Assembly: GCA_011319805.1 (NCBI GenBank)
Contig: SJRY01000182.1
Location: 34,335-98,334, forward strand
DNA length: 64,000 nt
Direction: 5' to 3'
Origin: Macrocybe gigantea
Lineage: Eukaryota; Basidiomycota; Agaricomycetes; Agaricales; Callistosporiaceae
The notes under the pieces were generated by a model. It ran no database searches and was not told the DNA's origin. It worked only from the letters and a program-made list of their open reading frames with translations. Below are positions 1-64,000 of the stretch, in pieces (within the stretch, counting starts at the first letter, position 1; each line of letters opens with the position of its first letter). Made by a program: the position numbers and the translations under genes.

Positions 1-2330
1 GTTGTTGTGGGACTTCGTGCGGGTGCAGGGGTGCGTGTTTCTTTTGTCGGATGATTTTGTTTCGCTGACATGTTTCGCATCCATTGACATACTTCTTGAT
101 GTCTGTCAGCATTGATGGCCACCAATAGGTGCGGCTTATGAGCTCGTGCATGCGGTATTGCCCTGGGTGTCCTCCGATGGGTGTGTCGTGGTGTTCAAAC
201 ATGATGTTTTCCTTCAGTTTGTTGTCTGGAGGAACATAGATTTTTCCTCCTACGTATACGATGTGGTCATCTTCTGTGAACCAGTGTGGTTTTTCCTTCA
301 GTCCTGTTGTTACGATCGTCTCCCTTCGTGTGCATTGTCGAATTTGTTCTATCCTTGAGGATTCGATCATCGTGATTCCTCTTGTTTGTATTGTTTCGTT
401 ATTTTCTGCTTCTTCTTTCGTGGGTGTTCGTCCTCGAACATCATAAATTCGAAGTCTCGTTCATTATTCTCTTCCAGATGTCGAATGAATGCTGCTTCTT
501 TGATCATTTGTATGTCGTCCTTCTCTGCTAGGTTTTCTTCATATCCTGCCATTCGTGACAGGACATCCGCTTTTCCATTCGCCTTTCCTGGTACGTGTCG
601 TAGTTCGTAGTCGTATTCCTGTAATTTCAGGTACCAGCCAATCTGTCTCGAATTGAGTCGCTGCGGCTTCCGGAAGTATGATAGGTTCTTGTGATCCGTC
701 AATATTTCGAACTTCTCTCGAGCTTCGAGGAGGTATTGTCTCCATGTCTTTAGTGCGACCATTATCGCAAGAAGTTCCTTGTCGTAGATTTCGTAGTTTT
801 GTTCCGCTGGGGTCATGCATCTCGAAATGAATGCGATCGGATGCCATAGTCCTTTCTGCTGTTGTGATAGTACCGCTCCAATGGCATATCCTGAGGCGTC
901 CGTTTCGACTCGGAATTTTCCTTCTGTCTGTGGTAGTGCTAGAATGGGTGCTGAGGTTATATGTCGGATCAGTTCTTTGAAAGCGCCTTGTTGCTTGTCT
1001 GTCCACTGGAATGTTTTGTTTCCAGTCAACTCCGTCAGGGGTTTAGCGACCTTTGCATATCCCTTGATGAATCGTCGGTAAAAGTTCGTGAATCCCAAGA
1101 ACTTTTGTAGTTCTTTCTTCGTCTTTGGGGTTGGCCAGGATTGTACGGCTGTGATCTTTTCTGGTTCCATTTCTACCTTCCCTTCTCCTACGATGTATCC
1201 TAGTACTGGGACTTTCGATGATTCCCAGACGCATTTCGGTCCTTTGATGAACAGGTCGTTCTTGTTCAGTATTTCCATGACTTCTATGGTGTTCTTTTGG
1301 AGTTCCTCTCGTGTTCGTCCGATGATTATGATGTCGTCCATATAGATTATGCATGCTCTTCTTCGTATTTGGTCTTGGAAGAGGCTCGCCATCATTCGGC
1401 TAAAAGTGCCTGGTGCGTTGCACTGCCCAAAATACATGACTGTCGGTTCGAAGAGTCCTCTTGCTGTTAGGAAGGCTGCCTTCCATTCGTCCCCTTTCCG
1501 ATGCGCACGTTATTGTACCCCAGATAATATCGATCTTGCTAAAGTACTTTGCTCCTTGTAGTACGTCGAGGAGCTCGCTGATGCGTGGTAGTGGAAACTT
1601 GTCCTTGACCGTATATTTGTTTATTTCCCGGTAGTCTTGGATGAGTCGCTTGCTTCCATCCTTCTTATTGCGAAAGAAGCAGGGTGCTGCGTAAGGTGAT
1701 TTCGATGGGCGTATTTTTCCTGTTCGTAATCCTTCTTCGACGAAGGCATCTAGTTCCTCTAGCTCTTTCTGTGTCATCGGGTAGACCTTGCTCGGTATCG
1801 TTTTGGGTGCATCCTTGTTAAGTTTATTTCATGGTCCCATTCTTTGTGGTCTGGTAAGCGATCAAAGTTCTTCTCCTTGAAGAGGTGTTTGAATCTGATC
1901 AGATATGGGGGTATCTGGGTTCCTGTCTTGTCGCTGGCTGTGGTTTTCGCTGGTTCAGCCACCTTCTGTATCTTGATCGTCTGGTGGTTTATTTTGCACG
2001 TTTTGGGGCATCTGTCGAAGACAATTTCTCCTGTCCTCCATTTGATTGTTGGGTTGTGGTAGACAAGCCAGTCATGTCCTAGTAGCATGTCGGTTTTTCC
2101 GATATCGAGTACGATGGCTTCCATATGCTCCTTGTGTCCTTTAATGTCGATGTGGACCTCCGCTACTCGGTCTGCTGTTTTCTGACGATTGGGTGATCCG
2201 TCTGCATTTATGATGGGAATTTCTTGATTCGTCGTGTCTTCAGTCCGTTTTTGCTACTATCGCGGTGTTGATGCAGGTCCTATCCGCTCCGCTATCAACT
2301 TCTGGTGTTATCGTTGTGATTCCTTTTCGG
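1..2330 (-). CDS. pol: pol of the gypsy element: protease, RT, RNase H, start of integrase (partial, frame broken)
   Basis: The protease active site DSGAD lies at 2288-2296. The retropepsin C-terminal part follows (IGKTDMLLGHDWLV, about 2060-2110). Reverse transcriptase begins near 1770 and carries FRNKKDGSKRLIQDYR, YFSKID, QCNAPGTFSRMM and the catalytic YMDD in CIIYMDDIIII (about 1330-1350). RNase H follows with DASGYAIGAVLSQQ, YDKELLAI and ILTDHKNL (about 680-910). Integrase enters with the H2C2 zinc finger (HHDTPIGGHPG...YWWP...CETCQRNK) at about 40-205 and leaves the window before the catalytic core. Frame changes near 1508-1530 sit inside the conserved WGYNNVRIRKGDEWKAAF stretch and are each restored by one added base, so activity cannot be excluded on this evidence. 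There is also a frame change near 2250. Confidence 0.9.
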
Positions 2331-2519
2331 TTCGTATCCTTGCTGGTACTGCGAGCTCTTTCCTCTTTGGTGGTTTGTCCCCTTGGATGGTTTTTCTTGG
2401 TGCTTCAGATCGCTTGGCAGGAATGGTGTATTTCAGAGTATGGGATGATCTACATCCGGTATCGAAGCGAGTCTGTTTCAGTTGTATGGGTCGCGATTTA
2501 GCACCTCCTAGTCGGACCC

Positions 2520-4260
2520 TTCGGCAAAACCCTCTTTGTCAGAGCTTTCTTCATCCTTGTCTTCTTCGTCCTCTCCTTCTTCTTCTTTCACTTCTCTGAC
2601 CCGGGATTTTCCTTTCTTCTTCTTCTTGCAGTTTCGTGCATAGTGTCCCTTTAAGCCACAGTTGAAACATGTGACATTTGCTGCTCCTTTTCGTGGTTCC
2701 GGGCAGTTTCGTGAGAGTGTCCTGGTTTATTGCAGTTGAAGCAGTTGTTGCTTCGTACTTTGTCGACTTCCATGGCCTGTCCTGCTCCTCGGCTTGGATT
2801 TCCGGCCTTGCGCTGATTGCTTGTGAATTCTCCTCTCATCACATTTCTGTGTTCATCGATGTTTCGTCCAATGCTCGAACTGTCTTGATATATTCATCTC
2901 CATCTGTTGGAAGTGTGGAGATTGAGTGTACGGCTTCTGCTGTCCTTCGGTTTAAGCTCTTCTCGAGTAGGAAACGAGGGGCTGTTCCTGTCATTCCTGC
3001 TTTCCCTGCGAGGTCTACGAATTCATCCAGAAATTCGTCGATGGGTCGGTTTCCCTGTCTGATGTTGAATAGTTTGCTTCCTGCTTGTGATGGCGACATG
3101 ACGTTGCTGAATCGTGTCTCTATCTCGGTTATGAAGTCGGCCCATGTGCTTTGGTTGGTAGTGGTGTCGATCTTCTTTGATGCCCAGTGGGCTCCGGGTC
3201 CGTCGGTCATTCTAGACAGGACCGCTCCAATCTTCTGTGTATCCGTGAGGTCCCATGTGCGGTTATGTAGAGTTTCATCTTTCTCCACCAAATATCGAAG
3301 GACGTTCGATCTCCTGTAAAGGATTTCGGGTCGGCGATGATTCCCTTGTATTCTGTCGTCATCCTTTGGGGGTTTTCTTCGTCGTTCTCTTGGTCTTGGT
3401 CTTCCTGTTCCTGGATCTGTTGTTCTTGGGTCTGCTGTGCTTGTACTTGGGCTTGCTGTTCTTGGAGCTGTTTCTGTCTTCGCTCCTCTCTCTGTTCTTT
3501 CCAGTAGTCTAGGTCGACTCCTGCGATTCTACAAGCTTGTTCAAAATCGGCCCACTCTGCGGCGGTCGGTCCGGTTGTCTTTGGTAATCCTTTTCGCTCC
3601 CTCCACCGATAGTATTCGTCCCAGTCGCTGTTGCTTACTTTCGCCACGGTGGTGCGATTCTCTCCTTATGCAGTGCTTCGGCGGATTGGTCCTCTGAAGG
3701 GTTTGGCGGTTTCGTTCCTGTGTGTCCTTGACTCTGGTGTCGTTCTCGTTGGTTCTGTCGTACGCTCTGTGCGTCGTGCCCTCTCTGTATCAGTATGTCT
3801 TCCTCCTGTGTTCGGCGATTATAGTTCTCGATCTGTTGTCGCCTAAAATCTCGGGCTTGTGTTCGTTCTTCTCTTGTTTTCTTGCGGATGGGTTCGTCCT
3901 CTTCTTCGGCAAGAAGATTCTGGTCTGACCACAGCTCTTCTGGGCTTATCCCGTATTCTCCTTCTAGGAAGAGTTCTGCAATGAGTTGTGCTGCTCCTTC
4001 GCTGAGATCTCAGCGGGCTCGTCTGTGGTGGTGAAGGCAAACTCTCTCAGAAATGCCTGTTCTTCGTCGTCGCTACTTGGTGTAGGCGTGCGCTCTCTCT
4101 TTCGTTTATTTGGATTGCTAGTGTCTCTGCGGATGGCGTGGACTGTCTCTGCGAATGGCGTGGACTGCAATGTCTGGTCTACTTCTCTGAGCCAAGTGCT
4201 CTCGTCGCTCGTGCTAGTGCTCGCTGGGTCGGCGACCGCTTGTCGTCGAATGTTGATCAA
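2520..4260 (-). CDS. gag: gag of the gypsy element, frame broken
   Basis: The coding track starts just inside the LTR and proceeds through an acidic, charged N-terminus (KRKRERTPTPSSDDEEQA), a glutamine-rich stretch near 3400-3480, the retrotransposon gag core (FDIWWRKMKLYI, then RTWDLTDTQKIGAVLSRM at about 3190-3300) and two zinc knuckles (CFNCNKPGH at about 2735 and CFNCGLKGHYARNC at about 2660), ending in a lysine- and glutamate-rich tail. The frame changes near 3980, 3262 and 2712, and each change is explained by one missing base. No ATG is seen at the upstream end of the open frame, so the start is not fixed. The function is capsid formation and binding of element RNA. The domain identity is clear, but the exact ends are not. 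Confidence 0.8.
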
Positions 4261-4313
4261 GTCTTTGATAAAGCGTGACGTGGTGTGTGTGTGAGTCTGA
4301 GCGAGTCTCGACG

Positions 4314-4326
4314 AGGCTTAATATCT
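4314..4326 (-). promoter_or_regulatory. Primer-binding site, self-priming (Tf1/sushi) type
   Basis: Directly after the LTR end, the minus strand reads AG and then ATATTAAGCCT (4324-4314). This is the exact reverse complement of AGGCTTAATAT at 4412-4402, the predicted first 11 bases of the transcript. It does not begin with the TGG that a tRNA 3' end would need. The arrangement matches the Tf1 family, in which the 5' end of the RNA folds back, is cleaved and primes minus-strand synthesis. Confidence 0.78.
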
Positions 4327-4646
4327 TGTTAGGCTAGACGAATCTCAGAAGGACTCGGGCAGACTAAGTGCGAGAGTGGTCTTGAGATGATGGCAAAAGG
4401 AATATTAAGCCTAGCGCTACTGGTACATCTGGGAGTCCTTATATACATTACAGTACTCGAGCACGGACCATGGGCTGCGCAATGCTGTGGACTGCGGATG
4501 AGTAAGACTGGAAAGAGATGACTCAGGATGACTAGGGAAGTGGGATGACTCGATGGCTGCGCGCTGTGCAGCATGATGGGGGAGATAAGGGATGTGGGAA
4601 AGATAAGATAAGAAAATGAATAGTCCTTTGGGCAGCGTCTGTAACA
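4327..4646 (-). repeat. 5' LTR of the gypsy element (320 bp)
   Basis: On the minus strand the LTR begins TGTTA at 4646 and ends TAACA at 4327, a 5 bp terminal inverted repeat with the canonical TG...CA ends. It contains a TATA box (4439-4445) and is followed two bases downstream by the primer-binding site. The outer boundary is supported by the right inverted-repeat arm, which is identical up to 4647 and then reads unrelated sequence instead of LTR. The partner LTR is off the window, so the length cannot be confirmed by pairwise comparison. Confidence 0.82.
4439..4445 (-). promoter_or_regulatory. LTR TATA box, predicted start of RNA near 4412
   Basis: The minus strand reads TATATAA here. About 33 bases downstream, at 4412, begins AGGCTTAATAT, the 11-mer complementary to the primer-binding site. 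The spacing fits TATA-directed initiation at exactly the base that self-priming needs as +1. Confidence 0.75.
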
Positions 4647-4732
4647 AATCACCTCTTACATTTACTCCGCCGTCTCAGAGGCTGAGGTCGCTGTTCTCTT
4701 GTCATTATCCAGGCTGTCTAGCATGCTATCTG

Positions 4733-7258
4733 ATGCCTAAAGCTTCTTCTTCAGCTCACATGCTACGAACCAAGCCGTATGAGGCTTCACGGCAACCCAA
4801 GACCTTGTCCAAAGTCAATCAACAGAAGAACGAGCAGAGCCGCAAGTTTAGTCGCGCACCTACAACCGTCAAGAAGTATGACGAAAATGTCAAGCGTGCC
4901 CGCGGATGGTTGGCAAGCTATTTTCAATGTCCAAAGGAGGAAGACGAGGATGGGAGGGGTGTCATGGTGATGGCCAGCGATGAAGATGAGCTTGGGCCTC
5001 CTATGGTGGACGACAACATCTATAACGACCCTCAATTCAAGCATGCACTCAGCGACGTACCAAACCAATACTCAGACAAGGCCCTTGCCCTGTACATGTT
5101 CTTCAAGGTTTTCCACCAGAACTGTGGCCAGAACACGGCCGAAAATGCCTACTCAGCCTTCAAGGCTCTTTGGGAACAGATGTGAGTAAGCCATTGCTGT
5201 CACATAGGGCAACTCACCAAATTCAACTCGAAACAGTGGAGAGGGCATCTACAATGGGAAGTGGGGCTATAATCCACTGCAGGACCGGTGGGAAGGCAAC
5301 CCGGCGACATCACCTGAGGTCCAGCATGTGCGAAAGGCCGTGAGGAACAAGTGTGGAACTGACCGAGGAGACCGCAAGCATTCTCTGCCAATGTCGAAGG
5401 AATATATGGACCGTGTGTTTGCATGGTCAGAAAAGGCATGCCCAGCAGCCTTGTTTGAGTCGCCGTCAGAGCTGATAGCAGAGCGAGCATTGAAGGTGAA
5501 GCATCTTGAGTTTCGCGCATTCGCAGCGACTGGCTGGACGATCTGGTCAAGGTACAGAACATCGTGCATTATTCAAAACACTCACGACATTGACCCACAT
5601 GTGTGCTGTCTTCAGAAATTTTGAGCTAGTCAAGCTACGGAAGAAGGACATCAGCGACATCACGTCTGATCCATCGAGGTACAACAGGCCGTACTTCACC
5701 TTGCACCTTGAACATCGAAAGGGCTGGTTGAGGCAGCTGGACAAGACATTAAAGGAGCCAGACCTGAGAAGTACGTGTGCCGTCAAACTCATGTCCATGG
5801 AATGTAATGCTGATGAGAGAAACTCACATGGTCAGGTAACACGTTCAAGATCTTCCCCCAGCCCAGCCTTCCTGCATGCGACGCCCATGTCTGGCTACGA
5901 AAATGGATTCACTTTTTGGAAAACGAGATCTACGGACGGCACCTCTTACCAGAAGACTACATCTTTCCTGCCATGGGTGCCAATGGACTGGTGCAGCCAG
6001 GTGAACACATCAGTTATGACATGGTGCAAAAGTGGTTGAATGAGTTTACCATGAATGCACAGCTTCCACGGGTGAATGGAGCTAGTTTCTCAACACATTG
6101 CTTCCGACGCGGTGGAGCCCAGTACCGGTTTATGTTCGCACCTGTTGGTCAGCGGTGGAGCTTGCGTGTCGTGAGATGGTGGGGTGGATGGGCTGAAGGG
6201 GAACAGGTGAGTGCCAGTATTCACGCCGCTCTCCATCACTGAAATTCTTACCTTCATCCCAGCGCGATACCCTCATCTGCTACCTTCTGGACGAGCTTCA
6301 GTGGTACGAGAGTGACCACAGCGATGCACTTGCCTCCATCCAGCACAACACTGACATCTCATTCTTGGGCGAGCATCAGCTTGTGGCACCTGCCACGGTT
6401 GGAGAGATGTGGACAATGTATTCCGCACTATCAGCAGACATTGCGCGGATCGAGAGTCATGTCACGGCACTCCGAGAAGTGGCCATCGCAAGTCTTGCTG
6501 CCATTGCTTGCACTAGCGGTACGTTCTTCTCCATTTCTTTCTTCGCAGTCTCTCTCTGACTAACAGGCTATCCTATAGCTGTCTCCAAGGTCCTCGGGAG
6601 CACTCATCTCCACATGCAATCAGATCGCCATGCCACTCTGATTGCACCACCACCCCCTCCGTCCTCTGCCAGTGACTATCTCCTTCCTCACACCATTTCC
6701 TCGACTCCTCCATCTTTCTCCATGACACCCACAGCTCCTGTTCCCTCAGGCCTCATGGACCATTCCCAGCCAGATCCAGTTAGCATGGCCAGGACAAGCC
6801 GACCGAAAGCGAGCTCGAACATCGTCCCACCATTCAAGCTGGTGATTCCGGATGTTCCAGGGAAGGACGGCCAGGGGAGATCACTGCCACGTTCGGATTC
6901 ATGGCGTGAGATTGTGCAGCACTGGGAGCACGGCGCGCCATCTCGTGGGCTGCAAACGGCACTGAAGGATTGGCTGGAGGAGTGGCTGAAGGGCAGCAAC
7001 AGGAAGCTTTTTGGGTCAAAGTATCATATGCGGCGCATCATCGCCGAGGAATTCCTCTGCACGTAAGTTCTCATTTCAACCTCAATTTCTCATCGTGCTA
7101 ATTCTAATTGTTCATGCCCCCCTTGCTCAAGGTATGGACGAGACGAAGCAAAGTTCCTCAGCGCTTATCCCAAGGCCAACAATGGCCATTCAGCTCTCTT
7201 CGCAGCCATCAATATTGCACGAGAGAAGCGCGGCGACCTCAAGCCTCGCAAGCGGTGA
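4733..7258 (+). CDS. Crypton-type tyrosine recombinase, left copy
   Basis: The gene has seven exons: 4733-5181, 5237-5551, 5616-5770, 5836-6206, 6263-6518, 6579-7062 and 7132-7258. All introns are GT-AG, and 2157 nt of coding sequence give 718 residues with no internal stop. The tyrosine-recombinase catalytic set is visible: Arg255 in SRNFELVKLRKKDI, His394-x-x-Arg397 in STHCFRRGG, a GGW motif, and Tyr437 in LICYLLDEL. The N-terminus (about 30-150) looks like a SAM-like core-binding domain. After a proline-rich linker, the C-terminus (about 590-690; WREIVQHWEHG...DWLEEW...MRRII) resembles the GCR1_C DNA-binding domain that typifies fungal Cryptons. The protein would cut and rejoin DNA through a 3'-phosphotyrosine, moving a circular intermediate. 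Two residues differ from the presumed ancestor through CpG decay: Cys436 (Arg in the other arm), next to the nucleophile, and Trp480 (Arg in the other arm). The family call is from motifs, not from a search. Confidence 0.88.
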
Positions 7259-7722
7259 CTTGCCAGAGTCCCTTTCCTTTCTTTTTTCCTTCGTCCTTCC
7301 ACCTTGATAGCTTACATAGTCTTCGTATTACTCCTCTGGAATGCTTTCGTTGCTTTCGTCACTCGCTTTCCCGTAGTTTCCGATTTATCTTACAGACAGG
7401 TAACTGCACCATGTAATTCTGCTGATATGATACTCAAGAATTTTAATCGTCTCTTTTTTGTGATGTTCTCTTGGCAATGAGCAAGAAATGCCGAGGACGA
7501 TGTGGCGTGCATGGTTGGACATGGCCCGCATTATTCCTCTCCACCCTGCACCCTGCACCCTCGGGCTCGATCTTTCCCTCTTTTTTTTTTTTTACGATGA
7601 TTACACGTATGCAACGGGCACCATCTCACAGCTCGTAACCTTTGGGTTATGGATCGGTTATCCCAGGGCAGGAGGTATAGAGAACAACCACAACTACAAG
7701 CTATCTCAATCACGGTGACTGC
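7259..7722 (+). other. Recombinase 3' flank in the left arm
   Basis: This stretch of 464 bases after the recombinase stop contains pyrimidine-rich sequence, a short direct repeat (CACCCTGCACCCTGCACC near 7551) and a T13 run (7581-7593). I see no gene in it. Its mirror image is 10565-11027. Confidence 0.6.
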
Positions 7723-8650
7723 TGCATTGTTACTCATGATCCTGGGCTTAAACTTGACCTATTTTCAACGTAGATTACGGGCGTACATCGGCCGCTGCCG
7801 CGCGATGCGTCATTGTGGAGATATGGGAGGTAGATGGGGGGAGGGGGGATGAGCACAGCACCACAGCTTGCTTCAGTGACTTGTGCATTGTTCCTCATGA
7901 TCCTCAACTCCAACGTGACCTATTTCCGACGTAGATTACGGGCGTGCAACGCCTGTTGCTGCGCGACATGTTGTTGTGGAGATGAGGTGGAGGGAGGGCT
8001 GATGAGCACCCCAGCTTGCCTCGGTGAGTCCTGCATTGTTTCTCATGATCATGGGCTTAAACTCGACCTATTTTTTGACGTAGATTACGGGCGTGCAATG
8101 CCTGTTGCCGTGTGATGCATCGTCGTGGAGCTATGGGAGGTGAATGGGCTAATGGCGACACAGAGGTGCATCTCGACGCTCGATGAGTCCTGCACATTCC
8201 CCCGTGGTCCTGGGCTCCAACCTGACCTATTTTTGACGAGGAATCCAGGCGTACAATTGGCGCTGCCGCGCGGTGCGCCGTTGCAGAGATATGACATGTG
8301 AGGTCGTGGCATCATGGAGAACGACAGCCCCATCTCGGTGAGTCGTGCATATTTTTTCATGGTCCTAGCCTCGAAACTAGCCTGTATTTGGGCAACAATT
8401 GCTGGCGTGCAATCGGCGCTGTTGCGCGGTGCGTCATTTGAGAGGAGATATGGGACATGGGTGGAGTGACGGAGAGCCACAGCCCCATCTCGGTGAGTTC
8501 TGCCTATCTCCTCATGATCCCGAACTCAAACTCGACCTATTTTGCATGCAGAACACGGGCGTACAAGGGGCGTTACGGTGCGGCATGGTGTTGTCGAGAT
8601 ATGGGGAGGTTGACGGGGTCACACCTCACTCATGTACTATTTACCAGTAT
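7723..8650 (+). repeat. Six degenerate tandem repeats of about 155 bp, left arm
   Basis: Units begin with TGCAT/TGCC-like sequence at about 7723, 7884, 8032, 8191, 8346 and 8501, so the spacings are 161, 148, 159, 155 and 155. Each unit carries the same ordered landmarks: CTCATGATC or a variant, GACCTATTTT, a variant of TAGATTACGGGCGTGCAA, a GC-rich stretch like GCTGCCGCGCG, and GGAGATATGGGA, ending in CGGTGAGT. The copies are far more diverged from each other than the two arms are, so the array predates the inverted duplication. Short open frames inside it look incidental. The function is unknown; an array of protein-binding sites is one possibility. Confidence 0.85.
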
Positions 8651-8969
8651 CGTTCCTAAAAGATGTATTGGAGTTTCGATGCGCTGATGCTCCCTCGTGC
8701 ATATCGAGCTGTCCACGTCCCCACGTCGATGCCCGACGAGCGGGCTGCATGGGGCCCCCACGCGCACCTATGGGTCCATATATTCTGCTGTTTGTGACCA
8801 AGGCCCCAGCGCGCCGCGAAACGGTGACGAAACGGCAGCATTACATCAGCGGCACCCGCCCATGCCGGGGATGCCGGAACTCCGCCCATCACCTGGCCTC
8901 ACATTACCGATCGGCGATCACGCAGTCGTTCCCACCCCGCCAACGGGGCGTAAATTTCTCAGAGAAAGC

Positions 8970-9317
8970 GTGAGGCTAGCCAAGTCTCTCTTGGCCGAAA
9001 AGTTCACCGCTCCTAAGTAACTTACCTCAAACCCATCGTACTCTGCTCACAATATTAGGGTCTCTGGCCGGCGCGCATGTGATAACTTCACTATTATCAT
9101 GGTGCTCAATTCAATTCTCAACTCCGAGTTGCACCTTGAAGTGTAGGAGCAGACGAAGCCTAATCTGGCCTGTGTATGTACGTTAGCTCAACATATTTTC
9201 GGGCTTGCGAACCACGAGGCTCTTACACACCAGAATATTTGACTACCACGCGAAGCGGCACTAATAGATTAGACGGTGTGAGCATCAACATGCTATCCCG
9301 CATTTCGAATCGTGGGT
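8970..9317. other. 348 bp unique spacer between the inverted arms
   Basis: This sequence is present once. It has no convincing coding frame and no obvious similarity to either arm. The junctions are sharp: AGAGAAAGC followed by GTGAGGCT on the left, and, read outward from the right arm, AGAGAAAGC followed by ACCCACGA. If the arms are two separate insertions, this is host DNA trapped between them. If they arose by inverted duplication, it is the loop sequence. Confidence 0.7.
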
Positions 9318-9636
9318 GCTTTCTCTGAGAAATTTATGCCCCATTGGCGGGGTGGGAACGACCGCGTGATCGCCGATCGGTAATGTGAGGCCAGGTGATG
9401 GGCGGAGTTCCGGCATCCCCGGCATGGGCGGGTGCCGCTGATGTAATGCTGCCGTTTCGTCACCGTTTCGCGGCACGCTGGGGCCTTGGTCACAAACAGC
9501 AGAATATATGGACCCATAGGTGCGCGTGGGGGCCCCATGCAGCCCGCTCGTCGGGCGTCGACGTGGGGACGTGGACAGCTCGATATGCACGAGGGAGCAT
9601 CAGCGCATCGAAACTCCAATACATCTTTTAGGAACG

Positions 9637-10564
9637 ATACTGGTAAATAGTACATGAGTGAGGTGTGACCCCGTCAACCTCCCCATATCTCGACAACACC
9701 ATGCCGCACCGTAACGCCCCTTGTACGCCCGTGTTCTGCATGCAAAATAGGTCGAGTTTGAGTTCGGGATCATGAGGAGATAGGCAGAACTCACCGAGAT
9801 GGGGCTGTGGCTCTCCGTCACTCCACCCATGTCCCATATCTCCTCTCAAATGACGCACCGCGCAACAGCGCCGATTGCACGCCAGCAATTGTTGCCCAAA
9901 TACAGGCTAGTTTCGAGGCTAGGACCATGAAAAAATATGCACGACTCACCGAGATGGGGCTGTCGTTCTCCATGATGCCACGACCTCACATGTCATATCT
10001 CTGCAACGGCGCACCGCGCGGCAGCGCCAATTGTACGCCTGGATTCCTCGTCAAAAATAGGTCAGGTTGGAGCCCAGGACCACGGGGGAATGTGCAGGAC
10101 TCATCGAGCGTCGAGATGCACCTCTGTGTCGCCATTAGCCCATTCACCTCCCATAGCTCCACGACGATGCATCACACGGCAACAGGCATTGCACGCCCGT
10201 AATCTACGTCAAAAAATAGGTCGAGTTTAAGCCCATGATCATGAGAAACAATGCAGGACTCACCGAGGCAAGCTGGGGTGCTCATCAGCCCTCCCCTCCA
10301 CCTCATCTCCACAACAACATGTCGCGCAGCAACAGGCGTTGCACGCCCGTAATCTACGTCGGAAATAGGTCACGTTGGAGTTGAGGATCATGAGGAACAA
10401 TGCACAAGTCACTGAAGCAAGCTGTGGTGCTGTGCTCATCCCCCCTCCCCCATCTACCTCCCATATCTCCACAATGACGCATCGCGCGGCAGCGGCCGAT
10501 GTACGCCCGTAATCTACGTTGAAAATAGGTCAAGTTTAAGCCCAGGATCATGAGTAACAATGCA
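9637..10564 (-). repeat. Six degenerate tandem repeats of about 155 bp, right arm
   Basis: This is the mirror image of the array at 7723-8650. It carries no substitution relative to the left copy; the only differences are the two G-run length changes. The two arrays lie closer to the central spacer than the recombinase genes do. Confidence 0.85.
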
Positions 10565-11027
10565 GCAGTCACCGTGATTGAGATAGCTTGTAGTTGTGGT
10601 TGTTCTCTATACCTCCTGCCCTGGGATAACCGATCCATAACCCAAAGGTTACGAGCTGTGAGATGGTGCCCGTTGCATACGTGTAATCATCGTAAAAAAA
10701 AAAAAGAGGGAAAGATCGAGCCCGAGGGTGCAGGGTGCAGGGTGGAGAGGAATAATGCGGGCCATGTCCAACCATGCACGCCACATCGTCCTCGGCATTT
10801 CTTGCTCATTGCCAAGAGAACATCACAAAAAAGAGACGATTAAAATTCTTGAGTATCATATCAGCAGAATTACATGGTGCAGTTACCTGTCTGTAAGATA
10901 AATCGGAAACTACGGGAAAGCGAGTGACGAAAGCAACGAAAGCATTCCAGAGGAGTAATACGAAGACTATGTAAGCTATCAAGGTGGAAGGACGAAGGAA
11001 AAAAGAAAGGAAAGGGACTCTGGCAAG

Positions 11028-13553
11028 TCACCGCTTGCGAGGCTTGAGGTCACCGCGCTTCTCTCGTGCAATATTGATGGCTGCGAAGAGAGCTGAATGG
11101 CCATTGTTGGCCTTGGGATAAGCGCTGAGGAACTTTGCTTCGTCTCGTCCATACCTTGAGCAAGGGGGGCATGAACAATTAGAATTAGCACGATGAGAAA
11201 TTGAGGTTGAAATGAGAACTTACGTGCAGAGGAATTCCTCGGCGATGATGCGCCGCATATGATACTTTGACCCAAAAAGCTTCCTGTTGCTGCCCTTCAG
11301 CCACTCCTCCAGCCAATCCTTCAGTGCCGTTTGCAGCCCACGAGATGGCGCGCCGTGCTCCCAGTGCTGCACAATCTCACGCCATGAATCCGAACGTGGC
11401 AGTGATCTCCCCTGGCCGTCCTTCCCTGGAACATCCGGAATCACCAGCTTGAATGGTGGGACGATGTTCGAGCTCGCTTTCGGTCGGCTTGTCCTGGCCA
11501 TGCTAACTGGATCTGGCTGGGAATGGTCCATGAGGCCTGAGGGAACAGGAGCTGTGGGTGTCATGGAGAAAGATGGAGGAGTCGAGGAAATGGTGTGAGG
11601 AAGGAGATAGTCACTGGCAGAGGACGGAGGGGGTGGTGGTGCAATCAGAGTGGCATGGCGATCTGATTGCATGTGGAGATGAGTGCTCCCGAGGACCTTG
11701 GAGACAGCTATAGGATAGCCTGTTAGTCAGAGAGAGACTGCGAAGAAAGAAATGGAGAAGAACGTACCGCTAGTGCAAGCAATGGCAGCAAGACTTGCGA
11801 TGGCCACTTCTCGGAGTGCCGTGACATGACTCTCAATCCGCGCAATGTCTGCTGATAGTGCGGAATACATTGTCCGCATCTCTCCAACCGTGGCAGGTGC
11901 CACAAGCTGATGCTCGCCCAAGAATGAGATGTCAGTGTTGTGCTGGATGGAGGCAAGTGCATCGCTGTGGTCACTCTCGTACCACTGAAGCTCGTCCAGA
12001 AGGTAGCGGATGAGGGTATCGCACTGGGATGAAGGTAAGAATTTCAGTGATGGAGAGCGGCGTGAATACTGGCACTCACCTGTTCCCCTTCAGCCCATCC
12101 ACCCCACCATCTCACGACACGCAAGCTCCACCGCTGACCAACAGGTGCGAACATAAACCGGTACTGGGCTCCACCGCGTCGGAAGCAATGTGTTGAGAAA
12201 CTAGCTCCATTCACCCGTGGAAGCTGTGCATTCATGGTAAACTCATTCAACCACTTTTGCACCATGTCATAACTGATGTGTTCACCTGGCTGCACCAGTC
12301 CATTGGCACCCATGGCAGGAAAGATGTAGTCTTCTGGTAAGAGGTGCCGTCCGTAGATCTCGTTTTCCAAAAAGTGAATCCATTTTCGTAGCCAGACATG
12401 GGCGTCGCATGCAGGAAGGCTGGGCTGGGGGAAGATCTTGAACGTGTTACCTGACCATGTGAGTTTCTCTCATCAGCATTACATTCCATGGACATGAGTT
12501 TGACGGCACACGTACTTCTCAGGTCTGGCTCCTTTAATGTCTTGTCCAGCTGCCTCAACCAGCCCTTTCGATGTTCAAGGTGCAAGGTGAAGTACGGCCT
12601 GTTGTACCTCGATGGATCAGACGTGATGTCGCTGATGTCCTTCTTCCGTAGCTTGACTAGCTCAAAATTTCTGAAGACAGCACACATGTGGGTCAATGTC
12701 GTGAGTGTTTTGAATAATGCACGATGTTCTGTACCTTGACCAGATCGTCCAGCCAGTCGCTGCGAATGCGCGAAACTCAAGATGCTTCACCTTCAATGCT
12801 CGCTCTGCTATCAGCTCTGACGGCGACTCAAACAAGGCTGCTGGGCATGCCTTTTCTGACCATGCAAACACACGGTCCATATATTCCTTCGACATTGGCA
12901 GAGAATGCTTGCGGTCTCCTCGGTCAGTTCCACACTTGTTCCTCACGGCCTTTCGCACATGCTGGACCTCAGGTGATGTCGCCGGGTTGCCTTCCCACCG
13001 GTCCTGCAGTGGATTATAGCCCCACTTCCCATTGTAGATGCCCTCTCCACTGTTTCGAGTTGAATTTGGTGAGTTGCCCTATGTGACAGCAATGGCTTAC
13101 TCACATCTGTTCCCAAAGAGCCTTGAAGGCTGAGTAGGCATTTTCGGCCGTGTTCTGGCCACAGTTCTGGTGGAAAACCTTGAAGAACATGTACAGGGCA
13201 AGGGCCTTGTCTGAGTATTGGTTTGGTACGTCGCTGAGTGCATGCTTGAATTGAGGGTCGTTATAGATGTTGTCGTCCACCATAGGAGGCCCAAGCTCAT
13301 CTTCATCGCTGGCCATCACCATGACACCCCTCCCATCCTCGTCTTCCTCCTTTGGACATTGAAAATAGCTTGCCAACCATCCGCGGGCACGCTTGACATT
13401 TTCGTCATACTTCTTGACGGTTGTAGGTGCGCGACTAAACTTGCGGCTCTGCTCGTTCTTCTGTTGATTGACTTTGGACAAGGTCTTGGGTTGCCGTGAA
13501 GCCTCATACGGCTTGGTTCGTAGCATGTGAGCTGAAGAAGAAGCTTTAGGCAT
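11028..13553 (-). CDS. Crypton-type tyrosine recombinase, right copy
   Basis: This is a mirror copy of the gene at 4733-7258, with the same seven-exon structure and an intact reading frame of 718 residues. It keeps Arg255, His394, Arg397 and Tyr437. Here residue 436 is Arg, giving LIRYLLDEL, which is probably the ancestral form. Residue 431 is Cys instead of Arg, caused by a CpG transition at 12023, the first base after the intron 4 acceptor. Two further CpG transitions (11835 and 11052) are silent. Both copies are therefore full length, but each is altered at a different arginine within six residues of the catalytic tyrosine. Whether either enzyme is active cannot be told from sequence. The gene is transcribed toward the spacer, opposite to the left copy. 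Confidence 0.88.
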
Positions 13554-13639
13554 CAGATAGCATGCTAGACAGCCTGGATAATGACAAGAGAACAGCGACC
13601 TCAGCCTCTGAGACGGCGGAGTAAATGTAAGAGGTGATT

Positions 13640-14397
13640 GATTTGAAATTTCACTAACGGCAACTTGTCCTTCAAGATGTGAGTGGTCCGCGTCCTTGGG
13701 CCAGGGATGCAGAGGTTAAATTTAACCACCATTTTCCTCTTGCAGGAGGAAAGCTTGGAAAGTGAGCTGATGACTTTTTTTTACAGTAAAAATCGTAAAT
13801 ATCTGAGGTGATCGTACAAAGGGTGCAGAGGATCCTTTGCACTGGATACACTTTCCAGCTGTCACCTTCTTCCGTTTCACAGATCTAATCATCATTGTCG
13901 CAAGCTGTTCCTGATACTGTTTATTACTCTAATTGCTTGGCCTCCATGGAGGTGAGCTCTGGTACAATTCTCAGTATTTTCTTTCCTCAGTACTACCCCA
14001 GAACAGCCAGTAATGTACCAAATTCATGTAAACTACATTCTGCCAGTAGCCTTGCTCTTTGCAGGAGATGGAGCACACCTTGCGAACCCGAACAAGCGCG
14101 CGGCGTCCGCGCCTCGAGGCTCTCTCATTTCGCAGGGCTCACTTGGCGCTGGCGGACTTTGAAATCCCACCGGCACGGCACTGGCCTCGTACGATCATTT
14201 ACCGCTGATCGGGTTTGTCAGCGTAAATATCCCCAGAAAAAGATGCTTTTCGGCCGAGTCACGTGAAACTCATTTATGGCTTCTGCGATCAGAATGGTCT
14301 CGTCAAGTCGCAGGCATGAGGCCTGTCCAACAATTTCTATGTAGCCACCCCCTTATACACTTTTGACGAACCTTTTTTTTTCTTTCCATCTATCACT
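13640..14397. other. Intergenic stretch outside the right arm
   Basis: No gene is supported here. It contains a short palindrome around GGATCC (13820-13839, GTGCAGAGGATCCTTTGCAC, one mismatch pair) and the promoter of the gene at 14398. The first bases (GATTTGAAATTTC) are the counterpart of the site where the gypsy element sits in the other arm. Confidence 0.6.
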
Positions 14398-15240
14398 ATG
14401 TCTCAGGACAGGTCGTCCCAATTTATAGACTTGCCTCTTCATCGCGCACGGAATTCTGATTATCCTACATACGTCTCGACCCGGTAAGCTGTGGCGGATC
14501 GCTCGTTCAGCTGGTCATTAACAGGATCCCAAAAGTAAACTGGAAATTGCCTTAACGAAAGTCACCAAAAGGGTCGAAGATTATGAATCCCAAATGAAAT
14601 CGCTAGAAGTCAGCGCAGCGTCTTCTCTGCGTCTTGGCAATATTGATCATTCCAATCCAGTCTGAACTTTCTGAAGGGTTGAGCAACTTCCGAGCCATCG
14701 AGAGTAAGATACAGGAGTCCTATACCAGTATCCAGGTGAGCATAGTCGTCGTTTCTGTCCCTAGGTTTTTGTTCACTTCATTTACCAGAAAAATACCTCC
14801 CGGGCGGAGCGAGCTCTCAAGACCCAAGTGCCTCATATCAAAAGTGAACTTGACGAATCCCTCAACGTGTTGTCTGACCTGTCGGAATCATTGCCGGTAA
14901 TACAGCAACAAGTGGCTGGTGTACGGCTGGTATACGAATCCGGTCGGCAAAAGGTGTGTTCCTTCCGTACTTTAACGGTGCGGATCCGAAATTGACGTGG
15001 TTTTGCTAGGCACAAGCTTTAACGGAAGATTTGACATGGCTTAACACGGAATTCTATGAACGCTGGCGTCGTATCATCTTCACGTCCACCAGCCCTGTGT
15101 CCTGGAGATGGAAGACATTCATGCGGTTGCTCTTTGCCTTGTCCTTCGTGGTCTGCTCCTATCTTCTATGGCTCCTCGTTTCGGGCGCGTATAGAGCTCA
15201 TCGACATCGGCTCGTTTGGGGTGAACGCTTGATGTCTTAA
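14398..15240 (+). CDS. Small coiled-coil protein with a C-terminal membrane segment (unknown function)
   Basis: The model is five exons: 14398-14483, 14536-14608, 14661-14735, 14789-14953 and 15010-15240. They sum to 630 nt (209 residues) with consistent phases. The protein starts MSQDRSSQFIDLPLHRAR. It has a long charged helical stretch (about 30-150; RVEDYESQMKSLE, SELSEGLSNFRAIESKIQ, VPHIKSELDESLNVLSDL), then a single hydrophobic segment near residues 174-194 (LFALSFVVCSYLLWLLVSGAY) and a short basic tail. The layout suggests a membrane-anchored coiled-coil protein facing the cytosol. I do not recognise the family. The first two introns rest on frame continuity only, so the N-terminal model is less certain than the C-terminal one. 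Confidence 0.65.
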
Positions 15241-15505
15241 CCATCGTCTCGCTCATTTGGTCTTCACACTATTCTGAATGATTAAAGCAGAATTCATCCA
15301 TATCTTTGCGCGGGAATGTCAGCGCATGCATGTCTGGACCCATTCCTCTTGTCGTTCATTCTCATTGTATATCTGTAACATTATTTTGTATTGCATAAAT
15401 TTACCAGCGAATCTGCAGTCTAGTGACGGGTTCTCGACTTGTAGTGGCTCCCCATACGTATTTGTTCGCGTTATCGTGCTGTGCTACCCCTTGACGCTGA
15501 ACCAC

Positions 15506-17932
15506 ATGGAAGGCTTCGACGATCTCCTCGCTCCTTCACGTCAAGCGTTGGAGGAAAATCCTTTCGCAGATCCTTTCGCAAGGCGTTCTGGCTCACCCGA
15601 TCCTTGGGCTTCCCCCTTTGCCAATACTCAGTCTTCGAATGACTTTACCACGAACGCATTTGCGACAGCGTCACCCGTAGAGGCATATACTGAGCCGACT
15701 CCTGCCCCTGCCGTCGCAACGCCGACGACGGTCGATCCACTAGACTCTGCAATCCGCTCGCGAGACACCGACGATGAAGCGAAAGAGAGTGCTCATGAAG
15801 CGGAGTCATCCACTCGATCCCCGGGTTTCAGAGAAAGCATTTCGACCCCTCTTCAGGACTCAACGGAACAGACCTCGTCTGACGCGCTCCAGAAGGACGT
15901 ACTTAGCTCTCGTTCGACTACACCTCCTGCAAGCTGGGTGGGGACCTCGTCATCTCCTACTTCTCAAGAGAGCAAGCAGGTCGCTCACGTCAATGTCTCT
16001 CCCGACTTGCCTAACACGCGAACAACGGATGTTATCTCACCGCTCGAGCGATCCACTCCTCTCGGAATCGATCAATCTGTCGCGCAGCTATCTATCGGAA
16101 AAGACTCACTCGGGGGTTGGCAAAGCGAGCGAACAGCTTGGGGTGGCCAAGTAGATGACGATAGCGACGACGATAAGCCTATTGGGCAGACGGTGAAAAT
16201 ACCTGAACAGCACGCTGACAGCAAGGTGATGTGTTCAAGAGTTCTACAGCTCATTTGAACTGCCGTACTCATACGCCTACCAATCAAGATGACACCAGAT
16301 TTGCTAGGGATAACCAACGAGGATAATGAAATTCAGCCGGTCTTCGTAATCACAGTGGACGATCCCCAGAAGGTCGGTGACCCCATCCGCTCCTTTACAA
16401 TGTACACCGTCCATACACGCGTGAGTTCTAAGCAGTCCCATGGCATGTGTTACAGGCGTTGATAAATTAGCTCAGACGACATCGTCGTTATTCCAAAAAT
16501 CAGCATTTTCGGTACTTCGACGGTACTCGGATTTCTTGTGGCTTTACGAGACCCTCTCTCTGAATAACCCTGGCGTAGTCGTCCCTCCGGTACCGGAGAA
16601 AAATCCATTCGGACGGTTTGATGATCAGTTTGTGCGACAGAGACGGCTGGCGCTGGAGAAGTGCATTCAGAAAATTGCGAATCATCCCATTCTCAGTAAG
16701 GACCCCGATCTTAAGATGTTCCTAGAGAGTGACACGTTTGCACTCGATGTGAGTCGTGTTCTTTCGACGCATATATGCTGTTATCCCCTAATAGTTCACC
16801 TAGATAAAACATCGAAAAGCTGAAATTGCTCATGAGCGCGGAGGTCTCATGGCATCAATTGGACAGACTTTGGCTGGTCCTCGCTTTTACGAGACAGACG
16901 AGGTAACATACTGTGCTCAGATTTACGAGGCCTGCTATGGCTTATTCTCTTCTTTCTCCAGTGGTTTGACAAACAGAAAATATACCTTGATAGTCTAGAA
17001 TCGCAGTTGCGTGGCCTAGTGAAGGCGATTGAAGCTGTTTCGCGGCAACGGACTGGTTAGTCAATGTGCAGTTTGGGTTACACATTGACCGATTTTTTTT
17101 CGATCCAGAACTCTCCGCTGCAGCAGGAGAGTTTGCTCAGACAGTCAGCGAGCTGTCGTCATCCGATGTTGGCGCACAGCTTTCGTCGTCGCTGGTCGGC
17201 TTGGCGGATGTGGAGCGCAAAGTGCAGGATCTGCAGGTCACGCAAGCAGATCAAGATATGGTGACGTTGATGAGCACAGGTGAGTTGGAAACATTTAACG
17301 TTCTCGCAAATTGCTTATATCTCAAAGTGGACGAATATGCAAGACTAATCAACTCAGTCCGCGTGAGTATTGTCGTTCTTATTGAGCCAAGTAAGGATGA
17401 AATGAGCTTTTTCAATAGCTGGCCTTCACCTCGCGAATACGGACATATCACAATTGGCGACAAGCGGAAAGCGACCTCCAGCGTGTGAAAAACAACCATG
17501 AGAAGAATCGAACGCAAGGCAGGTTAGCTCCTGATAGAATGAGCTATAGCCTGAGTCAGATTGCTGAGGTGGGGGATGACAACCCTTGTTTAGTCTGTTT
17601 GCTGTTGACTGAAGGTATATTACTGAAGGCCGAAAGGCGTGCGATGGAATCCAAGCATGAGTTTGAACATGTTTCAAAGCTGGCCAAAACGGAGGTCATC
17701 CGATTTGAACAAGAGCGTGTGGAAGATTTCAAGAACTCTCTACATGCTTTTTTGGAGGGCATGATTTCTCGGCAGAAAGAAGTACGTTTTGACTGACACT
17801 CCATGCATCAGCCCCTGACGAAGCGTTCAGTTGATCTCGGCTTGGGAGAACTACCAACAGATGCTGCTAAAAAGAGTGGGAGGCGGTGGATCGCTGCAGA
17901 ACATTTCAGTCAAAGGCCCCATGTCTTATTAA
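15506..17932 (+). CDS. VPS5: Sorting nexin Vps5 (retromer PX-BAR subunit)
   Basis: The N-terminal 240 or so residues are acidic, serine- and proline-rich, with repeated NPF-like motifs (ENPFADPFARR). A PX domain follows from about 16310 to 16750: FVITVDDPQK, the phosphoinositide-binding RRYSDFLWLY, and PPVPEKNPFGRFDDQFV followed by RRLALEKCIQKIANHP. The rest is a helical BAR domain spread over small exons, including WFDKQKIYLDSLESQLRGL and KAERRAMESKHEFEHVSKL, ending in LISAWENYQQMLLKR. Vps5 pairs with Vps17, tubulates endosomal membrane and returns cargo receptors to the Golgi with the Vps26-29-35 trimer. The start is MEGFDDLLAP at 15506; an in-frame upstream ATG at 15278 would add a hydrophobic stretch unlike the family. 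Its 3' end lies 76 bp from the convergent MPE1. Confidence 0.9.
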
Positions 17933-18008
17933 GCATTACTTATACATTTTTGGCTGTCTATTGACCCAATAATATACCGGCGTAAAGAAAAGCACGCATC
18001 CATTTCGA

Positions 18009-20059
18009 TCACTCCCAGTACCTTGGGGTCTTGCTGTCACTCTCACCACCAACCTCCAAAAAGTCCGAGGGACGTTCTCTTTTGACGTTTCTGCGGCGAT
18101 TGTTGACGGGTAATCGTTGGTAGGCCGAGTCCTGCGGCGCCTGTTGTTGGTTCGCAAACTGGTTACTCCAACTGCCCTGCTGGAACCCGAAACCCATGCT
18201 AGCGCCGCTCTGCGACTGCTGCTGCTGCTGCTGCTGTTGTTGCTGTTGCTGGAACGTCGTAGCCGCAGCCAGGGCCGCCGCCATGGTTTGGGCTTGCTGC
18301 AGCTGCATCTGCAGTTGTTGATACTGGAGCTCCGTCGTCTGCCGGACTTGGTTTGGAAGAGACTGGTTTTGCAGCATCAGGGAGATTTGCGAGATCTGGG
18401 CTTGCAGCTGTGGGATGCTGTCCTCGAGCATTTGTATGTCCATGCTGAGATCTGGTTGCTGGTCGGAGTATATGTCTTGTTCTTGGTTTGCTTGGTCATT
18501 TATGTCGCCGCCCTAGAACGACGGTCTGAGCCTGAGATTGACTAAGATGTGACTGTTCTTCTTACCTGGTCCGCATTTGCTGAGGTCGATTCTTCCCTCT
18601 TGCTATCTTCAATTACCTTTTCGATATAATCTGTTACCTTGGTGCGCATCGGCTTATCGACAATAAGCTTGTCCAACGAGGCAATTTTCTTTCCACAGTT
18701 AGGACAGATGAAGTCTCGCTCCAAGAGATGCGTTTGGATGCACTCTTCACAATAGTTGGTGCCGCAGCAGGGTGTCTTGACAGCGTCACGGAATAGTTTG
18801 TTGTCGATGGGACAGGTGAGTAATGGGTCCGTCGGTGTACGTTCCCGTACATCGGCTACAGTTAGCCCCTTGGCTCGAGATGTTTGTTTTTGCCAGGATG
18901 CTCTGATAATGGGAACAGTGAATAGGGTTCAAGGAAAGCAGAGACCATACAAACAGATCAGGTTGTGCAACGACATAACCACCCTCAGGAGTGACCATGA
19001 TACCTTGACCCAGCTCAGCGCCATTTGGATTTTCGACTGCCTTGAGCATGCTGCGAGGAATACCGGTCGTCCGCTTGATGCGTGGCCTGTGATCGAATTC
19101 ACGGTCGTTATTTGTAGGACAGTCCTGAATCCAGTGGCCTGCAAAAAGTTGAGGGTTCGAAGCCGCGATGTGTATGGAATGAGGGCGCACCTTTTTGCCC
19201 GCAACGATAGCAAACATAACTGGGGGCAAAGGTCGCTCAGATTGAGCAGGATGTGCGTATGGCTTTCCGCCTCGCGGAAATCCTGTACCGCGAGAATTGG
19301 TATAGATGCGAGTTGCACTATGCAATCAAGTGGATGAGAAACGGGCAGCGGGAAGGTAAGGGGCGATGATCATTAGAGGATGAACTACTACAATGACAAA
19401 AACGCGCAGGGGTGAATACTAACTGAGACATCTTTTCCTGGGTTTCCTCCCAGTTGGCCGTCTGTGCCTGGAACATGGCCGCCATCGCTGCGGCCTCATC
19501 TTCTTGCGTTATGGACGATGTGACAGTCGTTGTCGTAGACTGCTACTGCATTAACAAACTGTCTGCAGAGAAGTCCTATGACGACGTACCACTGGTGGTG
19601 TCACAGTTGAGGATTCTTCCTTGATATCAAAGCGTTTCGACATAGCGCCTCGGTGCCATGTAGCCGAGCCACCGAGAGCCCCAGACTTTACCACTGGCTC
19701 CGACTGCGGCGCGGCGTTCATAGAGCCAGCAACGTACATCTGAACCTTGCTCTTCCCAGGACGCACAGAAGGCATACGCTTCACGATAATAGAGGAAGAG
19801 CGCGGTATTATGAACGAATCATCCTTGTATTCTGACCAATTGTTAGGGCTCAAAATGGGTACATTGCACCTTCATTGTCCAACAAACCTTGCATAGACGC
19901 TGCATCGTACACATATAGATCAAAATCGTTGGCTTTTTGCATATTGTTTGCTAGAATAATGTCGCGCTTCAGATCAAATACCGAGATTCCAGTACCATCG
20001 AATGTTATTCGCGACTCGTCCTTTTGCGATTTAAATCTGTAAAATACAGAGGAAGTCAT
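18009..20059 (-). CDS. MPE1: Mpe1/RBBP6-like subunit of the cleavage and polyadenylation factor
   Basis: The domains are in the Mpe1 order. First is a DWNN ubiquitin-like domain at the N-terminus (MTSSVFYRFKSQKDESRITF, with DLKRDIILANNM). Next comes a CCHC zinc knuckle split by an intron near 19190 (CYRCGQK then GHWIQDCP). Then a RING/U-box-like finger at 18660-18810 (CPIDNKLFRDAVKTPCC, YCEECI, FICPNCGKK). The C-terminus is rich in glutamine, with a pure Q tract encoded by CTG/TTG repeats on the plus strand at 18215-18250. In yeast, Mpe1 helps the CPF complex cleave and polyadenylate pre-mRNA. The start ATG is at 20059. ERG4 starts 336 bp away on the other strand. Confidence 0.9.
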
Positions 20060-20394
20060 TCTGACAGTGGTCGTAGGCGAAGAGAATGCACATGCTCATG
20101 GAGAGGATTACATGATAATATTTGTCCCTATTTGCTCCTACCCATATGAGGACATACATTCTCGACAACTTCTTGTTCGAGACCCCAGGTTCAATTCCTT
20201 TGCCAATCCTCAAAGCCCAGAAGCCATGAAAGAACTCGTTCTGCCTGTTTTTCCATCCACGAAGCTACATAATCTTGTCGGGAAAGCACTATACCGTCCG
20301 ATGACCTGGTTACGTAATAAACTAGAGACTTTGTGGTCCGATTTTAAGGGACGTGTTTAATTTTCGCGTCGTCGCTTCTCTTTGCTTCCACATC
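20060..20394. promoter_or_regulatory. Shared divergent promoter of MPE1 and ERG4
   Basis: There are 335 bases between the two start codons. A 97-codon open frame on the plus strand (20067-20360) has no recognisable content and is probably leader sequence of ERG4. No well-defined motif was identified. Confidence 0.5.
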
Positions 20395-22410
20395 ATGGTC
20401 GCCCACGACGCTGGAAAGGAAGGCCTCCGGCAGAGAGCCAAAACCGATGGGATCAATGGCAATGGCGCTAATGGGCAGACATCAAAACTTGTCATTACTG
20501 AAAAGGGTAGGGAAACAGACAGGCGACTGGACCAACATGAATCGTTCGTGTTTTTTTCTCCACGCGCGCGTTTATTGGTGTCTTCTACTTCCCTTCCAGC
20601 TACGAGTTTGGAGGACCGTGGGGTGTTGCCGCCATCATGACATTTTTCCCGATTCTCATGTATTACTTGTGGATCTGCCTCTGGTTCTATGACGGAAAGC
20701 TGGTATACCCCGACTCTATGGACGATGTCAAGCCGTTCTTGCTTCGTATGTGGGGTCACATACAAAAGGTATGTGTTTGATACGCGTTCCTACAGCGGTA
20801 TACCGAAGCGCTCACTGTTTCACAGGACGCCAGCCCAAACTGGTATGCATGGAAGGTGTACAGCGGAAATTTCTTCTTCCAGCTTCTCATTGCACAATTG
20901 ATTACTGGATACCAGCAAGAGGGCCTCCCTGTTCCATCTCTGGGTTATAAGACTCTCATGTACAACTGCAACGCCTTGAGTTGTTTGTACGTGACGCTGG
21001 CAACCTCTGCTACGCTGCATTACACTGGTATCTTCCGCTTGACGGAAATCATCGATAACTATGGGCACCTGATGTCCGTCGGCATGATCTATGGCTGGAG
21101 TGTCTCTTTCATCACATACTTCTACGCGGTCGCTACTGGGACCCAGATTCGCATGTCTGGAAATTTCGCCTACGATTTCTTCATGGGTGCTGCTTTGAAC
21201 CCCCGCATTGGCCGAATCGATCTCAAGATGTGGGCTGAAGTTCGTATTCCATGGGTTATCGTTTTCTTCTTGGCCGTCTCTGGTGGTTGCAAACAGTACG
21301 AAACCTATGGTTACGTCACGCCCGTGAGTTCTCTGAACCGAAGACATTTCCGGTCGTATCCTGATTCCCAAGGCAGAATATGGCTTTCATGATCCTTGCG
21401 ACAGCTTTATACTTGAATGCTTGGTGTGTTCGATTTGAGTGTCAAATGACCCTTATGCTGATGAAGTTCAAACCTATCAGCGCTAAAGGAGAGGAGCTTA
21501 TTCCTCAGACATGGGACATGTACCACGAGAAGTAAGATGAGATTTGGCTTGTTCGACTGATACTCAACAACTTGTAGATGGGGTTTCCTTGTTATCTTTT
21601 GGAACTTCGCTGGAGTGCCCTTTGTAAGCTTTCCAATTATATTTGCCTACCGAAAGTTTTCTCAAGCCATGTACCTCTCAGTCATATGTGTATTCTGTTG
21701 TCTATATGGCGTCCCATGATCCCTCCACATACCGTTTCTCTACGTTGACTTACGTCATCATGTATTCCGTCCTTCTTACCGCGTATTATGTGTCAGTGCC
21801 CACTAATTATAAACCTATCTCTTTCAATCGCTGATATTTCTTTTTAGCTGGGATACTGCTATGGCACAGAAGAGTCACTTCAAGCTTGAAACGCAGGGTA
21901 TCATGAAGTTCCGCAAGACATTCCCCCAACTTCCTGGTAACCATGTGAAGAATCCTACATACATTCAAACTGAGCATGGGTATGACTTCCTTGTTACTGT
22001 GGCTGTAAAGCTCATCCTCGCGTATTGATGTCCTATCGAATAGTAATCGCCTCCTCACCAGCGGCTGGTGGGCTTACTCTCGCAAACCGGTAAGTGTCCA
22101 TACAATCTGTTCCAGTGCTACGACGCTTATTCAAAATGTCAGAACTATGTCGCGGATTGGATCATGAGCTTCATGTGGGGCGCCGTTCAAGGTCCTTGCT
22201 CGATCATCCCTTACTTCTATTCGGTCTTCTTTATTGCCGTCCTCATTCACCGTTGCTCTCGCGACTTCGAGCGGTACGCAGCAGCGGCTCCAATTTCAAC
22301 CCGCCATATCACTAAGATAGATTTCATGCAGCTGCTCGATAAAATACGGAAAAGATTGGGACCGCTACTGTGAGGTCGTCAAGTGGAAATTTGTTCCTGG
22401 CGTCTACTGA
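20395..22410 (+). CDS. ERG4: Delta(24(24(1)))-sterol reductase, last step of ergosterol synthesis
   Basis: The translation over about nine exons shows the ERG4/ERG24 family signature: YEFGGPWGV, FFFQLLIAQLITGYQQEGLP, LHYTGIFRLTEIIDNYGHLM, FAYDFFMGAALNPRIG and, at the C-terminus, LTSGWWAYSRKP, IPYFYSVFFIAVLIHRC and YGKDWDRYCEVV followed by KWKFVPGVY. The enzyme is a polytopic ER membrane protein that uses NADPH to reduce the C24(28) double bond of the ergosterol precursor. The first intron joins HES to YEFGG, and the last joins FER to CSIKYGKDW; both were checked for phase. The N-terminus (MVAHDAGKEGLRQRAKTDG) is polar and cytosolic. It is convergent with the TRAPPC12-like gene, with 169 bp between stops. 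Confidence 0.95.
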
Positions 22411-22579
22411 ACGCCACCGGTCGAAACTAATTCTTGGAATATCTACACAATGGCATTGACAGGTACATAAATAGAATGCACGATGCTTAATGTTCCGCAG
22501 TACCCTTATAAACTATTATACCAAGAGGGAAAGACATTGACTCGTACATATCTTAACAAGTGCTTTTGTCGGGCGTAAG

Positions 22580-25026
22580 CTAATTCGTGGGCAATTTTAA
22601 GCAACTGACTCTCAGACCGTCTCCGCTCCATTTCGCTACTTCAATGAGTAGATTTTGCTTGTTCTCAAGAGCGGTGGCGGAGTGCAGCTCGTAAAGGGTC
22701 GCTGTCCGCGGCGATTAAAAAGTGTGCATATGCCAGTAAATTGACGTTGATACGTACAGAGATTAAACAAAAAAGGCTCTGCGACGACCACCGTTGAAGG
22801 CGATGTTCCAAGAGCGGTTTCGAGAACTTCGACACCCTACATGGGAATGGCAATTGTCAGAGAAGATTTCCCACCAAACGGCAAGTGCCAAACCTGTTTG
22901 ACTTTGCCTTGCCCGAGAAGCGCTACGGCGAGGTTATTGACGGCCTTCGTTTTTTCGTTGTCAAAGACTGATCGCACAAACGAAGATGGGGAGACGCGAT
23001 GCTTACCGCGAAATTGGCGCTGTCACTCTGCAGCATCGCTTCGAAGATATCGCCCGCGGCGGCCCACTGGCCCTGCGCCATTGCCAGCAGCGCCGCGTTC
23101 ATGTCTTTGAGCGTCTGGTCGGCACCGGGGTCCGCGGCGACTATGGCAAAGTGTTTCTCCGCCATCGACGTGTCGCCGCACTGGAGGTATATCCGGCCGA
23201 TTGAGGACCGCAGCGCGGCGGTCGAGATGGTCTCGCCCTGGCCGCAAAGCGGCTCGAGCAGGTGCACCGCGGCCATATATTCCTATATTCAAGCGTCAAG
23301 CTGAGCTCAATGGGAGGGAGAGCAAGTGCAGTCCGGCCGGCCGCACCTTCATCTCGACCATCTGCGACGCGATGATCAAACACACGCGGGAGCCCCTTTC
23401 CTTCCACATGGATGCGGCCATGGTGTCCGCACGCGCGGCACGCGCCTTGGATTTGCACTTCTTGAGCAGCGCGTTGAGCGCGTCGAGGTAGCCCATCGGG
23501 TCGTTAGCCCAGTACTTGAGGCGTGCCTGCATGACCTCGAGCTCAAAGGGAAGGACGCGATCGAAGACCCAGTCGCGCGCCTCTGGCGGCTCGATGCCCT
23601 CAAGGACGTCGAACAGATTGCCGCATTCGGCTGTGGTCTGGTTGAAAAGCCGCAGACGGCGAGACTGGCAAGACGCAGGTACCAGAGCTGAGAGAATATA
23701 TTTTCAATGCAAAGATCCTGGGCGAATAGAGCATGATCATAACCTACACTTAGGATGCTTGATAGATCAGCCGGATGGGACGCGACGATGCGATCTCGGG
23801 CCATTTTCGCCAGCGCCCTCCAACTATTGTTCATCTAAATCATTGTACGAAAGAGCTCAACACAAGGACTACAAGGTCATACTTAGGAAACGCAACTCAC
23901 AACCATGTTGTGGAAATCGTTCTGCTTCCAATCGCCAGTTACATCTCGTACAGGCCGTTTTTCAGGAGGATAAATATATTTGGTGAGGAGCGTAGTCAAC
24001 GGATCTGTCTAGCAACATACATATAATACATTAAAGGTCTGGACAGCCACCAGGTTAAATAGTTTGAGGAAAAAGCAAGGCGTACATTGGGGACTGGGAG
24101 AAACATGGTGGGAATAACAAGCTTAGGCACATAGAGGTCCGGAGCCTCTTCCTCGTCCGAGTCGCTCTGCGGCGGGGGCGGGGGAACGTCCTTGTCGGTT
24201 GCCTTGGGCAAAGGTGATGGTTGTACAGGGGCTTCTTCAACTTCTACAGGTGTCAGCGCGATTTCATGTGAAGGCATAATCGTTTGTTGGGATTCGGAAA
24301 CAGTAGGAGATGTCTGGCGGTCAACGTCGGTCTTGTCGTCATCGGAGCGGCCACCTTCCTCATCATCGATGAGGAAAGGGTCAGGCACCTCTGGTTCCAC
24401 AAACGCCGTCGGAGGGCTGCTGGGCATTGGCTCCGACAATGATGACGATGTTGGAGGCTGTGGAGTGGGTTCAGGCTGGACAGCGACTGCTCCAACCAAA
24501 GGTGGCTGCTGCTGCTGCTGCTGTTGCGGCGGCGGCGGCGGCAGCGGCGAGGGTTCCGATAGGAGATGCTGCTGCCGCTCCTCGATCTCCCGATCTCGCT
24601 CCTCGTGAGGAAGTGACGTCGTGTGCGATGCCGGAGAAACGGACGATTCGGCGGTGGACGGGTGGGAGGAGTGCGATGAAGACATCGTGTCGCGGGATCG
24701 ACGGAACAGCAGGGATTTGATTCTCGTTCGCGAACCGGAGGACGAAGCGAGCGTGTCTTCGCTGTGTTCTGTACGATGGGACCCACGGTGAGAACAAGGA
24801 GAAGGGGCGCGTCGTGGACGACGACGGCGGCGGCAGTGGCGGCGAAGAGGGTGGTCGAAGGAGTGGTGGCGGCAGACGAAACGAGAATGACGGCTCGGCT
24901 GGCCGCGCCGGGCTGCCGGGGAGGCGTCACATGATGATGGAACAAGCTGCCAACTTTACGCTTGATGGACTTTCCGAGCTGCCTCGCTGGGCTCGAGCGC
25001 TTCTCGCTCTTGGGCGACTCGGGCAT
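22580..25026 (-). CDS. TRAPPC12-like TPR protein of the TRAPP trafficking complex
   Basis: The C-terminal two thirds carry helical repeats: QDLCIENIFSQLWYLRLASL, ARLKYWANDPMGYLDALNAL, RSSIGRIYLQCGDTSMAEKH, AALLAMAQGQWAAAGDIFE and, after two small exons, GVEVLETALGTSP and VAKWSGDGLRVSCLKLP. Before them, TDPLTTLLTKYIYPPEKRP (about 23950-24000) is a TRAPPC12 hallmark. The N-terminal 250 residues are low complexity with proline and glutamine runs (24470-24560). TRAPPC12 acts in ER-to-Golgi transport as part of TRAPP. The first exon (MPESPKSEKRSSPARQLG at 25026) is likely, because it is basic and well formed, but its junction to the MSSSHSSHPS exon at about 24685 is not settled; the start could be 24685. 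The stop at 22580 follows the conserved C-terminus. Confidence 0.75.
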
Positions 25027-25513
25027 GGCAGACGATAAACTAGTTGGAACGACGGGAGATAAGGAAAGGAGTCAAGATTAGGGCCTGCGGGTCTTATATA
25101 TTCACGAGGGAGGGGCATGGATCACTGGGTTTATCCAAAATGCAATTGCCTGTGACGTGAGGTTGCATCGTGGAAGCCAGATCGCGCTCCAGGTCCTCAG
25201 CGTGCATCGCCTCCTTTCTGGAGCCTCGTCGATAACGGCCAGCTCTATCTCCACCCTTCTCGCCATTCTCGGACGCGATCAAGCTCCGGCCAGAACAACG
25301 TTTAAATTAAAATCATAGTGTAGTACTAATTGCATAGCAAAACGCGACGATGGGTAGTCATGGACATGTGTTGTGGAATACAGATATAGACAATGGGATA
25401 ATGATCTGGTGAACTCCAGAGTAAAAACAGACAACGTTGAATCCATGCACTTGAATGGTATCGTCTGGTATACCGATGCATGCACGACTTCCTGAAAGCT
25501 GTTAGCCGCCCTG
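25027..25513. other. Intergenic: promoter of the TRAPPC12-like gene and 3' flank of the Kar9-like gene
   Basis: I see no gene, RNA or repeat in these 487 bases. Confidence 0.5.
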
Positions 25514-28432
25514 TCAAAGGCCGGCTTGCCGATTGAGAATATAATGGCTTAGGTCCTGCCAACCTACCATTCCGTACGTCAGCTTATATATAACATGGAA
25601 AGGCACAGCAATACAAGCACTCACCTCCTCCGACGCGACACATGACCTTCTTCGTTGTTGCGTCAGAAGCCGCCTTTCCAGGCCTTGTCAATGTTGTTAA
25701 CCGGCACGTAACAACTTTTCGGCTCAGCGCGTTGGTAAAGGCGTACTGCGCCTTGATCTCTTCGCCCTCCTTGGGGATCTTTCGCAGTGGGGGATCCACC
25801 CTCTCGATCAGCAGTCCATGCGCGATGGAATTTACAATCGCCGCCAGCTCGACCTCCAGCGGGTCCTTCGAGTTACCCGGCACATATTCATGCAAGGGCA
25901 GACTATCCATCGACGGGGTGTACGCGCCCGCGCGGGATCCGGGCCTCGACGGCGTCCGGCTTGCTGTGCCATCCTTAAAACTCGACGGAGGCAATTTTGT
26001 CGTACCAACTGACTGACGCCCCGATGCGGAACGGCCACTCGTTCCATAGAAAATTGGCATCTGTTGCACTCGCGCCCGTAGCGTGTGCTCCGGCGTCTGG
26101 GCACGCATCGCTGACGCCCTAAACGAGGACTCGCCCACGCGGCTGTAATCCGACATCACGGACGACGGGCGCGAAGGCGACGACAGGTGCACGCTAGGGA
26201 CGGGTATCATCGACCGGCTTGGCGGTCGAGGCGGATGCGCAAACGCGGACGAGGTCACACTCATTCCAGAAACGGAAAAGGCTGGCGAGAACGGCCGCGC
26301 TCCATTTTCGTCTTCCCGCTTTTCTCTGACTTACTCGGTGTCAGGGGCTGCTGTTTCGATGGCATAGGTATGTGACTGGGCGTTTTCGGACGCGGTCGTG
26401 GCGTGTTGCCGATTCCAGGCGTGATAGGTCGTGACGGCGTTCGAGCTCTAGAAGGCGGTCTCATAGTATGGAAATGAAGCTGTTGAGAGGACTGAGATGT
26501 AGAGATGGACGATGTTATAGGGGACCAAGGGCGCGAGGATGCCATCGACGCCCGGGAAACACTACGTCTATAAGGAGTGGCGAGAGGCGGAACGGGGGGT
26601 ATGTTTTCGCTTTGCCCGTATAGGCCAGCAGCGGACGGTGGCCGCCTTGGTGGAGTGCCCTTGATTGTTGAATTCCGATCTTCTGTTTGTATCTTAGTAG
26701 AGCTGTTCCACGGCTGCTTGGGAGCTCCAGAGCGGGCTTTGATCGTGGCATCAACTCTAACCGGTCGAGGGGAAGAATCGGGGGTGAAGCTCTGACTGTG
26801 TCTGTGCTGCGGTCTGTCTGGAGTCATGGGTGTCAGAGGTAGTCCGTCTCGGGTCGGCGTGAATAGTGATGTCCGTTGCCGCCGCATAGCCTGAATAGGC
26901 TCCGACGACGGCGCGCGAATACCGTTTTTATTCACATTAAGAGGTGTGACGGGAGGCAGCTTATTCGACCCGGTGATCTTTCGAGCGAATTTGCGAAATG
27001 GGGATATGGACCGAGAGAGTGTACCGGACGCTTTCGACCCGCTCGGGGGCGTGTCGAGGTACCCGTTTCTGGTGGACATGGTACCAGACGTACTAGATCC
27101 ATTCTCGCTCGGGGTGGCGTCTCCGTAGAGAAGAATCTTACGCACACCTTCCATTTCAACATCCGTCCTTGCTATGCGTTCCTTCAAATTCCGCCATCGC
27201 TGCGCAGATTCAGCATGTCGCCGCAGGGTCTCTCCGTTTTTCGTGACACGGTCACGGACGCCTTTGTCAATGATGGACAACACCTTTGAAGTGGCAGGCA
27301 TATAGTGCCTGTCGACGTAGGGGGGTTAGAGGTCTGGAACGCTCAGCGGATCATTCGATCATACTTTTTCTTCGCTTCGAAAGACTCCAGCAATTGCGTA
27401 TACACCTCATAGCTGACGACAATCGGCTTATCGATGCGCTGCGAGCTCGGCGACGAGAAGATTCGATGCGAGTCATCTCCGCCACGTCGGTGGACTTGGA
27501 AGATGAATTCCTGAACAATATAACCGTTTCGTCCTACACGAGCCCCGATAGAAGAGCGCACGCACCTGACAGCGATTGACGGCTTTCTCCAAGCTGGACA
27601 TCATTCCGTCTGCCTGATCTGTGACTGTCCTGAACACGGTCAACCATTTGTCTTCCTTCAGTTCCTCCCTCAGAACGTCACTCTCGTCCTGGACCGCCTC
27701 CCACTCCGACACCAGCGCCGCATGTTTTCGCAGCAGAACCGTCGTCTGGTCTATGTTGCCGTTCTCTGACAGCGTCGGAGTCATCGCACTCTGGAGGAGC
27801 GGTTCCAGAGATTCGTTGACGGCCTTCATTCCTTTTTCTACGGAATCCAGCTTCTCGTCCAGGTTCATGAGAGATTGATCAATGACGCTCGTCGTGCTCG
27901 TCATATCTGAGGACGACTGCGATTTATGACGCAACTCTTGAATCTCTACACGCGTCATAAGCCAAGCCTGTCCCGAGATGATATACAGCTCTGTTACGTA
28001 CCGAATATACGCGTCTGTATGTCTGATATGGCGTAAGAAAGCTCCGTCATGTGTGAAGAGATCGCGAGCAGACGCAAATCGTTTGAATCACTGTGCGGAC
28101 AGCATCAGCGGCCTCGGGCGGGCTCGTTAACGAAGAGACTGACTCTTGGCTCCTCTGCTTCCCAGGGCGTTTGCTGAGCGGATGCCCAGGTGTGATGGTG
28201 ACGTTCTCTTTGAAGTAGTGAGTTTCTCCCGATGTACATGCCCACGCGCCGCAAAGAGCTGCGTACCTTCGTCGTCCTGATCCAGCGACACCTTTGATGA
28301 TGAGGCCGAGTTGGCGTTCGAGTGGTTGCTCGCACTGCCCGGCGACGGTGGAACGGCGGCGTCGCCAAAGCTCGTCTGGGACGAGGAGTTCATGCCCGAG
28401 CGCTTCGATAGGGACACGAGAGAAGAAATCAT
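25514..28432 (-). CDS. Kar9-like cortical protein with C-terminal GAR (GAS2-related) domain
   Basis: The N-terminal exons (28432 to about 27480) read MISSLVSLSKRSG and then SDSNDLRLLAISSHMTELSY, followed by AISDIQTRIF joined by a short intron to EIQELRHKSQ. This is the characteristic Kar9 block. The middle holds coiled-coil spectrin-like sequence (DEKLDSVEKGMKAVNESLEP; KHAALVSEWEAVQDESDVL). A long serine-, proline- and arginine-rich region follows (about 26300-27250), with many SRPxTP and TPSRP motifs, the usual site of EB1 binding and CDK phosphorylation. The C-terminus is a GAR domain (VNSIAHGLLIERVDPP, KAQYAFTNALSRKVVTCRL, KVMCRVGGG), finished by a last exon WQDLSHYILNRQAGL. Kar9 links microtubule plus ends to the actin cortex and orients the spindle; GAR domains bind microtubules. 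The two-domain composition is the notable part. Confidence 0.8.
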
Positions 28433-28763
28433 GACTAAGAGTGGAGGAAAGGAAAGAGCGAGGAGCCAAAGAGGGGAATGAAAGGACCGTGGGCCTTGAT
28501 GGACTTGTGGGTGGCGGTTGGAGGAACCGCCGAAGTCACTGCCGCTGTGCGAACTAGAGTGCGAGAACGGTTGGGTATACAGGTCGCGGGCGTGGACGAG
28601 CGCGACACCGACGGTTCCTCGCGAGCGTTGCTGATGATGAGCGTTGCTCCTGGCTCCAGTCCAAAAGGCAGAGATGGGAAGGTGTGGAATGAGAGTTGGT
28701 GGATGTTTGTCTCATTTCATACAACAATTAATCGAGTGTCTACAAAAAATGTTTTACCGTAAT
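28433..28763. other. Intergenic between the Kar9-like gene and Clr2
   Basis: This holds the promoter of the Kar9-like gene and the 3' flank of the Clr2 gene. No gene or repeat is seen. Confidence 0.5.
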
Positions 28764-31335
28764 CTAGTCGATTACCATCCTCTCTCCTTGCACAGAGTCG
28801 TCCGCGATCGCCAACTCGTCCACCGGCATCATCTCTCTCTGCTTCTCCCGCGTATACTCCTCCAAATCGTTCATTGCCTGCTTGTCTGCATCCTCCAGCA
28901 TCTTCGTCCTCGACGGCTTGTAGATCGTCGGATCTACCGCATTATAGAACCCCGGGTAGAGGCCCTCTAATGCCCACAAATTATTCGCTTCCATGAGGAC
29001 CGGGTTGGAAATCGCTTTGTACACCTCGTCGGCGAGCAACGGATGTGACAGAATCCGAGGATAGTACCGGCCGGCGATCAAGCTCAGAGAAACTACCGCC
29101 TCGTACCCTTCCTGCAGTATTGGTCGAAATCGATAACCCTCTGGCGCTTCGGGAGGGAAGTAGGGTGTCGACGACGGATGCGACAACTGCTTGCTCGAAC
29201 ACGCGTAGGCTGTATCCTCGGAAGGCTCATCAGGAGGCGGAGTCGTGCGTGCCAGTTGCGATGTTGAAGCAATAGGCTGTGTCGTTAGGGCTTCTTGGTT
29301 TGGCTCTTCCCAGTCCAGATCAGCGAGTTCATACAACATCCCGCATGCCCTGCACTCCTTTTTCGTAAATCCATCAGGCTGCACCGCGTCCACGACGAAC
29401 AGGCCGTCCAACCTCATAAACACACTCCGAGCCCCAGCCCCGACTTGCGAAGGATCCCGCCCTTGTGCAAGCCACGGTTTTTTCGACTCGTTCCCAGAAC
29501 CAGATGGAGGGAGAATGTGCTCGGCTCCTGCGGGCGCCAAGCACCGACGAGGAATCTTGAGTCGAACAAACTCATCTATCCATATCCGTTCGGCGCCCCA
29601 CCACAGGCCCTGGAACCGCAGTTGAGTGCGTTGAATCGGCGGCGACGAGGTATCCGATAAATACTGTCGGCCAAGCAACCGTGTAGACAGCCTCTCGACG
29701 TCCGACGACGGCATATTAGGCTTTGAACCCGATGCAGGGTACGGCTGCGATGCGCTGGCGGGCGTCATATGTGAAGTGTTGTGACGACTGGCAGCTTCGA
29801 TTGCAGCTTTGAGGGAAATCGGGCCCGTATCGGTTGGAGGCGGAGCAGGAGCGGGTGCTGGCATGCCATTGGCAGCAGTCTGGCTGGTAGGGGAGGTGGC
29901 GGCGAAGGTACAGGTGCTGGAGCTGAAAGACGCTTCTGAAGACGAGGAGCAGGCATGGTGTATACAAACGCCCATTCATCCGTGAGGCTCCAGAATCCGG
30001 ACAGCGCTGAGCCTATTTGGACGGCAAAGGCATAAGGCGCAATAGCGTCTGCGAAAGCAGGTGGAGCTCCTCCAGGACATGGATGGAAGCTTGATAGCTT
30101 ATGTCGATCAAAATTCAAATTTTGAGGCGGAAAAGCTTGCAATTCCGCAATGAGGTCGTTTGGTAAGACATATGCTTGATATGGTAGGACCCGGTCGTCA
30201 GGCGCCAGATGTGTCTGCGAGACACCAAGAAGCCGTATTTTATAAACCGTAGACTGGCGTATTGACCATGGAACAGAATCGGTCTCAAACACCACGTCTT
30301 CGTCGTTGGTAGGATTGCTCCTCGATGGGGAAGTAATCGGAGTGCCATTTGATGTCCCATCGACATGTATCGGCTCCGTCCGCAGGTTGGTTTCATCCAC
30401 AATCCCAGGCCAGAATTTGATAGCAGCATTGGGACCTGAGCTAGGTATAGGCGGGTCAAGAGCGCACCACACCAATTCTCCTGACCTAAACCACCTTTTC
30501 AGCTTCATATCTGTTCTTGAATGCGTTGCTCTGAGGTCCGCGTTGCGCTCGACGAGCATGACCTGATCAGCGACCTGGGGTGATTTCTTTGACAGTGGCT
30601 TGGGAGCCTTCTGTACCGCAGCAAAGACTTGTGCATTCCGCTCTGCGTTTTGAAGTGCGGTCTCGCGCATGCCTCTGATCTTGTCGCGAGGCTTTAAACG
30701 GCTGGGTCCCGGAGATTGCGAACCAGAGCCAGCACCAAAGATGAGCACATTCGGAAGCGCAGCTGTGACCTCCTTTTGCGGCTTCTTCGAACAGTACTTG
30801 CATTGGCAGTTTGCAGAATTCATCGTAGCATCTTGTAGGAGCCATATAACGTGAGGAAGGAATTCGTTGACGGATCGAAAACGGGCTTTGCCTCCTGTGC
30901 AGAAAAGAGGGTTGCGTCAGAGAAATTCAGATAGCCGCCACCCGGACGTACCAAATAGGTACAGGTCATGACGTGGATTGTCTGCTGGTCCCTTGTTATG
31001 GTCGAACAATTGATATCCGGTGGGCCAGCCTCTCAGTACATAAGTGGGACCGGCTAAGGAAGATCAATACATGCAGGCTCGGAGTCGCAAAATCATGTCT
31101 CACAAGGAAGATTCAACGCGACAGATGCGCCTTGCGCAAGATTCAGCCTCCATCTGATTGCGGGGCCTGCGTCGATGTCGACGGGGTCCATAAAGTTGAG
31201 CTGACCGTCTGCATCGACGGAACGGGTGGTGTTGGTGGGCCAAGTGCGGGAATCGCCGTCGGACCTCTCAAACTCTATAAATGACGCGTTCGATGGTATA
31301 TTTGCAGGCTTGTCGGCTATCCGTCTGGCCGACAT
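28764..31335 (-). CDS. clr2: Clr2-like transcriptional silencing protein
   Basis: The first exon (MSARRIADKPANIPSNASF at 31335) joins across an intron at LPS/GPTYVLRGWPTGYQLFDHNK and then to GGKARFRSVNEFLPHVIWLL and NCQCKYCSKK. This is the Clr2 N-terminal block with its CxCxxC motif. A second conserved block (RSGELVWCALDPPIP, IKFWPGIVDE) resembles the BAH-like part, and the C-terminal block runs through LRFQGLWWGAERIWIDEFVR and WALEGLYPGFYNAVDPTIYK to the stop at 28764. In fission yeast, Clr2 is part of SHREC, the histone deacetylase and remodelling complex that silences heterochromatin. One frame change near 29888, in a proline-rich stretch with a CCCC run, is best explained by a missing C. 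Confidence 0.85.
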
Positions 31336-31778
31336 GAAGGCTGTAAAGAAGAGGTGAAGGAACACACTTGTGCACTTGTATATTAACCACGTGATCCGCC
31401 TCTACAAAGGCTTCCAGGTTAAACAAGATACAACAATTTTTCGATATAAAAGGCCGAGAAATTTGCAATGGGTCGCACATGAATCATTGCCGTGAATATC
31501 TACGTCTTGCATTGGCTTGGTATGCATGTGGGTTAAACTGCGCGGCGAGAGTAAACTGTGCTTGCAGATCATCTGCCTGGATTCGTTCCCACTGGGCTGA
31601 TGTTTTGAAAAGGACATACATATCATAGTAACTCGGAGGGATGCTGTGATGACGTATAATGATCTCGTCAAATGTATCATCGTCCTTGCCTTCTGACAAA
31701 CCCAACACAATCGTTTTTAAACCTGGCAACCTTCCAAGACGCACCAAGTCCCCCTTCACCACGGACCACCCACAGTCA
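31336..31778. promoter_or_regulatory. Divergent promoter region, Clr2 and sterol O-acyltransferase
   Basis: There are 443 bases between the two chosen start codons. An in-frame upstream ATG for the acyltransferase at 31659 would shorten this to 323. No clear motif was identified. Confidence 0.5.
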
Positions 31779-34080
31779 ATGACAGAGACGGACGTGCAGA
31801 CCAAGTCTGCGACGAGCGACGTGGGCAGCGGCCAGTTTGCCACGTCCGAGGGAACCTTGTACATCTCCCAGCCGTTCCGCTCAAAGACGACCAAGAGGTT
31901 GCGAGCTTTGATCACTTTTACGCCACGGAAATCCCATTTTGATATCGGAAATGAGTCGTCCGGTATGAATGAGTTCCGAGTGCGTGCACGCTCCCGTTCT
32001 TATATCGGGCGTCCTTCTTCCTGACCGTTTCGTCGCCCCAGGGATTCTTCTCTTTATTCTGGATCTCCATTTTTATATGGGCGATCCGCATATACGTCAC
32101 TGGCATCGAATCCAGTGGTCGACCACTTGAACTTGGGCTGGCATCCATGTTCTCCCAAGATGCTATCACTCTGGCCCTTAGTGATGCCGTCCTCATCCTC
32201 GCAACGGCGTTGTTCTCTATATCTTTTGCCACTGCTCTGAAGAACCGCTGGTTCGAATACTTTTACACGGGGATGGCCATTCAGCATATTTACCAAACCA
32301 CGGTTCTGTTTGTCGCGATCAAATGGACTTTTGAAAGGTAAGACCACTTGATGTCTTTCTGCCTCGCTTTCAGACTCACAGCACCTACAGGCATTGGCCC
32401 TGGGTCCAGTCTGGATTCTTCACGCTACACACTCTTGTTCGTCCAGCATCGATATCCAACGTCATTGACGTGATTCTCATCCTACATTACTACAGGTCCT
32501 CATTATGAAGATCCACTCGTACATGACCGTGAACGGTATGCTTCAGAGCGCAACCATCCAATCAGAGGAACTCCTCGTCGAGCTCCGTAATGCAACCCGC
32601 AGAGTCGGCGGCTGGGAAAAAGCGCTCGAAGATGCCGAGGCCGTCCGCCGAGCGCGAGAAGCAGCAGAATCAGAATTCAAAGACAAAGAGAATGGGAACG
32701 GGAATGGGGATGGAACGTTCATGTCCGAAACCCCAGAAACTCCTTCGGGCGCCACCAAATCCTACGCAGACATCCCCACAGCCAACGCGTTACGCAGGCG
32801 CCTCACGGCTGTGTCGTCGATAACGAAGGGCAACCTCAGCGTCGTCGAGACCCAAGAAGAGAGCAAGACACTCAAGGACGAGGACGGGCCATTGTATATT
32901 TTCCACCCCCACCCCCTGACTAACCATCCAGACCCGCAAATTGCAGCCATGGCGAAGGACTACTCTGATTTCCGGTCCGAGCTTACCAGCCCAGGTCCGG
33001 AGTATGTGACGTGGCCACACAATATCACAGTGAAAAACTTTGCTTTATATTACCTCTTCCCTACTCTCGTCTATGAACTCGAATATCCGAGAACTGATCG
33101 GTGAGAGTATCCATGCAAACGCGACTAACCCATACTTATTCTATGGCGGGCTAGCATTCGACCGATTTATGTTTTCGAAAAGACTGTGAGATTGATTTCC
33201 CTATGCTTTTACCGATGGACTTTCACCTGGATTGTGTAGGTCGCTACCTTTGGCACTTTCGCGCTCCTCTATACTGTCACGGAAACTTTTATTATTCCGT
33301 ATATTCCTACTAATGGTCAATCCATCGCCCGCTCCTTACTTGATCTCGCTCTTCCGTTCATGATTGCATATCTATTGCTGTTCTTCATTATTTTTGGTGA
33401 GCGGGCTTCGCGCCTTTTTTACTGTCTCGCATTGACCAAAAACCGTTCAGAGTGCATCTGCAATGCGTTTGCGGAGCTGTCATAGTTGGTTCTAGTAATA
33501 CTCGTGGAAAGCGCTATCTGTTAACCGTTTTCACAGTTTCGCGGACCGGCAATTCTACGAAGACTGGGTTGGTGTCCCTTTAGCCGATGCTTTACCGTAT
33601 ACTTGCTGAGCATTCTTCCAGTATGATTAGCCGCCTAATCCATGGTAACCCTCATGTCTAATTTAATATGTCAGGTGGAACTCTACCTCATGGGACGAGT
33701 TTTCTCGCAAGTGGAATCAGCCTGTGCATGCCTTCTTGCTGCGTCACGTCTATGCCCCCACGGTCCTTGGCTATGGACTTTCAAAGACGTGGGCCATGAC
33801 CTTGACCTTCCTCCTCAGCGCCTGCGTGCACGAGCTCGTCATGCTCATCGTGACACAGAAGTTCAGGTCCGTTCCTCTCGCCCTTGATCCTGAACTATGC
33901 TGACACATGTGGACATTTGGCAGAATGTACTTATTCATAATGCAGCTCGTCCAGATCCCTCTTATTCTTCTAAGCCGGGTACCTGTGGTGAAGCGCAACA
34001 AACTGTTGGGAAACGTCGTGTTCTGGTTCGGATTATATGCCGGGTTTCCATTGCTTTGTGTGGCCTACGTCACATATTGA
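31779..34080 (+). CDS. ARE2: Sterol O-acyltransferase (MBOAT family, Are1/Are2-like)
   Basis: The N-terminus ends in LRALITFTPRKSHFDIGNES, then NEFR, and an intron (31980-32041) joins it to GFFSLFWISIFIW, an arrangement typical of fungal sterol acyltransferases. Several hydrophobic segments follow, then an acidic cytosolic insertion (about 32590-32900). The catalytic block has the MBOAT/ACAT motif FYEDWWNSTSWDEFSRKWN with HAFLLRHVYAP, and the active-site histidine lies in SACVHELVMLIV. The protein ends FGLYAGFPLLCVAYVTY. It esterifies ergosterol with fatty acyl-CoA in the ER for storage in lipid droplets. I chose MTETDVQTK (31779) as start; MISSNVSSSL (31659) is in frame and possible. A 143-codon open frame on the other strand at 31484-31915 is a shadow of this N-terminus. 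Confidence 0.92.
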
Positions 34081-34559
34081 GCTCGCTGTCCTAGGTTGGT
34101 TCTCTTTCGCTTTCTCGCTCTATCGCTATCATTTTGTAGTGTAATATTAGCGTAATCGTTTTTAATCTTAATCTATCTCTTTTAATCATGTCCATAGGAC
34201 AAGGCCACCCCACCCCGTAATTGCGGCGGCAATGATCAAGAACAGGTTGTCTCTGTGACAGATAACGCACGAGGGGTGCGCATAGAGTACGTGAACCACG
34301 AGTCGCATCAAGCCATACGGATCTCGCCAACGCATCGACTCAGACCATGCATATATTCATCTCGAGACCGCGTGTTCATAGATTGTGACATAGTCCAAGG
34401 GCATCTCCCCACCTTTCACGTTAGTTATGATGGTTCTAGCGTTCACTAGCTGGTGTTGACGACTGCCGACCTCTTTCGATGCCGCAGCCTTGCACCTACA
34501 TGGCTTAAATGAACAACATCAAATCACAATGCACCTTTATACATATCGTGTAGCGAAAT
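34081..34559. other. Convergent intergenic region
   Basis: These 479 AT-rich bases lie between the stops of the acyltransferase and the F-box gene. Nothing is supported beyond 3' untranslated sequence. Confidence 0.5.
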
Positions 34560-36311
34560 CTAAGCCGAATATGAGCGGACTTTGGAGAACCAAAAAGGCC
34601 TCTCATGCTTCAGCGGAACCGGGGTGGCGTCTCTCGTATCGAGCTTGATGGACTCGTACGATTGTATATTCAGCTTGTTCCAGCGCCCGAGCGGGCGCGA
34701 CTGTACGCCGAGTGTCATCGTAAATATATAGCGGTTGCCTTCTGAGGTGGCCTGCGGTGGTATTGGTGGTTTGTCGCGATATACATCGTCGTATGCGGGC
34801 GGCAGAGGGAAGCGTCCGCTGGCGTCGACAAGGTTGGAGAGGTATATAGTTGTCCCAGACAGGTGCCACGTGCCGATAAACAGCCCCTGCGACAGTTCAG
34901 TTGTTGAGGAGATGAAAGCATGGATGGTCGACGATACCTTCATGCGAAGGGTCGGCTTCAGAAGGGATATGACCGTCTGAGGTGTCACTTCTTCATTGGC
35001 GAGAAGCGATAGGACTTGTCCGTTTGGAAAGAATCGGCTAGACATGGTTTAGGGCCAAAGGATATGAGTGAAGCCACGACGCATCTACGCACAGATAGCG
35101 GTGATATGTGATGAGATGACTTATCTAGTTTTATGTAGGTAAGCACATACGTGACGAGAGGGTTTGGAAACATACATTAACCCAAGAGTTTTCGCTCAGG
35201 CCCGGTCTCCTGTAATCACAGTCAGTATTGGCTGAAGAGGAGGATACGTATCGCATCTTACACGTAGTGGCATGTCGCAATATACACACCATCCAATCTG
35301 ACTCGAGGCTGCATGATATAGAGCCGCCGGAAATCCGAATGGTAATGTTTTACCAAGACCTCCAGCTGCTCTAGATCAGAGATTTGAGGAGGTTTGTACG
35401 TGTTCGCGACAAAGATCCTTACGTTAGCTCCGTAAGCATGTGCCATGAGGCGGAAAATAAATGAACACAAAAGCGTACTTCCATGTCGTCGGATCCAGCG
35501 TCACCACTCTAGATTTGCGACTGACAAGCGCAAACCGCTCCAGCGAAGTGGGATCAAGCTCCCGCAGAACCTTGAGCAGCAACTCTCCCGGGAGTTTGCG
35601 CAAATGTACCGGTTGGTTGTCAATCTCAGGCTCGAAATCGAGGCTAGAAGGGAATTCGGAAATGACTTTTGCAAGGGTTCCGCCAACAGTCGCGATTGCC
35701 GGTGTGGGAGCTGTGGTTGCAAGCGACAGCGATTTGGAAAAGTCATCGGCCAGCTTCTTGATCCCATCTTGCGAAGCCTTCTGGACCTCGTTCAGAGACG
35801 CACGGAGCAGTTCGTCTCTGTGGTAAGCACGATCAACGTTAGCGTCCTTGTAAGGTGACATTGGTTAGAAAAGGTGGTGGTCCGTAATATCGAGTCAGAT
35901 GAGACAGACCATGCGGAACGCTTGACGGTAAAGATAGAGCGCATCGTCCAGCTCGCCGCTCTGCTCAAGCTCGGTAGCACGACGATAGGCTGCGAGAGCT
36001 GAGCTTAAATTGGGAGAAAGCTTACTTGGCGCTAGATGAACAGACGCAGACGAAATGTGGGCGACGGCCGATGGCGTGCGCACGGTCGCGTGCTGGGATA
36101 TGGTCGGGTTGACCTGAGGGATAGTTGCTTGAGGCAGCAGGTCAGCAGCCTGAGTCTGCGATGCGCTGGGGACCTGAGTGGACGCGGACGACGAGGCTCT
36201 TGGGCCTGCATTGGCCTCGTCTCTGCGTCGCCTGACTTCAGCCTTCCATTCTTCACGAAAGCGGGCGAGCTCAGCGGACTCCTGCTCGGTCTGTGGTAGT
36301 GGTGGTTGCAT
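34560..36311 (-). CDS. F-box protein of the Hrt3/Pof7/FBXO9 family
   Basis: The order is that of FBXO9: an N-terminal ELARFREEWKAEVRRRRDEA helix, a TPR/MIT-like repeat (ALAAYRRATELEQSGELDDA, then LYLYRQAFRM), an F-box (HLRKLPGELLLKVLRELDPT, then SLERFALVSRKSR), and a long C-terminal domain with FRRLYIMQPRVRLDGVYIAT and CHYV, RPGLSENSWVNV, RFFPNGQVLSLLANEE, LFIGTWHLSGTTIYLSN and GRWNKLNIQSYESIKL. It is the substrate-recognition part of an SCF ubiquitin ligase, binding Skp1 through the F-box. The C-terminal exon (35045-34560) is intact. The start is put at 36311 (MQPPLPQTEQ); an upstream ATG at 36407 is in frame but adds unconserved sequence. Divergent from HLJ1 with 129 bp between starts. Confidence 0.88.
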
Positions 36312-36440
36312 GAGCTTGATCACGCGCTGACATAACCGGACACGAATTCCCCTGTCACCGCGGCTGCTGTCACTGGCTAGCACCTCGGACTGCCCTCTCC
36401 TCCTCATCTCTCCACAAGGTTGGGTCGGATTTCATCTCGC

Positions 36441-37986
36441 ATGGAGAGCAACAAAGACGAGGCCTTGAGATGTCTGGCAATCGCGCGGAAACACCTCGAG
36501 GCAGACAATATACCCTCCGCACGCAAGTTCTGCCAAAAGTCCATTTCCCTCTTTGAAACGCAGGAGGCGCACAAGCTGCTGGCCTCCATCAACGCTGCGC
36601 CGTCATCTTCCGAGTCTTCGTCGTCGACGTCATCGAGATCCACCGGTGCGGAGGAGCACCCTTCTGCCTCGGGTACCAAGCACCGACACGCCACCAAGGA
36701 CGACACGGGCGCGCGCACTAATGGAACAGCGGGGGGCCTCAATGGGGAGAAGAGGGAGTATACAGTAGAGCAGAGGCAAGTTGTGCAGAGGGTCATAAGG
36801 TGTAAGACTACGGAGTATTACGAGATATTGGCCGTGAAGCGGGATTGTGAGGAGGTAGAGATCAAGAAGGCATATAGAAAGGTGCGTTGGTTCTTGTCTT
36901 ATGCTTGCCGACACAGGAAATAATCTCTTCGTTTCAGCTAGCGTTGGCTTTGCATCCAGACAAAAACGGTGCACCGGGCGCCGACGAGGCTTTCAAACGT
37001 ATGTGTTTTCGACCTGATGCTACACTGAGTCCACTGAGACGATTCTGTTTCTCTAGTTGTTTCCAAGGCGTTCCAGGTTCTATCAGGCTAGTCATCTAGA
37101 CATCTTGTCCACACAGCAACTGAAACTTTTTCCAGATCCACAAAAGCGTGCTGCGTATGATCAAAGTGGAGGTGACCCAGAAGACAGATTCAGCGGAATG
37201 TCATCTAGAGCGGCGTCAGGCTTTGGCGGAAGCCCGTTTGGGGCGAACGGGTTTGAAAGCGAGATCAGTCCAGAAGAACTGTTCAACATGTTCTTCGGCG
37301 GACCTGGTGCCGTTTTCGACACGGGATTCGGAGGGCCAGGCAAGTCGTTGATAGTCTGATCTCGTGAAACCCACTCATGAATGTGTACAGTGTTTACGGC
37401 TTCTTTTGGTCCTAGCGGTTTTCGAACGACGCGCATGAGAGGCCCAGCTTTCCAAGCTCGCGCGAATGGGAACGCCGACGCTTCTCGATCACTCCTTTTG
37501 CAACTGCTTCCTCTCATTGTCTTGTTTGGATTCTCGCTGTTGTCTGCACTTCCTAGCCTCTTTTCCAGCCCACCCGTTCCGGATCCTCGTTTCACGTTTC
37601 AAAACACTGCACGGTACAACGTGGAACGACAAACAGAGAACCTCGGCATCAAATACCACGTGAACTCTGCCGAGTTTATGAGCCACCCCGTCATTGGTGT
37701 GGAGCTCGCGCGGGAAGGTGTGGATGTCGGCAAGACAAAGGAGGGCAAGAAGGCGAAGACGAAACGTGGACCAGCGGTCAAGAAGTTTGAAGACACGGTG
37801 GAGCGTGTCTACACACAGGAACTCTACACTCAATGTCAATTAGGCATGGATCGGAAGGAACGCTTGAAGGAACGTGAGGTGGGGCTGTTTGGGATAGGCA
37901 CAGACTGGGAAAAGGTCAGGAAGATAGAGGCCGAAGTGATACCGAGCTGCGAGGAACTCAAACGCTTGCAGCTGTTGAAGCAATAG
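36441..37986 (+). CDS. HLJ1: ER-membrane DnaJ co-chaperone (Hlj1/DNAJB12-like)
   Basis: The N-terminus (MESNKDEALRCLAIARKHLE) is the helical region usual for DNAJB12/14 proteins. The J domain follows in several small exons: CKTTEYYEILAVKRDCEEVE, LALALHPDKNGAPGADEAFK with the essential HPD, and DPQKRAAYDQSG. A glycine- and phenylalanine-rich linker with FFGGPG comes next. Then there is one transmembrane segment (LLLQLLPLIVLFGFSLLSAL) and the DUF1977-like luminal domain (RYNVERQTENLGIKYHVNSA, CQLGMDRKERLKE, FGIGTDWEKVRKIE). It presents misfolded membrane proteins to Hsp70 for ER-associated degradation. The reading frames across exons agree. Confidence 0.92.
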
Positions 37987-38159
37987 AAGGACTGGTCTAA
38001 CTTATTTCTTTTCTGGGTCAGGATGTGGATATCTATATGCCTGTTCGCTTATTCTGTGCTTCAATTCTTGGTCTGGCCCAGATGGAGTGATGAAACAAGG
38101 CTGAGTTCTAGAGTGCTCTGGAATTCTTTAACAAGCGGGTTGACTCGACTTTTCCACCG

Positions 38160-38472
38160 CTACGAAGATGCGCGCGCCGCTGCCCTCTCCCTCTCGAGTT
38201 TCATGTAATAGTTCTCCTGGGTCTCAACTGCAATCATCAAGTCAGAGATGCCATTCGAACAATGGAGATGCTTGGCGGTGCTGATGACTCACGGCTTTTG
38301 AGATGCACGCCATACCTAGACAAGGACAAATGAACAAGAGCTCTTTTTTTGCGGTCGTGCCTTGTCAGACTCACCAATACGAGTAGCTGAGAGAGGCACC
38401 GATTCCAAGTGCGCAAGAGAGGTCGAGGAAGAACCTCCTGCGAAGCATTCCTGTGATAGGTGCGATGGCCAT
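38160..38472 (-). CDS. COX9: Cytochrome c oxidase subunit VIIa (Cox9-like)
   Basis: This is a small three-exon gene: 38375-38472, 38293-38315 and 38160-38227, with 189 nt giving 62 residues. The protein opens MAIAPITGMLRRRFFLDLSC, the Cox9 signature. One transmembrane helix follows (ALGIGASLSYSYWYGVHL), and it ends in a charged tail (QENYYMKLERERAAARASS). It is a nuclear-encoded subunit of mitochondrial complex IV. The middle exon is only 23 bases, so simple ORF-based gene finding would miss the gene. Start ATG at 38472; it lies divergent from CDC55. Confidence 0.88.
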
Positions 38473-38827
38473 TGTATTTCGAGTTTCGAGGATGTGCAGT
38501 GAGATGAGTTGAGGGAAATGTCGGGAGGTCGACGACCAAACAAAGGGGTCTGATTACATAATACAGTGTGGTCTCCGTGTGGTTGGCTTGGGTTTTAGGC
38601 TGAGCTCAGCAATAATCCTTGTCGCCGTACTCGTGTCTTGACTTGAATCCACCATCGTCCTGCCTGATTCGCTCCGGTCTAGCTGCGATACCCACCGTCT
38701 CTAGCCAAGCGACCTAATCGCCCAATCTCTTCACATCGTACAAATCAGTTCCAGCTCGCGCCACAGAACCCTACAATCTCTCTCTCCACACAGCGTGACC
38801 GTGCACAACATCAACGACTCGACAACT
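38473..38827. promoter_or_regulatory. Divergent promoter region, COX9 and CDC55
   Basis: There are 355 bases between the two start codons, pyrimidine-rich on the plus strand near CDC55. No specific element was identified. Confidence 0.5.
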
Positions 38828-40716
38828 ATGGAGGACCCTTCAGGCTCAGGAGGATGGCGCTTTGCGCAGTGCTTCGGCGACAAGGGGGAAGTAGAGGACA
38901 TCACAGAAGGTCGGTCCTCCGTGCGCGCTTCTCCACTTATCAGCCGATAGCGTGGAGGAGTTGTCGTTTGTTGCCAGGCCTCACGGCGTCCTTTCTTTGT
39001 GATCAGCCGATATCATTTCCACCGTGGAATTCGACTCTACCGGCAATTATCTGGCCACTGGGGACAAGGGTGGTCGCGTCGTTCTCTTTGAACGGAACGA
39101 ATCGGTCAGTCTTGCCCTTTCTGCTCACTTGATCACCTCCTCCCTTGTTCCCTTCTGGGCCTCAATTTAATCGTGGTCTGATGACATTTCTTTTGCGATG
39201 CATCGTCTCTTCGTTCTGCCTGTTCGCTTCGCGTCTCACCTTCACCCGCTCGATTGCACGATCACGCCATGCTGTAGAAAAAGGGCTGCGAGTACAAGTT
39301 CTACACAGAGTTCCAGTCCCATGAACCCGAGTTTGATTACTTAAAGTCGCTGGAGATTGAAGAAAAGATAAACAAGATCAAGTGGTGCAGACGGCAAAAC
39401 TCTGCGCATTTTTTGCTGTCGACGAACGGTATGCCTACCGCTCCTGTTTGTCTCCATGCCGATGAGCATCTCAAATCTGCACGTCAGATAAGACCATCAA
39501 ACTGTGGAAGGTGTTTGAGAAGTCGTTGCGCGTCGTATCGGAATCGAATCATTTTGATGGAACACGCCAACTGCCGCCACCCACGCATCCAAGCCATCTC
39601 AGGTTGCCGCGCATGTCCCCGCAAGAAAACATCATTGCGGCAGTGCCGCGCAAGGTATACTCCAACGCTCACGCTTACCACATACACTCCATCTCCGTCA
39701 ATTCGGACCAAGAAACATATATATCAGCAGATGACCTCCGGATCAACTTGTGGAACCTCAGCATAAGTGATCAAAGCTTCAGTAAGTGACAGTTGAGCGT
39801 GATCATCGCCGTGTTGCTGATGACCGCCCGCCTTGCTAACAATAGACATTGTCGACATCAAGCCGGTGAACATGGAAGAGTTGACGGAAGTCATTACTGC
39901 GACCGAGTTTCACCCGACGCAATGCAATTTGTTCATGTATTCGAGCTCGAAGAGCAACATTAAGCTCGCGGACATGCGTGATTCTGCGTTGTGCGATCGC
40001 CACGCGAAGTGTAAGCGGATTGTTCAGCAGATGGCGTCACCGCTGATGCACGCACAGGTTTTGAAGAGGAAGAGGATCCCAGCACGCGATCTTTCTTCTC
40101 TGAAATCATCTCGTCGATTTCGGACGTGAAATTCAGTCACGATGGGCGGTACATTCTATCGCGAGACTATCTGTCGCTGAAGATTTGGGATGTGAACATG
40201 GAATCGCGGCCTGTGAAGACGATCCCGATCCACGACCACTTGCGGGGTAAATTGTGCGACTTGTACGAAAATGACTGCATCTTTGACAAATTCGAGTGTG
40301 TTTGGGGTGGCGACGACAAGTACGTCATCAAGCTCAAATATGTACAAATAACTAATATTACTTTCAGGCATGTTCTGACTGGCTCATATCACAATTACTT
40401 CCGGATATACGACACAGACACTCTCAACGATGTCCTTCTCCAAGCCGACAAATCCGCCTTCAAGGCCAAAAAAATTGGCGGACCACTCCCAGGCAAACCC
40501 GGCGCAAAGAACGGCCCCCGTCCCGCAGGCCTCCGAGATCCCCTGCAGCTCGATACCTATGACTTCAACAAGAAGATACTCCACGCCAGCTGGCACCCAC
40601 GTGAAAACACGATTGCTGTCAGTTTTGGCCTCGCCTTCTTTTGTACCATCCTTGATGCTGATTCCACACCTCCAGATTGCGGCGACAAACAACCTCTTCT
40701 TGTATAGCGCAGCATG
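38828..40716 (+). CDS. CDC55: PP2A regulatory subunit B (Cdc55, WD40 repeats)
   Basis: The translation is strongly conserved: [145 protein letters not shown] and [12 protein letters not shown], then the terminal [13 protein letters not shown]. These are the blades of the B55 propeller. Cdc55 steers the PP2A holoenzyme to mitotic and cytokinesis substrates. The gene has about eight exons, and the junctions seen keep frame. Start ATG at 38828, [12 protein letters not shown]. Confidence 0.95.
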
Positions 40717-41309
40717 ATGCTTGGCCTCTCGCGTGTTATTCTGATCTCTCTACATACCTCTTCGGTTCCCTTCTCTCCGTTTCTCGATTCGTCCGACGAG
40801 TGACCTTACCTCAACTGGGACAGTTATCTCTGGCATCGCAACGCGTAGACGAGCATACACCACCGTTTTATCTCCGTTCCCTCTTTACAACAGAGACACT
40901 CACGTCGCAAGTGTACATTTACATCCTTTTAATCGCCCTTCTCTCCTTCGGTCCATTTCCGTGTTCTCAACCGTCCATTTCCCTTTATATATGTGTCGTG
41001 CCGCGTTCATGCTACCTTCCTGCTGTGCCCGTCCTCCCCGCTTTACGCCGCTTCTTTCATCAGTCTCATTCGATCGGTTTTCCCTTCCAACGCGTCAGTG
41101 ACGATATGGGAAGAGCGAAAGGTATGTAGTAGAGCCAGTACAGTTTCTTTTTTTTTTTCCGTTTTTCTTTCTCTCGTGGTTGTGGAAAAGAAGTAAAGAC
41201 ATTGCAATAAACGGGTTCCATTTGTATCATAATCCAAAATCGGACCAGTGCTTGAGTTTATGACGCTGTTTGCACGTGTCAATAATAATTTCAGAGTCTG
41301 CAGCCAGCA
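40717..41309. other. Intergenic between CDC55 and the Dsl1/ZW10 gene
   Basis: These 593 bases contain pyrimidine tracts (a T run near 41150) and no supported gene. They hold the CDC55 3' flank and the promoter of the tether gene. Confidence 0.5.
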
Positions 41310-44300
41310 ATGGACTCTGACATGGCTTTTCCTATACCCTCCCATCTTCCCAGGAGAGCCGCGCCTCAGGATGTGTCGTCCAAGATTCTCTCAAAAATCG
41401 ATTCTGCAACGACCAAGACACTAAATTCCGAGCTGGCCAGATCATGGCTTGCTGAGCTCGACCAGTCCATACAAGCAACCAAAGTCGGCACTTGACTTTC
41501 CTTCCTCTCTGTTGAACGATACGTTCTGAACCGAATTCCGTCTGCTTTGTAAATGTAATAGGAGAGGATAGAACGGCGCATACAGGCTGACTGGCCGCAG
41601 TTCGAACGACAGCTTGCGTCGTCGCAGTCCGTGCAAGAGCGCTACAAGACGCTGACGTCCAACGTCGATTCGCTAAACGAGTCAGTCACAAACTCGGAAG
41701 TAAGGATGACATGCTTTATTTTTTCTCAGCTAGGGCAACGCTCAGACGCGCTTGTTCATTCATAGACGGGAATCATTCCGACGTTCCTCGACCAGCTCAC
41801 GAAACACGCCGCGCTGGCGCAGGAGGCGCTGGATTCGAGCGTCAAGCTCGATGCGCTTTCGCTGTTGCTCGAATGCAGAGGTGGAATTTGGGCGTTGGAG
41901 GGTTTGGTCGATGCTGGGGAGCTGCCTGAAGCCGTTGAGGAAGGGAAGCGTGTGCAGCAACTGGTGGACTCTGCGCCTAGGCATTTGAATGAGACCAAGG
42001 TGATGTCGGATGCAAAGGTGAGTCGAGTGGAAGAACATTCTTGTGCACTGTATTGCAGAGTGACACATTAACCTATAGCGCAGACTGAGAGCGGCCAAAG
42101 CACGCGCAGAGGAACAGCTCAGTGACGCATATTCGAGATCTATCGTCATTTCAAGCAACAATCTCATCATATATCCTTCCATTCAAGGTTGATTTTCGAT
42201 GTGTATATCATCGAATATCTAGCTGACCCAGTGAACGCAGTGCGGCAATCCGATACGGTACTTTCACTGTCAGCAGTCTTGTCGTCTTTGACTCCAGATT
42301 CGCTGAACAGTCACCTTTCCACGTTGAGACGGGATCTGATGACTCACTTCGTCGACTATCTGCTCATACAGCCCGCGTCCGTCACCACGGATTTGTCCGG
42401 CATTACGGAACATAGGATATCGCACACGCCAGCGCCGCCAAATGATACCCCTCATGCAACCAAGCTCGACAACTTGTCGATAGCCCTGCATTTCCTCTCT
42501 ACGTACTTCTTCCCTTCGCTTACGCCCGCCCATCGATCCTCGTTCAGCAGGTCGCTCTGCAAACCCGTCACAACGGGTCTGCTGAACCACGTCCTAATTC
42601 CCCTCCTCCCGCCATCGTACGGGCTTCTGCCGCCTTTTTTAGACCTCGTGAGGCGGGCCGTGGCGTTTGAACAGGAGATTGTCATCGGCCTGCTGGGTAA
42701 TGATGCCAATGACCTACCCGTGAAAGCTTGGGCGGACGGCGTCAGCGGGCATTATGAGCGCCAAAGACGCTGCCAGATCCTTGACAGCGCGCGTGTTGTC
42801 ATCATGGCTGCCGAAAGCCCGACGGCAACGTTCCGCGCCGAGATTGAAGTCAACATCGGCGCACCAAAGGAGCCGTCTGTCGTGCCCGTGCAGGCAAAGG
42901 ACGAAGAGAAGAAAGACGCGTGGGGTCTTGACGATGCGGATTCGGGAACAGGGAGCTCGTTTGACGCGGTGGAGGATAGTTGGGGTTTTGATGACGATGC
43001 CGTGGCAGAGGAGAACGCCGATACGGAAGCAGAAGTGATGGAGCCGCCGGCTGGAGCTGACGAAGAAGGCCAGGAAGAGCCTGATTCGTCTGAGGCATGG
43101 GGCTGGAACGATCAGGAGGAAGACTTGCCCACAGAAGAAATTGCGTGGGATGACCCGTGGGGAGATGAGCCTTTGACGCCGAGCTCGTCAGAGCCTCAGC
43201 CGCCACCATCACCCCCGGTACCGAAAGTTGCCCCTCCAAAAGTGGCAACTCGCCTAGAGAAAGCCATGTCTAAGGGCAAGAAGCAGCAAAATGTGACTAC
43301 ATCATCTCCATCCGAAAGCCGTCCTTCAGCGATTCCGCCACAACATCAGCCCTCCCAGCCTACGGCCAAATTGGGCTCCTCAGTGAAGAAGAAGCCGTCG
43401 AAACTGGCGCCGAACGTGGTGAAGGAATCTTATACAGTCACAGGGCGTATCAAGCAGGTCATCCGCATTGTAGAGGACGTCCTGAGCGAAGGCATACAAT
43501 TTTCCTCCTCGAAGCTCTTTCCTGCGTCAGACTCCTCACTTGGCATCGTCATCTCCCAGACCGCTCCGTCTGTGCTGGACATGTACCGTGCGTTGTACCC
43601 TGTCAAGTTTGCAGACGATCTGAAACTGCCGGAGCGTGGCATGCAATTCTCGAATGACTGTCATTATATGCACATTGAGGTTGAGCGGCTGGCGAAGAGC
43701 GTGCCCTCCGCACACCTTGGCACAGTGAAAGAGAAGTTTTCCGAGTGTGGACACCACTTCAAGGTGTTGAGCGACAGTTGGTTCCAAGATGTGGTGGTGT
43801 GTATAAGTCTGCTCTTGCAGTGGCGAATCGTTGTGACATTATGCGCCTGCAGGAACAACAAAAGCAGATGGTCGATCGGATAATCGTGGATGGAGCCCGA
43901 GGCTTCGCGGACACTAGCGATCAGGACAGGTACGACGAGTGCGAGGAGGCCATCAACGGGTGTCTGCAGGAGATACGGCAACTGGCGCAGAAACTCAAGG
44001 TCCGTTTCTCTCTCTCCCTTTATTCCAAGTTATTCGGCTGAGGGTCGCCGCTGCCTTGCCTAGGGCATCCTTCCGAAGGGCAAGTACTATACCGCCATTG
44101 GGATGGTGACCGAAGCTGCTTTGTTGAGAATCTTGGAGGATATACTCGCTTTGCCAGATATACCGGAAGTCGAGTCGCATAGGCTGAGTGAGCTCTGTAG
44201 GATATTCAATGCGTTGGAGGGTCTCTTTGTCGAAGACCCGAAACAGGTCAGCAGCTTTCAGCCACTGAGATGTATCGGCTCGCTTGACTGTGTACACTAG

Positions 44301-44594
44301 CTTCCTTTCATTGTCGGCTACGTTCCCTCATGGCTGAAGTTTTCGTATCTTTCAGACCTGCTGGTACGTCTTTTTTCCCTTCAGCTTCAGTTGTACGTTG
44401 CTGACCGTCCATTGTATTCCCATCCTCAGGAGGCGTCAATGGCAGATATCTCGGAGCTTTTTGATCAGGGCGCTCTCGTGGACTTTAACGTCGAGGAGCT
44501 CGTCCAGCTGGTTCGCGCTCTGTTCGCTGATACACCTTTACGGACAAATATGATCAATAGGCTTTTAAAAGGGCATCCAGAGGCTATGCGCTAA
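41310..44594 (+). CDS. Dsl1/ZW10-family vesicle tether with a COPI-binding acidic loop
   Basis: The N-terminal half shows the ZW10/Dsl1 helical region (SKILSKIDSATTKTLNSELA, LASSQSVQERYKTLTSNVDS, LLLECRGGIWALEGLVDAG, RRLRAAKARAEEQLSDAYSR). The C-terminal half matches the family core (YTVTGRIKQVIRIVEDVLSE, YMHIEVERLAKSVPSAHLG, ILPKGKYYTAIGMVTEAALL, FNVEELVQLVRALFADTPLR). Between them (about 42921-43170) lies an acidic loop with spaced tryptophans, including WGLDD, WGFDDD, WGWND and WDDPWGD. In yeast Dsl1, such a loop with WxW and WxxxW motifs binds the alpha and delta COP subunits. This favours a role as the ER tether for COPI vesicles over a kinetochore role. The gene ends at 44594 after ten or so exons. 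Confidence 0.88.
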
Positions 44595-44721
44595 CATTGA
44601 ATATTGTATTCCATTTATCATATCCATGGCTATCGATGCACATATGTTATATACTTGCACTACATGATCAAATGCATACGTCAAGAACTTGACGCTCCCG
44701 CTGTCTTTTCGGTGTAACTCT

Positions 44722-46343
44722 TCAACCTGTTTCAAGAAAAGCGTACATGAGTTTCCCCCATGATCCGCGTGGTTGGGGAAGGAGGTACCTTTGGTAATCT
44801 CTATTGATTTTGGCGTCTGTAGCATTGGTGCCGCCTTGAGATGCTTTCCGTTTCTCTTTCCGTTTCCTCCGCTTTTCTTCCACCTCCGCTGCGTCGTTTA
44901 GCGCCAGCAGGTCCTTGATCGAAGGCACTGCAGAGCTTGCGAGCGGTTGCAGTCGCATAGATTGACCTTCCTCCATGTCCTCCTCCGTCCGCTCTTCCCG
45001 CTTCGATGGAGATGCGGACCGCTTGTTCTCATCTGCAGAGGCTAAAGGTGTAGACGCGGCCCGTTTCTGCGTCTCGGGAGGCTCTTCCGGTTCGTCTGTT
45101 GGCACCCAGCGACGCGGCGCGAAGGAGGACGAGTCCGCGCTTTCGTCCTCCGCTGCGCGACTCGGCCGCACTCTATCTTCCTTTTCCTCCCCGCTTTCAC
45201 TCTCGTCGTCTCCTAGATCAACACCATGGTATTCTCCCGCTCCTTCAAAAATGTCAAAGTCCGCCGGCAGCGGCTCCGGTTCAGGTTTGGCTTGCACTGC
45301 GGCGCTCGCACTCGTAGATGATGTGGCTGGTGTTGGTGCAGTGGATGTGTCCTTGCCTTTCGCGTCCTCTGGTGCGATTTTCCGCCGCTTTTTCTTCCGC
45401 CCTGGGTCCTTCGCTCCATTGGCTACATCACCATTCGCTTTCTTCTTCTTTTTTGTCGTGTCCTCCGACGAGCCGATAGGCTTGAACCCTATCGGTCTGA
45501 ACTTGCCCTTCTTCTTTGCGTCCTCCAGCCCTCGCGCATCCCCCTCTGCCGTCTTGGGTGGCAGCCCTGCGCCACTTCCCCCAGCGTCGCCGTTCTGCCC
45601 TCGCTTCTCCTTGAGCTCGCGGAGGATATCTGCTCGTGTGCGTTTCTTGGGCACGGTGTCGGCGGGCTCGGGTATTGCGGCTTGTCGAAACGCTTGTTCG
45701 AGCGACTCGTCGTCCTCAGTAGAGTGTGCAGCTGCGCGGGCTTTGTTCTGTTCGAGCAACGCAAAGTCGAGGCCCTTGACGAGGATAGAGTGCTCGCCAT
45801 CTCCGCCTAGATAGCGGCGCTGCTGTTCAACCTGAGACGGGGAAAGAAATAAGTTTCACCATAAGAGAACGTGAACCGGAACGGGATGCATGTACCGCTG
45901 CCTTGTCTGTAGTATCGGCATTTCGTTTTTCAAAGTCCTCGAGCAGTGCTTCAGCCTTTCTTAAATGAGTGTGAGCTACACGAGACGGAAAAATAACCAA
46001 CGGACCTCGGCAAAGTCGTTACCCTCGCCGGTTCGACGTTCCGCCGCACGATCGCGGTATTGTGACGCTGTCGACTTTTTGACCTTGCAAGGCTTGAAAG
46101 CTGGCTCTGACGCGCTGATTAGCTTGGCTTGGCTTGAAGAGAGTGTGTTTCAGTCGGAACGATCAAGCAGTAGTACGCTGTGAGATACGTACGAGCCGGA
46201 CTTGGCTACAAGAGGCAGCGTCGAACCTGCAGGCTGGGCTGGGCTGGGTGTCTGCAACAAGCGCCTGAAGGAATCCTGCGAGTTGTTGCATCAGAGAGCG
46301 AAGGAAAGGCGGTTGGCGTCGGGAGTTGACTGACCTGATCCAT
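44722..46343 (-). CDS. Splicing factor RED (IK/Smu2-like)
   Basis: The first exon encodes only MDQ (46343). The second continues DSFRRLLQTPSPAQPAGSTL. The RED_N core follows: KKSTASQYRDRAAERRTGEG, AEALLEDFEKRNADTTDKAA and YLGGDGEHSILVKGLDFALL followed by EQNKA. The remainder (45759-44722) is charged and lysine-rich (KKKKKANGDVANG, RKKKRRKIAPEDAKG) with conserved PADFDIFEGAGEY, and it ends MYAFLETG. RED partners SMU1 in the spliceosomal B complex and promotes activation. The last residues could continue through an unseen splice, so the stop at 44722 is less certain than the start. Confidence 0.85.
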
Positions 46344-46401
46344 GGTCGTTGTTCGCTTGGGCAAACAAAGTCCGCTTTCACTTCAACATCCAACCCACGC
46401 C
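46344..46401. promoter_or_regulatory. 58 bp bidirectional promoter, RED and EMC5
   Basis: Only 58 bases separate the two start codons, so both 5' leaders and the core promoter must be very compact or overlap the neighbouring first exons. Confidence 0.7.
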
Positions 46402-46979
46402 ATGCTCGGCCGCGTCCTGCTCATACTCGCCACTCTCGCCATCTTCCATGGTAAGCGTCCCCGTCGCCGTCTTTCTCAGTCTTTCTCAGCGTGATGAACG
46501 CACCCGTCCTCCCTTAGCCGCATTTTCCACCTATGAACGTCAGCCCGTTTCCTCAGGCCTCTCACGCATCGTGCTTGGTTTCTTGACCCGCGTCTGCATG
46601 GTCCCACAGATATGTCCCATCTGAAAGCCCTCGGGAAGCCGGAGGGAGCGTTGCCCCAAGATGTACGAGCACTTGATATCCTCCCTGGAGTTGTGTGATT
46701 CATATGCCACGTCCAGATTGTGCTCGAGACGATTCTGGCCATGCTGCTGGGAATAATAGGCAGTTCACTGAACGCGCCACCCTTGCGAGAAATAACGTGG
46801 GCCAGCGAGATGAAAAAGCAGTACGTTTATGTCCACCTACAACCTTGCTCGTTGGTCATTTAATCTGACTACTTCCATGTAGCACCATCGACGAAATGGA
46901 TTCTCGACTTGGCTTCGCCAATTTCGTACATAGGGGAAAGAATGTCCTTCCATATCCAAAGCCTGCTCCATCAAAATAG
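46402..46979 (+). CDS. EMC5: ER membrane protein complex subunit 5 (EMC5/MMGT)
   Basis: There are five exons: 46402-46450, 46518-46538, 46610-46662, 46717-46820 and 46883-46979. They sum to 324 nt, giving 107 residues. The protein reads MLGRVLLILATLAIFHAAFS, TYEHMSHLKALGKPE, IVLETILAMLLGIIGSSLNA followed by PPLREITWASEM, and TIDEMDSRLGFANFVHRGKN. Two hydrophobic helices flank a short loop, as in the family. EMC5 sits in the membrane core of the EMC insertase, which places tail-anchored and polytopic proteins in the ER. Two of the exons are 21 and 53 bases, so the gene is invisible to ORF scanning. Confidence 0.92.
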
Positions 46980-47298
46980 AAGCTAGATACCCTTCTGGCA
47001 TTTTTTCCGCATGATCTTCCACATCCGAGAAGGCTGGTTTTTGCGCACCCAAGGTAGCTTGTCTCGGACAGATGTGATGGAACTCGGGGCTCCAAGGAAG
47101 CATGGCGTAGCAGAGTTCGCCGTGCTCATAGCTATTTCGGTGTTCCCGATTAGTGTATCAACGTGCTCATTGTGTAATTTTCTGCCACTTCTATTGAATC
47201 CGTACCGGCGTCTATGTGGCGTGCATCAGCCTGGTGTGTTCCGAATAACCGCAGTGACAATGCGACCACGCATTTCCCGACGCATCTTTCACATTACC
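46980..47298. other. Intergenic between EMC5 and the zinc transporter
   Basis: These 319 bases hold no supported gene. An open frame runs into the transporter from 47011, but the conserved sequence begins at 47299. Confidence 0.5.
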
Positions 47299-49167
47299 AT
47301 GAAAAATAGGACGAAGATTGGCGTCGTCCTATGCATCAGTCTAGTCTTCTTCGTGGCTGAACTCGTGGGCATGTTAGCCCTTTCTTCCGCAATACGCACC
47401 AGCTCATCGTTCATCCTCTTTCTCCAGTCGGTTTTCGCACAAAGAGTCTAGCGCTCATTGCCGATGCTGTGAGTGAACTGACCTTCTCTCACTGTTTCGG
47501 AGCATCAGCTAACATCGATCTTGTCGTTTTCGCTAATACTAGTTTCACTATCTGAATGTATGTTACGACGGTATCCAGCGTTCCGATGCTGAGAATCTAC
47601 TCTATTCAAAATAAAGGATATTGTGGCGTAGTATGTATTCTTCCTTACGTTGTGTCTTCTGCAATTTCGGAACGTGCTTTTTCGGACAGTGCTATCGCCT
47701 TTGTTGCAGCGCAAGTGTGTCCATTCCACGACGCAACGTAATGTGATACACTAACCTCACTGCAGCTCCATGAGAAAGGCCAGCATGTACGCGTACCGGT
47801 TTAATATTCCTCCGATCAAATGATCATTTTTTCGAAGAACGTCAATTTCACGTTCGCTTTTCATCGCGCCGAGCTAGTCGGTACGGAAGACGAGGCATTA
47901 GGCCTGAAATCCGCTTATGCTCGCTGTTTTTTTTTTTTTTTGGGTAGGGGCCTTCTTCAATGGCGTATTCCTTCTGGCGCTGGCACTCTCGATCCTCTTG
48001 CAATCCATAGAGCGCTTTGTCCATATCGAACAAATTGAATCTCCAAAGCTCGTTCTTATCATCGGTTGCGTTGGGCTGGCACTGAATATAACTAGCGCCT
48101 TGGTCGTCCATGGTAGGAAACGCCTTATTCTTCCTCGTCCCAAGCTCTTTAGCCTCAGTTTTTGGGCAGACCACGGTGGACACGGACATGGCAACGACAC
48201 CATCAGTCTCGCGATACGTGACGAAGGCGACACGGCGACACTGAATGATAGTGTTGTAAGTCAAAAGATCCATCTCAGGCTGAAAGCCCTCCGTGCACCA
48301 GCCATGCCGAAACCGATTGCAGCACGCGCAACATAATCATACCTTGGACCCGCCGAAACCGATACCCCAACACAACCTGAATCTTGCTGGCGTATTAGTC
48401 CACCTGTTTGGCGACGCTATCAATAGTCAGCTCAACGTCTTGCTCCGTGTCGCCTCGTTCTTACCCACCAGCAGACGTCGCAGTCATCATAGCTGCCATC
48501 ATTATTTGGAAGGTTCGTTCTCCCGGTCGCTTCTACGCGGATCCGGCCGTGTCGCTGGCGATCAGCTTCATCATTTTTGGCAGTGCCATACCTATGAGTG
48601 AGTATTAGCGGAACGCCGAGCACTCGTCTCCAATTCCAGAGCTTACCAATCTCTGGGCATTTGCGTGCAGCGATGAAGTCGGCCCGGATACTGCTCGAGG
48701 CGGCTCCGTTGTACATCGATCTGGAGAAAGTCAAAGACGACCTCCTATCAGTACGCCTTTCACCCGCGCAATTCGAATACGTCTTTATTCACCGTTGCAC
48801 TACAGATCCCGGACGTCAGGTCCCTCCATGACTTGCATGTGTGGCATCTATCACAGTCGTGCGCATTCTTTCATTATTAGTGATAGCCCAGGTCCATCTC
48901 AGATTCGTCTTCAGCGTCATTCTAGCATCCCTACACGTCTGCGTTCCTCTGGGCACATCGCTCGAGCAATGGGAAAAGACTGAACAATACCTCCAGCATT
49001 GCTTCGAAGCGTACGGAATCACCCATGTGACGATTTCTCCGGAAATACAGAGAGACAGCCACACTCCGACGCAGTCGACTGAGATGATAGGAAGTTGCCG
49101 CATGCCACCTCAAGGCGAGTTTGGATGCGCCGTCAGCGATCTGAAGAAGCGGAGGGTGCAAGTTTGA
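47299..49167 (+). CDS. CDF-family zinc transporter (Zrc1/Cot1-like)
   Basis: The start MKNRTKIGVVLCISLVFFVA leads into ELVVGFRTKSLALIADA and FHYLND-DIVA, the conserved first two helices with the zinc-site His and Asp. Further on are AFFNGVFLLALALSILLQSI, a short histidine loop (DHGGHGHGND near 48170), NLAGVLVHLFGDAINS, YADPAVSLAISFIIFG and a C-terminal cytosolic domain (IPDVRSLHDLHVWHLS, LEQWEKTEQYLQHCFEAYGI). Proteins of this type move zinc out of the cytosol, usually into the vacuole, by exchange with protons. The exons are many and very short (15-60 bases). One intron, 47369-47427, uses a GC donor (GGCATGT) and is required to keep the ELV-VGFR frame. Confidence 0.87.
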
Positions 49168-50050
49168 GCTGGGCTGGAGGCTAGCTTTCTTGATTGACTT
49201 AGACAGGATACACGTTTAAAGCTCTTCTAATGGGATCCCCTGTGTGACTTGCACCTCGTGCATGACGTTAGGTGCCATCCTCGGAACATCAGCATCACTT
49301 GACGTCCAAGACAGTCTTTTCGCCTCTTCACGTTCTATCGCCTTTTTACACTGAAGTCACTACCTGAGATGTGATTAGGTGTCCTGGTGTCTTGCAAAGC
49401 GTGCCTTATGCCAAGGATGCAGTATCCCAGCAATTTAAGCCTTGCAGTGGCAGGGTTCGCACCGGTATGCAGGTGATGTATTGTCAATACGTGAAACGAG
49501 AAATGCCTCAGGAATATATTCTGCTCCACAGCGCCGTTCACTCCGCTTCGCAGAACGGGTCTCTCTGTTCTGCCGAGGAAGTCTCTGATGAATTGCGCAG
49601 TTGTCCCCTCCATCCCAGCGGACCTTGTGATGACGAGTTGCGCAAATAGCTCACTAAAGCACAAAACAGGACCGATGCCCGGGTCGAGGCTAACTGGTAT
49701 GAGCGAGGAATAAATATTAATGAATGCTCAAGGGTGCGATTGAATTCCAACTTTCTGCCATAGATTCTAACCGTCCTTTGCGACGCAATGAGTCGTCAAT
49801 GGACGGCTGTTTGATCTCCAATACTCGGTCCCAAATTTTGACAAAACAAGCGAGCCTGTGTCTGTCACTGTGCTGGTGGTACCGTGTCGACTGCCCTCCA
49901 GGCTCCATTCGATCCGGCACGATCAAGTACAGAGGTGTTTGCCACTACCGAAATACAGCGCAGGGCAGAGTAAACATGAATAAAAATCTCATCTTGAGAT
50001 GAAAAGGACGCAGGGCGAGCGTCGCGTAGTGACTGAATTCACATATTCAG
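49168..50050. other. Gene-poor interval between the zinc transporter and RFC3
   Basis: In these 883 bases, open frames of 90-110 codons exist on both strands (49335-49664 and 49371-49649), but they show no recognisable domain and no splice continuation. I see no tRNA, repeat or other feature. Confidence 0.5.
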
Positions 50051-51439
50051 TCAAATGCTCTTGGCCGACAGTTCGACCGTGTTCTTGAATGCACCCAATA
50101 GTGCTGACAATTGTAGTTTCTCGCTCGCTCCTGTCGAAAGCCGATGTCTCGACCCTTTTTGAGCATAAAGAAGATAGAAAGAGATACCGCAGAAAACATA
50201 CTCTATCGTGGCCAAATAATCCAAGATATAGACGCGTGCATGCGGCTTTAGATCAATCGTTTCTAAATACTCGTAAGCGCCCGCTACGAGGTCCTGCAGT
50301 GCGAGGCCACGTTCTGTCTTAATAGTGGAAATTTCTGCAAGGATGTAAAAGAATATCGCAGGATGATAAAGGCTAAATTCCTTACTTTGGTATGACGTGG
50401 TAAATTCATCCGAAAACATGGAGTTAACGATAGTTTCGATATCAGAAGGTTGAGGATTGCCAGTGCAGTTGTAGATTTCCACCTCGCCAGTGATCTCATA
50501 CGCAGCATGACACGCTTGCAGCACATTGAGAGCGCGTCGCATATCGCCCGTGATAACTTGAGCAGTGCCTTCTTGCCTTCTTCAGTGAGGTTGACCCTGA
50601 CAAGGTATCGAAGGTGAACCGTTATTCCATGGTATGGAAGGGGGATACTCACTTTTCTGCCTCGACAACGCTATCCACCCTCTTTTCGACTTCAGCGGTG
50701 GGTAGTGGAGAAAACCTGAATCTAGTGCAGCGACTCTGAATGGCGGGAATGATTTTGTTGACGTAGTTGCAAATGATGCAGAATCGGACGTTTCTGGTAT
50801 ATTGCTCAATGACTCGTCGAAGTGCTGCTTGAGCCTGCTGCGTCATCATGTCCGCCTCGTCCAGGATGATGAGTTTGTAGCCCTTCGAGAATAACGTCCG
50901 GGTTTCGGCAAAAAGCTTAATTTGCTCTCGGACAACATCGATACCACGTTCATCGGATGCGTTGAGCTAAATAATAGTATGAAATGGTGCGTAGAGAGTA
51001 GCTTGCTGGGGGCTTCACCTCCAATATTTGCTTTCGATACCCAGGTCCATATATGCGCCTCGCCACAGCCAAAATCGTCGAAGTCTTTCCAGTTCCAGGT
51101 GGTCCGTAGAAAAGGAGGTGGGGAAGGCGATTTTTTCAATAAAACGTTCGACTTCACGTACATGCTTCAGGGTTTTGCGGTTGGGAGTAGCGTCCCGGAA
51201 CTTACTAGTGCTTATGATATCTTTATGTGAAACTACGTCCTTTAGTGTTACAGGACGGTACTTTTCGACCCTTAATGGAACATAATCATACGAAAGGACG
51301 CCCTTGAAAGACATAACACCCACCATGGCAGGTTCTCAATGTCGTAGGCCATATCCTCATCGGTAGCCTTTCCTTTGCCTTTCGCGAGGCCAGTCAAAAG
51401 CTCCACGTCACCCATGTTAACATCCTCATCGCTGTCCAT
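50051..51439 (-). CDS. RFC3: Replication factor C subunit 3 (yeast Rfc3, human RFC5)
   Basis: Exon 1 (from 51439) encodes [20 protein letters not shown] and ends DIENLPW. Then come [18 protein letters not shown], the Walker A box in [34 protein letters not shown], the Walker B box in [12 protein letters not shown], the arginine-finger motif SRCTRFRF and the C-terminal collar, ending [11 protein letters not shown]. It is an AAA+ subunit of the clamp loader that opens PCNA on DNA. A frame shift at 51131-51136 falls between RFIEK and the [11 protein letters not shown] block: the genome has six A on the coding strand where seven restore [12 protein letters not shown]. Because the gene is essential, this is most likely a consensus error. 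Confidence 0.93.
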
Positions 51440-51595
51440 TTTGGTTCGGGGTTGGCTTTGAGATTTGGGAAACGTTCGCGACTCGATAGCAATGGGACGT
51501 GTGGCAATGACAGTCGCGGTGAGATGGAACTGTCACGTGATAACTTGCAGCATTGCTTGTGGATACGGGCCTCGCAGCTGGTTTCTGCTAATCTC
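51440..51595. promoter_or_regulatory. Divergent promoter region, RFC3 and the lipid phosphatase
   Basis: There are 156 bases between the start codons. The stretch TGTCACGTGATAAC at 51530 contains CACGTG, a classic E-box/CBF1-type site; its use here is inferred only. Confidence 0.5.
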
Positions 51596-52828
51596 ATGGT
51601 CAAGATCCCCCTTCGCAGGAAAATCCAACAGTACTTTGGAGAGGATGCGTTATACTGGGCAGATAGGTCTTATGCGATAGATTGGTTCGTGCGCGTTCAT
51701 TTTTTTTTCGCAGCGGATGCTGCCGTCAGAAGGCCAAACTGAAGTTCAACGCACACTGACAGGGTAGTGGCCGTTTCCTTCTGGCTTTTCGCAGGAGCCA
51801 CGAATTTCTTTACACCTGTATACGAACGTGTATTCGATATACACGATCCCCTCATCAGTTTTCCGCATCGGAAAGACCAGTCAGTTTAACCCAGCCCGGT
51901 TGTCTAAGCGTATTGCTAATGAGGTATGGTCAGAATAAGCTCCTTTGTGAACCACATAATCGCATTCTGGGTTCCAGTGGGTATCGTATCCGTGGCTGGT
52001 TTCTTCCGTCGTTCCTTTGTGGAAATACATCATGGAATGCTTGCCCTAGTCTCCGGAAAGTACGTCGATGAGGCTTACAATCAATTATACGTCGTCACCA
52101 CTATCCTGAAGGGGCCTCGCCACATTGGTGACCGTCCTACTGAAGCACAGAGTCGGTAGGTGGCAACTTGAAGACACCTTGCAACAGCCACTCTTGACGC
52201 TTATACTAGGTCGTCTACGACCTGATTTTCTGGCCCGTTGCAAGTGGGACAGCCATATACACAAATGCACTGGGTAGGAAGCTTTATTTTCCAAAGCGAC
52301 GTTGCTCACAGGTGACCAGAGCCGCTCACGCTGTTTCAGGTGGAAGGAAGTCCTTTCCATCTGGACATTCATCGACCGCATTTGCAGGCATGACTTTCCT
52401 TTCCCTATGGATCGCCGGTCATACCACCGCCTGGTGCTTTGGCAAGTCCAGACCCATAGGAAATTATAGATCTAGTAGGTTGGCCAATTTGTCCTTAACG
52501 CTTATACCTTTGGCCTGGGCAGCCTTTGTGGCTATCACACGTTTGGAGGATTATGTGAGTCTCGTTCTCAATGCGAAGCGTTGATAAGGTTCAGATCTTT
52601 TGCCGCCAGAAACATCACAAAGAAGACATCATTGCAGGCAGTCTGATTGGCCTTGTAGCAGCCGTGGTCTGCTATCTGGCCTTCTGGCCGAATCCATTTT
52701 CTGCAAACGCTCTCGTTCGCCATTTGCCGGGCCATCCACGGATAGTCTACGCCTCGGACGAAAACAGACCGGACAACGTCGAATTTCAGTTGACTTCGTT
52801 GGAAATGGACGGAATAGACAATGTATGA
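51596..52828 (+). CDS. PAP2-type lipid phosphate phosphatase (Dpp1/Lpp1-like)
   Basis: The first exon reads MVKIPLRRKIQQYFG, then WADRSYAIDW. The three PAP2 motifs follow: GRLRPDFLARCKW near 52210, GGRKSFPSGHSSTAFAG near 52345 with the catalytic PSGH, and AITRLEDY joined across an intron to RHHKEDIIAGSLIG near 52550-52640 with the second catalytic histidine. Six hydrophobic segments are spread over the exons. Enzymes of this type remove phosphate from diacylglycerol pyrophosphate, phosphatidate and related lipids, with the active site facing the lumen or outside. Its stop is only 25 bases from the convergent stop of the CID gene. Confidence 0.9.
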
Positions 52829-52853
52829 TAACACAGAATGCAATGCGGTGATG

Positions 52854-55268
52854 CTATGACCCCTCAACTCCTGAATTCCGGACGAATACCCACTTATCAC
52901 CGATGCGTTGCATGCGACCTCCTCCTCCCTGTGATGCCGATGCAGGCTTGTCCTCAGCGACTTGCGGATTGGGTGACCCTCCAAGAACAACAGCATCCGT
53001 TTCCTGATGGCTGTCACTGTCATAGCGCCAGTCATGAACATTTCGGGTATTGCCGTGCTGAAAGCCTCCTCGACCCCGAGAAAAACCTTGACTTGCGCCT
53101 GAACCTGTCCAGGCAGAACCAAATGAATTGGACCAGTTCTGTCCCGAGTTGGACTGATCGCTGGCGAAGTATGCCACTCCTCCCGTCATGACAAATTGCA
53201 TGAGCTGTTCGGTTGAGGGTATGTGCCCGTGAGTGACCTCCCACATCTTCCCGAGCGCTTCCCACGATGTGGAAGAGGTAAAATCGAAGGTCGAAAAATC
53301 GAAACTCTCGAGCCCTTGTCCGGCGGCTTGTCCACCTGACATTGGATGTGTGTCGATCGCACTCGTACTTGTAGTCGCATTGACTGTGGCTGATGGAGCC
53401 GATGATGACGGCGTTGGAGAATTTTTTGCACCCGCAGATGGCGGGGGCCGGTCTGCTCGTCCCGAATGGAAGGCGCAGATGAGGAAGGAGTGGATGGTTT
53501 TTCGGGGGGTGGAGTGGATTCAGAGTCCGGTGAACGTGGCCTGCGATCGCGTCCAAACTCGTCCTTTTCGTTGTCGCCACTGTGGGACCTTTCCCTTTGG
53601 GCACGAGGTGCAGTAGGCGGTGCATACGAGGGTCTCCGAGGCGGAGAGTACGGTCTTACATCGCGCCTGCCCGAGTATCTACTTGGAGGACTTCTTGAAC
53701 GGCTCCGGGTCCCCTCCGTTGCGGACTGCGGTCTCTGTCTCTATCTCTCCAGCGATCCCGGTCACGGTCCTCCCATCTTCGACCTTCACCCCACCCACGC
53801 GCTTTATGATAGTTTCTGGCGTTTGACCGATCGTCATGCTGATTCACGTATGCATTCACACGGTCTGGGCTATGAAACCGATCATCTCTGGGGTCTTTAG
53901 GATGTGTGTCATTGGGTTCGTTTCGCAATGAAGGAGTAGGAAAACCAGATCCGGGTGTTACAAGTAGAGCATGAGGTGCTTGTTGTGAAGGTGCTGCACT
54001 ACTCGCTGTCTGTGCTAACGCTAATTGCTGCAATAAAGCAAGCTGAGCAGCATCGATCCCACCACCTGCTGTGTTTGTTGTTATTTGCCTGCAGTGCCCA
54101 TGAAGGTTGATGTAGATGCAACAGAGTTGTGGCGACTCACGAAGGATTCTGCGCAACTGCCGCATTTGCAGCTTGGGCGAGTAATGCCAATAATGTAGCC
54201 TGTGGGTCTGCTACGGGGGGTACAGGTGGTTGTGTCGACGTCGGCGGAGTCGTCGTAACGCTTTGATGGACTGGCACTCGTGGGTCGGACGCTTTCGTTT
54301 CGGTCACTGAGTCAAAACAAACCAAATCAAATTTCAGTGGTGTTCTCATGTTAAAGGCGTTTTAGAGTGACAGGATTTGGCTGGATTACACAGGTAGAAG
54401 AAATACTTAGCGAACTCATTAGGACAGCGATATGCACCTTTTTCCGGCCCATTCATAACCTCCGCTAACCGGGACAAAATCTTCGGTGGGAACGTGCTTC
54501 CTTTAACCCAGATATCAAGGACTTTCTTGGTCTTTTCCTGCGATGGGTGATAATCAAGTCAGGATGGTTACTATCTGACAGTTTGGTTTTAAGCAGCATA
54601 TATAATCTTCGGTTCGCCTGAAATGCAGCGGCCTCGGAGGATAGGCACTTTTGGGAAGGGACTAATGGTCACGATCCAAGGCCTTGGGGACAGTAACCAG
54701 TCCAAATGCATGCCAGTTGCGAAACGTAATTATGTACGGATGGGAGGTCCCAGAATTGCGACCCGTATTGTCAGTCCCGAATCAGACAAAAAATGCTAAC
54801 CTTTGATTCTGGAATTCCGCTGGCGACCATGTCCTGAAACAAGCCTTCGAGGATACCCTCGACTTTGAGTAAAAACGAAGCACTATTGCCTACCGGGCTG
54901 TTGACATCGCCTGTAAGACCCTGTTTGGTGACTTGGTGCCTCGCGGCTCGTGACAGAGCATCAAAAACATAGAGACTGGAAACCTTTGCCGCGGGAGGAA
55001 GTTTCTTGTGAGTGCGGTAGAGTATTGACACTAGCTGGGTATCCTCCTGTAAGGTGAACCCTGTGTAAGGCAGACGCCTTAACAGCCGAAAAGCACTGGA
55101 AGTACTGGCCTCCATCGACTTCAAGGCGATCTGGGTCAATTTTTCCATCTTTGAGGCAGATAATCGCTTTGCCTGCACCACCTCTTTCAGGACCGACTCA
55201 AACTCCTAGATTCCATAATCAGAACAGCTGGTATATAAATGAGGCAAACTCACGTTGAGAGGAGCCAT
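52854..55268 (-). CDS. CID-domain RNA polymerase II CTD-interacting protein (Nrd1/SCAF-like)
   Basis: The first exon is five codons (MAPLN, 55268-55254). It splices to EFESVLKEVVQAKRLSASKM and then to the CID/RPR fold (AFRLLRRLPYTGFTLQEDTQ, LPPAAKVSSLYVFDALSRAA, LKVEGILEGLFQDMVASGIP, EKTKKVLDIWVKGSTFPPKI, MNGPEKGAYRCP). The rest is low complexity: TPPTSTQPPVPP, an Arg-Asp/Ser-rich block (RDRDRWRDRDRDRSPQRRG) and a C-terminal domain with FTSSTSWEALGKMWEVTHGH and GDKWVFVRNSGVEGS. CID proteins read phosphorylated CTD repeats and act in RNA 3' end formation and termination. No RRM could be found in the parts I translated, so orthology to Nrd1/Seb1 is not claimed. Confidence 0.8.
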
Positions 55269-55426
55269 AGGACTCGCTAGAGAAGGGGGTATGCCTGTCG
55301 AAACCCGTCGTCTGCGTCGTGTGTAATGCCGTGAGTGAGGACGAAGATGTTTACATCTGTTGTCGACCAAGGTCTGGCTTCCATGTGGTCTGTGCGTCCG
55401 ACATCCAAAGTTCGCGCGGCACGTCA
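55269..55426. promoter_or_regulatory. 158 bp divergent promoter, CID gene and PET117
   Basis: There are 158 bases between the two start codons and no intervening gene. Confidence 0.6.
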
Positions 55427-55719
55427 ATGAGCACCCGGAGAGCGAAGCTGACCCTCTGCGGTGCCATCCTGTTCTCGACTTTCACGATATGGGCTGTGCA
55501 CCACCAGCAGAATCAGGAACGCGAGGTCAGTTACCTGTTCGAGCCCTAGCCGCATTCAATTGACATCGTTCATTATAGAACATGTACAAAGGCGTTCTTC
55601 GCGACGATGAGCGCCGGAGGGAAAAGACGCATAGAAGGGAGGAAGACCTGCTAGAATCGAAGCGCAAGCGCGAGCTTTACGAGCGCTATCAGACGGTCGA
55701 ACATGCGCCATCGGACTGA
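55427..55719 (+). CDS. PET117: Cytochrome c oxidase assembly protein Pet117-like
   Basis: There are two exons, 55427-55525 and 55579-55719, with 240 nt giving 79 residues. The protein starts MSTRRAKLTLCGAILFSTFT with one transmembrane helix, then HHQQNQERE joined to NMYKGVLRDDERRREK and a highly charged helix. This is the Pet117 pattern. It is a small inner-membrane protein needed to assemble complex IV (partner of Cox15 in yeast). COX9 lies 17 kb away, with no sign of linkage. Confidence 0.85.
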
Positions 55720-56358
55720 CGTACGCCTTCTGTGGCGAACGTCAATATGATATAGCGTTCATACCAAGTGGATCTTACTATCACTACTCATCTCATAAAC
55801 TGCCGCCGCAAATGGCGCCCTGTCAATCGCTGGCCAAAACACTGTAGGATCGACTCCAGCAAATCAGGATACCTTTGCTGTCAGTAACGCAGTAAACCCA
55901 ATCCAACGCAAAAACGGTGGCGTCCATCATGCCTGCAATTGACCTGACACCCTTTGTCTCCCAGAGCTTATAGGCACACTTTCCTGGCACCATCATATAC
56001 CTCTTGCATTGCCAATCTGCCATACCAGTATGATTCACTCGGCGAATATGTGAAGTCCGTTGATCCTAGATTCGATACAAAGTAACATCTTGATTCGTTG
56101 TTCCGCTTCTAGTCTGGATGGCCTTCAACCACCCATAGCCGACATTTAAATTGTTCAACAATGTAAGTGTAACCTGAGTGTAACGGTCCATTTTCCGCCA
56201 AGTGCGAGTCTGACCTACATGGTCCTCATTGATGCCACAACGGGCACAAACAATCTTTGATGAAAATTTTTTGCAGGACAAGCCACTTCGGACATATAAA
56301 ATTCAACCCTGACCTATGACGGTTTTCGTGTTCTACTATCATCGTTTCGGGGCCAGCA
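55720..56358. other. Interval with two unassigned open frames on the minus strand
   Basis: Minus-strand open frames at 56066-56281 (71 codons, MSCKKFSSKIVCARCGINED) and 55823-56038 (71 codons, ending ILICWSRSYSVLASD) lie end to end. They could be two exons of a small cysteine-containing protein, but I found no good splice pair and no known motif. They are not called as a gene. Confidence 0.35.
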
Positions 56359-57875
56359 ATGTATTATGCATTGGTCATTGACGAGATCCTTCGTCATGTT
56401 TTTAGTTTTCTTGTCCAAGATGCCGTCAGTTCCTTGGCGGCGGCAGCGCGCTGCTGTAGAACGTGGAAGGAGCCGGCTTTGGACCGATTATGGTGGTCAC
56501 TGACCTCCGTTCACCCACTTCTGCACCTTATTCCGGGCATACAATTTCGTGACGGTCGATATGTGTGTACTTTGTCATACCGTTCGACGTTAGCTGACCT
56601 TTTTGCCCATTGTAAGGTCGTGACTGCGTCAGACCAGGCAGGAAATCTGACGCGTTTCGATTATTACTCGCAGAGAGTGAAGCATATCAAGTATGATCGT
56701 CATGTGGCACTTGATTCTTCAGTTATCTCCATTCTTTCAGACTGGCATATGCCTCCTTGCACTGGTCTTCTTCCTTCCCTCCGAACAGCCAAGTTCTCCT
56801 TGACCGCCTTCCCCATACTTCATAAACAGTTAGGACTCTCGCCTTGTCTGACTGGCATCAATCTGGATCTTGGATTCAAGACAGTTGACGTCGTCTATAG
56901 TTTGCGCCTGGACGATATCGCAGAGTATCTCGAGGAAGTGAGGCGGGTCGCGACGGATTTGCAAGTAGTCAGCATTCGGGGAATGCTCTCGCAACGACTG
57001 AATGACGTAGTTGCCTCCATGCGCCATGTCCGAATCCTTTCCGTTCGTACTGGTTATTCTTTGACCGGTCAAGCATTGTTGTCCTTCGCGCACTTCCCGT
57101 TCCTCGAGGAGCTTGAATTGCACGCTGCACACTTACGCCTTGATGACCTACGGACTTGCGTAGCAATCAGTCAGCAACATTTCCTGTGTTACGGACCCTT
57201 CGCGTGCGGGCTTCCAGCTCCGCCCTTATTCCTCTTCTTGAGGCAATGTCGAGTAGAGATTTGGCATTGCTTTGGGTAGAAATAGAAGATCACGAGGTTG
57301 ATTCGACATCCTGGCAATCTATCTTAGCCGTTCTCGTGGACAAGGCGCACGACACGCTTCGCAATCTCACAATAGAACATCACATAGAACTAGACGATGA
57401 GGACTTATACTCCGAAGACGATGTTAATCATGATACGCAGACGACACCAAACTCAAGAATGACTTTCAATGATTTCAAAGTATTGGCCAAGCTCAAGCGC
57501 ATACAAAATCTCACTTTCGACATGACTTTACCTCCAATAATGAATGACGAAGACATAGACAAGCTGACAAGCTGGTGGCCGGAATTGATCCATCTGGACC
57601 TTGCTTCTGGCTCATCGGGGATGCCAGTTGGAGAGCCGATCACGCTGAGATCGTTGTTCTGCTTCGCACGAAATTGCCCCAAGTTGGTGAGCCTTGTGTT
57701 ACCTTTGGACGTGTCGCGTGGTTCGCTGGACAGGTCCTTGGGCTCTGATGTTTGTCAACGCTCATTGAGGGCGCTGACCGTCAGTGATCTTCCAGGACGC
57801 GACCTATTGTCCTTTGTCCCATCACTCCGTTGCCTTTTTCCATCGTTGGTCGAGTTGCACAATTTGAGGGAGTGA
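56359..57875 (+). CDS. F-box/leucine-rich protein of the expanded agaricomycete type, one frame break
   Basis: The protein begins MYYALVIDEILRHVFSFLVQ and RCCRTWKEPALDRLWWSLTS, the usual F-box of the large basidiomycete families. Leucine-rich, repeat-like sequence follows (LPSLRTAKFSLTAFPILHKQ, LEELELHAAHLRLDDLRTC, LVDKAHDTLRNLTIEHHIEL, LTSWWPELIHLDLASGSSG), ending FPSLVELHNLRE. The gene is intronless. The frame changes at about 57164, between LRTC and SNQSATFPVLRTLRVRAS, which one added base would restore. It is either a real recent lesion or a consensus error. It probably serves as an SCF adaptor with unknown substrate. Confidence 0.75.
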
Positions 57876-58145
57876 CTTGGCATTTCATTATAGACTCGAA
57901 TTGACGACTAGATGCCCTTAGATACTCATAGATACATACCTAGACATTGGAGTACTGACTGATTGTATATCTCCTGCGAAACACATTGTTGACGAGAGAG
58001 CTTCAATTCGGTTCTTGGCGACCGAGGTTTGTCAGCGACACGTGTTCGACTGTGACGGAACGCGATCGTGACAGACTATATTTTGGCTGAAAGCCTCATT
58101 ACTGGGGCACTCCACCTCCCTTTCCTTTCTCCCTGCACTTTTACC
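57876..58145. other. Promoter region of DNMT5
   Basis: These 270 bases lie between the F-box stop and the DNMT5 start. No gene is seen. Confidence 0.5.
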
Positions 58146-61100
58146 ATGGCTAAGGAAAAACCATCGAAAGGCCTTACAAAAGGCCAGAAATCAATTAAGC
58201 AATTCTTTGGAGGAGGCAAGAAGAAAATAGTCAAAGACGACGCGTCGGATGAAGAGGACACGTCGGACACCGCTGCCAGCGCACACGGCTCAGACGTCGA
58301 TATGGACGACTCCGTCGCAGAGAGAAAGGAGCTAAAGCCTCTGCGCCAGATTCTTCTGACCTTCCTCCGATACACAACATCCCCGCCATTTTCGACGACC
58401 TAGTCAGTCGGATACCTCAGATCAAAGATGTCACTGAGCACATCGCTGGACGCAAGCTGCGCGTCGCGACGATGTGTTCTGGAACTGAGTCACCGCTTCT
58501 AGCTCTCGAGATGATACAGAAATCCATCGAGGAGCAATTCGGTGTCGTACTGGACATAGAACATGTCTTCTCATGCGAGATAGAGCCGTTCAAGCAGGCG
58601 TATATTGAACGGAATTTCCAGCCACCTATCCTTTTCCGTGACGTTTGCGAGCTGGGAGAAGACGAAGCGTGAGCAGAGTGGTCATCGAAAATCCGCGTGT
58701 CGTACTTATCTCGCTTCTAGCCATACAGCGTATGGTGCTCTAGCTCCTGTGCCGGGGGATGTCGACCTTCTCGTCGCTGGAACGTCTTGCGTTGACTATT
58801 CAAATCTTAATACGCAAAAACAAGATATAGATGCTAACGGAGAATCTGGACGGACATTTCGTGGGATGATGACATGGGTTACAAAACACAGGCCCCCTAT
58901 CGTCATATTAGAGAACGTCTGTTCGGCGCCTTGGTCCAAGGTTCAGACGTACTTCGAGCAAAACGGGTACAGCGCTACCTTTACAAGGGTCGACACAAAA
59001 CACTACTATATCCCTCATACGCGCACACGAGTTTATCTTGTTGCGGTAAATAAGAGAGGGTCAAGCATACCTAACGGCTGGAAGGAGTGGGTCACGTCAA
59101 AACTCAAGCGCCCTGCTTCGTCTACACTAGATGCTTTCCTTCTGCCTTCTGACGATCCGCGCATCCATCAAGCACGGCAGAAACTCGTCCAAGAGAGCTT
59201 AATGCTCTCGATCGGCGGACCGGAAGAACGGATTGGGGTCGCTGTGAATCGCGACACCAGCGTGCTAGACTTGAAGAATCTCTCGGTTCAAAAAGGCCAT
59301 TGACAAGTTGGGATGAAGGTATGCTTGCAGATATATCTTGCACTGCATGCACTGTTAACAGCGAACTCGCCGTAGGTGGATATTGCAAGCTGCCGATTTT
59401 GCTTGGAATGACTGGGGTATCGGGCAAGTAGAGCGAGTTTGGGACTTGATGGATATCAGCTTGCTTCGATCCGCCGTGAAAGGTGTCGATCCGTCGTACA
59501 AGACGTGAGTATGCGATTATTGACCTTCTTTTCGTCCTGGCGCTTGAACTATCTGCAGAGTCGTTTGGAACCTCTCCCAGAACGTCGATCGTACCATCGG
59601 CTCTAGCAAAGTTGGCATCTGCCCATGTTTGACACCGTCAATGATTCCTTACATCACGAACCGTGGCGGACCCATGGTGGGCCTGGAAGCGCTCTCTATG
59701 CAAGGTCTCCCTGTAGACAAGCTGCTTTTGACTCGCGAAAGCGAAGACCAATTAGCCGACTTAGCTGGAAATGCATGTCTACTACAGTGGTTGGCGCGTG
59801 CATCCTGGCGGCTTTGGTGACTGGCAAGAGACTGCTTAAGGCAGGCGATGACATTCAGTCTTACGAAGCCAAGGCCAATATCGCAGAAGCGACTGAAGAA
59901 GTCGGCAAGATGGAAGTCAACGTGCCTGCCGAGGACTCGACTGGGAGCATCGTTGGTGAGGAACAACTTTCCCGTCGAGCTCTAGATCTCACCACCACGG
60001 ATACGCTGCCCTTTGCCGAACTTCTCGAGGACGCAATGAAGAGTGCCAGATTATGCGAATGTGAAGGACGCGCGGATATTACTACTCGCGAATTATACCG
60101 TTGCAGCGACTGCGGAGCTTCGTCATGCAAAAAGTGCGGTGGACGCCCTGAACACAATCCTTCCTTGATTGACACAACAGCCAATCCTCGGTTACCACCC
60201 TCGAACTTTGCTCAGAAGCTGAAGTCGGCGTTGCCAATGTGCATATCTGTTAGCGAAATTAAGCAAGACCTTCTCGATGCCTTGCGGGAAGAATCGAGGT
60301 CACAATCCCGCATAAGCGATGGACAAATTGGTGTGACGCCGTTCTTCGAGCCACTGGTTCCGAATTTCGGTTTTCTGAGATCAAACGACAGGAGATATGG
60401 AGTGCAGTGTACCGTTCCGCTGCGGGAACGCTCGAGCTTCTCCTGCACCCAAAACAGCCAGAATGGAGGATGTATGCAGATCCCAACGACGAGGAGCCTG
60501 CCAATGCCGACATTCGCCGCATCTTGGAGTGGCCAGTCGGTCGCTTCAAACTCAGCGGAGGATTGCTTAGAGGCATTTGGGAATTTGCCTTGCCCTTCGC
60601 CACCACCATTCCGTTGAAGATCAAGGGTGTTGGAGAACTCGTCCCTCTTGGGAGGCGAGACTCGGTCTAAATGGAGAGGACTTCCGCAATAAACTTGTCT
60701 TCTCATGCCTCGAGATAACAGTGGATAACGACCGCGCCGGGCAATTGGACCGCGACATATCCGGTACCTACCGCTCGCTTGATAAATGCGGTACTGCAAA
60801 TGGGGCGTTGCACAAGAAAGACGCCGACGCTAGAGATTCCGACCTGCCTCCGCTTTTCATGCTTTTCGACCCTCATCGCACGGATGACTCCCAAGACTGC
60901 TTTGTATTCTCCATTAGCAAACGACGGTACGAATACGGAGAGTCTCGTCCGATTATCTGCAAGTTGGATTCGCGTTGGAGGCAATCGAGCAAGGACGAAG
61001 AACAAGAAGTGTCCTGTACCATACCCATCAGGTGGATATCGGCGTCAGCAGTGAAATTCCAGGTAGGTTGTAGAACTTTACGTGCGACTTGCATCTAATA

Positions 61101-64000
61101 TTGTCCAGCCATCTTGTCGCGAGGGTTCCAGCTGTAGTGTGCCATCCCACTCCATCAGCATATCAGTTTCAACTGAAGCATGCAAAACTGCAAACGCCTT
61201 TCTCGTTTGTAGTGTCCCTCTGCATGGTCAAGCCGGGCCCGAGTGGCCGCGTGGTGCATGGAAAGACGTCGACAAAGTGCACGAGCGATCGATTTTTAAA
61301 GCCCTCGCCTGGGTTCTGGAAAGAGTGCGTCACTTCGACAATAGTTATAATACCTGGCAAAGCATCAATGCGGAGGGTCAGTCCGAGAACTGTGAACGAT
61401 GTGCACCCACCGCACCAACGTTGCAATGGACCAAAATTAACAAGAAAGTAGTTGCGATCGAAGATCCTGGTCAGGCTGGCGAGTACGAACGAAGGTTGAA
61501 GAGACGCCCTAGCCCATTTATTACCCAACTCATGCTCGATGATCGAGGCGTCGGCACTGTTCGCGTCGGCGTCAATATACCTACCCTTCTTCACCGTGCG
61601 TTATCCCGACTGCCATCCGAGAACAGACCTGCGCCCGCATCGTTATCATGGCGCATAAACACGGATTTCACGCCCAGCGTAGCGATCAGTTTACCAAAGT
61701 TCCGAATCCTTAGCAATAAGAAGGACAAAGAGCATGCTCAACCCCCGCATTTCAGTTTGCCGTTGCGGAAGGAACAACTGCGATCTCTAGAGTGGATGCT
61801 TGGCAGGAATCGCACGATGCGGAACCATTCATTGAAGAGGAAATCTCCGAAGCGATTCTTAGCCCTTTGGGCTGGAGAGCAGAAGGTAGGGCGCAACGCT
61901 CCGTGCGTGTCAGGGGTGGCGTCCTCGCAGACCAAGTCGGCTACGGAAAAACCGCGATCACTTTGGGACTGATCGATTGTGCATCACGGAGCGTCAAAGA
62001 GGAGTTCTCGAGGATGGGCCGCGTTCCTGGAAAGATCGCTGTCAAAGGGACTTTGATCATCGTCCCGCCTCACTTGACCAGACAATGGAATTCTGAAGTG
62101 ACAAAGTTCACAAAGCACAAGTTCAAGGTTCTCGTGCTATCGACTGTGGCAAACCTGAATAGCACCACTATCGAAGACGTTCAGGAGGCTGACATTATCG
62201 TCGTCGCTTCGAATATCTTCAAAAGCAATGTCTATCTTGAAAACCTTCAGCTTCTCGCCGCTGCCGGGGACTTGCCAGCCAAGGATGGCCGCCATTTTAA
62301 GCTCGTCTCAAAGAGTGCTTAGAATCTTTGAAGCAGCAGACGGATAGATTGCATGACGAAGGTTCTATCGCCGTTATGGAGGAAATCAGGGCCGCTCAGG
62401 AACGAGGTGCATGGCTTGTCTCTTCTGTGTATCGGTCTTGCTGAAAAACCGTAGCAGCTGAACAAGAAGCAACAGCAGCCGCTGCCGCATTAGCACAATC
62501 GAAGAGACTGAAGGGCAAATCTTATCGTGAGGCAGCCGAGAAGAAAGAGAAAGGAGCCACGAAGCACCAAGCTAATGCTGCGCCTAAGAAAGCCGCGCCT
62601 GCTAAGAAAACGCCATCGGGCCTTATCATGGAAGTTGTCCTCCCTGCGCGACACAAAGTAGGCCATACGTCCTCTTCAGACGCTGAAGGTTCTGCTGAGG
62701 AATTGGGCGCGATTTGCCTCGCCGCCCGAAGCGGAATGTCAAGAGGTTACGGATAAACATCTCCGACGATGAGGACGAGGAAGAGGAGACCAGTGCAAAG
62801 TCTTCCCGCAAGCAGACAAGTCCCGGAAAGGTACTGCTAGAAGGAAAGGGAGTGATTCCTCCGACTATTCGGAAGAGCCCACTGAAAATTCGGAATCCGA
62901 AGTGGAAGAGCCACCCTTCACCTCTGACGACGACGCGAGCACGGAAGTTTCGACCAGATCGCTCAAGATTAAATCAGCCACAAAGGGCAAAAGCGTCCGG
63001 AAAGACTTCTCAAGCTTCCAGCTCGCTCGCTGTTGATAGCGACGACGACATGGACGTGGATGACGATCCAAGAAGAAGGGTAAGGCCGCCAAGCGCAAGG
63101 CGGACGACAGCGACGAGCGCCCGGCCAAGAGGCAAAAGCGAGCCGAATCTGACCCCTGGAAACTTCAATCATGGGAGGTCCGGCGGGACTGGACGCAAAT
63201 GAAGGCACCTCCTCTTGAAATGTTCCACTTCACACGTAAGGTCGTCGACGAGTACACGTACCTGGACGGAAAAGTGCTTTCCCTTGTGACGCAGCTGACG
63301 GCCGAACGACTCTGGGTCCTGTCTGGAACGCCACCTATTCATGACTTTGCGGCGTTGAAGACGATTGCGAATTTCCTGAACCTGCATCTTGGCGTCGACG
63401 ATGACGGCGAAGGTCAGTCGCTGAAATCAAGAGGCGTCGCAAGGAGCAAACAGGCATGTCCGGTGTCATTCTCCACAGTCATTGCAGCTGATGGTCCGTA
63501 ATAGCCGTGGAGAAATTTCATTCCTTCCGTGAAGTTCACAGCCTGGAATGGCACGCACATCGACATCAGCTGGGCCAAACCTTCCTTGACCAGTTCGTAC
63601 GGCAAGTACGTAAAATGCCCACCTGGTCTTGATTTGAGCTAAACAAAGTTCAGAACATCGCCGAAATCGACGAGATACCATGGACAGAAAAGATTCAGAG
63701 GATTGCTCTGCCTGCCGCCGAGCGTGCCATCTATCTCGAATTGGAACACCACCACTTTCGCGCCCTCGATATGACAATCAAGCGAGGCAGAAGACGGAAA
63801 GCGATCGAGAACGACGGCTGGCGCAATCTCTTGGAGAGAGCAAGTGAGTGATTATTACATGCCGCCGACGTAAGTCATTGAGACTGACACAATCCAGGAC
63901 TGCGGAGGAGGCGCTTCTCAAGCGATGTTCGCACTTTGACTTGGAGATGTCCAATGAGAACGCTATGAAAGCCTGCGATGTCATCGTGAAGGAACGACAG
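58146..64000 (+). CDS. DNMT5: DNMT5-type maintenance DNA methyltransferase with SNF2 ATPase (3' end outside the window)
   Basis: The cytosine methyltransferase domain comes first: motif I in VATMCSGTESPLLALEM, motif IV with the catalytic cysteine in AGTSCVDYSNLN (Cys codon 58788-58790), motif VI ILENV, motif VIII HYYIPHTRTRVYLVAV and motif X DLAGN (about 59765). A cysteine finger follows (CECEGRADITTRELYRCSDC, then CKKCGGRPEH). The SNF2 half has Walker A in GGVLADQVGYGKTAITLGL (about 61915), LIIVPPHLTRQWN, DEYTYL near 63250 and LWVLSGTPPIHDFAA near 63315, then runs off the window. The N-terminus has no chromodomain but has a PIP box (Q14-F21). DNMT5 uses ATP to methylate hemimethylated CpG. 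The frame is broken near 58300 (perhaps an intron) and, by single missing bases, near 59200, 59773, 60298, 61803, 62303, 62813 and 63067. No nonsense substitution was seen. Confidence 0.92.
58185..58208 (+). other. PIP box (PCNA-interacting peptide) in the DNMT5 N-terminus
   Basis: Residues 14-21 read QKSIKQFF, an exact match to Q-x-x-[ILM]-x-x-[FY]-[FY], in a basic context (KGLTKG before, GGGKKK after). Confidence 0.85.

Follow-up and report, generated by a model that had tools for sequence, protein, structure and literature searches.

In transposon copies of three basidiomycetes, PMC4352252 describes a C-to-T signature confined to CpG, weak in two of the three, which its authors put down to deamination of methyl-cytosine. 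PMC3212892 describes CryptonF transposons as elements without long terminal inverted repeats, in which short direct repeats at the ends form the junction, and which have one long gene and insert precisely. Here we describe an inverted pair of transposon copies in Macrocybe gigantea, located in a window of 64,000 nt (the whole stretch of DNA analysed) on contig C182. The locus resembles the basidiomycete CpG-to-TpG transposon decay in the CpG bias of C-to-T changes in transposon copies. It differs from the systems of PMC4352252 in that each change can be followed individually in two inverted copies of very recent origin, and unique DNA of the two haplotypes serves as a control. With CryptonF, as characterised in the text of PMC3212892 cited above, the element shares the repeat type, the one long gene and the precise insertion.

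Results

Each arm of the pair is a copy of the same Crypton-like transposon, 4.93 kb in length, and the two lie tail to tail. The right copy (9318–14249, minus strand) is uninterrupted, with the core AAAGC at its start and end (3′ end at 9318–9322, 5′ end at 14245–14249, both minus strand); at the latter position the empty allele has an identical core. The left copy occupies 4647–8969 on the plus strand, with the AAAGC core of its 3′ end at 8965–8969, and its first 615 bp, including a 5-bp duplication, lie outside the window at C182:31857–32471. A nested LTR element interrupts the left copy at 4647, so the duplicated element is longer than the arms that were originally reported. This LTR element, which ends in TG...CA, measures 6509 bp (C182:32472–38980), and its last part fills positions 1–4646 of the window; AATCA at 4647–4651 (plus strand) is one copy of its 5-bp target-site duplication. 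The original prediction mentioned neither this nested retrotransposon nor the one non-CpG change and the three 1-base indels given below.

AAAGC is found at both termini in three element copies. Short direct repeats at the termini together with a single core in the empty site are the arrangement expected of CryptonF. Long terminal inverted repeats are absent, the best inverted match between the element ends being an imperfect 9-mer. For the third copy, on contig C146, six paralogous empty sites were compared, and the core reads AAAGC in four of them and CAAGC in two. Each copy has an open gene model of seven exons and 718 aa (left, 4733–7258, plus strand; right, 11028–13553, minus strand); CpG loss has led to R436C and R480W in the left copy and to R431C in the right. 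By eye, an HxxR...W...Y arrangement can be picked out in the product. Unlike CryptonF, the element gave no match to GCR1_C or to a recombinase family in a Pfam scan (E up to 5), and the best match of the protein in PDB was an amylase with E = 0.65. Since the GCR1_C domain was not found, we call the element Crypton-like and do not assign it to CryptonF. The window yielded no hits in Rfam or tRNA scans.

Alignment of the arms (4647–8969 and 9318–13639) by BLAST and by a global method gave 10 mismatches in 4324 columns. They lie at left positions 6263, 6278, 6410, 6451, 7234, 8730, 8812, 8924, 8944 and 8950, exactly as had been predicted. Every one of them is C/T or G/A, and in each case the C or G stands within CG in the arm that bears it, which agrees with the claim that every substitution is a CpG transition. 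CpG kept by at least one arm covers 476 of 4323 positions, and the probability of ten out of ten by chance is 2.6e-10 when all bases are considered and 1.6e-7 for C/G bases only. Three indels of one base each were also seen, at 7581 in a T run and at 7836 and 7991 in G-rich runs; the earlier claim concerned substitutions, and indels fall outside its terms. The statement that no transversion or non-CpG change occurs holds for 4647–8969 but not for the whole element, as the additional 610 bp (13640–14249 compared with C182:31857–32471) contain one substitution, a C/T in CpA. Over the whole element, CpG transitions thus make up 10 of the 11 substitutions between the left and right copies.

The sequence contexts of the ten changes (ACG 3, CCG 2, GCG 4, TCG 1) track availability, with no preference for TCG (chi-square P 0.58). 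The strands are mixed, 8 vs 2 (P 0.11), and the changes are sparse, affecting 10 of the 476 CpG positions. The third copy has an intact CpG at all ten sites and polarises them as four losses in the left copy and six in the right, confirming the direction that had been proposed. On left-arm (plus-strand) coordinates, a first cluster at 6263–6451 lies entirely inside the gene, with losses at 6278 and 6410 in the left arm and at 6263 and 6451 in the right. A single synonymous loss within the gene is found at 7234 in the right arm. The second cluster, at 8730–8950, falls past the gene, at the element's 3′ end (8730 and 8924 left; 8812, 8944 and 8950 right). For the uneven density noted in the original prediction, tests conditioned on where CpG occurs gave P = 0.15 for the single largest gap, P = 0.01 for the two largest taken jointly and P = 0.003 for five changes within the final 240 bp; these tests on ten sites were picked after inspection of the data. 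The evidence for an uneven spread beyond the placement of CpG is therefore suggestive only.

As a control we used unique DNA aligned between the two haplotypes. Here CpG transitions account for 640 of 2450 substitutions over 53,007 aligned sites, and the CpG site rate ratio is 1.37 (CI 1.24–1.50), a weak bias. Between the arms the same ratio is 38.6 (5.5–1677), and the difference in CpG excess is significant (Fisher P = 1.3e-5). In the transposon pair, transitions thus fall mainly at CpG, while unique DNA is only weakly biased.

Other copies of the element show the same spectrum. Counting CpG against non-CpG changes, as the original prediction had proposed, gave 28 CpG of 31 for left vs third copy and 30 of 34 for right vs third copy (30 of 35 when four flanking bases are included). 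When either arm is compared with the third copy instead of with the other arm, non-CpG changes increase alongside CpG changes. On the own branches of two older copies, C>T at CpG has occurred at 37 of 195 (19%) and 48 of 209 (23%) sites, compared with 3 to 15 changes each among 234–291 sites in the CA, CC and CT contexts. The CpG count has dropped from 131 to 73 and 62, whereas TG+CA has risen from 315 to 373 and 372, so that the CpG deficit is largely offset by gained TG+CA. The TA count went from 71 to 73 and 84, which is no strong TpA enrichment. The old copies also show a mild excess of CpA or CpC over CpT. In one of them, C65, analysed with no branch filter, CpA changed at 41 of 542 sites vs 6 of 406 for CpT; 15 of these CpA changes are at sites reading CA and TG in the two copies.

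The LTR element is unrelated to the Crypton-like one. Its part in the window (1–4646) has end-to-end matches at 98–100% in 30 places of the genome, its own locus counted, and five copies were taken from these for pairwise counts. In the three closest pairs the CpG share of substitutions is 13/18, 15/20 and 20/24. It is lower in the other seven of the ten pairs, those with C22 or C75 (26/66 to 75/127), in which non-CpG transitions are many and transversions few. The end-repeat pairs within the five copies gave CpG in 8 of 14 substitutions in total. Changes private to C22 are concentrated at CpG (50/726, vs 6 to 9 among 727–874 in other contexts); among those found in C75 alone, CpG is not in excess (5/726 vs CpT 6/870). 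Given the pairs with C22 or C75, the C75-private changes and the CpA excess of C65, another transition-rich process or differing source lineages may additionally be at work.

The window also carries a DNMT5-type gene (58605–63202, plus strand). Three colinear ORFs match PDB 7r76 (labelled Rad8), which we take to be Cryptococcus neoformans DNMT5, with E = 1.2e-64, 2.6e-22 and 2.9e-38. The methyltransferase, middle and SNF2 parts follow in the same order as in that protein, the methyltransferase and SNF2 ATPase matching one PDB chain in order as read from separate ORFs. The comparison with C. neoformans DNMT5 covers only these three ORFs, of a gene cut off by the contig end, where the window also ends (64000). 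This gene and the short introns suggest a basidiomycete fungus as host. A second methyltransferase is encoded on contigs C68 and C228 in versions 91.5% alike; its BAH match is weak, below the cut-off, and it had no match in PDB. A Clr2-like ORF was recorded as well, along with Tet/JBP-like matches below the cut-off.

The spacer between the two 3′ ends (8970–9317) is 348 bp long. Haplotype C275, which reads as the sister chromosome, has an empty site without either element copy, and there the spacer lies in the opposite orientation (C275:242503–242834, 88% identity). The cores of this empty allele are AAAGC at site B and CGAGC at site A. Each arm retains its own outer flank.

Discussion

We consider it about 90% probable that deamination of methylated CpG on young paired transposons is, as a whole, the best explanation of the arm differences. 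Two Crypton-like copies would have entered a stretch of ∼350 bp in opposite orientations, recently and in one haplotype only. The host would methylate CpG on transposons; the DNMT5-type enzyme of the window and the second methyltransferase would probably maintain this methylation. As methylated C deaminates to T, CpG would turn into TpG or CpA at many times the rate of change at other sites, and the pair may be so young that almost only CpG losses have accumulated, with both strands of both copies affected. Exchange or gene conversion between the arms may have wiped out some differences. Less in line with this reading are the one substitution of 11 outside CpG, the suggestive clustering of the changes and the lower CpG share in the LTR pairs with C22 or C75. 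Both methylation at these sites and deamination as the route are what we infer from the substitution pattern; the other copies and the weak bias of unique DNA make this part of the original prediction appear well supported.

The original prediction also offered a CpG-directed, RIP-like process, in which duplicated DNA would be detected before meiosis and C converted to T at CpG. That both copies are affected and that the old copies have a mild CpA or CpC excess would fit such a process, for which PMC4352252 describes a TCG bias in Microbotryum. We nevertheless regard it as improbable, as the contexts follow availability, the changes are sparse and on mixed strands, TpA is hardly gained, and CpG and non-CpG changes increase together once either arm is compared with the third copy. 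Dense C-to-T change at CpA or TCG in the duplicates with TpA enrichment, as RIP would leave, was not seen beyond the mild CpA/CpC excess. Errors of base calling or assembly at modified CpG, which had been named as a case that would undo the claim, are more improbable still: the three single-base indels in runs rich in T or G could point that way, but the third copy agrees with one arm at every one of the ten sites, CpG loss is heavy and fixed in the old copies, and unique DNA of the same assembly shows only a weak CpG excess.

While CpG wear by methyl-cytosine deamination is itself an ordinary process, the inversion of the spacer is less so, and either recombination between the arms or mis-orientation in the assembly would produce it. 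Given that the empty allele has the spacer the other way round, at least one recombination event between the arms is probable. Spacers between inverted repeats of 4–5 kb are known to be ambiguous in assembly, which makes mis-orientation without a true inversion possible, though we consider it less likely: complete 6.5-kb LTR copies of 98–99.6% identity, four of which were compared, were assembled on separate contigs, as would be expected if the reads exceeded the length of an arm, and the outer flank of each arm is preserved. Flipping by the element's own recombinase at the two facing AAAGC ends is unlikely. The 3′ cores do face each other in inverted orientation and both copies have an open gene model, but homologous recombination within the 4.3-kb arms would already be enough, and the identity of the recombinase comes from a motif read by eye, with no family match. 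Slightly less likely again is the broader idea that the facing 3′ ends act as inverted recombination sites at which a putative recombinase flipped the 348-bp spacer and may still do so, making the two transposons an invertible locus. None of the titles and abstract openings retrieved in a literature search mentions two inverted Crypton copies around a flipped spacer. If the spacer inversion is real, the locus preserves a trace of recombination between Crypton-like copies in inverted orientation, and the empty allele is available for comparison.

The inverted pair provides a natural gauge of transposon CpG mutability, with one element in one place, a known direction of change and a unique-DNA control. 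The CpG excess of ∼39-fold in the pair vs 1.4-fold in unique DNA makes transposon-targeted methylation directly testable here.

Substitutions between the inverted arms

The two arms of the Crypton-like element, at window positions 4647–8969 (plus strand) and 9318–13639 (minus strand), form an inverted match of 99.7% identity separated by a 348-bp spacer. A base-by-base comparison yielded ten substitutions, all of them transitions at CpG and the same ten as in the list made from the sequence alone. There are also three indels of 1 base each, all within runs rich in T or G. Given that 476 of 4323 positions lie in CpG, ten out of ten has a probability of P = 2.6e-10. The observation holds and is significant.

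The arms extend beyond these limits. The right copy runs on to 14249, and the matching 610 bp of the left copy, plus a 5-bp duplication, is found upstream of the window on the same contig (C182:31857–32471). Between this piece and position 4647 sits a 6509-bp element with TG...CA ends, matching end repeats and a 5-bp duplication (AATCA); its minus strand has matches to reverse transcriptase and RNase H. Thus, the left boundary at 4647 is the junction with a nested retrotransposon. The end repeats of this LTR copy are identical across 320 aligned bases; a longer BLAST match between them extends into flanking sequence. At least 30 genomic locations, counting this one, have an end-to-end match to window 1–4646 at 98–100% identity (32 of 886 candidates scored). 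The additional 610 bp contains one more substitution, a C/T in CpA at which the right copy is changed relative to a third full copy of the Crypton-like element on contig C146, and the count for the whole element is therefore 10 CpG out of 11. The statement that the arms differ by no non-CpG change holds for 4647–8969 and fails in the additional 610 bp. The corrected anatomy and the single exception are new.

Identity and gene of the element

AAAGC is present at both ends in three copies of the element, and the ends show no inverted match beyond an imperfect 9-mer. The third copy has six paralogous empty sites, each with a single core (AAAGC in four and CAAGC in two). Termini and insertion style agree with those given for Cryptons in PMC3212892. 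A seven-exon model gives a 718-aa product, open in all three full copies, in which an HxxR...W...Y arrangement, read by eye, recalls a tyrosine recombinase. The product has no Pfam family and no meaningful PDB match, and unlike in CryptonF no GCR1_C domain was found with Pfam; the name Crypton-like is meant as a putative assignment. The CpG losses cause R431C in the right copy and R436C and R480W in the left, those at 6451 and 7234 are silent, and the remaining five are located beyond the gene. Past the gene, in the 3′ part of the element, 7709–8618 is an imperfect direct repeat with units of about 155–160 bp, within which the third copy has 29 bp that are absent from the right copy. Distant matches to the protein (30–36% identity) occur at C244:116328–117102 and C171:223268–223546, and the genome may contain other families of the element.

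Opposite orientation of the spacer

Contig C275, which reads as the second haplotype (96% identity over the DNMT5 region, collinear flanks), has neither copy of the element. In it, the left flank is followed by the spacer and then by the right flank. Each junction has a short core: CGAGC on the left side and, on the right, GCTTT, which is complementary to AAAGC. The spacer is 88% identical to that of C182 and in the opposite orientation, which is a new observation. The two insertions by themselves do not give such a flip; exchange between the inverted copies does. Our preferred route would be homologous recombination in the arms; a flip through the putative recombinase of the element, acting on the 3′ ends that face each other, seems quite improbable. 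The flip could in principle have occurred on the C275 side, but there are no inverted arms there to account for it. Mis-orientation of the spacer in the assembly is a serious alternative, if a somewhat doubtful one. Of the ten differences between the arms, five lie within the final 240 bp before the spacer, as against one of the 24 CpG differences that set both arms apart from the third copy (P = 0.005 by a Fisher test chosen after the fact). Such clustering would be expected if the remainder of the arms had undergone conversion.

Direction and CpG bias among copies

The third copy has kept CpG at all ten sites. The losses are therefore four in the left copy and six in the right, the same split as in the original prediction. 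A further 11 apparent CpG losses are common to left and right and absent from the third copy, which has 13 of its own; these suggest that decay had probably set in already in the source of the pair, before it was copied. Repeated loss is possible at some of the 11 sites, as some of these states also occur in older copies. Aligning the other copies and counting CpG against non-CpG changes, as had been proposed, revealed a CpG excess (28/31 for left and 30/34 for right versus third).

Two partial copies, on C65 and C129, are older. They have the same 3′ flank, and so they probably represent a single ancient insertion, either as its two alleles or through duplication. Their per-branch CpG losses (37/195 and 48/209, respectively) are far above other contexts (CA 6/280, CC 3/277 and CT 4/234 for C65; CA 15/291, CC 11/282 and CT 3/236 for C129). 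Over 2111 shared columns, the left copy has 131 CpG, 315 TG+CA and 71 TA; the two older copies have, respectively, 73 and 62 CpG, 373 and 372 TG+CA, and 73 and 84 TA.

For the unrelated LTR family, five copies taken from the 30 listed places were compared in ten pairs. The CpG share is 13/18, 15/20 and 20/24 in the three closest pairs and lower in the other seven (26/66, 27/64, 29/68, 72/128, 75/127, 71/130, 69/121), all of which involve the copies on C22 or C75 and are rich in non-CpG transitions. Taken together, the five end-repeat pairs give 8 CpG out of 14. Private changes show a CpG excess in C22 and none in C75. The two copies differ from the others nearly exclusively by transitions, many of them non-CpG (38 non-CpG transitions and 2 transversions between C182 and C75), and CpG decay alone leaves these differences unexplained.

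Haplotype control

Across the flanks and the remaining window sequence, C275 differs by 2450 substitutions in 53,007 aligned sites, of which 640 (26%) are CpG transitions. The rate at CpG sites is 1.37 times that at other C/G sites between haplotypes, compared with 38.6 times (interval 5.5–1677) between the arms and 51.6 times (13–447) between the left and third copies. Thus, the excess belongs chiefly to the transposons and cannot be put down mainly to the genome or the base caller. Divergence outside the CpG class amounts to 1 in 4403 for the two arms and 1616 in 45,023 for the haplotypes, which points to a pair that is very young or homogenised. This control is new.

Methylation and RIP

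A DNMT5-type methyltransferase gene lies at 58605–63202, cut by the contig end. Its ORFs match PDB 7r76 (labelled Rad8) in the order methyltransferase, middle part, SNF2, and the same region is found on C275 (96% over 3.3 kb). We take 7r76 to be C. neoformans DNMT5. A second methyltransferase is present on C68 and C228. The minus strand of the window has ORFs with Pfam matches to Clr2, a transcription-silencing family (28764–29975), and KAR9 (26261–27301). Elsewhere, two loci (L028 and L029) that are 99.97% identical over 3.47 kb have a weak Tet/JBP match under the Pfam cut-off and two internal stops.

The RIP-like process offered as an option in the original prediction was not supported: the changes show no TCG preference, are sparse, fall on both strands and add little TpA. 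In PMC13297926, the CpG maintenance enzymes of Basidiomycota are given as DNMT5 and DNMT1-RFD, with methylation concentrated in transposon-rich regions, and PMC4352252 attributes CpG-only signatures in three basidiomycetes to deamination of methyl-cytosine. The bias on transposon copies, weak between haplotypes, supports the other option, and the changes between the arms would then be methyl-CpG decay, ordinary for a methylating fungus.
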